From: a virus
Virus record (IMG/VR): IMGVR_UViG_3300030329_004691
Span: 1 to 38,527 of that record
DNA: 38,527 nucleotides
Reading direction: 5' to 3' (one strand)
Positions within the stretch are counted from its first letter, which is position 1. Each line of letters opens with the position of its first letter. The position numbers were made by a program, and so were the translations under genes. The notes under the pieces were generated by a model. The model worked only from the letters and a program-made list of their open reading frames with translations, had not been told where the DNA came from and ran no database searches. Shown piece by piece: positions 1 through 38,527 of this stretch.

Positions 1-2466
1 CTGAAGACCGGTCCACTCGAGCTCCTCCTTCGGGACGCCTCCGCCCCGGAGCTTGTTCAACCAAACCTTTGGTTTCAGAGATTCCTCCTTTGATCCAATA
101 ATTACTTTCATGGCAGGAGACGTGAACCCAATATCCGACTGAGTCCCTGCCAAGGCCTCCCTGGCGCGGCTTTCGTCGTACATCCGCCTGGTGAGCTTTT
201 CCTGCTTTCCTGGAGAAATAAACGGAACCACTCCTTTTTCCTGGACTTGCCATGGTGCCAACGGTCCATCTCTCCGGAACCTCGTTGATGATTCCATGAC
301 GTTCTGCCCCTGGAGGGCTACGGCATCATCATATTCATCGCGGAGAAGTGAGTTCCTCAGCTGATCTTCAGGGTCATAGGTCCCTACCAGCTGTTCATAT
401 TGCGTTGTTGATTGGGGATCATAGTGCATGAACACAACGTCGGGCTCGCCGTTGTTGTATTGCTTGAAAAGCTCCTTATCCCATTCCGGTGGCGCAAATT
501 CATCATTCCAGACGGTCCTGGATGAAACACGGAAACCCACTTTGGAATAGATTTGAGGAAGAATGGTATCAAATGCATCAAGCTTCCTGCCGCCTTCCTG
601 GACGGCAAGCATTAATGCAGGAACAGTTGTCTGCCTGAATCCTTTTCGCTTCGTATTGAACACTGAAACGATATCATCGCCTTTGAGGGCAAACCCGGTT
701 TTTCCATCCTTGGTGAGGAACATCCGCATCCCCTGGTATTCCTCCGGTTCATAAACATAAACCGCAGCACCATGGGGATTTAAAGATTTTGATTCTGCAA
801 TTGCATCACGAAACCGCAAACCCGCTTCCGGGCTTTGAGGTAATTCGTAAAAATCGGGGGTGGAAATCTCCAGGGACTTGAGGCGTCCCTGGTCTTCGGG
901 GGATAAATTGTACCGTGTAACTCTGCCGAGGCCTTTTAAGCCCAGTCCAGGATTTCGTCCACTTGTTCCGGTGAAAGGCCGCTTGACGCTGCCAGTTCCA
1001 TCGTCATCGGTGATGACTGACCGGTTGACCTTGTCTCGGATCCGCTTGATGGTTGCACCGGTTCCCTTGAGTCGGAACTGATGTTCGAGTCCTGCGCGGA
1101 GGAGTTTTCCTTGTTCATCGAAGGTTCCTTGAGTAACTCGTTTAAGAGCGGATTCGTACCCTCGGTAAGGTGGTAGATCCCCAATCGCTGCTTCGGATTT
1201 AAATGGCTCAATGTCGCTGAGTTTTTCTTCATACTTGGTACCTTTGAGAATATTAGAGTACTTAGGATCACTCATAAGACTAGCAAAGTCAACAACTTCC
1301 GATATCTCTTCCGGAGTAATATCTTCAGTCAGCTCTCCAATAGTCCGCTGAGATCCTTCTGCTGATTGGCGTTTCTCAAAAACTGCTTTGACGTAACTCC
1401 AAACCGTTTCCTGGACCTCTGCTGCAGTCCATTTCTCGCCAGTTCTTTTTTCCAGGAAAGCAGCTGCTCGTCGAACTGCAGCATTACTGAGTAAATAACC
1501 TGGTCCTTTTGCTCCTTTTCCTCCGGTTGCCTTTGTTGTTTTTCCTCCGAAAATATCCTGCAAAACATTAAAGGCGCGACCTTGCCAGGTATCATTTGTT
1601 ACTTCATCATATCCCTCCAACAGATTAATCATGAAGCTGTTTGCCTTCGGCCCGGAAAGGACAATCTTCCGGGGATCCTCTGCAGTCAAGGCCTCGACCG
1701 AGTTATTCACCCAGGCATTCATCACCGATGCCTCAGTTCCAGTGCCGACGACACTCTGCCCCATGATTTTCTTGATCGCAGCCTTGTCGGTCGGGCGTCC
1801 TGCTGCATCCCAGTTCTTCCAGATCCGGAGTGCATTCTCCATATTCATTTCAACGGAGGTTTGCGGACTTGTTGCTGCTAAAACTCCAATAAAACGCTCC
1901 GTATCTTCGCCAAACACGTTCCGCAGCTGCGCCGCCGAGTGCTTATACCATCCTTTTTTGTGCCTACCGGCAAATGCCATGGCTGCAACTTCTTCCATGT
2001 CCAATCTTGGAACACGTTCCTTGCCATGGGTGATCGTAATATCTTTACCTTTTGGATAAAGATTTGAAGGAGGGGTTTTCCCGGTCGTGATCATGCTTTC
2101 CATGGACCGGATCATCTCAGGCGTCAACGATTGCAGCTCCTCCTCGGTCAAATACATCCGAAGCGTCGATAATGCCTCCGATTCCATCAGCTGCTTCTGC
2201 AATTCACGCGGAAGCTGCGTTTTTCCGCCTCCATAGGTCCGCAAAGCAAGCGTTTCCGGAGGCTGACGCCACCCGGTTTTCGTATCTGCTGCAACCAGGC
2301 CGGTTTTTTTCAGAATTTCGTCTTCAGAGGCACCTTTTTCGAGTAAACGGTTAGCACTTGCGATTCTTTTCTTTAAAGGGATCCCCAATGAGCCCAATGC
2401 CATGACTCCGGTGGCAGCTCCTGCCATTTTTGAGTAAGGAAGGTCTCCTGCGAGCAACGATCCGCT
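1..2466. repeat. Left member of a divergent terminal repeat
   Basis: This stretch matches 36098-38527 in the same orientation. The first 96 bases are identical to 36098-36193; after that, scattered substitutions (many at third codon positions) and at least one in-frame indel appear. The match runs up to the right window edge. The pair is either two paralogous gene copies or the imperfectly overlapping ends of a circular genome assembled from strain variants. Confidence 0.9.
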
Positions 2467-2769
2467 GATAAATTCTGCACTGGAGGGATCACCTCCCAAT
2501 AATTCGTACAAATACGGCGAAGATCCAGGAATTACATCCGGTTGAAAGAGCTGTTCTTCTTTTTCCTGCTCTTCCCGGGTTTGAACAGTAGGTTTCGTCC
2601 GCTTAAATCGTGATGCATAGGGCTCCCTTCCAACTCCATAGTACGCTCCCTTGGCTGCAAGCTCCGTCCAATCCACTGGAGCTCCAAAAATTGTTGACGG
2701 AATCGCCTTATAGACGTCTCCGACGCCTTTTTCGTAAATCTCTTCTCTGGATTTTTTCCGTTTTGCCAT
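1..2769 (-). CDS. Large polyvalent virion protein, N-terminal part (cut by window edge)
   Basis: The frame is open for exactly 923 codons from an ATG at 2769 to base 1, where it leaves the window. It begins MAKRKKSREE and aligns throughout with the second copy at the right end (its residue 102 onward), with one insertion of about 17 residues near residue 545. The visible domains are a helical N-terminal module (about residues 170-440, with an AATSPQTSVEMN motif) and a GNAT- or ART-like module (about 660-800, with FDTILPQIYSKVGF and GEPDVVFMHYDP). Its ATG overlaps the terminase stop codon (TGATG), so translation is coupled. Similar modules occur in phage polyvalent proteins, thought to be delivered with the genome. 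The internal-virion role is inferred from position between terminase and portal. The C-terminus is off the window, or is supplied by the right-end copy if the genome is circular. Confidence 0.8.
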   Translation of the reverse strand, partial: MAKRKKSREEIYEKGVGDVYKAIPSTIFGAPVDWTELAAKGAYYGVGREPYASRFKRTKPTVQTREEQEKEEQLFQPDVIPGSSPYLYELLGGDPSSAEFISGSLLAGDLPYSKMAGAATGVMALGSLGIPLKKRIASANRLLEKGASEDEILKKTGLVAADTKTGWRQPPETLALRTYGGGKTQLPRELQKQLMESEALSTLRMYLTEEELQSLTPEMIRSMESMITTGKTPPSNLYPKGKDITITHGKERVPRLDMEEVAAMAFAGRHKKGWYKHSAAQLRNVFGEDTERFIGVLAATSPQTSVEMNMENALRIWKNWDAAGRPTDKAAIKKIMGQSVVGTGTEASVMNAWVNNSVEALTAEDPRKIVLSGPKANSFMINLLEGYDEVTNDTWQGRAFNVLQDIFGGKTTKATGGKGAKGPGYLLSNAAVRRAAAFLEKRTGEKWTAAEVQETVWSYVKAVFEKRQSAEGSQRTIGELTEDITPEEISEVVDFASLMSDPKYSNILKGTKYEEKLSDIEPFKSEAAIGDLPPYRGYESALKRVTQGTFDEQGKLLRAGLEHQFRLKGTGATIKRIRDKVNRSVITDDDGTGSVKRPFTGTSGRNPGLGLKGLGRVTRYNLSPEDQGRLKSLEISTPDFYELPQSPEAGLRFRDAIAESKSLNPHGAAVYVYEPEEYQGMRMFLTKDGKTGFALKGDDIVSVFNTKRKGFRQTTVPALMLAVQEGGRKLDAFDTILPQIYSKVGFRVSSRTVWNDEFAPPEWDKELFKQYNNGEPDVVFMHYDPQSTTQYEQLVGTYDPEDQLRNSLLRDEYDDAVALQGQNVMESSTRFRRDGPLAPWQVQEKGVVPFISPGKQEKLTRRMYDESRAREALAGTQSDIGFTSPAMKVIIGSKEESLKPKVWLNKLRGGGVPKEELEWTGLQ

Positions 2770-4286
2770 CAGTATCTCCCCATCACCGGATCATGCCCTT
2801 GAGTTTCCCACCAAGGCACGTCTTGATCTCCCACCAATGCCAATGCACTCTCCTCCATACGCTTCTCCTCAGCTCTGAACCATTCCGGGGAGTTGAATTT
2901 AATTGCTTCCGACTCTGGTGTATGGAGATAACCCAAGCTCTCACGCCAGACATACAACATCGCATCTGCCGCGTGATTCTCGCAGTCTGATCTCTCAACA
3001 AACTTACCCTTCTGACGCTCCATCGGGTCCCATTCCAAGAGCTCCAGCTCATCCACCAAACAGCGAGTGTCTGGATTATCCACAATGAGAAATTTCCCCT
3101 TCTGGAAATCGGAGTTGAGGAGCTCGATATGGTCATGCTTCTTGGATTTTTCTGCAGGGGTTATACTCAGTGAATACCTCTTGTTGATCTCTTCGATGAT
3201 CATCTTGCCCAATGCTCCAGTGTCCGCGCACATTCGATCAAAACTGTATTCCGAATCGAGCTGCTGCACCTTCCGCGCAATATCATCACTTGTGAACCCA
3301 ACATGTTTCTCCGCATGGATCACATACGTCTCGGCTACATCCTCACTCCACGCGACCACGATGAACGCCGTGCTGTCCACGAACCCCAAATCAATCCCGA
3401 GGGCAGTCTGCCAGGTCTCATCGGGTAATTCATCGACCAGATTTCTCTTTCTGGAAAATCGATATACCAGCGTGTTTTCATCTCGGGTCCACTCTCCTAA
3501 ATATTCTCGGCGGTAGGTCGGATTTTCATCATCCCAGCCATTCTCCTCGATAGCGCGCTCCAGCCATGCCTTAGCCCCTGGCAGATGCGGGTTCTCCAGG
3601 AGGGTCCAATAGTGGGACTCGAAAGGGGATCGCTTGAGTTGGTCCGCGTCGTAGAAATAACCCGAGCAAGTAGCAGACGGCGTTCCACACAACCACAACT
3701 CTCCATCATGGTCCAGGAGAGCTGCTTCGAGGACGTCGTTGACAAGAGTCTCAAGAATCGAAGTTTTGATTGATTGGGCTTCATCGATGATCACCCTCGA
3801 ATAGGCAGGCCCCCGGAATTTGTCCACTTCTCCAGGATCCTGACAACCTCCCAAAATGATCTGACTGCCATTCGGTAACTTCACCGTCAACTGGTTTTCC
3901 AGAAACTCCATGCCCATTGCCCACTGGCGTTCGAGCTCCCTCAATGTTGACCATAAAATCCTCCGCGCATTTTTGATACTCAACGTGATGTAGGGAACCA
4001 GGATCCCCGGCGTCCGGACTGCTGCATCAATCAAACCGATCGCGCTCAAATGAGTCTTGCCTGCACGACGCGAACACCTCGCGACACGCTTCTTCGAATC
4101 ACTCCGGAAAAATTCCAACTGCTTCGGATGAAGACTCCCGATCATCTGACCGAGAACCAGCTCCAGCTGCTGCTGCTTCTCCTTACGAGCTCTTATCCTT
4201 CTTACGGCCTCTTCCGCTAGAGCCCTTTGCTCCTTGCTCCACTGAAGATCCGCTCTTCTTGCTCTTTTTTTCGGCTGACCGGCCAT
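2769..4286 (-). CDS. terL: Terminase large subunit
   Basis: This ATPase-nuclease motor packages phage DNA into the prohead. With the start at 4286 (505 residues), Walker A SRRAGKT is at 72-78, Walker B VIIDEAQ at 165-171 and a coupling motif LCGTPS near 200. The RNase H-like nuclease carries acidic residues in GIDLGFVDS (D299), CADTG (D355) and NHAADAM (D441). The start at 4286 is chosen because AAGGA sits 5 bases upstream; an ATG at 4337 would add 17 basic residues but has a poorly spaced ribosome site. The chosen start overlaps the preceding gene by about 100 bases in another frame. The stop codon overlaps the start of the polyvalent protein gene. Family assignment is very secure; the start is less so. 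Confidence 0.95.
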   Translation of the reverse strand: MAGQPKKRARRADLQWSKEQRALAEEAVRRIRARKEKQQQLELVLGQMIGSLHPKQLEFFRSDSKKRVARCSRRAGKTHLSAIGLIDAAVRTPGILVPYITLSIKNARRILWSTLRELERQWAMGMEFLENQLTVKLPNGSQIILGGCQDPGEVDKFRGPAYSRVIIDEAQSIKTSILETLVNDVLEAALLDHDGELWLCGTPSATCSGYFYDADQLKRSPFESHYWTLLENPHLPGAKAWLERAIEENGWDDENPTYRREYLGEWTRDENTLVYRFSRKRNLVDELPDETWQTALGIDLGFVDSTAFIVVAWSEDVAETYVIHAEKHVGFTSDDIARKVQQLDSEYSFDRMCADTGALGKMIIEEINKRYSLSITPAEKSKKHDHIELLNSDFQKGKFLIVDNPDTRCLVDELELLEWDPMERQKGKFVERSDCENHAADAMLYVWRESLGYLHTPESEAIKFNSPEWFRAEEKRMEESALALVGDQDVPWWETQGHDPVMGRY

Positions 4287-4509
4287 CCATTTCCTTTGCC
4301 ATCCGCGCTGCTTCTGCCGTCTCATAACACGCGACATTCGCAGCAGTGATCACCTTCAATACCGTCTTCTTGCCATCATGAATCGAGACCGTCACCGATC
4401 CATCATCTTCCAGCTCAAGTTTGGTATTCACATTATCCCGGAGACGCACTGCTACTCCATGCAGCGGCACCTGGACGCCTTTGATCAAATCAATGTTTTC
4501 TAGTTTCAT
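4183..4509 (-). CDS. Small basic-tailed protein of unknown function
   Basis: This 108-residue protein sits between the GNAT gene and terL. Its first two thirds look like a small beta-rich domain (KLELEDDGSVTVSIHDGKK), and the last 35 residues are a Lys/Ser/Gly-rich low-complexity tail. The start at 4509 is preferred because its ATG overlaps the upstream TGA (ATGA); a start ten codons earlier at 4539 is possible. The 3' end overlaps the terL start in a different frame. The position suggests a packaging accessory or DNA-binding role, but no family is recognised and the function is not known. Confidence 0.7.
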   Translation of the reverse strand: MKLENIDLIKGVQVPLHGVAVRLRDNVNTKLELEDDGSVTVSIHDGKKTVLKVITAANVACYETAEAARMAKEMDGRSAEKKSKKSGSSVEQGAKGSSGRGRKKDKSS

Positions 4510-5048
4510 ATCATCATCCGATAAGGGTTCCACCTCCATTTCACTTCAGGCCATGCCTTGAACAGACTCTCCGTTCGATGGCTTACAACCACTGGGTGAT
4601 CTTCGATCTGAGACCAACTGCCATTGCAGCGATCAAATGCCTCCTCCATCAACCTGGTCCCTATGCCCATCCTCCGGAATGCTCCCTTCACATAGACGAA
4701 GTGCAGCACCGGATCCTTGGGATCAAATGCGACATAGCCCCAGATCACGTCGGGGTCTTCAGGGTCACATGCGACTAAAAGCGTACAATTCGTTAGGATT
4801 TTTTTGAGGATTATGTCGTGGTAGTACAAGGATAGGGATGGGGGTATGGGGGTCCTGGCCACCCCACGTCGCCCGACCTCGACGCGCCAGATCGGATCCC
4901 TGGCGACCGCCCGGGACCAGCTGTCCAAGACGAAGCCTGTCTCCCTGCCGCCCAGCTCCAAAGGCCTGATCAAAAGCCCAGGTCCCTGGTTAATTACCAG
5001 CGACCGTGTCTCGGGAACCATTGCAATTGCTGGGCTCGCGGCGATCAT
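4506..5048 (-). CDS. GNAT-like acetyltransferase
   Basis: This 180-residue protein has a recognisable GNAT acetyl-CoA-binding core: LHFVYVKGAFRRMGIGTRLM (about residues 114-133) matches the R-x-x-G-x-G/A motif following a beta strand. Upstream strands (TLLVACDPEDPDVIWGYVAF) fit the usual order. Family members transfer an acetyl group from acetyl-CoA to an amine; the target here is unknown. GNAT-like genes occur beside terminase genes in other phages. The gene starts 3 bases after the small terminase stop and ends with ATGA overlap to the next gene, so it is in the packaging operon. The start is uncertain: neither ATG 5048 nor 5021 has a good ribosome site. Confidence 0.75.
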   Translation of the reverse strand: MIAASPAIAMVPETRSLVINQGPGLLIRPLELGGRETGFVLDSWSRAVARDPIWRVEVGRRGVARTPIPPSLSLYYHDIILKKILTNCTLLVACDPEDPDVIWGYVAFDPKDPVLHFVYVKGAFRRMGIGTRLMEEAFDRCNGSWSQIEDHPVVVSHRTESLFKAWPEVKWRWNPYRMMI

Positions 5049-5051
5049 GGG

Positions 5052-5486
5052 TTATTGGTTCGCGTTCTGGTTCGCGTCCTGCTCGAGAAATCCACCGAGA
5101 GCGTTGGTCATGGCAGGATCCTGGCGAATCTCATCGAGCAGCTGGGAATCACTGAGCCTTCCGAGGTTCACGTTGACCAGTGGCTGCTGCCGCTCGGACC
5201 AGGACTCGGGGCTCAAGTTCTTGAGGGCGAAGATCTGGGCTTGGACGGAGCCCTTTTCTGAGGCGCTGAGGAGCTGAGAACTCAGCGCCCCAACAGTCTT
5301 TGCGCGTCCGCGCGTTATTGCTTCCTGAATCTCAGGATGGTTCTGTTTCTTCTCGCTGAGTGTCGTGGCGGCAATGCCGAGGATCGCAGCGATCTGTTCT
5401 TGGGTGAGCCCGAGCTTTGCGTGGTGCTCGATTCGGTTTATGACCGATTTATTGATCTTGAATTCAGGCTGAGGCATCGCATCCAT
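5052..5486 (-). CDS. terS: Small terminase subunit-like HTH protein
   Basis: This 144-residue protein has an N-terminal helix-turn-helix (GLTQEQIAAILGIAATTLSE, about residues 25-45). A helical segment with RGRAKTVGALSSQLLSASEKG and SPESWSERQQP follows, a pattern seen in phage small terminase or DNA-packaging proteins that recognise the packaging site and form rings. It is upstream of GNAT and terL, as expected. The last residues read DANQNANQ and are encoded by two copies of the 9-bp word GGTTCGCGT (plus strand) that also surrounds attP. Function is assigned from position, size and fold pattern, so a different DNA-binding role cannot be excluded. Confidence 0.7.
   Translation of the reverse strand: MDAMPQPEFKINKSVINRIEHHAKLGLTQEQIAAILGIAATTLSEKKQNHPEIQEAITRGRAKTVGALSSQLLSASEKGSVQAQIFALKNLSPESWSERQQPLVNVNLGRLSDSQLLDEIRQDPAMTNALGGFLEQDANQNANQ
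5057..5077 (+). repeat. GGTTCGCGT doublet inside the 3' end of terS
   Basis: Two exact copies of GGTTCGCGT lie at 5057-5065 and 5069-5077, 12 bases apart. The same word occurs as closely spaced copies (10-12 base steps) on both sides of the attachment region at 14111-14303, and I did not see it elsewhere. It falls inside coding sequence, so it could be a protein-binding site, a recombination scar or simply the Asn-Ala-Asn-Gln codon pattern. Confidence 0.6.
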
Positions 5487-5499
5487 GTGATGGCTTGAG

Positions 5500-5514
5500 T
5501 GATCATTGCGATCA
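5500..5514. promoter_or_regulatory. Small inverted repeat upstream of terS
   Basis: TGATC, a 5-base spacer and GATCA form a perfect 5-bp inverted repeat just upstream of the terS start, in the short gap after the excisionase-like gene. It could be an operator or a recognition site for packaging, but it is short enough to occur by chance. Confidence 0.25.
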
Positions 5515-5545
5515 ATATCTGAGAAGAATTCCCAGAAGTCAAATT

Positions 5546-5728
5546 TTAATTTACACCAGCGAGAAAATCTTCGAGCTGTTTTTCGGTGAAGATATATTCC
5601 TTGCCTGGTTTCGAGTGAGAGATCTTTTCACGTCTACAGTAATCTCTGAGGGTTCTTGCGGTGAGCGGATAACCTCGAAGGGCTAGATGCTGAACCGCTT
5701 CGGGGATCTTAAAATATTTTGTGTTCAT
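5546..5728 (-). CDS. Excisionase-like small HTH protein
   Basis: This 60-residue MerR/Xis-type winged-helix protein begins MNTKYFKIPEAVQHL and carries the recognition helix pattern LTARTLRDYCRREKI, then GKEYIFTEKQLEDFL. The order is that of helix-turn-helix domains in phage excisionases, which bend attachment DNA to bias the integrase toward excision. The start at 5728 has GGAG five bases upstream and overlaps the previous stop as ATGA; a longer upstream frame lacks such support. It is expressed with the lytic leftward genes, opposite to the integrase, as expected for an excisionase. A role as a transcription regulator is the alternative. Confidence 0.7.
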   Translation of the reverse strand: MNTKYFKIPEAVQHLALRGYPLTARTLRDYCRREKISHSKPGKEYIFTEKQLEDFLAGVN

Positions 5729-6360
5729 GGGTTCTCCGTTGAAAACAATTCGACGGCTTCTTTGAAGTGCAGCCCGAGCCGCCATGAGTCTTTGATATCG
5801 TCGTTAGAGATATCCGGGCATCCATCTTTGACGTAGAGTTTGTAGAGTTTAAAATCTTTACATCCACGCCCATTTTCATTTTCATGCGCGTCCGCGCTTA
5901 AATTATTGTCTTTTTTTTCTTTATTCTCTTTATTCTGTATATGCGGGTATCTTGTGGCTCCTTTGTGGCTATCTTGTGGCTCCTTTGCGGCTCCTTTGTC
6001 GATCAGTATGCGCTTGATCGTTTCCCAATCCTGCCATTCGTTGAAATTAGTGACCTCAATGAGGGTCCCTGCTTTGTCGGTTTGTATGCAAACCATCTTA
6101 CAGGCCTCCAAAACCTTCCGAGCGGTTCTGACGTTCGAAATCGATAAGTTCAGCTTCATGCAATCCCTCTCGATCGACGTGATGAATGATCCTCGTTTAA
6201 GCATATATTCACGGCCTCTCCAGAACGTCGTATGATCCTTCCATGCTGCTTCCTCGAGACAATGAATCCAATAGTTCCAGACCAGCATATTTGATCTGAG
6301 GTGATGGTTTATTGATTCACGATGGTAAAGAATCCAGCCTTCCGATGGCGTCTTCTTCAT
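5725..6360 (-). CDS. DnaD/replisome-organiser-like replication protein
   Basis: This 211-residue protein resembles phage replication initiation proteins. The N-terminal half (residues 25-115) has the winged-helix pattern YWIHCLEEAAWKD, LKRGSFITSIERDC, LSISNVRTARKVLEAC and a closing strand TLIEVTNFNEWQDWE. A charged Lys/Asn/Glu linker follows, and a short C-terminal helical domain begins near DFKLYKLYVKDGCPD. Such proteins bind the origin and recruit the host helicase. No DNA polymerase or helicase gene is visible in the window, so replication would rely on host enzymes. The start overlaps the upstream stop (ATGA) and the stop overlaps the Xis-like start. The precise family was not verified. 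Confidence 0.65.
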   Translation of the reverse strand: MKKTPSEGWILYHRESINHHLRSNMLVWNYWIHCLEEAAWKDHTTFWRGREYMLKRGSFITSIERDCMKLNLSISNVRTARKVLEACKMVCIQTDKAGTLIEVTNFNEWQDWETIKRILIDKGAAKEPQDSHKGATRYPHIQNKENKEKKDNNLSADAHENENGRGCKDFKLYKLYVKDGCPDISNDDIKDSWRLGLHFKEAVELFSTENP

Positions 6361-6539
6361 GCTTCAGGTTTCTCTTTCTCCCGGGACTTAATAATCGCCA
6401 GGTAATCATCGACCTTCTTTTCTGCATCATCCCTGGCCTTGTAGATCGAGGGAGCTCTGCCGAATTTCCCGCGGAGTTGAGCCTTCCGCATTTCAATCAC
6501 CAGGTTCAGAAACTCGTCACCAAACTTTCCATATTTCAT
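6357..6539 (-). CDS. Small helical protein of unknown function
   Basis: This 60-residue, Lys-rich protein begins MKYGKFGDEF and looks wholly alpha-helical (NLVIEMRKAQLRGKFG, then ARDDAEKKVDDYLAIIKSRE). The start at 6539 is chosen because its ATG overlaps the upstream TGA as ATGA and a GGAG lies about 10 bases upstream; a longer frame starting at 6608 has no such support. It is coupled at both ends inside the replication block, so it may be a partner of the replication protein. No family is recognised. Confidence 0.7.
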   Translation of the reverse strand: MKYGKFGDEFLNLVIEMRKAQLRGKFGRAPSIYKARDDAEKKVDDYLAIIKSREKEKPEA

Positions 6540-6976
6540 CGTGGTCTTTCTCCAGGTAGGGATTCGCCTCCGGTATCCGGTGGCAGCTGCGCCTTGACGT
6601 CGATCCATTCCCAGGTGCCGTCTGGATGATCGTGTCGGATCTTGCCTTTATTCCATCCGCCTCCGTTTCGTCCGAGGCGTTCAGCACCGACGTGCTTGCC
6701 TTTATGCCATGGGATATTTCCAGGCTTGAATCCAATCTTGGGATGTTCTTGGTTCCTCTTCACCAGCAAACATCCGCATGATCTGGTTTTATGTTTCCCG
6801 GTGGCATTGTAAACAGCAGCGTATCGAATTCTTTTTTCATTCCCGCATCGGCATCGGAATAAATACCAGGTGCATGAATACGGCTCGGTTTGGTGCTCTA
6901 ACCAGCGGATCGGCGTCAACCAGCTGTCCGGTGCCTCAACTCCTAACCTGGCTTTACTTTTCAAGAAGAGTCCCAT
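6536..6976 (-). CDS. HNH/NUMOD-type zinc-binding protein
   Basis: This 146-residue protein has a C-x-C (FRCRCGNEK) followed about 22 residues later by SCGCLL. The pair forms the four-cysteine element found in phage HNH or AP2-type DNA-binding proteins. The middle contains repeated G-x-x-P-W-H-K-G-K and GGGWNKGK segments resembling nuclease-associated modular (NUMOD) DNA-binding repeats. A clear HNH catalytic pair is not visible, so it may be a DNA-binding relic of a homing endonuclease or a regulator. It overlaps the preceding gene by 23 bases and has no strong ribosome site, so it may depend on coupling. Confidence 0.55.
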   Translation of the reverse strand: MGLFLKSKARLGVEAPDSWLTPIRWLEHQTEPYSCTWYLFRCRCGNEKRIRYAAVYNATGKHKTRSCGCLLVKRNQEHPKIGFKPGNIPWHKGKHVGAERLGRNGGGWNKGKIRHDHPDGTWEWIDVKAQLPPDTGGESLPGERPR

Positions 6977-7208
6977 CTAAGTTTTTTAAGCTTTCTAGTT
7001 TGTTGTCTATGTTTGCGAGCTCGGTCGCCACCGTCATCAGAATCGCATTCTGCTGCATGACCAGCTCCGCCAGGTTGAACTGCTTTCCCTCCTTCGGAAG
7101 GATCGGGTGACCTTTGCCGTCGGAGGTTGCAGTGAGGGATGCAGCGATCGCCTCGAGGGATTTCATATTTGCTTCTTTGCGTTTATTTTCTGGTGAATAT
7201 TTTGTCAT
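6954..7208 (-). CDS. Small coiled-coil protein of unknown function
   Basis: This 84-residue protein has a charged N-terminus and a C-terminal helix with heptad-like hydrophobics (FNLAELVMQQNAILMTVATE then NIDNKLESLKN). AAAGGAA lies 5 bases before the ATG, so the start is well supported. It is the first gene after the larger pentamer array and is followed, with overlap, by the HNH-like gene. No family is recognised. Confidence 0.75.
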   Translation of the reverse strand: MTKYSPENKRKEANMKSLEAIAASLTATSDGKGHPILPKEGKQFNLAELVMQQNAILMTVATELANIDNKLESLKNLDGTLLEK

Positions 7209-7230
7209 TGGTTCCTTTGGTTAGTGTTTC

Positions 7231-7662
7231 CTTGCTGTGCCATGAATCGCTCCGCTATGTCTCGACGTGACGCGTCGGGCTGAGCTTCGCATCGCTAGGT
7301 CACGCTTCGCCATGCCTCGGCATGCCCCGATTTAAAATCCGTTTGTTCCTTGCCCTGGCAAGCATGGCCCCGGCTTGATTTGTCAGGCTGCGCCCGGTCA
7401 TGCATCGCCTTGTATCGCCTCGACCCGCTGCACCATGCAGAGCCTCGTCATGCTGCGGGTTAAAATCTTTTGTTTCCTTGCTTAGTCGTGTCTCGCCAGG
7501 CCCAGGCCCGATCCGCTTTGACAGGCCCGGCCACGTTATAAATCTTTTGTTCCTTGCCTTGTCTTGCATTGCCCGGTCAGGCATAGTCTCGCCTCGTCAA
7601 GCTCTGCGTCGCATGGCTTTGTCAAGTCGTGCAGAGACCCGCTTCGCCAAGCCCATCCTGGC
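7231..7662 (-). repeat. GC-rich phased pentamer arrays (four blocks)
   Basis: This 430-base stretch has no convincing gene. Read on the minus strand it is made of five-base units whose last two bases are almost always GC or AC (NNNGC/NNNAC), for example gaggc-gatac-aaggc. Four blocks are separated by an AT-rich separator of the form CAAGGAACAAA, a C or A, then GATTTTAA, at about 7331-7350, 7461-7478 and 7537-7553. The last block runs into the ribosome site region of the 6954-7208 gene. The five-base phase excludes a codon structure, and the frames that happen to be open here are shadows. Confidence 0.85.
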
Positions 7663-8148
7663 CTAGCCTGGGCTCGGTAACTTTTTCCTTTCATCCCGGA
7701 GCAGAACCCGGAGGCCTGCCACTCGGGCCATCGTATCTGCATGGTCCTGACGTTCCCGGACGTCGAGCTTCTCCATGGGAGTGTTCACCAATCGGGAGAA
7801 CGCCTTTCTCATACTTTTCTGGAGTTTGGTATGCAGTGTTTTTTCAGCATATTCTGCTTGCTGCTGAGGCTGCAGGATCCGGTATCCAATACCCCACTCT
7901 GAGACCAAACATATCTTTTCTTCCTGGAGGAGATATTCCTTCAGCTGTTCCATGTTCGCCATGTATGCGAGCTGGATCGAATCGAACTTATGTTTCGGCA
8001 TATCATCGGGAGGCTGCTCCAATCCCAGGGCTTCAAAAAACCATGAGTGTTCGATGATATCGTCAGGAGTGAATTCCTCCTCGAGGAACCGTTTGGCTGC
8101 TTCTCTCCATGCCGGGAAGAGCTGCATCATTTCATCAGTTTCATTCAT
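7663..8148 (-). CDS. Conserved-looking early phage protein, unknown function
   Basis: This 161-residue, mainly helical acidic protein begins MNETDEMMQLFPAW. Its central stretch MPKHKFDSIQLAYMANMEQL and its C-terminus (RERQDHADTMARVAGLRVLL) are amphipathic, while the C-terminal tip is basic. The start is supported by AAGGAAACA immediately upstream, which is also the terminal element of a pentamer array. It is flanked by pentamer arrays on both sides, between the RAMP-like gene and the small coiled-coil gene. I do not recognise its family. Confidence 0.75.
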   Translation of the reverse strand: MNETDEMMQLFPAWREAAKRFLEEEFTPDDIIEHSWFFEALGLEQPPDDMPKHKFDSIQLAYMANMEQLKEYLLQEEKICLVSEWGIGYRILQPQQQAEYAEKTLHTKLQKSMRKAFSRLVNTPMEKLDVRERQDHADTMARVAGLRVLLRDERKKLPSPG

Positions 8149-8154
8149 TGTTTC

Positions 8155-8341
8155 CTTGCTTAGTCTTGTCTTGCACTGTCAAGCAAAGCCCGGACGAGCT
8201 CCGTCGAGCCCGGCGTGGCATCGCTGAGTTTAATTCGTTTATTCCTTGCTTAGTCGAGTCTTGCCGTCGCTTGGCCCAGACGAGCTCTGCGCGGCCCAGC
8301 AAGGCATGGCGGCGCATCGCCTTGCATTACCGTGCCATGGG
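8155..8341 (-). repeat. GC-rich phased pentamer arrays (two blocks)
   Basis: Two blocks of minus-strand NNNGC/NNNAC pentamers (for example catgc-cttgc-tgggc and cacgc-cgggc-tcgac) lie between the stop at 8342 and the start at 8148. A separator CAAGGAATAAACGAATTAAA at about 8229-8248 divides them, like those in the larger array. The second block ends in TAAGC-AAGGA, which provides the ribosome-binding site of the next gene. Confidence 0.85.
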
Positions 8342-8911
8342 TCAATCTTTAACAATTTCAAATCGTCCATATCTTGGACGGTAATCGCAGATGCCGACGA
8401 AATCCCCAGCGGTTTTGATGTAGCCGAGAATATCATTCATGTTGAGCAGCTCATCGGATGCGAGGAGCGTGAATGAGATTGCCCACTCATGGAAAATCGG
8501 GCGGCATCGCATGATTCTTTTCTTCTGGAGAACGACCGATCTCATGTCTGAAAATTTATCACGCTGCTTCCACAATCCTTCGATATCCCGAGGACCGGAA
8601 TATTGCAGTTTGATTTTCTGTTCCATAACCTGGAGACCTCGCTGGATGTTTCGTCCCATGCGGACGAATTTGGCACCGTCTCGAATCATCGCCTCGACGT
8701 TTTCACCAGGGATGACCGGACCCTCTTCATTCATGTAGAGCTGACCCTCCCACTCGAGGCGGGCGATCTGCTCGAGATCTTCGTCGGTTTTCTTTCTTTT
8801 GCCGGTTAGTTCCTTGATCTGTTTTGATAACGGATCGAGTGGATTCGCGCATCGTTCGCTCGACATGAGCAGGGGTGTTACCCCTTTAATTTTTATTTCT
8901 TCTTTAATCAT
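8342..8911 (-). CDS. Phage protein, possible RAMP/Cas7-like fold
   Basis: This 189-residue protein has a beta-strand N-terminus (IKIKGVTPLLMSS), the segment ANPLDPLSKQIKELTGKRKK, a loop VIPGENVEAMIRDGAK and a C-terminal DYRPRYGRFEIV. I recognise this as a widespread phage protein type seen near recombination genes. The strand-helix arrangement and closing glycine-rich strand are reminiscent of RRM/RAMP nucleic-acid-binding proteins, but that is inference from pattern and not a verified homology. It lies downstream of SSB and upstream of a pentamer array. The start ATG has a weak AGAAG upstream. Confidence 0.6.
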   Translation of the reverse strand: MIKEEIKIKGVTPLLMSSERCANPLDPLSKQIKELTGKRKKTDEDLEQIARLEWEGQLYMNEEGPVIPGENVEAMIRDGAKFVRMGRNIQRGLQVMEQKIKLQYSGPRDIEGLWKQRDKFSDMRSVVLQKKRIMRCRPIFHEWAISFTLLASDELLNMNDILGYIKTAGDFVGICDYRPRYGRFEIVKD

Positions 8912-9070
8912 TTTGCTTCTCGATTAAATTAAGGTTTGTGCTCAGGGAGGATCCTGGCTCATGAGAAAAGCCGATGCTGATCCTTAGCAGGAAACGAAAA
9001 GGGTCTAATGTCGCTGCACAAGGGATGGCAGTGAAAGGAGTGACCCAACCTGGTTTACCCCGAGCTGATT

Positions 9071-9427
9071 TTATTCGTGATCTTCCATCCTTTTGACGTT
9101 ATGCAGCCAGTTGACTTTGAAGGCCTTGATCTCGGTTTTATATTTCTTCTCCCCGGTTTCCCGGTCCTCCCAGCTGCGGGTCTGGAGAGCTCCTTCGACG
9201 TAGAGCAGCGTCCCGGCTTTGCAGTATTCCATCATCAGATCTGCAGTGCGTCCGAAGATGGCGCAGTCATGCCACTCGGTTCGCTCCTGGGGATCGCCAC
9301 TCTTGCTGGTCCATTTGTCCGTTGTCGCAACAGAAAAATTACAGACCGAATCTCCGCCTTGAGTATAATTAATCTCAGGATCTTGCCCGAGATTGCCTAT
9401 CAGCATCACCTTATTCAGACTCGGCAT
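9071..9427 (-). CDS. ssb: Single-stranded DNA-binding protein
   Basis: This 118-residue OB-fold protein begins MPSLNKVMLIGNLGQDPEI and continues with VCNFSVATTDKW, ERTEWHDCAIFGRTADLM and LLYVEGALQTRSW, the standard SSB strand order. The usual acidic DIPF-type tail is missing and it ends MEDHE, so host SSB partners may not be engaged in the normal way. GGAAGGAA lies just upstream of the ATG. The 159 bases after its stop contain no gene or clear signal that I can see. It belongs to the ERF/VRR-NUC recombination module. Confidence 0.95.
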   Translation of the reverse strand: MPSLNKVMLIGNLGQDPEINYTQGGDSVCNFSVATTDKWTSKSGDPQERTEWHDCAIFGRTADLMMEYCKAGTLLYVEGALQTRSWEDRETGEKKYKTEIKAFKVNWLHNVKRMEDHE

Positions 9428-9581
9428 CGATTCCTTCCCAAAACCCTCTGACGGCTTTATTGACTCCTCTGTCTATTTTCCTTTGAACAAAACTTTCATC
9501 ATCTTCACGCGGTTCGTCGTCGCTTCCCTTATAATCCAGGTCGCAGCCATCCGGGCCGATTATGTCTTTTATGTCATGCAT
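9411..9581 (-). CDS. Small acidic protein between ERF and SSB genes
   Basis: This 56-residue frame begins MHDIKDIIGPDGCDLDYKG and is rich in Asp and Glu, ending FWEGIDAESE. Its ATG overlaps the last 8 bases of the ERF gene, has AAAGGAA at ideal spacing, and its stop lies inside the SSB start region (17-base overlap). It fills the only gap between two coupled genes, so it is probably real. No family is recognised; it could be a regulator or partner of the annealing proteins. Confidence 0.75.
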   Translation of the reverse strand: MHDIKDIIGPDGCDLDYKGSDDEPREDDESFVQRKIDRGVNKAVRGFWEGIDAESE

Positions 9582-10473
9582 TGAGTTCCTTTCTCTGATG
9601 TTTAATTAAACCCTCGAGATACTGTCGTGCAGCATCATCGATTTTTTTCTCATCAAATTCGTTTTGTACTCTGACCGCGAGACCATCAATGGACTCTGCA
9701 GTTTTCTGCCGTGGGATCTGAAGACCAAGGATCTTGGTGATTCCATCGGGTTTGTACTCAGCAGGCGGATCCGCTGCTGGGGAGGATTCAACAACTTCGC
9801 TTCCGGGGAAGGTTTCCAAAACCGTCTCAACCAGTTCCTCGGTTTTCGTATTGTGATCGAACTCGAAGGCCTCCTTCATCGCGCCCTTGAATTCCTTATT
9901 CACTTGTTTCTCTTTTTCCTTTTTTTCCTTTTCCCAATCCTTAGCCTGCTCGGATGGTTTCCTAGAAGCTTTGGACCTGGTGGATTTCGGTTTCTCTTCC
10001 TTCTTATCCCGCTCCATGGCTTTCTCACCATCGTCGTCGTCACCAGGTGCCAAGCCGACCATCGCCTGGTAGCAATATCGGCGGGCATAGGTGAGCGCGG
10101 ATCCCCGACCCTGGGCGGTCTGCTCCTTGATCTCCATCTTATATGCGAACCGGATATATTCTCCGGAGGAGTGGGTCATCATGGTGTAAAGGATATCGTC
10201 GGTCGGCATCTGAACCACGGCGAGCCCATGACTTCCAAGTATCTGCGAAGCAGCATCCAGGGAGGCGTCGAGCGTAGAATATTTTTTCCCGAAGTGGGGA
10301 TTGGTTGCGTCCTTCGCAACCGTTGTGTTCATCTCTTTTTTGACTGCACTTAATGCCTTCGGGAGCTCCTTGAATGGATCCGAAAAATCCATATCTTTGA
10401 AGGCCACGTTGTTATAAACGACCTCCGTTTCCGGTTTGGTGTATCTCATCTGGGGATCGTACTGTTCATCCAT
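9574..10473 (-). CDS. erf: ERF-family single-strand annealing recombinase
   Basis: This 299-residue protein carries the ERF core at about residues 30-155: NPHFGKKYSTLDASLDAA, LGSHGLAVVQ, HSSGEYIRFAYKME and GRGSALTYARRYCYQAM, followed by the acidic GDDDDGE. ERF proteins anneal complementary single strands and circularise or recombine phage DNA, working with SSB and an exonuclease. A long Lys/Glu-rich linker (about 160-210) leads to a C-terminal helical domain. The start overlaps the preceding stop by one base (TAATG). It is part of a recombination module with SSB and a VRR-NUC nuclease. Identification is secure. Confidence 0.93.
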   Translation of the reverse strand: MDEQYDPQMRYTKPETEVVYNNVAFKDMDFSDPFKELPKALSAVKKEMNTTVAKDATNPHFGKKYSTLDASLDAASQILGSHGLAVVQMPTDDILYTMMTHSSGEYIRFAYKMEIKEQTAQGRGSALTYARRYCYQAMVGLAPGDDDDGEKAMERDKKEEKPKSTRSKASRKPSEQAKDWEKEKKEKEKQVNKEFKGAMKEAFEFDHNTKTEELVETVLETFPGSEVVESSPAADPPAEYKPDGITKILGLQIPRQKTAESIDGLAVRVQNEFDEKKIDDAARQYLEGLIKHQRKELNA

Positions 10474-10709
10474 TATTCTTCTCCGTTGTGTCCATAGGAT
10501 TCATCCATACCCATGCCTGCAGAGGCCAGGGCTTCCTCATCATCGAGGTAGTTGTCAGGACCGACCGGCTCATCATCGCCGTTGTCCCGGTTTGCTTCTT
10601 CATCCTGGAGGCAATTCCAGCAAGTGATGCTGCCGCCCAGGTCTCGCCATTCGTTGCCATCTTTGGCATCAAAATAATCATCGCAGTCGTTGCATCTCAT
10701 CCAGCTCAT
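10473..10709 (-). CDS. Small zinc-knuckle acidic protein
   Basis: This 78-residue protein has two C-x-x-C pairs (MRCNDCDDYF and ITCWNCLQD), which probably bind one zinc ion, followed by a very acidic tail. GAGAGG lies just upstream of the ATG. It overlaps the end of the VRR-NUC gene by 32 bases and its stop overlaps the ERF start. Such zinc-ribbon proteins occur in phage recombination operons, but no specific function is known to me. Confidence 0.8.
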   Translation of the reverse strand: MSWMRCNDCDDYFDAKDGNEWRDLGGSITCWNCLQDEEANRDNGDDEPVGPDNYLDDEEALASAGMGMDESYGHNGEE

Positions 10710-11118
10710 TTATCCTCTCAGTTGTTTTTTTCCTCACGTCGTGGATCGCAGCAGCTGCATCATCAACCGAGCGGACGACATAATAGTTTTCAACGCGTTG
10801 CTCGAATTCCTTCTGCGAAGCCTGCTGCCTTCCTTTTTTGGCTTTGACTTCCAGCCAACATGAAACCGGGATTCCCCAGACCATCAGCTGCACATATATG
10901 TCAGCAATGCCTTTTTCCGCCGCCGGTCGATATTTCCCCGGCTGTCCATGGATTGGGATCCCCATGACGTTCATCCGAAACATCTCGATGCCTTTGGTGA
11001 CGGCACCGTATTGAAGGATCGCCTTCTGGATCCCGGCTTCAGTTTCCTTGAGGACCAAATCGAGCTTCCATCTTCGCGACGAAATCATCGCGGCGTTTCT
11101 GGACCGCCTGAATCGCAT
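10678..11118 (-). CDS. VRR-NUC domain nuclease
   Basis: This 146-residue protein has the VRR-NUC (PD-(D/E)XK superfamily) pattern: ETEAGIQKAILQYG at about 25-38, then RPAAEKGIADIYVQ, the catalytic E-x-K in SCWLEVKAKKGRQ, and closing SQKEFEQRVENYYVVRSVDDA. Members are structure-specific DNA nucleases that cut junctions or flaps; the location beside ERF and SSB fits recombination or replication intermediate processing. ATG 11118 has GGA about 9 bases upstream; an ATG at 11088 is an alternative start. Confidence 0.88.
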   Translation of the reverse strand: MRFRRSRNAAMISSRRWKLDLVLKETEAGIQKAILQYGAVTKGIEMFRMNVMGIPIHGQPGKYRPAAEKGIADIYVQLMVWGIPVSCWLEVKAKKGRQQASQKEFEQRVENYYVVRSVDDAAAAIHDVRKKTTERINELDEMQRLR

Positions 11119-11260
11119 CTGTTTTTTCCAGCTCCGGGCCGATCAGTTTATTGAAATGAGCCAGGGTTAATTTGAGGTCGAGCATCTCCCTGGTGTTTTC
11201 TTCCAGAGCTCTTATTTTCCGTTCCTCAATTTTTTTTTCGTCCTGGTCCATTTTTTTCAT
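11039..11260 (-). CDS. Small coiled-coil protein, first gene of the leftward operon
   Basis: This 73-residue protein is highly charged and almost entirely helical (EERKIRALEENTREMLDL), consistent with a coiled coil. It overlaps the VRR-NUC start by 80 bases. Being the first leftward gene after the divergent control region, it should be expressed earliest. The ATG at 11260 lacks a clear ribosome site, and an ATG three codons later is an alternative. No function is recognised. Confidence 0.65.
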   Translation of the reverse strand: MKKMDQDEKKIEERKIRALEENTREMLDLKLTLAHFNKLIGPELEKTDAIQAVQKRRDDFVAKMEARFGPQGN

Positions 11261-11267
11261 TATTTAT

Positions 11268-11297
11268 TTGACATTCACGAACAAATACGAATATAAT
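11268..11297 (+). promoter_or_regulatory. Consensus sigma70-type promoter for integrase
   Basis: A perfect TTGACA (11268-11273) and a perfect TATAAT (11292-11297) are separated by 18 bases, pointing at the integrase 75 bases downstream. The region between the two divergent operons is strongly AT-rich. Transcription should begin near 11304. Confidence 0.75.
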
Positions 11298-11318
11298 GAG
11301 TATAAATAAATCATATTG

Positions 11319-11345
11319 AGTGATATTTGATCACTTGATATCACT
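11319..11345. promoter_or_regulatory. Operator-like repeats between divergent operons
   Basis: AGTGAT, a 5-base spacer and ATCACT (11319-11335) form a perfect inverted repeat. A further direct ATCACT lies 10 bases downstream (11340-11345), one helical turn away. It lies between the integrase promoter and start codon, and upstream of the leftward genes. It is a plausible binding site for the HTH repressor or the Xis-like protein. Confidence 0.55.
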
Positions 11346-11372
11346 TAGACGAACCCAAAATCAAGGGAAAAA

Positions 11373-12743
11373 ATGAAAACCAAATCAAATTTTATTAAGA
11401 AATGGGCTAAAGCTGGCGGGAACCAACGCGGCGAAAATTTTCAATTGAAGCCGGTTGATAAAAGAATTCATACCGTCAAAGACATACCTAATCTCCAAGC
11501 CGACCAGGTCAAAGTTATCGCGATCGTTGGCGGTCATAATGGTCAGAGAAAAACCCTCAGCACCGTTGCCGAGCTCGAGCAGCAGGAGCAGCCTTATATC
11601 TGGCTTCAGCAGCAGATTGAAAAGTTTGAAGCTAATCGAACTGCACCAGCATCTAAACGTGCAGCAGCTCCGATCGATGCCTTCAGTCTCCCACTTTCTA
11701 ATCTCATCCGACGTTTCAAAACTGATCACGTCAGCAAACTGAGATCAGCGCGGGATTATGAATACGCGCTCGGTCTTTGGGATGCTGAGATCGGTCATCT
11801 TCCGGTTGACCAGGTTAAAGCAACTCATATTGAGAAGTTCAAAAATGATCTGCTCAATCGCGCTCCTTCCGTCGGCACCTCCGGAAACAAAAAGCTGACC
11901 AATAAGAGTGTCAGAAACTATCTCTCAATTTTAAGTTCAGCTTTTAACTTCGGTCAAAAACTTGGCGTCGAGCTGGTGAGGCCTGGAAACAATCCGGTCA
12001 AGCTGATTGATTGGCCTGAAATCAAAGGCGAGCATGATAATAAAAGAACCGAGGTTCTGCTTCGCGGATCCGATGAGCTTACTTCACTGGTCGAGCAGCT
12101 GAACCTTTCAGAATCACGCGACCTGAAAGATTTCGTTTTGTTCTGCTTAATCACCGGCGTTCGTCAGTCGGAAGCATACGGACTGACCTGGGAAAACGTG
12201 GACCTGGAACATGGCTATGTTCACCTGAATCAAGCACTTCGCAGAAACGTCGTCGAAGGCGTTGACGAAGATGGGAATTTCATCTACGCGAAGAATGAAA
12301 ACGGTGGCAAGCGCGTGATCACCAAAGGCCTCAAAAATAATTCCGACAAAAGGGTTATCCACCTGGATCAGTTCCCTTCAGTCAAAAAGCTTTTAGTGAG
12401 CCGCAAAGCAGCAGCTGCGGAACGTCAGATTGCCGGTGGCGAAGCTGAAGATCGCGTGTTCCCCCAGGATATTAAAAAAGCCTGGAATAAGGTTCTGAAA
12501 CGCGCAGGCCTCCGGAAGGATGGTGCTGGAAACAAAACCGACGATCTTGTTTTCCATACCCTCCGCCACTCGGCAGCGACCTGGCAAGTTCAGGATGGGA
12601 TCCCCTTGTTTCAGGTTTCCCATTTTCTTGGACACAAGAATCTTCAATCAGTTTCCCGATACGCTCACTTCGATCCTTCCCAGGCTGAAGCGGGTGCAAG
12701 GACTGCGGAAGCTGGAGTGACCGCCGCCTTCGGCGCGATCTGA
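11373..12743 (+). CDS. int: Tyrosine site-specific integrase
   Basis: This 456-residue recombinase integrates phage DNA into the host chromosome. The catalytic set is complete: R264 in ITGVRQSEAYGL, a lysine in the NNSDKRVIHL strand (about K326), H405 and R408 in FHTLRHSAATW, H431 in FLGHKNLQSVSRYAHF, and the nucleophile Y440. A SAM-like core-binding domain lies at about 100-215, preceded by an N-terminal arm-binding region. AAGGGA precedes the ATG. It is read from a consensus promoter and ends at a strong terminator, so it is a single-gene unit. The likely attP, with repeated arm-like words, lies 1.4 kb downstream, beyond four other genes. Confidence 0.97.
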   Translation: MKTKSNFIKKWAKAGGNQRGENFQLKPVDKRIHTVKDIPNLQADQVKVIAIVGGHNGQRKTLSTVAELEQQEQPYIWLQQQIEKFEANRTAPASKRAAAPIDAFSLPLSNLIRRFKTDHVSKLRSARDYEYALGLWDAEIGHLPVDQVKATHIEKFKNDLLNRAPSVGTSGNKKLTNKSVRNYLSILSSAFNFGQKLGVELVRPGNNPVKLIDWPEIKGEHDNKRTEVLLRGSDELTSLVEQLNLSESRDLKDFVLFCLITGVRQSEAYGLTWENVDLEHGYVHLNQALRRNVVEGVDEDGNFIYAKNENGGKRVITKGLKNNSDKRVIHLDQFPSVKKLLVSRKAAAAERQIAGGEAEDRVFPQDIKKAWNKVLKRAGLRKDGAGNKTDDLVFHTLRHSAATWQVQDGIPLFQVSHFLGHKNLQSVSRYAHFDPSQAEAGARTAEAGVTAAFGAI

Positions 12744-12750
12744 TCCCCCC

Positions 12751-12775
12751 GGGGGCTTCGGCCCCCTTTAACTTT
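12751..12775 (+). terminator. Rho-independent terminator after integrase
   Basis: GGGGGC, loop TTCG and GCCCCC form a perfect 6-bp GC stem with the very stable UUCG tetraloop, followed by TTTAACTTT. It lies 8 bases after the integrase stop and separates int from the downstream genes. Confidence 0.85.
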
Positions 12776-12786
12776 CCGAAAACAAG

Positions 12787-13059
12787 ATGAATTATAAACA
12801 AATACAAAAGTTAGCCAATCAACTTGGAGTAGTAGTTCATGAAGACTTTTACTGGGATGAAGGGGTCTGGTATTGCGATATTGATGCTCCGGAAGGAAAA
12901 AGTTTTTCTGGTTGTGATTATCACTTCACAACATTCCCATGGGAAGACAAAGAAAAAAGTCTAAGCATCTCAACAGTCCGAGGTGAATTTGCAAAATACA
13001 TTAAATTTGAAGCATCTGAAATTGGTGATTGTCATTGCGGACACTGGGATGAAGAGTAG
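12787..13059 (+). CDS. Small protein of unknown function
   Basis: This 90-residue protein begins MNYKQIQKLANQLGV. It is rich in aromatic and acidic residues (WDEGVWYCDIDAPEGKSF) and ends with cysteine and histidine (GDCHCGHWDEE). It follows the integrase terminator, so it needs its own promoter. The DNA is more AT-rich than neighbouring phage genes, typical of lysogeny-expressed accessory (moron-like) genes. No family is recognised and no toxin or antitoxin motif is clear. Confidence 0.6.
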   Translation: MNYKQIQKLANQLGVVVHEDFYWDEGVWYCDIDAPEGKSFSGCDYHFTTFPWEDKEKSLSISTVRGEFAKYIKFEASEIGDCHCGHWDEE

Positions 13060-13090
13060 TAAATTCTTAACTTAACTTAACGAGGATGAT

Positions 13091-13330
13091 ATGACTCCAG
13101 ATATTTTTAACAAATATAATTCTGATTTTTTCTATCGTGAAGATGATGGGCATACCTACTATTTTTCACGCGCAGATAATGAGTGGATCTGCTTCCCAAC
13201 ATATGCCCACGGTGAGCCAGATTTTTCCGTAATGCATTATTTGAGTGACCTGGACCTGGTGGAAGAAGATCTCGAAAAATTAACCGCATGGCTGGAATCT
13301 AAGCATAAACTTAATAATGATTGCATTTGA
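13091..13330 (+). CDS. Small acidic protein of unknown function
   Basis: This 79-residue protein begins MTPDIFNKYNSDFFY. It is acidic and aromatic-rich (REDDGHTYYFSRADNEWICF) with a C-terminal helix (DLDLVEEDLEKLTAWLESKH). GAGGATG precedes the start. A short CTTAA repeat lies in the 31-base gap after the previous gene. It forms a pair with that gene between integrase and repressor. The function is unknown. Confidence 0.65.
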   Translation: MTPDIFNKYNSDFFYREDDGHTYYFSRADNEWICFPTYAHGEPDFSVMHYLSDLDLVEEDLEKLTAWLESKHKLNNDCI

Positions 13331-13355
13331 CTTTATTTGTGAACATTTGTATTGA
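13327..13355 (+). promoter_or_regulatory. Possible repressor promoter
   Basis: TTGACT and TATTGA are separated by 17 bases just upstream of the HTH gene. Transcription would start near 13362, giving an unusually short leader before the ATG at 13374, as seen for some phage repressors. The -10 element is not a strong match. Confidence 0.35.
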
Positions 13356-13373
13356 AAGGACGTGGATTTAAAA

Positions 13374-13712
13374 ATGGAAATCGGCAAACGGATCAAGAAG
13401 ATCCGACAAAATAAAAGCATGAAGCAAGAAGAATTCGGGGCCTTAATTGGATCGAACCGATCCGTTATCAGTCGCCTCGAATCGGGTCGGCAGCAGATCG
13501 ACCAGGAGATCTTAATGAAATTCTGGACGACTCTGAAGGTCTCGCCGCATTGGTTGATCACCGGAGAGGATCCTGGTGGAGTGGCTGAGGTTTCGAAATT
13601 AAAATCCGACCTTAAAGAGACACAACAAAATTTAGTAGAGATGAGGTCGCATCGCGATTCACTTGCTGAAATAATTCAACTTTTGAAGGATGCTGCTGGG
13701 ATGAAAAAATGA
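13374..13712 (+). CDS. XRE-family transcriptional repressor (CI/Cro-like)
   Basis: This 112-residue regulator begins MEIGKRIKKIRQNKSM. Its helix-turn-helix (MKQEEFGALIGSNRSVISRL, then ESGRQQIDQEILMKF) spans about residues 15-50, followed by SPHWLITGE, typical of XRE domains. The C-terminus is a heptad-like helix (KLKSDLKETQQNLVEMRSH) instead of an S24 autoprotease, so RecA-driven self-cleavage is not expected. It is probably a dimeric regulator of the divergent promoter region at 11.3 kb. ATG 13374 is preferred over GTG 13362, because the AAAGGA lies only one base before the GTG. Confidence 0.85.
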   Translation: MEIGKRIKKIRQNKSMKQEEFGALIGSNRSVISRLESGRQQIDQEILMKFWTTLKVSPHWLITGEDPGGVAEVSKLKSDLKETQQNLVEMRSHRDSLAEIIQLLKDAAGMKK

Positions 13713-13759
13713 ATCAGAAAGAGCCTTATATATAGGCCGATTATATTAAGGAGAAACTT

Positions 13760-14086
13760 ATGTATAACATCGATCATATCCAAATTCGATGCCCTTCAAA
13801 ACCTTCCTTCCATTCTCATCTTGTTCTCATGGATGATATTTTTCGCATTTCAAAAGAGCATGGAGTTGAAATGAAAATGCTAGAACATGATGAGACTCAG
13901 TTAATTTTCACCTGGGAAATCCAATACCATTATGCTTCGCAGCAGGCCCAGGCCATCCTGGCATGCATGGCACTTTTGTCTTCTCACCATGTGGTGCCTG
14001 GTGAAGTGGTTTACCAGAAACCAATTCAATCAGCTCAGGATCAACTGAAAAAATTCCGTTCTATTTTAGAAAATGCAGATGGGTAA
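13760..14086 (+). CDS. Small protein of unknown function next to attP
   Basis: This 108-residue protein begins MYNIDHIQIRCPSKP and alternates beta-like and helical segments (HLVLMDDIFRISKEHGVEMK, then QAQAILACMALLSSHHV). AAGGAGA gives a very good ribosome site. It is the last rightward gene before the attachment region, so it may be expressed from the prophage. An A+T-rich stretch in the 47-base gap upstream could hold its promoter. No family is recognised. Confidence 0.7.
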   Translation: MYNIDHIQIRCPSKPSFHSHLVLMDDIFRISKEHGVEMKMLEHDETQLIFTWEIQYHYASQQAQAILACMALLSSHHVVPGEVVYQKPIQSAQDQLKKFRSILENADG

Positions 14087-14174
14087 AAGAAACCAGAGGT
14101 TGCTTGAAATGGGTTCGCGTTTGGGTTCGCGTTTGGCCTTGGGTTCGCGTTGGTTCGCGTTTTTTAAAAAGCTA

Positions 14175-14199
14175 AACCGTTGCAAACACTGGGGTTGTG
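14175..14199 (+). repeat. Direct repeat, copy 1, beside tRNA-like core
   Basis: This 25-base sequence recurs at 14241-14265 with two mismatches; the shared invariant part is aaacactggggttgtg. The two copies are 66 bases apart and bracket the tRNA-like fragment. Confidence 0.9.
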
Positions 14200-14225
14200 G
14201 TCGGAGCGACTGGATTCGAACCTGC
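14198..14225 (-). other. tRNA 3'-end-like fragment (T arm, acceptor, CCA)
   Basis: Read on the minus strand this has GCAGG, loop TTCGAAT, CCAGT (T arm with one A-A mismatch), acceptor strand CGCTCCG, discriminator A and CCA. The rest of a tRNA (anticodon and D arms) is not recognisable upstream, so it is a fragment and not a functional tRNA. Integrating phages carry such 3' ends to restore the host tRNA gene. The amino acid identity cannot be decided. Confidence 0.75.
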
Positions 14226-14240
14226 CGCCCATAATCTGCG

Positions 14241-14265
14241 AACCTTTGAAAACACTGGGGTTGTG
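14241..14265 (+). repeat. Direct repeat, copy 2, beside tRNA-like core
   Basis: This is the partner of 14175-14199. It also contributes GGGGTTG to the stem of the terminator-like hairpin at 14257-14282. Confidence 0.9.
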
Positions 14266-14282
14266 CAATGCAACCCCCTTTT
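14257..14282 (+). terminator. Possible terminator of the rightward block
   Basis: GGGGTTG, a 7-base loop and CAACCCC make a perfect 7-bp stem followed by CTTTT on the plus strand. It lies at the meeting point of the two convergent transcription directions. The T run is short, so strength is uncertain. Confidence 0.5.
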
Positions 14283-14304
14283 GGGTTCGCGTTGGGTTCG
14301 CGTT

Positions 14305-14379
14305 CTACTTTTTGCCGCCTTTCCTCATTGGTCGCTTCTTCATTCCTCCGCTGCTTTTCTTTCCGTGGTATCCTGGCAT
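14305..14379 (-). CDS. 24-residue basic microprotein
   Basis: The frame begins MPGYHGKKSSGGMKKRPM and ends RKGGKK, with ten lysines and many glycines. AAAGGAACCAA is an excellent ribosome site and the ATG lies 23 bases after the previous stop, continuing the leftward operon. Very short Lys/Gly-rich proteins occur in the structural regions of other phages; a DNA-contacting or virion role is a guess. It is the last leftward gene and abuts the attachment region. Confidence 0.6.
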   Translation of the reverse strand: MPGYHGKKSSGGMKKRPMRKGGKK

Positions 14380-14402
14380 TTGGTTCCTTTCGTCTGGCGG
14401 CA

Positions 14403-14600
14403 TCATAGTTTCAGATGCCTGGGTAAGTTTTCAATAATTGCTTTCTGAGCTTCCTCAGTCAAGTTCGAAAGTGCATTCTTAGAATGCTGTTTCGCCTGGT
14501 CGGCAGTCAGGGAATTTCCATCATCCTGGACCGCGTCAAAAAAAGCTTTTGCGCCCCAGGTGACCAGTTCCGTAATCAATGTTATTTGTAAAGGCGTCAT
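14403..14600 (-). CDS. Small helical protein after the endolysin
   Basis: This 65-residue protein begins MTPLQITLITELVTWGAKAF. It has two predicted helices, the second charged (SLTADQAKQHSKNALSNL). It starts with ATGA overlap on the endolysin stop, which fixes the start at 14600. No strong membrane segment is seen, although the N-terminal helix is hydrophobic. It may assist lysis or be a virion accessory; the family is not recognised. Confidence 0.7.
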   Translation of the reverse strand: MTPLQITLITELVTWGAKAFFDAVQDDGNSLTADQAKQHSKNALSNLTEEAQKAIIENLPRHLKL

Positions 14601-14986
14601 GTGTAGCTCCATGAATTGGGCCGAGGATACGGCGCGGTTAAATCATCCAGGTGGATGAAGCGTTTATTTTTCGGCCCATGCAGCTTGAAACCAATCCCGG
14701 TGATCCCATGCGCCTGGGCGATCTTGATCAGCTCCAAAGCTTCCGCTCCAAAGATCTCAATATCGACCGCGTGGCCTGTCGTATGCGGTCCTGTCCTTCC
14801 TGTTGAAGAAACTTTTTCATTCCACTCAGGAGCTCGGTAACCAGAGCTCGGGAATAGAGGCCTCCCGAAGTCGTCTCGGATCAGCTGCAGCCTTTCCAAG
14901 AAGCTTTGATCCATGTCGCATATCCCGGTCCCGCGGCATTTCAGTTCATCGAACGTGAAGTTTTTAGTCAGGTATTTATTCGCCAT
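14597..14986 (-). CDS. M15-type peptidoglycan peptidase (endolysin)
   Basis: This 129-residue enzyme begins MANKYLTKNFTFDELKC, the normal beginning of phage M15 endolysins. Motifs SSGYRAPEWN (R51), GPHTTGHAVDI (H68, D75) and IHLDD (H112) give the zinc ligands and active site of this D,D/L,D-carboxypeptidase group, which cuts peptide cross-links in the cell wall. An upstream in-frame ATG at 15004 is possible, but the family start pattern favours 14986. No signal peptide or membrane segment is seen, so release needs the holin-type proteins encoded just upstream. Function is secure; the exact start is less so. Confidence 0.9.
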   Translation of the reverse strand: MANKYLTKNFTFDELKCRGTGICDMDQSFLERLQLIRDDFGRPLFPSSGYRAPEWNEKVSSTGRTGPHTTGHAVDIEIFGAEALELIKIAQAHGITGIGFKLHGPKNKRFIHLDDLTAPYPRPNSWSYT

Positions 14987-15038
14987 GTAAAATCCAAATA
15001 GCATCGTTGAGTCTTGAAGGAATTCTCTGCGAGTAATT

Positions 15039-15197
15039 TCATTCTTCCTCGAGAGCTTTCCGGACCAGGACCAGAGCCTGGTCGTCCAATCGGTTAGTCG
15101 TGCTCTGAACCAGAGCAGTGAGAAGGAGCAGGGTAATCTGAATGACAAAGCGTTCGGAGGTCAGTTTCTGGATCAGGGTTGTAATCAGTTTAGGCAT
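15039..15197 (-). CDS. Small membrane-associated protein in the lysis cassette
   Basis: This 52-residue protein begins MPKLITTLIQKLTSERF. It has one hydrophobic stretch (FVIQITLLLLTALVQ) followed by a charged tail (LVLVRKALEEE). Its ATG overlaps the preceding TGA by one base, fixing the start at 15197. The position between the holin-like gene and the endolysin suggests a holin partner or antiholin. This rests on size, hydrophobicity and context only. Confidence 0.65.
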   Translation of the reverse strand: MPKLITTLIQKLTSERFVIQITLLLLTALVQSTTNRLDDQALVLVRKALEEE

Positions 15198-15412
15198 CAG
15201 GTTTTTCCATTCGAGGAATCGTTGGCTTCGGTCGAGTCGAACCAATAGCCAACTGTTTGGGAAAGCTGGGTCGCCGATGCGCCCACTATAACGCTTGAGA
15301 TCGTCTGCATAGATTCAGGTATTTGAACGGTAAAGATAAGCACCAGGTTCGTCAGAAATATCCCCATTAAAACCAGGGTCAGAGTTGCGCGGACGATAAG
15401 CTTTGCATTCAT
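15197..15412 (-). CDS. Holin-like membrane protein
   Basis: This 71-residue protein has a strong transmembrane segment (LTLVLMGIFLTNLVLIFTV, about 11-29) and a second semi-hydrophobic segment (ISSVIVGASATQLSQTVGYW, about 38-57), with a polar charged tail. The pattern ending GYWF then a polar tail resembles phage holins of the two-segment type that make the membrane lesion releasing the endolysin. It is coupled by ATGA overlap to the upstream gene and TGATG overlap to the next. No specific holin family is assigned. Confidence 0.72.
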   Translation of the reverse strand: MNAKLIVRATLTLVLMGIFLTNLVLIFTVQIPESMQTISSVIVGASATQLSQTVGYWFDSTEANDSSNGKT

Positions 15413-15774
15413 CGCATCCGCTCAAGTTCGCGTCCAATATTTTCCAGTTCAGACTTTTGTTCCACTAAAGAAGTGTTTGTTTTTTCAATCAACGCAATCA
15501 AACGCCCTTCGAGCTCACGTCGATCCTGCCGTGCCTGACCATTGGTTTTCCAGATGAACCATGAAAGGAAAATCAAACCTACTCCAGCAATCCCCTGGTC
15601 GATGAGAACCTCAAAGATCTGCTCGGTCGGATCCTTGTCCTGCCGTTCCGGAACCCTTGAATACTGACGTTCTTCATAACGGTATTGCCTGTCATTATGT
15701 TCCCGGGCGATCAGTTGATCCGCAAAAACAGGTGCAGCCCAAAGCCAGATGATGATTAAAGCATTAATCCTCAT
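15409..15774 (-). CDS. BhlA/UviB-like membrane protein with signal peptide
   Basis: This 121-residue protein has an N-terminal signal sequence (MRINALIIIWLWAAPVFADQ, likely cleaved after VFA), a polar Arg/Glu/Gln-rich segment, a transmembrane helix (GIAGVGLIFLSWFIW, about 60-75) and a C-terminal heptad coil (RLIALIEKTNTSLVEQKSEL). The membrane plus coil part is like BhlA/UviB holin-type proteins; the signal peptide and polar insert are unusual for that family and would put the middle outside the membrane. An i-spanin-like role is an alternative. It begins with ATGA overlap on the stop of the preceding virion gene. Confidence 0.6.
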   Translation of the reverse strand: MRINALIIIWLWAAPVFADQLIAREHNDRQYRYEERQYSRVPERQDKDPTEQIFEVLIDQGIAGVGLIFLSWFIWKTNGQARQDRRELEGRLIALIEKTNTSLVEQKSELENIGRELERMR

Positions 15775-18206
15775 AAAGTTTGCGCTGATTGAAATGTAGT
15801 CTGTATCGCAGGAGCATCCATCTTTCTTTGGCGTGAAGGAGGACCCATCTTTTCCGCGTTTTCCATGTACATCTGCTGCATCTGATTGGTGTACCTCAGC
15901 GAGGCATTCATACGCGCCTGGAAGAACCGAGAAAGGGAATTCCGGACGACCGTATCCAGGTTCCGGTTCCTTGTCATGACGCGCTCCACAAGCATTTTCA
16001 TCTGGGCCTGGTAGAGTGCAGGATAAACCGCTTGCATGGCTTCGACGTGCTCGGGCTGCAGGGATCCCTGAGCGATCATCGGAAGCACCAGGTTTGGATT
16101 ATCGACGATCGATTTGTACCGGTTGAATTTCAGGATCTCGGAAAATCGTGGAACCTCTTCCTTCGGATTAAAGACGAGCTCCGATGGTGCCGTCGTTGAT
16201 GTTGGAAGTTTCGAGTGCAGGAAGCTGATACCGTTTGCCATCGTATTTGCGACCGATTGGTTCAGAGTCTGATCTCCTTCGACCTCCGGGAGCATCGCCA
16301 GGAATCTCGGGTAGAGTGCCTGGGGATTTCCATTCAAGTTATCGAGCTGGTTCCTGGTCTTGATGAATTCCTCAATGGTTTTCTCGGGGCTGTCTGGGAT
16401 TGGATTTTTCACTTTAACACCAGCAGCAGCTCCTCCTCGAAGGATCAAAGAGACTCCTGCATCCATTGCCTTCTGAGATTTATCTGCCAGGTTCAGCATC
16501 CCGCCGTAGTCAGAAATCCTGCGAAGGGTCCTGGCAAAAAGGAGCTCCCCATTGTCTCGAATATATTTCCGGGCAAGTGCAGTTCCTGCGAAAGTTGCAG
16601 CAGCTCCCAAGCCTCCGGTCAGAACCGAATCAGCTGCACCGAAAACGCCACCTCCCAGGCCAGCTCCAACAACATATGAAGTGAGTGGAAGACGTGCATT
16701 ATTTGCCTGCCGAGCAGCTGCTCCTTGAGCAAAAAAATGGAGATTTTTCAGAGTGGCGTAAACGTCTTTGGCTTCCAGGAAATTTGCATAGGTATCGGAT
16801 TTGATACCCTTCGTATTGGATAATCGATTCCCGATCGCAGCCAGGGCATTCTCAGATTCTTCTCGGATGATGTTTGCCATGGCTTCATAGTGGGCAAAAT
16901 TATCCGGGTTCTTTTTAAAGTTGGCGAGCTCGCGCTGGTAGAATCGTTTCAGTTCTTCTGAGTCTCGGAAATTAAGAGTCTTGCCTCTCATCCCTAGCTT
17001 CTGAGAAATTGCCTTTGCGATTGGATTCATGTTCTTCCAGGCAATATCTCGGAAGTCTTCAATGGCTTGTCTGGCATTTTTAATCCGCGCATTCTGTACG
17101 GCATCATCGACAAGGCCTGCACCCATGGCTCGAGGGTTATCCACAATTTCCCGAATCATCCTTTTGGCAATGGCATCCGGATCAAATTTGAGGTCGTCCA
17201 GGTATTGCCCAGACTTTGCCATTAAGGTCTCAACTTCGGTAATGATATCGTCAAGCCGCTTTCCATAATATGGAAGCAGATCGTCTTCGAGCTGCATCAG
17301 AAGTGCTTCAGGATCATCAAGGTTTTTGACAATCCCCTTCTTGTCCAGCATCGCGAGCTTGGCGCCAAATTCGTTTGCTCCCCGGGAATAATTCCCATGC
17401 CTGGTGATTTTATTCCACTCGGTTTTTTTAGGATCAAGGGTTCGATAATATGCGCGGTCCCTGGCAAACTTCAGCGCGGATCCGCCCTTGCTCAGAGCTG
17501 TCGCGATCCCGCCGACCAGGCCTCCAGCAACTGATCCGAAACCAGCACCGGCAATGATATGATCTGCGAATTCGGGACGTCTTTCCGGATCATCCAAGAT
17601 CTGAGAAGAAACTGCATAAGGAACCCCGACGACTGCGCCCTCGGCTGCACCTCCGACCGCCCCTTTGACGACCCGAGTATTGAGCGGAGACGCCAGAGTC
17701 CTTAAAGCTTTTTTGTTGGAAGCTGCTTTGGAAATGGAACCTACAAGTTTTTGAGCTCCCCGAGCTGCACCCCTGGCGACCAGGGAGGTCCCTCCAAAAG
17801 GAAAAATTAATCCGCCGAGTTCTCCAGCTGTCGTCGCAATTGGGTTGAGCTCCCGATGCATCCTAATCTCTTCATCTGTAAATCCGAGATTTTGAAGAGC
17901 CATATCTGAAAGACCAAAGGACATGGTCCTGAGAGCTCCCAGGCCTGCCGAAGTGAATGGAGAATCACTGACCGTAGCTTTGAGATCCTCAGTTTCAACC
18001 AGCTCAACCGGAGCATATCGATAGCCTGCTCGAAGTGCTGCATAGGCTTTGTCAGCAGGGAAATCGTAAAGGGTATCATCCTCCCCAACCAAGGTGACTT
18101 TATCCCCCTGGAGGAATGCATAGTTCCCGGATGCAATCAGATCTTCGACGCGTGAATCATCGACGTTGACCGCCGATTCGGTTTGATAATCGTAAAGTCT
18201 AGCCAC
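15771..18206 (-). CDS. Internal virion/ejection protein
   Basis: This 811-residue protein begins MARLYDYQTESAVNV. It contains several Gly/Ala-rich hydrophobic stretches (GAGFGSVAGGLVGGIATAL about 220-240 and GLGGGVFGAADSVLTGGLG about 510-530), alternating with long helical regions (YRTLDPKKTEWNKI, DDIITEVETLMAK). This composition is typical of podovirus internal proteins that are ejected and form a channel across the envelope. It follows two other large virion proteins and precedes the lysis cassette. Homology to a named family could not be verified. Confidence 0.65.
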   Translation of the reverse strand: MARLYDYQTESAVNVDDSRVEDLIASGNYAFLQGDKVTLVGEDDTLYDFPADKAYAALRAGYRYAPVELVETEDLKATVSDSPFTSAGLGALRTMSFGLSDMALQNLGFTDEEIRMHRELNPIATTAGELGGLIFPFGGTSLVARGAARGAQKLVGSISKAASNKKALRTLASPLNTRVVKGAVGGAAEGAVVGVPYAVSSQILDDPERRPEFADHIIAGAGFGSVAGGLVGGIATALSKGGSALKFARDRAYYRTLDPKKTEWNKITRHGNYSRGANEFGAKLAMLDKKGIVKNLDDPEALLMQLEDDLLPYYGKRLDDIITEVETLMAKSGQYLDDLKFDPDAIAKRMIREIVDNPRAMGAGLVDDAVQNARIKNARQAIEDFRDIAWKNMNPIAKAISQKLGMRGKTLNFRDSEELKRFYQRELANFKKNPDNFAHYEAMANIIREESENALAAIGNRLSNTKGIKSDTYANFLEAKDVYATLKNLHFFAQGAAARQANNARLPLTSYVVGAGLGGGVFGAADSVLTGGLGAAATFAGTALARKYIRDNGELLFARTLRRISDYGGMLNLADKSQKAMDAGVSLILRGGAAAGVKVKNPIPDSPEKTIEEFIKTRNQLDNLNGNPQALYPRFLAMLPEVEGDQTLNQSVANTMANGISFLHSKLPTSTTAPSELVFNPKEEVPRFSEILKFNRYKSIVDNPNLVLPMIAQGSLQPEHVEAMQAVYPALYQAQMKMLVERVMTRNRNLDTVVRNSLSRFFQARMNASLRYTNQMQQMYMENAEKMGPPSRQRKMDAPAIQTTFQSAQTL

Positions 18207-20079
18207 CCGCGTTCCTCACTGATCCACCAAGATCTGAAGCTTTAGGAATCCTATTTGACCTCGGCATTCCTTTTGGAGGCATCCCTTCCTGAACAAATCC
18301 GTAATCTACTGGAGTCACCGGCACAAATTGGTTTGCTTGCTGGAACCCTTTCAGTCGTGATTCATAATCATTGGGAAGAACTTCCAGAGCTGTTTTTAAT
18401 TCTCCCAAACCAATAGTAAAAATATCTTCCTCCGGAATCACTCTGTTAATCATTGTTTTTTCCGTAGGCGTCAATGCAGCTCCTCCCTTCATTATGTCAT
18501 TCTTATATACACCCCAAAGAGATCCAACTATTGTTCTTAGTTTAATGTAATCCTTGCCTTGAGCTTTTCTTATACCAGCTGCACTTTGAGCAAGAAGATT
18601 TGCTGTACCAACTTCCTCAAAAATTTTAAGAGCTCTTTCACGTTGTTCTTCAATAGTTCGAACCCCCGCCATCATTTTTCTTCCTTCTTTGAGCGCATCC
18701 TTGATGCCCTGAGCATCCTTAATTGAGGTCACTCCCAAGCCTGGGACATACTTGTCTCCAAATTCTTTTTTAGACTCTTGAACAGCTTGGTACCGTTTAA
18801 ACATCAAAGTTTGTAATGCCAGAACCATCTGCTGATCCCCTCTTTCACGCGCTTCAATAATCCCACTTTTAATACCTTCCACTGTCGCGATCTGACTTTC
18901 GACAGCTGCTCGGTTCTTTAAGGATGCCAGCGCACTGTCGGAAGCATTCTGGGCCATCTGCAGCATCCTGCCGCGTTCCTGGATCAGATTCAGCTGCTGC
19001 CGTTCTGCAGACTTCTGTCGGAAATCCCGGTCGTCTTTAAATTTTGCCAGGTGATCATCGATGGTTTTGTTGATGATCTGGAGAGCGAAGTTTGGCGTCC
19101 CTGTCATCGATGCAGCACCAGCTCCGAGAGCAGCTGCAATGACCGCCCAAAACTTATTTGCGCCGGTTATCGCAGGACCTGGTTTTTCTTCAGCGATCGC
19201 GTTGATGCTGTCTTCGTATGTATCAATTTCCTTCTTTATGTCATTGGCGAGATTGACGTAGTTCTGTTTTTCAGTCTCGAAAAAATAAAAGGATCCCTCG
19301 GTAAATTCATCACCTTCATAAATATCCTGGAGCTCCATCAATTTATCGATGACGCCATCATAGGTTTCGAGTCCATAACCATAGGGATCCGAAATGCTGA
19401 CGATGTTTTTCCCTTCCAGGTATCCCTCGGTTTGCTTCATATCAACCGGCATGGAACCTGGTTCCTCGACCACTTCCTCCTCAACAATCTCGACGTCCTG
19501 CATGGGATCTGGTTCTGGCTTAGGATCCTTCAGACGTTCTTCTTCTTTTTTTTGCTCAGTTGTTTTGCTATCAAATACAACTTGTTCTAATTTGCCAGGT
19601 TCGTCTGGGCGAGGTGGAAGAGTCGATTTCTGAGCTACAGCAGTTAAATTGGAATCTTCTTCCGGGATTTCGACGGTCGTCTCTTCTTCCATAAGATCGG
19701 GGCCGAGCATTCTATTCAATCGATTAATCCCGATTGTCTCAGATCGTTCAAATCCACGATCCATAAATGTTTCTTTTCGCCCTATCTGTCCTGCTGCTTT
19801 GTCGTATTCTTCCTGGGTCGGTTGATCCAATGGCATAATGTCACCAAATTCCATAGCCCAATCAATGTACTGGTTCCCCTCAGCAACCGGAGCAGCTGTT
19901 TCAACCGGGGTTTCCTCAACAACTTGCATCGATGCCCGGAATTTTTCTGGAGGTCCAAATTCGAGCTGAAGCTCCGCGTGTCTTTGATCTCTTCTAGCAT
20001 CAAAAATTTTGCGATCTAAAAGCTCTTGATAGAAAAGCCGTCTTTCATTTTTTCCTTCTGGAAGACCAAATCTCATCAC
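18199..20079 (-). CDS. Large structural protein, probably internal virion
   Basis: This 626-residue protein begins MMRFGLPEGKNERRLFYQEL. The first half is acidic and low-complexity (PEEDSNLTAVAQ, EIVEEEVVEEPGS). A Gly/Ala segment KFWAVIAAALGAGAASM (about 308-324) is followed by a long helical coil region (DDHLAKFKDDRDFRQKSAE). It shares 8 bases with the next gene and 4 with the previous, so it is tightly coupled between them. Position and composition point to an internal or ejected protein; no family is recognised. Confidence 0.6.
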   Translation of the reverse strand: MMRFGLPEGKNERRLFYQELLDRKIFDARRDQRHAELQLEFGPPEKFRASMQVVEETPVETAAPVAEGNQYIDWAMEFGDIMPLDQPTQEEYDKAAGQIGRKETFMDRGFERSETIGINRLNRMLGPDLMEEETTVEIPEEDSNLTAVAQKSTLPPRPDEPGKLEQVVFDSKTTEQKKEEERLKDPKPEPDPMQDVEIVEEEVVEEPGSMPVDMKQTEGYLEGKNIVSISDPYGYGLETYDGVIDKLMELQDIYEGDEFTEGSFYFFETEKQNYVNLANDIKKEIDTYEDSINAIAEEKPGPAITGANKFWAVIAAALGAGAASMTGTPNFALQIINKTIDDHLAKFKDDRDFRQKSAERQQLNLIQERGRMLQMAQNASDSALASLKNRAAVESQIATVEGIKSGIIEARERGDQQMVLALQTLMFKRYQAVQESKKEFGDKYVPGLGVTSIKDAQGIKDALKEGRKMMAGVRTIEEQRERALKIFEEVGTANLLAQSAAGIRKAQGKDYIKLRTIVGSLWGVYKNDIMKGGAALTPTEKTMINRVIPEEDIFTIGLGELKTALEVLPNDYESRLKGFQQANQFVPVTPVDYGFVQEGMPPKGMPRSNRIPKASDLGGSVRNAGG

Positions 20080-22256
20080 GCCCTCCCTTCAAGCTGCTTC
20101 GTTCGTTTATGCAGATTCGCCTGAGCGGCCATGACTGCTGCAAGACCCTGGTTCATATCAAGCTGCTTTCCGCGAGGTCCATTTGAAACCATGGCATTCC
20201 CCATCGGCCCCCCTCGCTCGGCATCCTGGGCCATGATTCCTATCAGCAGCCCAGAGTCTCTACCGATCGCCTTTGGATCCTTATATTCATATTGGTATGC
20301 ATCAATCGCATCAAGGAACTGCTCGATCTCCCGATCTCCGGAGCTAATGTTTTGCTTCATCCGTTCGTCGGATCCCATTTTCGCGTATGCTGCTATACCA
20401 GTTGCAATCATGTTAAGAATGGCCCCCTGGCGATTCGTATCATTAGCAGATGCTTTCCATTCCCCGGTCAGATCTGCGATGTATCGTTTTGTCGCATCAT
20501 CCATCTCAGCCAGATCCCGGGTCAGCTCAAATCCCATCATCTTGAGATCAGATTCCATCTGAGCCATATCGATCTTAACTTCGAGACCATAGAACTCTTT
20601 TTTCCCACGGTAGGCTTCAATGGCAAAGACGTCGTCCATGCCCCGCGACTTGATCGCGAGCTCTGCGTTGATGGTCGCAATGGTGAGATTCTTCTGCATA
20701 TTTGCCAGCTCGGTTGCAACCTCGAGCTCACCGTTTTTGATGGCAACTTGTTTTTCAGCTTCCAAATTTGCGAGTCTAGTTTTGAGCTCGGTATCTGCTT
20801 CGGCCAGGACGGAGGTCAGCTTCATCTGGGCATTGCCAATCTTACGGACCTGGTCCAGATCTGCATTCTTGAAAGCTTCCTGACGTCTTGCTTCCAGATC
20901 AGCCAGGGCAAGCTTTGCCTCCCGGCCTCCATCGATCTCGATCAGCTGAATCATTTGCTGACGTGCAGCAGCTTCTTCCTGGGATCGCAGAGCAGCAGTG
21001 TCGCGGATAAGGATTTGCCCCTGCTCGGCCCATACATTCTGCAGCTGTCTTCGTTTCTCAGGAGCGGCTTCGGTCCCAGCAACCGCGCTGAGAAATGATT
21101 TCATCAGATTTTCCGATTCTGTCCTGGCCTGCTGCTGTGCAAAAGAATCCCGACGACCCATGATCGTATCATAGAGAACTTCGAACACCTTATCCGATTT
21201 GCCTCGGACCTTGTCGGTGAATTCCCGGTCATAAAGGACTTCGTCGGTATCCCGATCAAATCCGAATTCCCCAACCGTTGTCTGCGTTACATCGTCGGGG
21301 GTGTCGATCGTTGGAGCTTCAATTGCATCCGGTGCTGTAATATCGTCTCGGGTTACATCTGCAACCGTGTCAGTGACCTGGATAGCGTCCCTGGCAAACT
21401 GCTGGATTTCTGCTGGAGTCAATTCAAAGGCTTCAAACCGTTGCGCCTTTTCCCGGGCCATGTTCCAGAGGCCTTCAATGGTCCTGGATCCCAGACGTGC
21501 ATAGGTTCCAGTTATTGTCCCGCCATCTGCAACAAATTGCTGATAGGTTTTATTCAGGTTGATGTAATTGCCATTTTCATCTTTCAGCATCAGCTGATTG
21601 TAAAGATCCTGCCCTGCTTCGACGACCTGGTTCGCTGCATCTTTTTGAGCCAGTGCCATCTGCTTATCCCAGTGAGCTTTAATTTCATCATCAGACAAAT
21701 GCTTGAAGGTCCCTGCTTCAGATTTTTTGGATTCATAATCATCATCGATGGTGATGGCTCCCCAGTTTCCTGCGAGACTTGTCCTCTCGGCATCGATTTC
21801 AACATTGGCAGCATTGGCTTCCGCCTGAGTGTTATATTCCCGACCTAGTTTGTCCTTGTATTTTGGAGGAGGAGGCGGAGGAGGTTGGTTGTTGTTGTCA
21901 CCACTTCCCTGTTGCTCTAAAGATTTAAGATAATTTTGATGATGCCTTTCTATTTCAGACAGACCATCATCTGGCGGCGTGTCATGAGTGTCTCCTCCTA
22001 GCCGATCAGAATCTTTACTTTCGTCATAACCATTACCATTATCATCTTCTTCAAAACTCCGTAGTCCGGTCATGGGATCGATTTGGCCTGACGTATTCGG
22101 CAGGGAGGCGAGAAGCGATTCCTCCATCGTGTTCACCATGACCGGTTTGTGCATCTGACCGCCCATGGTCAAACCTTCATTTTTGGCTCGGTAGATGTTC
22201 AGGAGCTCCTGCAGCTCCTCCGGTTTCATATCTCGCAGGACTTCAAAATTATTCAT
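20076..22256 (-). CDS. Coiled-coil structural protein with S74-like C-terminal chaperone domain
   Basis: This 726-residue protein has an acidic, Asn-rich N-terminus with a run of seven prolines (about 125-131) and a long alpha-helical coil (about 360-600). From residue 629 its last 98 residues resemble the intramolecular chaperone (peptidase S74) domain: SDERMKQNI, then LDAIDAYQYEYKDP and LIGIMAQDAE. In known proteins that domain trimerises a fibre or spike and then cleaves itself. Here it is attached to a helical protein next to internal virion genes, not a beta-helical fibre. Whether it cleaves cannot be judged. Confidence 0.65.
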   Translation of the reverse strand: MNNFEVLRDMKPEELQELLNIYRAKNEGLTMGGQMHKPVMVNTMEESLLASLPNTSGQIDPMTGLRSFEEDDNGNGYDESKDSDRLGGDTHDTPPDDGLSEIERHHQNYLKSLEQQGSGDNNNQPPPPPPPKYKDKLGREYNTQAEANAANVEIDAERTSLAGNWGAITIDDDYESKKSEAGTFKHLSDDEIKAHWDKQMALAQKDAANQVVEAGQDLYNQLMLKDENGNYINLNKTYQQFVADGGTITGTYARLGSRTIEGLWNMAREKAQRFEAFELTPAEIQQFARDAIQVTDTVADVTRDDITAPDAIEAPTIDTPDDVTQTTVGEFGFDRDTDEVLYDREFTDKVRGKSDKVFEVLYDTIMGRRDSFAQQQARTESENLMKSFLSAVAGTEAAPEKRRQLQNVWAEQGQILIRDTAALRSQEEAAARQQMIQLIEIDGGREAKLALADLEARRQEAFKNADLDQVRKIGNAQMKLTSVLAEADTELKTRLANLEAEKQVAIKNGELEVATELANMQKNLTIATINAELAIKSRGMDDVFAIEAYRGKKEFYGLEVKIDMAQMESDLKMMGFELTRDLAEMDDATKRYIADLTGEWKASANDTNRQGAILNMIATGIAAYAKMGSDERMKQNISSGDREIEQFLDAIDAYQYEYKDPKAIGRDSGLLIGIMAQDAERGGPMGNAMVSNGPRGKQLDMNQGLAAVMAAQANLHKRTKQLEGRA

Positions 22257-25240
22257 ATCAATTTTTGCTGAGGAAGTTTCGCATAGGTATTCCGTAATCC
22301 TACTTCAAGCATCAGATTAGTGATTGAGTAAGCCTGAGAGGGATCTGAGGAAACCGTGTCCTGAAATCTAAACCGCACCGAGTCGCATTTTTGCCGGGCA
22401 AGGTGGATGTTGAACTGATATACCCCATCAGCTACTCGATTGGTTCCTGCTCCGTAATATTCGGACCCATACGGTGATTCATCTCCATATTCGTTCTGAC
22501 CGGTTGCAGTCCTAAAATTGAAGGTATGAAGTTCGTTAAAAAATTGCTCGAAGTTGTAAGCAATCTGCGTTTCCAGGATATGGTTTGATTTATAATCTCC
22601 CAGGACTAGAGCTCGACGAACACGCTGCAATCCCTGAATTTGTTGGGTTTTGATCCATGCCGTTGTGAGTTTTAGGACGACTGCCATATCGACGTCTTGA
22701 TACAGAGTGTTAGACTCCTCGTAGACTAATCCTCCGGAGGTTCTGAGATAGGCATATTTATCAGTTGCGCCCCAGATCACTGCACCCAGTGCAGAATGAT
22801 TGGTGAAGGTAGACCATTTCTTATAAAAAAAGTCATAAACCAGGCACGGTCCACTCTGAGTGGTGAACCTGACTTGGGAATAGTCCTGGACCATCACGGC
22901 AGAAGTGACAGTTTCAGAATTGTAAGCTTCTACCCCTGCACCGATGTAGACGGTTTCCAGTTTTCGGTCCAGGAGGTAGATTCCTTTCTGGCTCATGAAC
23001 ATCACTCCCAGAGGAGTGAGGAGGATACTGTCTGAACCAGTTGCCCCCACATCTCCAGTGACCAGTTGGGGTTCTGAAAAGCTATTCTGTAGCCCTGCAT
23101 CAGTGGGTCCAGTTCCTGTGATGTAGAAGATCCGTTGAGGTTCAAAAATGATCAGTTTCTCATCCATCTCAATCAGACCAGTGACCCTCTCAGCCTTGTT
23201 CATGATAATTTGGAAAACATCACTAAATTCGACAGGTTTCTTGGCTTGACGTTTTTTCGAGTAATACAGAATTTTTGGATTTTCGGAAGAGACTGCAAAC
23301 ATCCTGTTATTGAACACTCCCATCACTGAGGTAGCAGGTGGAGGAATATTGTCCACAATCCCTCCGTTGGTGTAGAGGGATTCCTTTGCTACGAGATTTG
23401 TATCATTGATTGCCCCTGCATCCGCAAAGCTTACAGAATCTGCGCTGGTGTTATTAGTAACAGAACCGATTTTGTAAAAAAGGGTTCCAGTGGTAACAGT
23501 TCTGTATACCTCGCACTCTACACCTGAATGATCAGTAAGTCTCAAAGAGGGAATAGTCAAAGTGACGGTACTCGATCCACCGGTTGGTGATCCACTGATT
23601 GCGACTGAGGGTGCCGATCGATGGATCTGGCCTCGACTGTCCGACCAGGTAAAAATAACTCGATATTGATAGGTTCCTGCTGCCAGCGATCCGCTGCTGT
23701 TATTTACGGAAGCACTGATATTTTCCGGGTAGAGATGAAATCCATGTTCTTCAATTGTTTGAGAGTCATAGACTGAAACAAACCCTCCAGCAATATGGAG
23801 ATTTTCCCCCAACTCTGTACCTTGAAAACTAGATGATTGGGTGAAATCAATCCCGCTTAGGGCTAATCCTTTTAACGAATAAATATCATTGTTTTTGCTA
23901 ACAAGGCGAGTTTTAACCTGGAGACCGGTTTTAAATATACCTGCACTTGCATCATCAATAACCCTTGGTAGCGTGGAGTCTGAAGGCAATCCTCCTGCCA
24001 GGGAAGTATGCAGTTTTGCCACAATCAAACCTGTGGTATCGATCAGAAAATAAGTGGTCTGGAGACTGCTTGCATGGACTCCGATGAAGTAGGTTTTTTC
24101 ATTGTAATAAAATCCTTTGGAGGCTAAACCTACAGATCTTTTCAAAACGGCAGAAGATCCCATGGAGGAAGCACTCACATCATAAGTTGCCTTCTTGACT
24201 AAGTGATCATAATCGTTGGTGGCATTGTGTTCGTAGATGATCACCACATCCCCTGTCGAGTCCCTCTGCATCGTCACTCTGGGAATTGCCGTTGCAGTTG
24301 CTTCCACCGTGTAGGTGGCAACCTGGGTCAGGTCCAATTTTAAACGAGTGACTTTCAGACCAGAGGAATCTGAGTTTTTGGAGTAGGCTACGTAAACTCC
24401 GTCATTCACGGCATCACGGTAGACAGTCAGGGAATCTTCAGGATCATTTGCGATTGTAGTGGGGGCTACATATCCACTTGCCGTTGATCCGACTGCCCCT
24501 GTTTGGGTGATATACCCGATCTGAACCTGAGAGGAGGAGTTTCGGTAACAGTAGATGGCAGCATTGTCCTCGTATTCCACTACATCGATTTGTTGCCCGG
24601 AGGTGGCAGCATTGGAACCGATCTGAGTTGCTGAACCCCAGGTGGTCGGGTCTGTCTGATCCAAAAGTACCAGATCCACATCATTATCAGAAGTTTCGAT
24701 GTAGAGGATTGCCAACCGTTGATCCAGTTCAAACACCTTCGGCAATTTCCCTGTCGCAGAGATCAGAGTATTGTTCTGCAGAATGGCTCCTGACACTGCA
24801 TCAATCACGGATGCCCTCACTCCCCCCTGAGTGTCCTCCCAGGCTAAACAAAAGAGTCCTCCCCCATACGCAATATCAGCACTACTCTGCTCATACTGAT
24901 TGCGGATAATGTCATCACTGGAAACGGTGACGGAAAGCGAACCCCCCTTGTTCACCCATTCCTGTCTGCCACTGATGTAGGAATAAAGATTTGAATTGGA
25001 AAAAAGCAGGAGTTCATCCTGGAATTTACTCAGGGCATCTCCTGCCGTGATTTTTGAGGTGCTGCCTGTGATGGACGGTAAGAGTTTCGAGTAGCCATTG
25101 CGTTTGGTGATCGTACTGCCAGAAGTGAAAACACCGTTCTCTAATTCAGTAAGGTTCGACTGCAGGACCATTTTCTGGTCTGTTTTGGTGTCGATTCCTC
25201 CACTCAGATCAACCGGAATGAATGCTTTTTCAAGTGGCAT
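22253..25240 (-). CDS. Tail nozzle/stabilisation protein (P22 gp10-like)
   Basis: This 995-residue beta-rich protein begins MPLEKAFIPVDLSGGIDT. The early segment NLTELENGVFTSGSTITKRN matches the opening of podovirus tail stabilisation or nozzle proteins. Repeated strand motifs through the middle and the block FNNRMFAVSSENPKILYYSK, RIFYITGTGPTD, VMFMSQKGIYLLDRK, LVYDFFYKKWSTF support a beta-propeller-like fold. It closes the short tail and anchors fibres. It overlaps the next gene as ATGA. Family placement is by pattern, not search. Confidence 0.75.
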   Translation of the reverse strand: MPLEKAFIPVDLSGGIDTKTDQKMVLQSNLTELENGVFTSGSTITKRNGYSKLLPSITGSTSKITAGDALSKFQDELLLFSNSNLYSYISGRQEWVNKGGSLSVTVSSDDIIRNQYEQSSADIAYGGGLFCLAWEDTQGGVRASVIDAVSGAILQNNTLISATGKLPKVFELDQRLAILYIETSDNDVDLVLLDQTDPTTWGSATQIGSNAATSGQQIDVVEYEDNAAIYCYRNSSSQVQIGYITQTGAVGSTASGYVAPTTIANDPEDSLTVYRDAVNDGVYVAYSKNSDSSGLKVTRLKLDLTQVATYTVEATATAIPRVTMQRDSTGDVVIIYEHNATNDYDHLVKKATYDVSASSMGSSAVLKRSVGLASKGFYYNEKTYFIGVHASSLQTTYFLIDTTGLIVAKLHTSLAGGLPSDSTLPRVIDDASAGIFKTGLQVKTRLVSKNNDIYSLKGLALSGIDFTQSSSFQGTELGENLHIAGGFVSVYDSQTIEEHGFHLYPENISASVNNSSGSLAAGTYQYRVIFTWSDSRGQIHRSAPSVAISGSPTGGSSTVTLTIPSLRLTDHSGVECEVYRTVTTGTLFYKIGSVTNNTSADSVSFADAGAINDTNLVAKESLYTNGGIVDNIPPPATSVMGVFNNRMFAVSSENPKILYYSKKRQAKKPVEFSDVFQIIMNKAERVTGLIEMDEKLIIFEPQRIFYITGTGPTDAGLQNSFSEPQLVTGDVGATGSDSILLTPLGVMFMSQKGIYLLDRKLETVYIGAGVEAYNSETVTSAVMVQDYSQVRFTTQSGPCLVYDFFYKKWSTFTNHSALGAVIWGATDKYAYLRTSGGLVYEESNTLYQDVDMAVVLKLTTAWIKTQQIQGLQRVRRALVLGDYKSNHILETQIAYNFEQFFNELHTFNFRTATGQNEYGDESPYGSEYYGAGTNRVADGVYQFNIHLARQKCDSVRFRFQDTVSSDPSQAYSITNLMLEVGLRNTYAKLPQQKLI

Positions 25241-25243
25241 GAA

Positions 25244-25411
25244 TCACTTCTTGTTCGCAACTTTTAACTCAGGTTTTTTGTTTTCCTCTTCCTGGAGTAA
25301 CAGGATCTCTTCCATGCCAAGTAAACGGTGCAATCGTGCTTCAATTTGTGGTACTTTTGACAACTCGTTTTTTAAGGAAACGATTTCTTCCTTAACTTCC
25401 TTTAATGTCAT
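25244..25411 (-). CDS. Small coiled-coil protein in the tail region
   Basis: This 55-residue frame begins MTLKEVKEEIVSLKNELSKV and is nearly all helix with leucine heptads (RLHRLLGMEEILLLQEEE), ending in a Lys-rich tail. It starts one base after the previous stop and ends 3 bases before the nozzle gene, filling the only gap there. GAAGAG lies about 6 bases before its ATG. It is most likely real; an assembly-chaperone role is possible, but not shown. Confidence 0.75.
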   Translation of the reverse strand: MTLKEVKEEIVSLKNELSKVPQIEARLHRLLGMEEILLLQEEENKKPELKVANKK

Positions 25412-25412
25412 T

Positions 25413-25712
25413 TTAACTCTTCGGATATTTATTTTTCACCTCAGTACGCTTTGTTTGAAGTGCAGTTAAAGTCTCACCTCCATCCAGAAGTGCATGAATG
25501 CAATCCTCCAGGTTCGGATATTCTTCCTGCCTTTTTCTTTCCCATTCCAGTGCATTAAATTCAGCAAGTTTTTTTTCATAAACAGGAGTAACTTTTGATT
25601 CATCAATCTCTATCTTTTTCCCATCTTTATCAAAAACATTAACTCCGTTTTCAACTGATCCTGTTTCTGGATACAGTTCGCAAATGGCATCAAATCGACA
25701 GTCTAAATTCAT
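25413..25712 (-). CDS. Tail assembly protein, XkdW-like
   Basis: This 99-residue protein begins MNLDCRFDAICELYPET. Its C-terminus reads RKRQEEYPNLEDCIHALLDG then RTEVKNKYPKS, the R-x-x-x-YP ... K-x-x-YP pattern of small phage proteins related to XkdW that follow fibre genes and probably aid tail fibre assembly. The start overlaps the fibre stop as ATGA. The role is inferred from this pattern and position. Confidence 0.65.
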   Translation of the reverse strand: MNLDCRFDAICELYPETGSVENGVNVFDKDGKKIEIDESKVTPVYEKKLAEFNALEWERKRQEEYPNLEDCIHALLDGGETLTALQTKRTEVKNKYPKS

Positions 25713-26485
25713 TGAGCAATCTCCATTACTGTTATTGATGAAACCCCTCTTGGAACACTGGCAGAATCACTATCATCATTTGACCTGTTAATTTTGCAGG
25801 TAAGCCCAGCTTCAGCAAAACCCACCACTGTATAGGTCGATGAACCAGCAGATACTGATTCGTCTAAATTAACAAAACTATGACTTGCCAACCCGTTCCC
25901 ACCCGGTCCAGTTCCTGCTATCGACATTCTTGGTCTATTTGATGCAGAATCAGCTATATTGCCTGTCAATGCAGTTGTTCCACTTTTTGCGACATAAAAC
26001 CCATATCTACTGCCACTAGATGCAGCAGCACTTAGTGAAACAAAAATTAATACATCTGATCCTGAGGTAAGACCAGTGATTGTTACAGCAATTTGAGAAA
26101 TTGCAGAAGTGCCAGTGAAACTTGTTGTATCAGTATAAATCGTTGATTTTTGTTGGATCACCATTCCTTCTGCTAACGTAGCAGAAGAACCAATCGTTCC
26201 GTTAAATGTGCCACTCGTTACTGTGCCAATATTATTGGCTGAACCTAGCAGTGTAGTGTTCCCAGATGTATCAATCTGCAGTGCATCATCCCCTCCTTCA
26301 TCGTATAGCACCGTAGACCCATCGTTTGTAATATTAATCCTATTAGTTCCTCCAACATCCTTTACGTTTAAATCACCTGTGACCTCAATTTGACCTGCAT
26401 TTGTAATTTTTATTTTTCTTGAAGCACCATTATTTTGCAGGAGAAGATCGTCTCCAGACTTTGGTTCAAATATAAAATTTGCCAT
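25709..26485 (-). CDS. Second tail fibre or spike protein
   Basis: This 258-residue beta-rich protein begins MANFIFEPKSGDDLLLQNNG. The N-terminal half is made of short Gly/Asn/Thr-rich strand repeats (IEVTGDLNVKDVGGTN, ALQIDTSGNTTLLG) like phage fibre shafts. The C-terminal half looks like a compact beta-sandwich receptor-binding tip (AEGMVIQQKSTIYTDTTSF onward). It lies 3 bases after the main fibre gene and shares its style, so the two probably form one fibre assembly. Confidence 0.75.
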   Translation of the reverse strand: MANFIFEPKSGDDLLLQNNGASRKIKITNAGQIEVTGDLNVKDVGGTNRINITNDGSTVLYDEGGDDALQIDTSGNTTLLGSANNIGTVTSGTFNGTIGSSATLAEGMVIQQKSTIYTDTTSFTGTSAISQIAVTITGLTSGSDVLIFVSLSAAASSGSRYGFYVAKSGTTALTGNIADSASNRPRMSIAGTGPGGNGLASHSFVNLDESVSAGSSTYTVVGFAEAGLTCKINRSNDDSDSASVPRGVSSITVMEIAQ

Positions 26486-26488
26486 TTT

Positions 26489-27871
26489 TTATCCGTTTGT
26501 AATCGTTGTATTTCCACCTGCTAAACTAACTTTAAAAAATGCAGTTCCATCGTCTTTCAAAGTCACATCACCACCATTCGCATCGATGACAACATCACCT
26601 TCAGCGTTTATCGTAAAATCACCAGAATCTGCTATTTGACCATCGGTGATCACGGTATCTCCAATCGTAAAATCCGTTGTTGCATCACAAGTGGTAAATT
26701 TGCCAGTGGTATGAGAGGATGCACCAATGGTGGTGGAGTTTATTGCCATTCCATCAATGGTTCCACCATTCAAATCTGCAGTGGTCACTGTACCAAGATT
26801 CGCACAAGTCTGAGATGCTGCAGTCCAGTTCCCATCAATGGTAATTCCACCTAAAGTACCTCCATCAATATCTACTTTTGAAATATCAACCTCTCCAGTA
26901 CCATGCGGAGTGATAGCTATATTTCCATTGGTTCCATCAGTGATGGTGATTGATCCAGAATTCGTTCCTGCATTAGTGTCTAAAACCAGGTCTTGAGTGG
27001 AATTGGTTGTGATCTTTCCAGAAGCAGATCCCGATCCAATTACAATTTCACCAGTTCCGTGTGGTGCAAACGTGATGTTTCCGTTTGCTGCATCCGTAAT
27101 GGTAATGTTGCCTGAGTTCGTTCCTGAGTTGGTGTCCAGGACGAGATCGTATGCACCATTGGAGGTCAGTTTTCCTGTTGCAGATCCGTTCCCCACCACC
27201 ACATGACCTGTGCCATTCGGTTTGAGGTTGATGGCAGCATTGGAGGAAGAGGTGGCAATATTGATGACTCCTGCAAAGGAGGTTGCCGTGGAGAGCAGAG
27301 TCCCTGTCTCATCTGGGACGGTGAGGGTATTTGCTCCTGTTCCTGAACCTAAATATTTCAGATTGACAGATCGGGTCGTGGCAGACCCTCCATTGTAGAA
27401 ATACAGTTGGATGTCTGAGAATACGATTTTGGCAATGCCATCAGATTGCGTAGAATCATATTTAAACGTGTAAGAATTATTGACTCCACTAAACTGAACC
27501 TGGGAGTTTCCTGTCATGTTGGAAATAGAACCCCCAGAGGTATTGATTGCAGACCCATCCGTGATCTGTACGGCAACCCCAGACCCATTTCTCCAGTAGA
27601 GATTCCCCCCACTCTGATACACCGAATAGTTAGTGGTGGCAGCAGTTACTGAGGAATCAAAGATCAGATTCTTCAACTCCGTTGCAGAGTTCTGGTTGAA
27701 CTCGATGTCAGAGTTGATATTCAAAGCACTTGGAGTGAGTTGAACCCCCTTCCCACTGGTATGGTCATGGGTATCAATCGTTTCCCAATTCGTATTAGTC
27801 TGGGTTGCCCAGGTGGGTCCTGTGGTGACTCCTACACTCGGCTCATTCAGACTCATGTTGCTCGTTGCCAT
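26489..27871 (-). CDS. Tail fibre protein with tandem 52-residue repeats
   Basis: This 460-residue protein has a typical fibre N-terminus (WATQTNTNWETIDTHDHTSG, residues 21-40), then a strand-rich shaft. Residues 220-323 contain two near-identical 52-residue repeats beginning GTGHVVVGNGSATGK and GTGEIVIGSGSASGK, and a third partial repeat begins at 324. The C-terminus ends in short strand repeats. No S74 chaperone domain is present. It would form a trimeric beta-structured fibre for host recognition. Confidence 0.82.
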   Translation of the reverse strand: MATSNMSLNEPSVGVTTGPTWATQTNTNWETIDTHDHTSGKGVQLTPSALNINSDIEFNQNSATELKNLIFDSSVTAATTNYSVYQSGGNLYWRNGSGVAVQITDGSAINTSGGSISNMTGNSQVQFSGVNNSYTFKYDSTQSDGIAKIVFSDIQLYFYNGGSATTRSVNLKYLGSGTGANTLTVPDETGTLLSTATSFAGVINIATSSSNAAINLKPNGTGHVVVGNGSATGKLTSNGAYDLVLDTNSGTNSGNITITDAANGNITFAPHGTGEIVIGSGSASGKITTNSTQDLVLDTNAGTNSGSITITDGTNGNIAITPHGTGEVDISKVDIDGGTLGGITIDGNWTAASQTCANLGTVTTADLNGGTIDGMAINSTTIGASSHTTGKFTTCDATTDFTIGDTVITDGQIADSGDFTINAEGDVVIDANGGDVTLKDDGTAFFKVSLAGGNTTITNG

Positions 27872-27879
27872 CCGATCTC

Positions 27880-28194
27880 CTAGAAAAAGTAAATATCTGC
27901 GGTTGCTGAACTGGAACCCTTCAGAAAGATGAAGAGATTCTTATCTGTGTTTTCACTATCTGATTCATAAACCACCGAATTACTCTGCAATCGGGTAATA
28001 ATAAACCCCTCGTAGGTCCTCCCCAGACCATGATTGACTCTGGTATCAGTGGTCTCAATAGACAGATCCTTGATCAGAATACCGTCTGAAATCGGTAACT
28101 GAAGTAACGGACTCAGAGTGGTCTTGATATGACTCTGCAGCCTTGTCACTTCGGCATTATCCGAATGAATCTGGGTAAAGTTGACTCGGCTCAT
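27880..28194 (-). CDS. Small structural protein of unknown function
   Basis: This 104-residue protein begins MSRVNFTQIHSDNAEV and appears beta-rich in its C-terminal half (GFIITRLQSNSVVYESDSEN, LFIFLKGSSSATADIYFF). The start overlaps the previous stop as ATGA. It sits between the adaptor region and the fibre genes, so it is probably a tail or fibre attachment component. No family is recognised. Confidence 0.65.
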   Translation of the reverse strand: MSRVNFTQIHSDNAEVTRLQSHIKTTLSPLLQLPISDGILIKDLSIETTDTRVNHGLGRTYEGFIITRLQSNSVVYESDSENTDKNLFIFLKGSSSATADIYFF

Positions 28195-28529
28195 GACTTC
28201 ATGGTAAAGGCCACGTCAAACGCTGCATCTGCTCCATCTGAAGTCCGATCGTAAAATATTCTAACGAACCTGGCTGGTAAATTATTCAACTCCAAAAGGT
28301 TGGTTTCAGCCCCACTGATTGCTGCCGTTGCCGTTGTATTAATCCAGGTTGATTCATCATTTGAAACTTGGATATACACGTTTCCTGCTGGGGTATTGTC
28401 ACTTCCATTGACAACCGTAAACGAGCAGCTGTTCATCGATGAGGCATCGATGGTATCTCCAGTGATATCTGCTGCCATGGTCGTGGCTGCAATATAGCTT
28501 TGGTCATTTTTATAAGTATTGAACGGCAT
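28191..28529 (-). CDS. Small beta-sandwich structural protein
   Basis: This 112-residue protein begins MPFNTYKNDQSYIAA. Its strands (SCSFTVVNGSDNTPAGNVYI, ARFVRIFYDRTSDGA, FDVAFTMKS) suggest a beta-sandwich similar to small phage virion or carbohydrate-binding modules. It lies between the adaptor and fibre genes. Function in the tail or capsid surface is inferred from place and composition only. Confidence 0.6.
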   Translation of the reverse strand: MPFNTYKNDQSYIAATTMAADITGDTIDASSMNSCSFTVVNGSDNTPAGNVYIQVSNDESTWINTTATAAISGAETNLLELNNLPARFVRIFYDRTSDGADAAFDVAFTMKS

Positions 28530-28536
28530 AAGCCTC

Positions 28537-29424
28537 CTATGAGTACCAGGTGTAAGATCCAGGATCGGTGTAATAGACCGCCATATCAGTAACCGTCGCC
28601 GGTTCGCCCAGGTCCCGGTTATCTGAGACTGATAAGATTCTGTTTTTGGTTTCTTCCTTCATTGCCATCAAAGCACTTGGATCCCCTTCCTCCTTAACCA
28701 CGCAATCGATAGCCGCGGAGCAGATCACAAAGGTGTCCCAGCCCGAATAAAAATCCAGCCGGGTTTCAATGTTTCCGAAGATCGTCGGATCGCTCAAGCC
28801 GCTGCTGTCCAGATCCGTTGTCACGGTTGCAGCACCTACAGCAGAAATCGTCTGATCGACGTTGTAATTGGTGGCATCGATGAAACTGACGCCGGTGATC
28901 TTATCCCCAACCGCAAAGCCATGGTTCTTCCCGACGGTCCACATGGTCGTCGATCCGCGGGTGATCGCCGTGACGGTTTTCTCCAGGAATTTTTTCGGGC
29001 TTGGAATATACCAGACCGTCAACGTGTCATTCGTCGATGGGCTCGGAGTGAGCCTGAGATTGGATCCTTGGATATGATATCGATACCGGTAAGGCACCGA
29101 ATACCTGGATCCAACATCACGCTGGGGAAAGTTATATCTTTGAAGCGGGAAGGTATCGCTTCCCATGTTCAGATCGACTCCGCGCAGCTTATAAAAGTCA
29201 GCTGGCAGATCGTAGGTCTGAGTCCCGGAAACAAGCGTGACCGTGGAAGAATTAAGAAAATAATCCTCCGAGTTCGCGTTTGTTACCAGCATATCGTAGA
29301 GCCCCGCGTAGCCACGATTAATGTACTGGCGGAGCTCCTCGTCGGTTACAAATTGCGAATTCTCCTGGTCTGCACGTTGGCGGACCAGGGTCCTGAGATC
29401 TGAGAGTGCGACGTAGTCCGTCAT
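28537..29424 (-). CDS. Head-to-tail adaptor protein
   Basis: This 295-residue protein has the adaptor-type beginning TDYVALSDLRTLVRQRAD, then FVTDEELRQYINRGYAGLYD and TYDLPADFYKLRGVDL, like podovirus and siphovirus connector proteins that dock under the portal. A beta-rich insert spans about 145-210, and the C-terminus returns to helix (TFVICSAAIDCVVKEEGDP). It lies downstream of the capsid and upstream of fibres, as expected. The particular family (gp4- or gp6-like) is not settled. Confidence 0.75.
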   Translation of the reverse strand: MTDYVALSDLRTLVRQRADQENSQFVTDEELRQYINRGYAGLYDMLVTNANSEDYFLNSSTVTLVSGTQTYDLPADFYKLRGVDLNMGSDTFPLQRYNFPQRDVGSRYSVPYRYRYHIQGSNLRLTPSPSTNDTLTVWYIPSPKKFLEKTVTAITRGSTTMWTVGKNHGFAVGDKITGVSFIDATNYNVDQTISAVGAATVTTDLDSSGLSDPTIFGNIETRLDFYSGWDTFVICSAAIDCVVKEEGDPSALMAMKEETKNRILSVSDNRDLGEPATVTDMAVYYTDPGSYTWYS

Positions 29425-29431
29425 GCTGTCC

Positions 29432-29665
29432 TCAGTAGCTCATTTGAATCCCATGAAACGCTTCCAGAATCGCCTGAGAATCCCCGGAGGAGAGTGCTGC
29501 ACTGAGCTCCTCTGCCATCGCGTGTTGTTCGTCAGAATATTCCAGTGGTTCCTCCTCAATCATTTCCTCGTCTTCCATGTATCCCTCATCGGGGGGCATA
29601 CGCCCCCCTTTGGGTCCCATGGATCCGATCGAAACCATCAAGGCGTCGTCGAGTCCTTTCTTCAT
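29432..29665 (-). CDS. Small acidic protein near the capsid gene
   Basis: This 77-residue protein begins MKKGLDDALMVSIGSM. Its middle is very acidic (YMEDEEMIEEEPLEYSDEQH) and its C-terminus helical. AGGAGGAAC lies just before the ATG, an excellent ribosome site. The function is unknown; acidic small proteins between capsid and adaptor genes may act in assembly. Confidence 0.7.
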   Translation of the reverse strand: MKKGLDDALMVSIGSMGPKGGRMPPDEGYMEDEEMIEEEPLEYSDEQHAMAEELSAALSSGDSQAILEAFHGIQMSY

Positions 29666-29672
29666 GTTCCTC

Positions 29673-30059
29673 CTACTTCTTTAGTGAAGTATTTCTAAGA
29701 ACAAGACAGAAATGAACGCGGTTATTTGCATTCGCTGCAATGTCAGCAGCCGCTCCATCCGAGATATCACGATGGTTGATCACAATCGTTTTCCCGGATG
29801 AAACATCAATAGCTCCAAGCTGCAGAATGGAATCATTGACTGCATTGAGTGCCAAAGTAACCGTACATGAAATCAAAGCTGGATAGGTTTGATCTAATGT
29901 AACGGTGTACTGACCTGTGCCGCTTCGGGCAACAGACCATCCAGCACCTTCGTTTGAAGCTGCTGATATGGCACTCGAGCCATTGGGTGCAAACGACCCG
30001 GCGATGACTTTCACCTCCGGGTTTGCAGACTGAACATCAAAAAAGATTTTATTAGCCAT
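29673..30059 (-). CDS. Probable capsid decoration-type protein
   Basis: This 128-residue, beta-rich protein begins MANKIFFDVQSANPEV. Strands GWSVARSGTGQYTVTLDQ and ALISCTVTLALN suggest a compact beta-barrel, ending in VHFCLVLRNTSLKK. It directly follows the major capsid gene with only 12 bases between, the usual position of head decoration proteins. Assignment is from position and composition. Confidence 0.6.
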   Translation of the reverse strand: MANKIFFDVQSANPEVKVIAGSFAPNGSSAISAASNEGAGWSVARSGTGQYTVTLDQTYPALISCTVTLALNAVNDSILQLGAIDVSSGKTIVINHRDISDGAAADIAANANNRVHFCLVLRNTSLKK

Positions 30060-30071
30060 GAGACCCTCCTA

Positions 30072-31307
30072 TTAAGATGGGAGAGTGACGACACAATTCC
30101 ACCCAGGGGCTCTGCAGCCCATTTGCAGATATGAATGGATTCGTACTTCAATACCATCCGCAGAATTCATTCTCAGTGTTCGGTTCCCATCCAACTGGGT
30201 CAGCTGAACTGCTGGTCCAATGGAAGCTAAAACCAGACTGCTCATGGTTAAGATGTAAGCTTTTCCAGCAGGACAATCTTTGTCCGGAACCACTTTCATG
30301 GTGCCATGAGGAGCATACATTTCCAGGGATCGATATCCACTGATGGAATCGGATTGCTTGACCTCGCGCTGAACTTGGGCGTTGAGGCTCTTTTCCAACT
30401 TCACAAATTCCTCAAATGGAATCATGACGTAGTCCGGGTTTCCTCCCTCGCGAGAACAGAGGGCGGCTCCGCTGATGAGAGCTTCGACGATGGTATCCGA
30501 AGATCCATCATACCTTTGTCCGCCCAACCTGGTTGGATCAACGGAACGATCGACGCCGAAGAAAGCTGCGCTTCCAGGAGTCGTCGCTGGGATCCAGGCC
30601 TCAAGACCTTTGACTGCCGTGTCGTAATCACCTTCGACATAAAGATAGTCGCCGGTCGCACCAGAGTTGGCATTCCAGTTCGCGGTCGCGGTCAGCTGAT
30701 CGGTGGATCCAGTTGTGTACTTGGATCGGTCAACTGCTGCGATCTGGGTGTAATTGGAACGAAGAGTTCCACTGTTTCCGGTTTTATTCGGATTCAGATC
30801 AAGGCGCATACCCACCTCGAAATTGAATACCGATTCCGGGACTTCCAAGTCACAAGCGGTCGATCCAATTGTCGTCGTGGACGCAATCTGACCAATGGCA
30901 CCTGAACCGTCGCGATAGAGATCGCGGGCGATCGCAGCACCTACGGACTTGATCGTATTGTTAATTTCAGTCGATGCAGCTGAGAGGAACGAAAATCGGT
31001 CTCCTTCGGAGGCAGCGACGGCTTCGCCCGATAAAGTTGCTACACCATATTTGGTGGTCCTGGTTAACAGGAAATCGTCAATGCTGGAAGCACTGGCGTT
31101 TGTTTGTGCAGTTGCAAAAGTATTACTGATGCCTTGAGGATGCCCATAGATCAATGGGATCGGCATGTTGCGACCTTTGAAGGATTCGTCTTTTGGTATT
31201 AATTCGAAAAACGGATGGGAATCATATACCAGATCCTCAACCTTTTTATTCGTATAATACTGCTTTAAGACGGCATCCCACTTGGTCAAAGTGGTGGCTG
31301 CTGCCAT
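30072..31307 (-). CDS. Major capsid protein (HK97-fold)
   Basis: This 411-residue protein begins MAAATTLTKWDAVLKQYYTN. Segments VEDLVYDSHPFFELIPKDES, TTKYGVATLSGEAVAAS and a spine-helix-like FLSAASTEINNTIKSVG, then the A-domain-like DYVMIPFEEFVKLEKSLNA and VVPDKDCPAGKAYILTMSSL, match capsid proteins of the HK97 fold. It lies between the scaffold and decoration genes. No N-terminal protease or cleavage motif is obvious, in keeping with a separate scaffold. Confidence 0.88.
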   Translation of the reverse strand: MAAATTLTKWDAVLKQYYTNKKVEDLVYDSHPFFELIPKDESFKGRNMPIPLIYGHPQGISNTFATAQTNASASSIDDFLLTRTTKYGVATLSGEAVAASEGDRFSFLSAASTEINNTIKSVGAAIARDLYRDGSGAIGQIASTTTIGSTACDLEVPESVFNFEVGMRLDLNPNKTGNSGTLRSNYTQIAAVDRSKYTTGSTDQLTATANWNANSGATGDYLYVEGDYDTAVKGLEAWIPATTPGSAAFFGVDRSVDPTRLGGQRYDGSSDTIVEALISGAALCSREGGNPDYVMIPFEEFVKLEKSLNAQVQREVKQSDSISGYRSLEMYAPHGTMKVVPDKDCPAGKAYILTMSSLVLASIGPAVQLTQLDGNRTLRMNSADGIEVRIHSYLQMGCRAPGWNCVVTLPS

Positions 31308-31340
31308 GGAAAAACTCCATAAAGGACGTTAATCCTCAGC

Positions 31341-32240
31341 CTACTCCCATTTAACTGATGCGATTGCTGCTTCGAGTTGTTCGCGTTCAGTCAAGGGACC
31401 TCTTTTGGAGGCCTTCGGCTTCGGACGAGAAACTTGATTTCTTAACGTCCGCGAACGTGTCCTTTGCGGAATTTTTGAGGGACTATCCTGGGGGGTACTG
31501 TCGCCAGCCTCAATCTGGCTGAAAAGCTTACGGCCTTTCTCCGAAGAGATTGCCGTTTGAATCAGATTTTCATAATACGCTTCTGCTTTGTCAAGCAATT
31601 CTTCTGGTTCCATCACCGTATTATTTTCACGCATACTAATTTCCTGCATCTGTATGAGCATAGGTACGGTTTCGGCCCATTTTGATCGTATTAATCCATA
31701 ATTTTCATCACCGTCAACGATATCTTTTATTGCTCCAACATACCGATCCATCTTTTCTTTTTTCACATACTGGTCGAGCTGGTTCAATTTTTCCTTCAGC
31801 TCGGGAGCGGGTTCTGCTTCCGGTTGTGCTCCAGGTATTTTCCCATCATTTAAAACCTGGTCGGTCGCCGCCTGGTAATTCCAGCCGACCTTCTCAAGAG
31901 CTCCCAACATATTCCCGGATGCTGATGCCTCCTGAGCTTCCTTAAACGGTCGAAGGGCTTCACGCTCCTTGTGAATCTCCCGCTGCTGCTTCTGGAGCTC
32001 GCGCTCCCGCTGCTTCATCCTTGCGAAATTTCTGGAGACCCTGGTCTCTTTTTCTTCCTCTGGTGCTTCTGCTTCTACTTCTTCAGGTTCATCTTCTGCT
32101 GCATATTCTTCTTCGCTTACCTGGACTTCTTCAACGTCCTCGAGCTGCTCTGCAGCATCTTCCTGGGGAATGTTCGCCTCGGCCCATTGGGCTATCTGGG
32201 CGTCTTCAATAATTTCTTCAGTTGATTGTGCTTCTGCCAT
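31341..32240 (-). CDS. Scaffolding protein
   Basis: This 299-residue protein is acidic at the N-terminus (EDVEEVQVSEEEYAAEDE) and highly helical through the middle (RMKQRERELQKQQREIHKER), with a basic C-terminal tail (SRPKPKASKRGPLTEREQLE). That acidic coil then basic tail order is classic for scaffolds that bind capsid protein with the C-terminus. It lies between portal and capsid, with a one-base overlap on the portal stop. Confidence 0.85.
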   Translation of the reverse strand: MAEAQSTEEIIEDAQIAQWAEANIPQEDAAEQLEDVEEVQVSEEEYAAEDEPEEVEAEAPEEEKETRVSRNFARMKQRERELQKQQREIHKEREALRPFKEAQEASASGNMLGALEKVGWNYQAATDQVLNDGKIPGAQPEAEPAPELKEKLNQLDQYVKKEKMDRYVGAIKDIVDGDENYGLIRSKWAETVPMLIQMQEISMRENNTVMEPEELLDKAEAYYENLIQTAISSEKGRKLFSQIEAGDSTPQDSPSKIPQRTRSRTLRNQVSRPKPKASKRGPLTEREQLEAAIASVKWE

Positions 32241-34135
32241 TATGCGGGTAGGGGTTCAGGTTCTACCGGGACCGGAGGGATGCCTGCGGGGATCCCCATC
32301 GGAGGACCTTCAGGACCTGGTGCCGGTTCCTCGGCTCCGGTTAGTGCTGCCATCATATCCTCTGGGGGTCCCGCGGGGGCCTCACCAGCTGGAGCTGCTC
32401 CTTCCGGAGTCTGCTGCTCCCCTGCTAGGAGGGCCTGACAGTCAGCAATAAAATCATTCATGAGATTCAGTTTCTCAGTTTCAAGACCATCCTGCTGCCC
32501 TTCAAGGAAGGCCTGCGCCATCCGCTCCGAAGCAAACTTTAAATTCATCACCGGCTCTGGTTGATGGTATCTGCTGTATTCGACGATCTCGGAAATCCTC
32601 CACTCCATATCACGCTCGAAGGTTCTGTATAATCCGGTGAGGGCTTCCATGTCTGGAAACTCGAGCAGCCTCACGATATGAGCAGGATCGGTGATCACTC
32701 CGGTATTGATCAGCTCGGTGACTGCCGAGAGACGTCCTGCCGGGGTGCTTGGAAGAAGACTGACCGGATACGGCTGCAGCGTGAAATCTTCCTCCGCCAG
32801 CTGGAGATCTTTGAAATCCAGCTTGAAGAGTGCATTGTCCTTGATCCCCTTGACAGGCCACTTCCCGAATTCCTGAACGATCTCCTTTCCAAGGTCCATG
32901 CACCACTCAGCAACCTCCATGAAGGCGGCTTCGTATTTCTGACCCTGGTGCATAAAACGCTCGGATTCGATATCATGGAAAGTCCTCAGAGCTGCACCTG
33001 ACTCCAGGCCTGCCGGTTTCCTTCCGGTCGCACTCATCTCGGAAAGACCACTCTGCTGGTATGCGAGCTGATACAGTCGATCGAGGTGAGCATAGACCTC
33101 CGGGTGCATGGCGGTCGGAGTGTAGGAGGTTGGAGGATTCCCAACATAATTGACTATGGAACCGACCTGGTTCCGTAGTGCCGTATCAACCACGCGGGAA
33201 CCCGCCTGGACGAAGATCCAAGGCACCGATAAAAGGTGCATGGCCTGCTGGATCCTCAGTGCCAACTTGTTAATTTCGAACTGAATATTCTTGAGCTGCT
33301 CTGCCAGGGAAACTCCTGCAAAGCCTACCCCGGCATCTCCCCATTTCAGGAAAACGAAAGGATAGCGATCATAGTTCCAGGATTCTGCATCAAGCTGGAG
33401 TCCGTCCATGGTCATAACATGGAGACCATCATCGGCATCGTCGATCGACGGTAGGTGCCAGCTCTCCACAACCTGGATCATGTCTGCATCTGCTCCCTGA
33501 CGGCTTTTGTATTCCTCAGAATGAACTGCATAGTATTCAATCTCCTCCGCCTTTTCCGGATACATCATCTGTAGGGATTCCATCGGGATTGATTTCACCT
33601 GGTGCAGGGAAGGAGGCGTGTCAAACATGGCTGCATTTAAATCCCAGTAGAGCTCCGAGGGGAACACGCGCTCCACCCAGATATCTGATCCATGACGTCC
33701 AATCTTCAGGGCTCCAATATCGAAGATCAGTGAATCCTGAAAGACCCTGGTCATATGTTCATAGATCTTTGCATTGTGGAAAACCCCTTCCATCAGATCC
33801 GTAAGACGAAGAGCTCTTTGTCTGAGGTTATAATCTCCGCGCTTCGTCAGATACATGGGCCGAGGTCGGGATTTTCCAATCCGGGAAACCAGGGTATCGA
33901 CGCAGCTGCCGATCACGTTCAAGCGCATCCGGTAGTCCTCCCCGAAAGGCATCGTTCCACGGTTTGAAGGATCATAGCGATCGAGGGCTTCATAGTCCCT
34001 CCCGGTGTACATCCGGAGCATATCCATGTTGAGATTGTACCGGTACGAATGGTCCTGGATCATCTTGTTGACGGTATCGGTGACCGCGTTTGCGAGATCC
34101 TCGCCTTCAGGTTCCTGCCACCAGAATTTGCTCAT
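32240..34135 (-). CDS. Portal protein
   Basis: This 631-residue protein begins MSKFWWQEPEGEDLAN. It has portal features including YRYNLNMDMLRMYTGRDY, a wing and stem region (NVIGSCVDTLVSRIGKSRP), helix FEINKLALRIQQAMHLLSVP and a C-terminal Gly/Pro-rich tail (GAAPAGEAPAGPPEDMM). Portals form the twelve-subunit channel through which DNA enters. The order small protein, portal, scaffold and capsid is the standard head operon. The start overlaps the previous gene's stop as ATGA. Confidence 0.9.
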   Translation of the reverse strand: MSKFWWQEPEGEDLANAVTDTVNKMIQDHSYRYNLNMDMLRMYTGRDYEALDRYDPSNRGTMPFGEDYRMRLNVIGSCVDTLVSRIGKSRPRPMYLTKRGDYNLRQRALRLTDLMEGVFHNAKIYEHMTRVFQDSLIFDIGALKIGRHGSDIWVERVFPSELYWDLNAAMFDTPPSLHQVKSIPMESLQMMYPEKAEEIEYYAVHSEEYKSRQGADADMIQVVESWHLPSIDDADDGLHVMTMDGLQLDAESWNYDRYPFVFLKWGDAGVGFAGVSLAEQLKNIQFEINKLALRIQQAMHLLSVPWIFVQAGSRVVDTALRNQVGSIVNYVGNPPTSYTPTAMHPEVYAHLDRLYQLAYQQSGLSEMSATGRKPAGLESGAALRTFHDIESERFMHQGQKYEAAFMEVAEWCMDLGKEIVQEFGKWPVKGIKDNALFKLDFKDLQLAEEDFTLQPYPVSLLPSTPAGRLSAVTELINTGVITDPAHIVRLLEFPDMEALTGLYRTFERDMEWRISEIVEYSRYHQPEPVMNLKFASERMAQAFLEGQQDGLETEKLNLMNDFIADCQALLAGEQQTPEGAAPAGEAPAGPPEDMMAALTGAEEPAPGPEGPPMGIPAGIPPVPVEPEPLPA

Positions 34136-34341
34136 ATTCGCCTCGATTCATAAAAGTTGCGGAGCTCCGAGTCGGAGAGATCCGGTTTCTGCTCATCCAT
34201 CATCTTCATGACAGGATCCATTTGTGCGGAGTTGTAGAAATCAATCTCCAGGTCGAGGCCTTTGAATCGGGCGACGCCCTTGTCGGAAAGATACAGAACC
34301 AGGTCTTTCACCTGGTCGGAATTTAATTTTTTATTTAGCAT
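34132..34341 (-). CDS. Small protein upstream of portal
   Basis: This 69-residue protein begins MLNKKLNSDQVKDLVLYLSD. It consists of a helix, then strands (GLDLEIDFYNSAQMDP) and a polar tail. It overlaps the polyvalent protein gene stop by 11 bases and the portal start as ATGA, so all three are coupled. An in-frame GTG at 34350 is an alternative start. It may act in head assembly or in packaging the polyvalent protein; no family is recognised. Confidence 0.7.
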   Translation of the reverse strand: MLNKKLNSDQVKDLVLYLSDKGVARFKGLDLEIDFYNSAQMDPVMKMMDEQKPDLSDSELRNFYESRRI

Positions 34342-37300
34342 AGGCTGCACGGCCCGCGGCGCGGGAGCTCAAGTTTTGTTCATATTCATCATCCTGGGCT
34401 GCTTTGGTTCCTGCATAGATCGGAGGCAGCGCGACGTAGTAAGGGAGACCATCCTTAGCTGCTTTTTTCAGCTTCGGCGTTAGGTTCCAGGTCCATTGTT
34501 GTTCATCACCGTATTCCGGAGTTGATCCCCGCTGATCCAAAAGCTCCCATCTTTTTGCTTCCAACTTTGCAAGCTCTTCGTCTTCCATTTTAATGATATC
34601 TTCCGGAGATCCAGTGATTCTGTTATGCGTAATGACTTGGTCACGAACAGGAAGCTTGAGCTCCTCCAGGTCAGCAATAGATTGTTTTTTTGCGTCGATT
34701 TTCTCTTCAATAAATCGAAGTTGTTTGTCGATTGCTAAATGAGCCTTATCCCGGATCACGCTCGTTTTATTCACGGTCCCGCCGTATTCATCTGCTAGAG
34801 CCCTGGCCTGGTTCAGCAGGAGCTTGTCATAGAATTTCTGATGCCCTTTGGTGGAGAGCTCGATCTGCCGTTTGTTGCCTGATTTGCGGACCCATCCGGG
34901 GCTTGTGGTGTAGAGCTGATGAAAAGTAACATCACCGACTTCTGTTTTATCTTTAAGAAGTGCAGCAGCTGCTTCCTTGCCGATGAACCCTTCCAGGTCC
35001 TCGGGCTCGACGTCCTCGATCCGGATTGGCTTAGTATCAAGGGTCCCCTTGCTGCTAATGTAGTCGCCGGTTTCCAGGCGTTTCATGCTGGGATAATAAA
35101 AGATCGATTTCGGATACACCTGGCTGTCGTACCGGCGGCTCTGCTGCTTTGGCGTCGTCCAGGCAATGGCATCATAATCGTTATCTGCCGCCCAGCGGAC
35201 CAGGCGTTTCATGCCTAATCCCGCCCAAGTATTGGTATCCATAACGAAGGGACCTTCAGCAAAGCCGCTTGCTTGCTGCTGTCTTGCCCTTAAAAGCTCA
35301 TCATGCACTTCAGCAAACTGTAGATTAATCCTGTCATATTCCTCAGCATTATCCGGATCAGAAGCTAATTCCATTAATTTTGTATCTAATTCATCTTTTT
35401 TCTTTTGAAGTTCATCGATTCGTTCTCGACTTTGGGGTTTAAACCCATGTTTCTGCCCTTTCTGGCCCCAATCACTCTGCAGCTCCTCGACGAAAAGAAC
35501 CCTCCTGCCGTCTTCATCGATGCGCTCATTGATGCGGATATGCATGATCACGTTGTCTTCCGGGTAGTGACCCTTTTCTCCTGGGAAGCGGGATTCACGG
35601 GATTTGGCTTCATATATTTGATTTCGAACACTCTGTAATTCTTTTTCAAGATCATCGTAATAAGCTACTTTTCTATTAGGATCATCAAACAGTTCCGAAT
35701 TAAGCCAATTATTAAATCCCTCATCAGTAAACTGAGTCCCAGATTCAGATGAATATTGTCTTTTGAGCTTGTTCAGCTCGTTATGCATCTGGTCTTTAAT
35801 CTGAATCTCTTTTTTTCTTAGGCTCATTATGTCTACTGGCGGATGGAACTGACTTTCCGGGACCATCAGCACCAGCTCCCGGTAGTTCTGACCGCCTGGG
35901 ATCCGGACCCTGGATTCATCTCCTCCCGCCCAGGTTGTCATGTACTCATCTGCTTTGGTCGTCTCATAACCTAGACCAGTTCCTTGATATTTCGTATCGC
36001 CATAGACCACTTCCTGGATTTGAATCTGGTTTGCCTGCATGAATTCCTGGAGCTCCTGCTTCGTTACGCGATCCTTGCCTTTACTCTGCAGCCATTCCTG
36101 AAGACCGGTCCACTCGAGCTCCTCCTTCGGGACGCCTCCGCCCCGGAGCTTGTTCAACCAAACCTTTGGTTTCAGAGATTCCTCCTTTGATCCGACAATC
36201 ACTTTCATGGCAGGAGACGTGAACCCGATATCGGACTGAGTCATTGCCAAGGCCTCCCTGGCGCGGCTCTCGTCGTACATCCGCCGCATGAGCTTGTCCT
36301 GCTTGCCCTGAGACATGAACGGAACCACTCCTTTTTCCTGAATCTGCCATGGTGCCTTGGGTCCCTGCTTGGAAAACCTGGCGTCTGCTTCGATGATGTT
36401 CTGAGTCTGGAGGGCTACGGCATCATCATATTCATCCCGGAGCAGCGCGTTCCGCATTGCGTTTTCCGGATCATAGGTCCCGGCGAGCTGCTCATAAACT
36501 TCGGTCGATTGCGGATCATAATGCATGAAAACGACGTCGGGCTCGCCCTGGTTCCAATCTCCAAAAACTTCCTTGTCCCAATCGGGAGGCGCAAATTCAT
36601 CATTCCAAACGGTTCGGGCTGACATTCTAAAACCAACCTTCGAATAAATATGCGGAAGCGCACTGTCAAAGGCATCCAGTTTCCTGCCGCCTTCCTGCAC
36701 GGCAAGCATCAGTGCTGAAATTGTTGTTCCTTTGTGAGGTCCGCCCTTTTTATTGAAGACTGAAACAATATCATCATCCTTAATTGCGAAGCCGGTCGTT
36801 CCATCCTTGGAAAGGAACATCCGCATCCCCTGGTATTCCTCCGGTTCATAAACATAAACCGCGGCACCATAGGTGCTGGCATTTTTTGATTCAATTATGG
36901 ATTCCTGAAAACGGAGGCCTGCTTCCGGGGTTTGTGGAAGCTCGTAGAAATCTGGAGTGGAATAACCTAGAGAATTCAGCCGCTTCTGATCCGCGGCTGA
37001 GAGATTGAACCGGGTAACCTTGCCGAGACCTTTTAGGCTTCGTCCAGGATTGCGCTCGCTTGTTCCGGTGAAAGGCCGGTTGACCTTGCTAGATCCATCT
37101 CGGCTTGCGACCACTGACCGGTTGACTTTGTCCCGGATTCCTTTGATGAACCTGGTTGCATCTGTTTCTCGGAACTGGGACTCGAATCCTCCAAGAGCTC
37201 GCTTAAAAGCGGGTTCGAACCCTCGGTAAGGTGGTAAATCCCCAATTTCTGCTTCTGACTGAAATGGGGTGATGCTGCTGAGTCGGTCTTCATAACGCGT

Positions 37301-38527
37301 ACCTTTAAGAATGTTTGAGTACTTAGGATCACTCATCAGACTAGCAAAGTCAACAACTTCCGCTATGTCTTCTGCAGTGATATCCTCCGCGAGCTCCTGC
37401 ATCGATTTCTGGGTCCCTGGTCCCTTCCGACGCTTTTCATAGATCGCCTTTGCATAACTCCAAACCGTTTCCTGGACCTCTGCTGCAGTCCATTTCTGAC
37501 CGGTTTTCTTTTCCAGGAAAGCAGCTGCTCGCCGGGTTGCAGCATTACTGAGCAGATAACCAGGTCCTTTTCCGCCTTTGCCCTCGGTTGCAGCAGTCGT
37601 CTTGCCTCCGAAAACATCCTGGAGGACGTTGTAGGCTCGGCCCATCCAGGTATCATTCGTTACTTCATCATATCCCTCGAGGAGATTCTTCATGAAGCTG
37701 TTTGCCTTCGGCCCGGAAAGCACGATCGCGGTCGGATCCTCCGCGGTCAAGGCCTCAATCGAATTATTCACCCAGGCATCCATCACTGATTCCTCGGTTC
37801 CCTTCCCGACGACACTCTGACCCATGATTTTCTTGATCGCAGCCTTCTCAGTCGGGCGGCCTGCTGCATCCCAGTTCTTCCAGATCCGGAGTGCATTCTC
37901 CATGTTCATTTCAACGGACGTTTGCGGACTTGTTGCTGCCAATAATCCTATAAACCGCTCCGTATCATCCTGGAACACGTTCCGCAGCTGCTGCGCCGAG
38001 TGCTTATACCATCCTTTTTTGTGCCTCCCGGCAAACGCCAGTGCTCCAATCTCCTCCTGACCCAGTCTTGGAACAGCATCCTTGCCATGGGTGATCGTGA
38101 TCGGCTTGCCTTGCGGATATTTGTCTGAAGGCCTGGTTCTTCCGGTCTTGATCATCTGCTCCATTGCCATGATCGTCTCAGGCGTCAACGATTGGAGCTC
38201 CTCCTCGGTCAAATACATCCTCAAAGTTGATAATGCCTCCGATTCCATCAGCTGCTTCTGCAATTCACGCGGCAGCTGAGTCTTACCGCCTCCATAGGTC
38301 CGCAACGACAACGATTCCGGAGGCTGACGCCACCCGGTTTTCGTATCTGCTGCAACCAGGCCGGTTTTTTTCAGAATTTCGTCTTCTGAGGCACCTTTTT
38401 TCAGTAAACGGTCTGCACTTGCGATTCTTTTCTTTAAAGGGATCCCCAATGAGCCCAATGCCATGACTCCGGTGGCGGCTCCTGCCATTTTTGAGTAGGG
38501 GAGGTCTCCTGCGAGCAGAGATCCGCT
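34331..38527 (-). CDS. Large polyvalent virion protein, C-terminal part (start off window)
   Basis: This is open for 1,398 codons, with the 5' end cut by the window edge; by comparison with the left copy about 101 residues are missing. It carries the same N-terminal modules as that copy. Further on, MHIRINERIDEDGRRVLFVE followed by LQSDWGQKGQKHGF, and NTWAGLGMKRLVRWAADNDY with DAIAWTTPKQQSRRY, are recognised phage polyvalent-protein modules. A long C-terminal coil (IEEKIDAKKQSIADLEELK) follows. It lies upstream of portal, so it is probably packaged and injected. If the genome is circular, it is the same gene as the left-edge copy. Confidence 0.85.
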   Translation of the reverse strand, partial: SGSLLAGDLPYSKMAGAATGVMALGSLGIPLKKRIASADRLLKKGASEDEILKKTGLVAADTKTGWRQPPESLSLRTYGGGKTQLPRELQKQLMESEALSTLRMYLTEEELQSLTPETIMAMEQMIKTGRTRPSDKYPQGKPITITHGKDAVPRLGQEEIGALAFAGRHKKGWYKHSAQQLRNVFQDDTERFIGLLAATSPQTSVEMNMENALRIWKNWDAAGRPTEKAAIKKIMGQSVVGKGTEESVMDAWVNNSIEALTAEDPTAIVLSGPKANSFMKNLLEGYDEVTNDTWMGRAYNVLQDVFGGKTTAATEGKGGKGPGYLLSNAATRRAAAFLEKKTGQKWTAAEVQETVWSYAKAIYEKRRKGPGTQKSMQELAEDITAEDIAEVVDFASLMSDPKYSNILKGTRYEDRLSSITPFQSEAEIGDLPPYRGFEPAFKRALGGFESQFRETDATRFIKGIRDKVNRSVVASRDGSSKVNRPFTGTSERNPGRSLKGLGKVTRFNLSAADQKRLNSLGYSTPDFYELPQTPEAGLRFQESIIESKNASTYGAAVYVYEPEEYQGMRMFLSKDGTTGFAIKDDDIVSVFNKKGGPHKGTTISALMLAVQEGGRKLDAFDSALPHIYSKVGFRMSARTVWNDEFAPPDWDKEVFGDWNQGEPDVVFMHYDPQSTEVYEQLAGTYDPENAMRNALLRDEYDDAVALQTQNIIEADARFSKQGPKAPWQIQEKGVVPFMSQGKQDKLMRRMYDESRAREALAMTQSDIGFTSPAMKVIVGSKEESLKPKVWLNKLRGGGVPKEELEWTGLQEWLQSKGKDRVTKQELQEFMQANQIQIQEVVYGDTKYQGTGLGYETTKADEYMTTWAGGDESRVRIPGGQNYRELVLMVPESQFHPPVDIMSLRKKEIQIKDQMHNELNKLKRQYSSESGTQFTDEGFNNWLNSELFDDPNRKVAYYDDLEKELQSVRNQIYEAKSRESRFPGEKGHYPEDNVIMHIRINERIDEDGRRVLFVEELQSDWGQKGQKHGFKPQSRERIDELQKKKDELDTKLMELASDPDNAEEYDRINLQFAEVHDELLRARQQQASGFAEGPFVMDTNTWAGLGMKRLVRWAADNDYDAIAWTTPKQQSRRYDSQVYPKSIFYYPSMKRLETGDYISSKGTLDTKPIRIEDVEPEDLEGFIGKEAAAALLKDKTEVGDVTFHQLYTTSPGWVRKSGNKRQIELSTKGHQKFYDKLLLNQARALADEYGGTVNKTSVIRDKAHLAIDKQLRFIEEKIDAKKQSIADLEELKLPVRDQVITHNRITGSPEDIIKMEDEELAKLEAKRWELLDQRGSTPEYGDEQQWTWNLTPKLKKAAKDGLPYYVALPPIYAGTKAAQDDEYEQNLSSRAAGRAAYAK
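36098..38527. repeat. Right member of a divergent terminal repeat
   Basis: This is the partner of 1-2466. The identical core is 36098-36193. The similarity runs to the window edge, which corresponds to base 2466 of the left copy, so the ends overlap by nearly the whole shared stretch. Confidence 0.9.

What the first reader, a model, noticed from the sequence alone, without database searches (positions are those of the whole stretch)
7231..7662. Phased pentanucleotide arrays in an intergenic region
On the minus strand the sequence reads as runs of five-base units ending GC or AC (gaggc-gatac-aaggc-gatgc-atgac and so on), kept in phase for 60-110 bases per block. Five-base phase is not a codon pattern and the units vary in their first three bases, so this is not a simple tandem repeat. 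A selected spacing of GC (half a helical turn apart) suggests a structural, protein-binding or recombination role. The arrays sit just downstream of the ERF/SSB module.
Basis: seen in the sequence. Interest (0 to 1): 0.78.

Follow-up and report, generated by a model that had tools for sequence, protein, structure and literature searches.

The report
Phage RNA-guide array (VIPR system)
The odd five-base pattern is the guide-RNA array of a VIPR system, a recently described Cas7-like, RNA-guided DNA-silencing system that phages appear to use against rival phages; here it sits in an uncultivated temperate phage with an unusually loose repeat motif.

Summary
On the minus strand there are six blocks, four as reported and two missed at 8340-8155. 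A C recurs every fifth base (95% of 115 units), and no shuffle matches any block. The blocks flank two genes. ORF 8342-8911 is a homologue of Vipr (PDB 36pp, phage SUSP1 Vipr, E 2e-31); its AlphaFold model (pLDDT 96) best matches Csm3/Cas7 RAMP subunits. Protein family and arrays go together: of 66 array loci found by DNA pattern, 53 carry a Vipr, and all 16 testable Vipr loci found by protein carry pentad arrays, from Mycobacterium to E. coli phages. A 2026 preprint (PMC13142463) names this VIPR: vrRNAs of GGY/NN repeats bound by Vipr, whose NN pairs read double-stranded DNA with a one-base skip and silence competing phages. So the window is a new member of a known kind. Unusual here: the GGY motif is loosened to C plus G at one or both preceding bases, and between close relatives the other unit positions change 4-5 times faster than the C. 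I found no natural target. The helical-spacing and recombination readings are not supported.

The parts
8342..8911 (-). vipr gene (189 aa, phrog_4652): Cas7-like RAMP that should bind the array RNA
   Evidence: phmmer to PDB 36pp_D 'SUSP1 Vipr protein' E 2e-31, profile E 2e-42; AlphaFold2 pLDDT 96; Foldseek/VIA best matches Csm3/Cas7, Z 10.5
7663..8148 (-). probable vap (accessory) gene, 161 aa, phrog_5926; winged-helix-like N-terminal part plus long helices
   Evidence: second commonest protein family in array loci, 23 of the fetched loci; AlphaFold2 pLDDT 90; only weak matches, several to winged-helix DNA-binding proteins
8245..8340 (-). array block 1 (about 18 units; one single-base phase slip near 8265)
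8155..8228 (-). array block 2 (15 units), ends 6 bases before the ATG of the vap gene
7553..7677 (-). array block 3 (25 units), begins inside the last codons of vap
7477..7536 (-). array block 4 (12 units)
7349..7453 (-). array block 5 (21 units)
7231..7330 (-). array block 6 (20 units), ends 22 bases before the ATG of ORF 6954-7208
8229..8244 (-). 3' tail after block 1 (GAATAAACGAATTAAA)
   Evidence: tails listed for window and four relatives
7537..7552 (-). 3' tail after block 3 (GAACAAAAGATTTATA)
7454..7476 (-). 3' tail after block 4 (GAAACAAAAGATTTTAAC...)
7331..7348 (-). 3' tail after block 5 (GAACAAACGGATTTTAAA)

Best explanation
The blocks are vrRNA genes of a VIPR (Viral Interference Programmable Repeat) system. 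They are transcribed with the vipr-vap operon. Each block with its tail gives a guide RNA of tandem pentads; one small Cas7-like Vipr subunit grips the fixed bases of each pentad, and the variable dinucleotides are offered, two at a time with one target base skipped, to double-stranded DNA. The bound complex blocks transcription of genes of competing phages, prophages or satellites. SHOWN HERE: pentad arrays, tails, a Vipr homologue with a RAMP fold, two-way association of arrays and Vipr, and conservation of the C against fast change of the other positions. INFERRED from homology to the published system: expression, RNA loading, the one-base skip and silencing. UNKNOWN: the targets of these six guides.
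For: Phase and block statistics. The same pentad arrays occur in 60 viral loci and several bacterial contigs found by pattern. Arrays start a median of about 6 nt after the stop codon of a co-directional gene and end before the next start codon. Protein clustering picks out phrog_4652 (45 loci) and phrog_5926 (23), everything else 7 or fewer. Of 66 array loci found by pattern, 13 lack a detectable Vipr, several of them short fragments. All 16 testable Vipr loci found by protein have period-5 arrays beside the gene. PDB match 36pp 'SUSP1 Vipr protein'. RAMP fold. Close relatives (Vipr 87-96% identical): substitutions C 5.8%, N1 27%, N2 30%, flanking positions 24-28%. Published mechanism (PMC13142463).
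Against: The published GGY anchor is loose here: only 27 of 103 C-containing junctions in the window are GGC. Blocks of 20-25 units exceed the published 9-16. Gapped searches of viral contigs with 8-9 units of five blocks gave no target that extends beyond the seed, so the one-base skip is untested for this phage. The tail is A-rich and no structure was shown for it. The accessory-protein identity rests on position and family, not on a named match.
Confidence: 0.94

Rival explanations
1. A DNA-level array: phased sites for a DNA-binding protein (centromere or iteron type), five bases being half a helical turn.
For: Regular five-base phase at DNA level; repeated blocks beside replication and recombination genes.
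Against: Arrays follow the sense strand of the flanking genes and fill the gap from stop codon to next start; phase breaks at every tail; the associated protein has the fold of RNA-binding Cas7/Csm3 and a homologue reported to co-purify with such RNAs (PMC13142463).
Confidence: 0.03
2. Recombination linkers: degenerate repeats that let the Erf annealing protein exchange genes between phages.
For: Erf and SSB genes lie directly upstream; whole blocks are gained and lost between close relatives.
Against: Only 6 array loci shared the Erf-like family in the clustering, against 45 with Vipr; the phase is conserved at a single C per unit while the rest changes, which homology-based annealing does not need.
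Confidence: 0.02
3. Same system, but the guides act mainly on the phage's own genes (self-regulation) rather than on competitors.
For: No foreign target found.
Against: The published clades mostly target satellites and prophages (PMC13142463); hypervariable NN positions suit changing foreign targets. In the small set of held loci no skip length of 0-3 stood out.
Confidence: 0.1

Closest known systems
VIPR of Escherichia phage SUSP1 (type II; Vipr in PDB 36pp; PMC13142463)
   Same: Vipr homologue over 182 residues; vipr with a small vap; pentad arrays with a 3' tail in the intergenic stretches around them; phage-encoded.
   Different: Anchor here is C plus G at one or both preceding bases, SUSP1 is GGY; the A-rich tail shows no obvious resemblance to the published pseudoknot tail (not tested); blocks reach 25 units; operon beside erf-ssb.
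Class 1 CRISPR RAMPs (Csm3/Cas7)
   Same: Fold (Z 10.5, 154 residues aligned, rmsd 3.8); guide RNA held at a fixed spacing (inferred here).
   Different: No cas genes found beside it, no long identical repeats with spacers; the fixed base recurs every fifth position within the guide itself.
Felixounavirus direct repeats annotated DR_4 in phage wV8
   Same: Same module: Vipr homologue gp95 and pentad arrays on both sides.
   Different: GGT/NN anchor; annotated only as a direct repeat.

Membership tests
VIPR | Vipr protein (single small RAMP homologue) | tested here: met
   36pp_D E 2e-31; profile E 2e-42; RAMP fold
VIPR | Minimal phage-borne locus, vipr plus vap, with long intergenic stretches | tested here: met
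   ORFs 8342-8911 and 7663-8148, six blocks between and after them; window is a virus record; vap assigned by family and position only
VIPR | Tandem pentads alternating fixed anchor and variable dinucleotide (GGY/NN or a related consensus) | tested here: met
   C 95%, all six blocks beyond every shuffle; anchor is a related consensus
VIPR | Strict GGY anchor as in the SUSP1 and P. fulva clades | tested here: inconclusive
   G only about 60% at each of two positions; the paper allows related consensus motifs (its fig. S17), which I could not read
VIPR | Invariable 3' tail after the repeat tract | tested here: met
   GCAAGGAA followed by an A-rich tail, mostly like CAAAAGATTTTAA, after the blocks in window and four relatives; where a gene follows, the tail runs into its start; tail structure not tested
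VIPR | vrRNAs expressed and bound by Vipr | not testable with these tools
   needs small-RNA sequencing and pull-down
VIPR | Target reading with one-base skip | tested here: inconclusive
   no extended target found for five blocks; no skip length stands out in held loci
CRISPR-Cas | Long identical repeats separated by spacers, with cas genes | tested here: not met
   no such repeat array in the region; neighbours are erf, ssb and other phage genes

The most novel reading that the evidence does not exclude
The window and its relatives L084-L087 use a loosened VIPR code: each pentad needs only the C and a G at one or both of the two bases before it, so a third base per unit may be free for target reading, a step toward the nearly contiguous guides of CRISPR. 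Evidence: junctions with no G are 5 of 103 against 15.8 expected in the window (p 8e-6) and 24 of 528 against 62 over five related genomes, while N1/N2 show no such link; the two anchor G positions change as fast as the N positions.
Probability: 0.3. Interest if true: 0.75.

Novelty: new member of a known kind. Interest (0 to 1): 0.55.

Why it matters
It independently supports a months-old preprint: starting from raw sequence and no annotation, the arrays led to the same Cas7-like protein and to the same system in many phages. The loose anchor, the GGA-type anchor in L089/L090 and the tRNA-like spacers in actinophages give natural variants with which to learn how Vipr reads its guide and how far the code can bend toward CRISPR.

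Tried and rejected
Rfam: nothing in the window region or in 14 array loci. BLASTN of the window region in named phages: no match. G-quadruplex, ribosome-ladder, TRAP-like-ring and R-loop ideas were considered while only the repeat was known; the near-invariance of C rather than G and the link to a RAMP protein argue against them. Target decoding: six seeds of 8-9 units from five blocks gave 0-13 loci each; matches beyond the seed were near chance (6-9 of 24 bases for block 6), so none is claimed. All-against-all target search of 352 blocks in held loci: no skip length stood out; that database was too small. Reading blocks as codons gave plausible peptides in both directions, so it was dropped. 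A RAMP-motif scan of the held DNA of the 13 array contigs without Vipr found no convincing candidate.

Full report
WHAT WAS CHECKED. The minus strand of 7231-7662 does carry five-base phased blocks. GC dinucleotides recur at multiples of five 16-23 times against about 6 expected, and the highest period-5 power of the whole window is here. In all six blocks a C falls at the same place of nearly every unit, and no dinucleotide shuffle reached the observed count. Blocks have 12-25 units, end in GCAAGGAA, continue into an A-rich tail, mostly like CAAAAGATTTTAA, and restart in another phase.

HOW WIDESPREAD. A DNA pattern of seven units plus GCAAGGAA, with far less than one match expected by chance (my estimate), gave 60 viral loci, and a stricter one gave bacterial contigs including Geothrix, Hyphomicrobium and Desulfovibrio, along with several plain GCAAG microsatellites that I set aside. 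Over some 55 loci the unit is G-C-N-N-G with 92, 97 and 96% at the fixed places and free NN; block length peaks at 11-12 units. With a simple gene caller, 97 of 110 array clusters with an upstream gene have it on the same strand, and 94 of 109 for the downstream gene; arrays begin a median of about 6 nt after the upstream stop codon. This points to RNA, not to DNA geometry.

THE PARTNER PROTEIN. Clustering the proteins of these loci gave one dominant family, that of window ORF 8342-8911 (phrog_4652, function unknown), and a second, ORF 7663-8148 (phrog_5926); everything else occurred in 7 loci or fewer. Searching named phages with the first protein gave Felix O1-like phages, Pseudomonas LESphi2 and Medea1, Gordonia Trine, Vibrio phiHSIC and Mycobacterium LittleE. 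Each one inspected has pentad arrays beside the gene, with a GGT anchor in wV8 and GGC in Trine and LittleE. Of ten viral loci found by the protein, nine have period-5 arrays; the tenth ends at the gene, so it cannot be tested. L089/L090 use a (G/T)GA-like anchor. Of 66 array loci found by pattern, 13 have no detectable Vipr even in the whole contig, several of them fragments of 4-8 kb.

IDENTIFICATION. The protein family profile matches PDB 36pp, 'SUSP1 Vipr protein', E 2e-42; the window protein alone E 2e-31 over residues 5-186. The AlphaFold2 model (pLDDT 96) aligns best with Csm3 and other Cas7 RAMPs, Z 10.5. The literature search then found PMC13142463: VIPR systems, Vipr plus vrRNAs of 9-16 YNNGG repeats with a 3' tail, NN positions pairing with double-stranded DNA with a one-base skip, silencing of competing phages, seven types. 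The window fits in protein, locus layout, pentads and tail. The second protein (AlphaFold2 pLDDT 90) has only weak structural matches, several of them to winged-helix DNA-binding proteins, in keeping with the predicted DNA-binding vap of type II.

EVOLUTION. Relatives L084-L087 (Vipr 87-96% identical) have gained and lost whole blocks. In alignable blocks the C changes in 5.8% of comparisons and the other four positions in 24-30%. The anchor is loose in all five genomes: G about 60-75% at each of the two positions before C. Junctions with neither G are scarcer than independence predicts (5 against 15.8 in the window; 24 against 62 in the five), so one G seems enough. The five genomes are related, so the pooled p-value overstates the evidence; the window alone gives 8e-6.

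TARGETS. Six gapped seeds (8-9 units, one-base skip) from five of the six blocks were scanned against 2.9 million viral contigs. Hits were few and did not extend beyond the seed. No target is claimed, and the skip rule is not verified for this phage.

CONTEXT. The record is a 38.5-kb uncultivated tailed phage with integrase, repressor-like HTH gene, terminase and P22-like portal, hence probably temperate.

VERDICT. New member of a known kind, with a loosened motif that may be a variant. Shown: arrays, protein, association, selection. Inferred: expression, guide loading and silencing.

Noticed in passing
L081 3250-3425 and 4706-4890; L078 4075-4116, 4196-4237, 4305-4346: In actinophages LittleE and Trine the vrRNA blocks are separated by about 40-nt tRNA-like elements (acceptor-like stem, 12-nt linker in most copies, T-arm with TTCGANT loop). 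T-stem: all 42 cells paired against 71% in shuffles, 5 of 6 pairs changed on both sides; no Rfam match. The VIPR preprint's main text names hammerhead ribozymes as array spacers and does not mention tRNA.
   Followed up: partly
L089 and L090, from about 3070: Vipr loci with a (G/T)GA/NN-like anchor instead of GGY/NN.
   Followed up: partly
L081 3120-5020 compared with L115: LittleE carries the VIPR module on the strand opposite to the tail operon; the same place in relative Baka lacks it, so it is optional cargo.
   Followed up: partly
L003, L010, L015, L017, L022, L030, L045, L056, L058 and others: 13 contigs with arrays have no detectable Vipr; fragments, diverged Vipr or orphan guides.
   Followed up: partly
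L004, L008, L014, L016, L055: Blocks follow each other with only GAACNN between them, shifting phase by two bases; possibly the staggered arrays mentioned in the preprint.
   Followed up: no
14110-14304: Repeated TGGGTTCGCGTT-like units near the window's repressor-side genes.
   Followed up: no

Follow-up and report, generated by a model that had tools for sequence, protein, structure and literature searches.

Positions 14111-14303 of the window (the whole stretch of virus DNA analysed, an IMG/VR record of 38,527 nucleotides) very probably constitute the attP of a temperate phage: the integrase encoded at 11373-12743 would bind the arm words and the core, strands would be exchanged in the T-loop of a host tRNA-Pro gene, and the tRNA would be rebuilt. 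The type of site is known (lambda-type attP, T-loop class), and this is a well-supported further example of it. Its arm words, core and proposed exchange segment were located as follows:

14111..14120, + strand: arm-type word 1, GGGTTCGCGT, exact copy, predicted integrase arm site
14123..14132, + strand: arm-type word 2, GGGTTCGCGT, exact copy, predicted integrase arm site
14141..14150, + strand: arm-type word 3, GGGTTCGCGT, exact copy, predicted integrase arm site
14151..14160, + strand: arm-type word 4, TGGTTCGCGT, near copy, 1 base off
14198..14222, - strand: attP core, 3' end of tRNA-Pro, GGTTCGAATCCAGTCGCTCCGACCA, exact match to 114 complete tRNA-Pro genes, with no other tRNA among the matches listed
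14214..14220, - strand: T-loop TTCGAAT, inferred candidate strand-exchange (overlap) segment
14283..14292, + strand: arm-type word 5, GGGTTCGCGT, exact copy, predicted integrase arm site
14294..14303, + strand: arm-type word 6, GGGTTCGCGT, exact copy, predicted integrase arm site

The word (T/G)GGTTCGCGT occurred four times to the left and twice to the right of a 25-base tRNA 3' end, with irregular spacing (12, 18, 10) on the four-word side. The first-pass annotation had described three exact copies and one near copy on the left and two exact copies on the right, all in one orientation, and their positions were confirmed, all on the + strand. The inner copy in the related phage L166 deviated likewise, as word 4 does in the window. 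The 10-mer GGTTCGCGTT was present in six copies within 194 bp, against a maximum of two copies of any 10-mer per 200 bp in simulated windows (first-order model with the window's own dinucleotide statistics; n = 200). Allowing up to one mismatch, the arm word matched 13 times in the whole window (1.95 expected). A second word cluster at 5057-5078 was rejected as part of the attP, being coding sequence: two arm-word copies (5057 and 5069) encode the conserved protein tail QDANQNANQ of an ORF on the - strand (5052-5486). The overlap looks coincidental, because relatives with other arm words retain the protein.

The core extended from tRNA position 52 through CCA (25 nt). It had been taken for a T arm, an acceptor strand and CCA over 28 bases; the tRNA 3' end down to CCA was real, but the T arm was incomplete. 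The T stem of the phage opposes a 5' strand GCAGG to CCAGT, with an A51/A63 mismatch, and host genes have GCTGG, so that exact identity to the host tRNA starts at G52 and covers 25 rather than 28 nt. ARAGORN called no tRNA at the core, as expected for a 3' fragment, and no tRNA gene in the whole window. Bacterial tRNA genes ending with the core, a search proposed earlier, were found by scanning one genome per species (84,980 species), in which at least 119 stretches matched the 25-mer. Complete tRNA genes with the exact core, called by ARAGORN in the genome-scan matches listed and in fetched viral loci, were all tRNA-Pro (114/114), with anticodons CGG (51), GGG (39), TGG (22) and AGG (2) among the 114 listed. 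The core therefore predicts tRNA-Pro, and neither anticodon nor host; the earlier claim that it suffices to predict the target class, a host tRNA gene, held good, and the class can be named. Hosts of core-bearing tRNA-Pro genes among the matches listed included Pseudomonas, Stutzerimonas, Halomonas, Desulfovibrio, Bdellovibrio relatives, several alphaproteobacteria, Verrucomicrobiota and others. The core also occurred in 12 viral-contig stretches, and in viral contigs from outside the family it reached further upstream, to the apparent anticodon loop of tRNA-Pro(GGG); tRNA-Pro is therefore a shared target.

One viral contig of 42,342 bp (L006 and L015) carried the same tRNA-Pro(GGG) 3' end at both of its ends, which look like attL and attR of an unrelated prophage that shares this target tRNA, and its sequence resembled the Halomonas tRNA-Pro in L019. 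The genome contigs L032 (192-399), L052, L094 and L112 had a tRNA-Pro 3' end lacking the 5' half, in L032 as an extra copy adjoining the intact gene; these 3' ends are probably junctions of other integrated elements. In L094 there is, in addition, a gene for a distant tyrosine recombinase (24%).

Two genes upstream of the attP bear on its interpretation:

11373..12743, + strand: tyrosine integrase, 456 aa (Pfam Phage_integrase, E 7e-23; phrog_1, E 9e-51)
13362..13712, + strand: Cro/C1-type HTH regulator, candidate lysogeny repressor (HTH_3, E 2e-11), between the integrase gene and attP, synteny kept in relatives

The integrase gene was 1.4 kb from the attP. Its catalytic domain comprised residues 234-434, and R264, H395, R398, H421 and Y430, the set expected of a tyrosine recombinase (R, H-x-x-R, H/W, Y), were invariant in six relatives; HP1 integrase was the nearest solved sequence. 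Residues 1-92 were modelled with a pLDDT of 88.8 as strands 23-27, 46-52 and 58-64 and a helix at 74-90, and are predicted to form the arm-binding domain, of which a three-stranded sheet plus helix is the expected arrangement. A fold search of the N-terminal domain against solved structures returned no informative match and no solved arm-binding domain, and the full-length integrase model (pLDDT 65.8) was too poor for use. In lambda, the N-terminal domain of the integrase sits on the arm sites, and its core-binding and catalytic domains on the core. The same two-domain binding logic is predicted for the window integrase: the N-terminal domain would bind the six directly repeated arm words, the core-binding and catalytic domains would bind the core around the T-loop, and DNA bending would bring arm words and core together. 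Lambda has a non-tRNA target, a 2+3 arm arrangement and known IHF, Xis and Fis sites, whereas the window has a predicted tRNA target and 4+2 arms.

Searching with the integrase recovered two close phages (L172/L002, 87%; L171/L003, 84%), and searching with the capsid recovered more relatives, among them L166 (integrase 59%) and L167 and L169 (integrase 30-31% in alignment). The 4+2 arm layout was present in six capsid-sharing phages (the window, L171, L172, L166, L167 and L169), with gaps, counted from the four-word side, of 11-12, 17-19 and 10, then 132-156 over the core, then 11-12. Where readable, the attP-like region lay past the integrase and HTH genes and ahead of the endolysin gene. Arm positions relative to the T-loop, and arm words, both on the tRNA sense strand, were:

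Window, L171 and L172: -86, -75, +57, +67, +85, +97; word ACGCGAACCCA in the window, GCAAACCCA in L171 and L172
L166: -106, -94, -77, -67, +66, +77; word TGGGTTCATG
L167: -118, -107, -88, -78, +76, +88; word GTTTAGACAT, with variants
L169: -118, -107, -88, -78, +78, +90; word CTTGATACAT

There were three core types, namely tRNA-Pro (window, L171, L172), a GGCCCACCA-ending tRNA 3' end (L166, core GGTTCGAGTCCTACCTGGCCCACCA), and the 3' half of an initiator-type tRNA-Met, from the anticodon loop onward (tRNA-fMet; L167, L169). The fMet 25-mer matched 1 of 387 genomes in the phylum of a Verrucomicrobiales MAG, inside a real tRNA-Met gene, and with up to one mismatch none of the 43 tRNA-Pro-matching genomes. 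The GGCCCACCA-ending 25-mer matched none of 398 genomes in the phylum of Marinospirillum, and a 23-base version of that end none of 319 in the phylum of a Bacteriovoracales MAG. A constant layout in which both the arm words and the tRNA ends vary is predicted by an attP, but not by a chance tRNA relic. Integration of relatives elsewhere had been named as evidence against the attP reading; the relatives did carry other tRNA 3' ends, but within the same architecture, and the attP reading was therefore strengthened.

Arm words and integrase N-terminus changed together. Every arm copy differed between the window (GCGAACCC) and L171/L172 (GCAAACCC), with the same base change (GCG to GCA) in all six words and extra changes in some copies; over the core and roughly 40 adjoining bp, a single base differed. 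Integrase identity between the window and L171/L172 was distributed by residue as follows:

Residues 1-80: 55-56%
Residues 81-105: 40-52%
Residues 106-230: 98-99%
Residues 231-330: 85-93%
Residues 331-456: 97%

Such a joint change of words and N-terminus would be expected if the N-terminal domain recognises the arms. The suggestion of the first-pass annotation that the words fit arm-type integrase sites was thus supported both by the five related phages (like spacing, other words, three tRNA cores) and by the arm words changing with the integrase N-terminus. These matched integrases, 97-99% identical in the core-binding and last catalytic blocks and sharing an identical core, with another N-terminus and other arm words, amount to a natural experiment on the arm-recognition code; relatives with a like arm layout and other tRNA ends offer the same for target choice.

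Exchange would occur in the T-loop region, most likely in TTCGAAT (14214-14220), against the identical T-loop of the host tRNA-Pro gene, as judged from the start of attP/attB identity, the GG/CC flanks and the precedent of Ms6. The Ms6 attP has a 26-bp core over the T-loop at the tRNA-Ala 3' end, not reaching the variable region; its TTCGAA T-loop is implicated in exchange, and an altered core retargets other tRNA genes (PMC1762012). With its T-loop core at a tRNA 3' end and its TTCGAA, Ms6 is the closest studied precedent, but its integrase is another one and its target is tRNA-Ala rather than tRNA-Pro (PMC1762012); retargeting in the window family, moreover, is natural variation within one phage family and includes other tRNA isotypes. 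Since everything from tRNA position 52 on, including CCA, would come from the phage, the tRNA-Pro gene would be rebuilt at the prophage junction on the integrase side. When six real tRNA-Pro genes were joined in silico to the phage core at the T-loop, attL contained an intact tRNA-Pro and attR no tRNA. The mark expected of a junction (attL/attR) is GATTATGGGCGGCAGGTTCGAATC joined to host DNA, or tRNA-Pro joined to the arm array. Prophage junctions carrying the core, also proposed as a check, were not encountered: the phage-side junction 24-mer had no exact match in the 84,980 species genomes, in which the host is possibly not represented, and in viral contigs it matched only the two close relatives, so that we infer integration rather than report it.

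It is very improbable that the words serve the neighbouring HTH repressor as operator or regulatory sites and that the tRNA fragment is an unrelated relic. The gene of this Cro/C1-type regulator is 400 bp from the arm words, and regulation can be a second role of an attP region; yet in six phages the words stand to either side of the tRNA end at conserved distances, and they change with the integrase N-terminus, the HTH protein being 87% identical to its L172 counterpart although all six words differ. The words are also unidirectional and non-palindromic, unlike typical Cro/C1 operators, which are palindromic. Replication iterons, or another origin element lying beside a tRNA fragment by chance, would likewise give short tandem direct repeats in a non-coding gap, but there is no adjoining replication initiator gene, the spacing is irregular, and a tRNA 3' end varying by phage lies within the array in every relative, which leaves this the least probable of the readings. 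An attP used for tRNA-dependent lysogeny, in which the host tRNA is destroyed and a phage tRNA replaces it, has precedents in some actinobacteriophages (PMC10865867) and is here extremely improbable: the core covers the whole 3' end, position 52 through CCA, and the in-silico attL is an intact tRNA-Pro. The window is devoid of tRNA genes, and tRNA-dependent lysogeny is therefore not indicated.

Around the core of the proposed attP, three further elements were recorded:

14175..14199, + strand: 25-bp direct repeat, copy 1, between the four-arm side and the core, containing CAACGGTTT on the - strand
14223..14265, - strand: phage side of the core, including the second 25-bp repeat copy (14241-14265), 1 base differing in the two closest relatives
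14257..14277, + strand: hairpin GGGGTTG...CAACCCC, then CCTTTT in the window, stem kept in L171/L172, loop changed

The 25-bp direct repeat pair (14175-14199 and 14241-14265) brackets the core, and each of the six related attP regions had a version of CAACGGTTT / CAACGGTT. Positions 14223-14265 were nearly invariant in the three close phages and may hold an accessory-factor site; just past CCA, the window and L171/L172 were unrelated. The hairpin (shuffle z of -2.5 for the fragment) is a possible terminator between core and arms. A perfect IHF consensus, AATCAATACTTTA, lay between the core and the four arms in L167 and L169; the window attP had none within 1 mismatch. No excisionase was recognised.

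The attP of the window aligned end to end with that of L166 only after L166 was reverse-complemented (score 158; shuffled maximum 45; collinear 41). The integrase gene, the HTH gene, an ORF at 14406-14642 and the endolysin gene were collinear between the two, and the tRNA fragment had the same orientation relative to the integrase gene in both. The arm array is therefore inverted in place between the window and L166, a solid observation for this one pair. The L166 arrangement was shared by L167 and L169, which suggests that the window lineage has the derived arrangement. In the alignment, the phage-side half-core of the window, CCTGCCGCCCATAA, on the opposite strand, faced the tRNA end of L166, CCTACCTGGCCCACCA, and could be the decayed trace of a former target, though this suggestion is a weak one. 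It is a speculative and rather unlikely proposition that the arm array is invertible around the core with function kept, so that a phage could acquire another tRNA 3' end at either flank of its core and retarget by flipping. The near self-complementarity of the T-loop core (GG-TTCGAA-TCC) would allow such a flip, provided that the overlap is 6 or 8 bp long and has TTCGAA at its centre; the 7-bp TTCGAAT would mismatch in the reverse register.

Parts of this organisation have counterparts in phages already described, namely cluster K, Omega and Gaia. In cluster K mycobacteriophages (CrimD, Anaya, Adephagia, Pixie), predicted 11-bp arm words flank a tRNA/tmRNA core, and the arm consensus shifts between close phages along with integrase N-terminal residues, a smaller version of the joint change reported here; the Pixie attP has direct repeats on both sides, and that of CrimD a terminator-like stem-loop between core and arms, which the hairpin at 14257-14277 resembles (PMC3203893). 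The window family differs from cluster K in its 4+2 words, in one direction and with tightly conserved spacing, and in an N-terminal domain at 55% identity, against near-complete identity there, with the core-binding domain nearly unchanged. In Omega and Gaia the attP runs in the opposite orientation to the remainder of the genome (PMC10865867); the inverted orientation is alike, but in the window it is the arm array that is turned round, with respect to the flanking genes as well as to the tRNA fragment.

Among GenBank phages and plasmids, integrase matches were all below 28% identity, and portal and capsid had none. A search of 353 genomes with the capsid protein gave no real relative; in the order of a marine alphaproteobacterium, in that of a Halobacteriovoraceae MAG and in a Verrucomicrobiota class, matches were partial and weak (E 5e-4 to 3e-6) or absent. 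tRNA-Pro is added as a predicted target of an uncultured phage family whose capsid and portal have no counterpart among GenBank phages.

The - strand at 15771-25240 encoded four large proteins of the virion region (811, 626, 726 and 995 aa); of the 811-, 626- and 995-aa proteins, which were scanned, only the first matched, weakly, phrog_342 (internal virion protein with endolysin domain). The two ends of the contig (1-2466 and 36098-38527) were related: the 1385-aa gene at 34331-38488 had a second copy, inside which the contig starts (79% identity over residues 1-797), and both copies mapped to one place in the relative G001. Two strain variants, joined where the ends of a circular genome of about 36.1 kb meet, are a likelier explanation than a real tandem duplication; the genomes of the relatives measured 35.7-36.6 kb.
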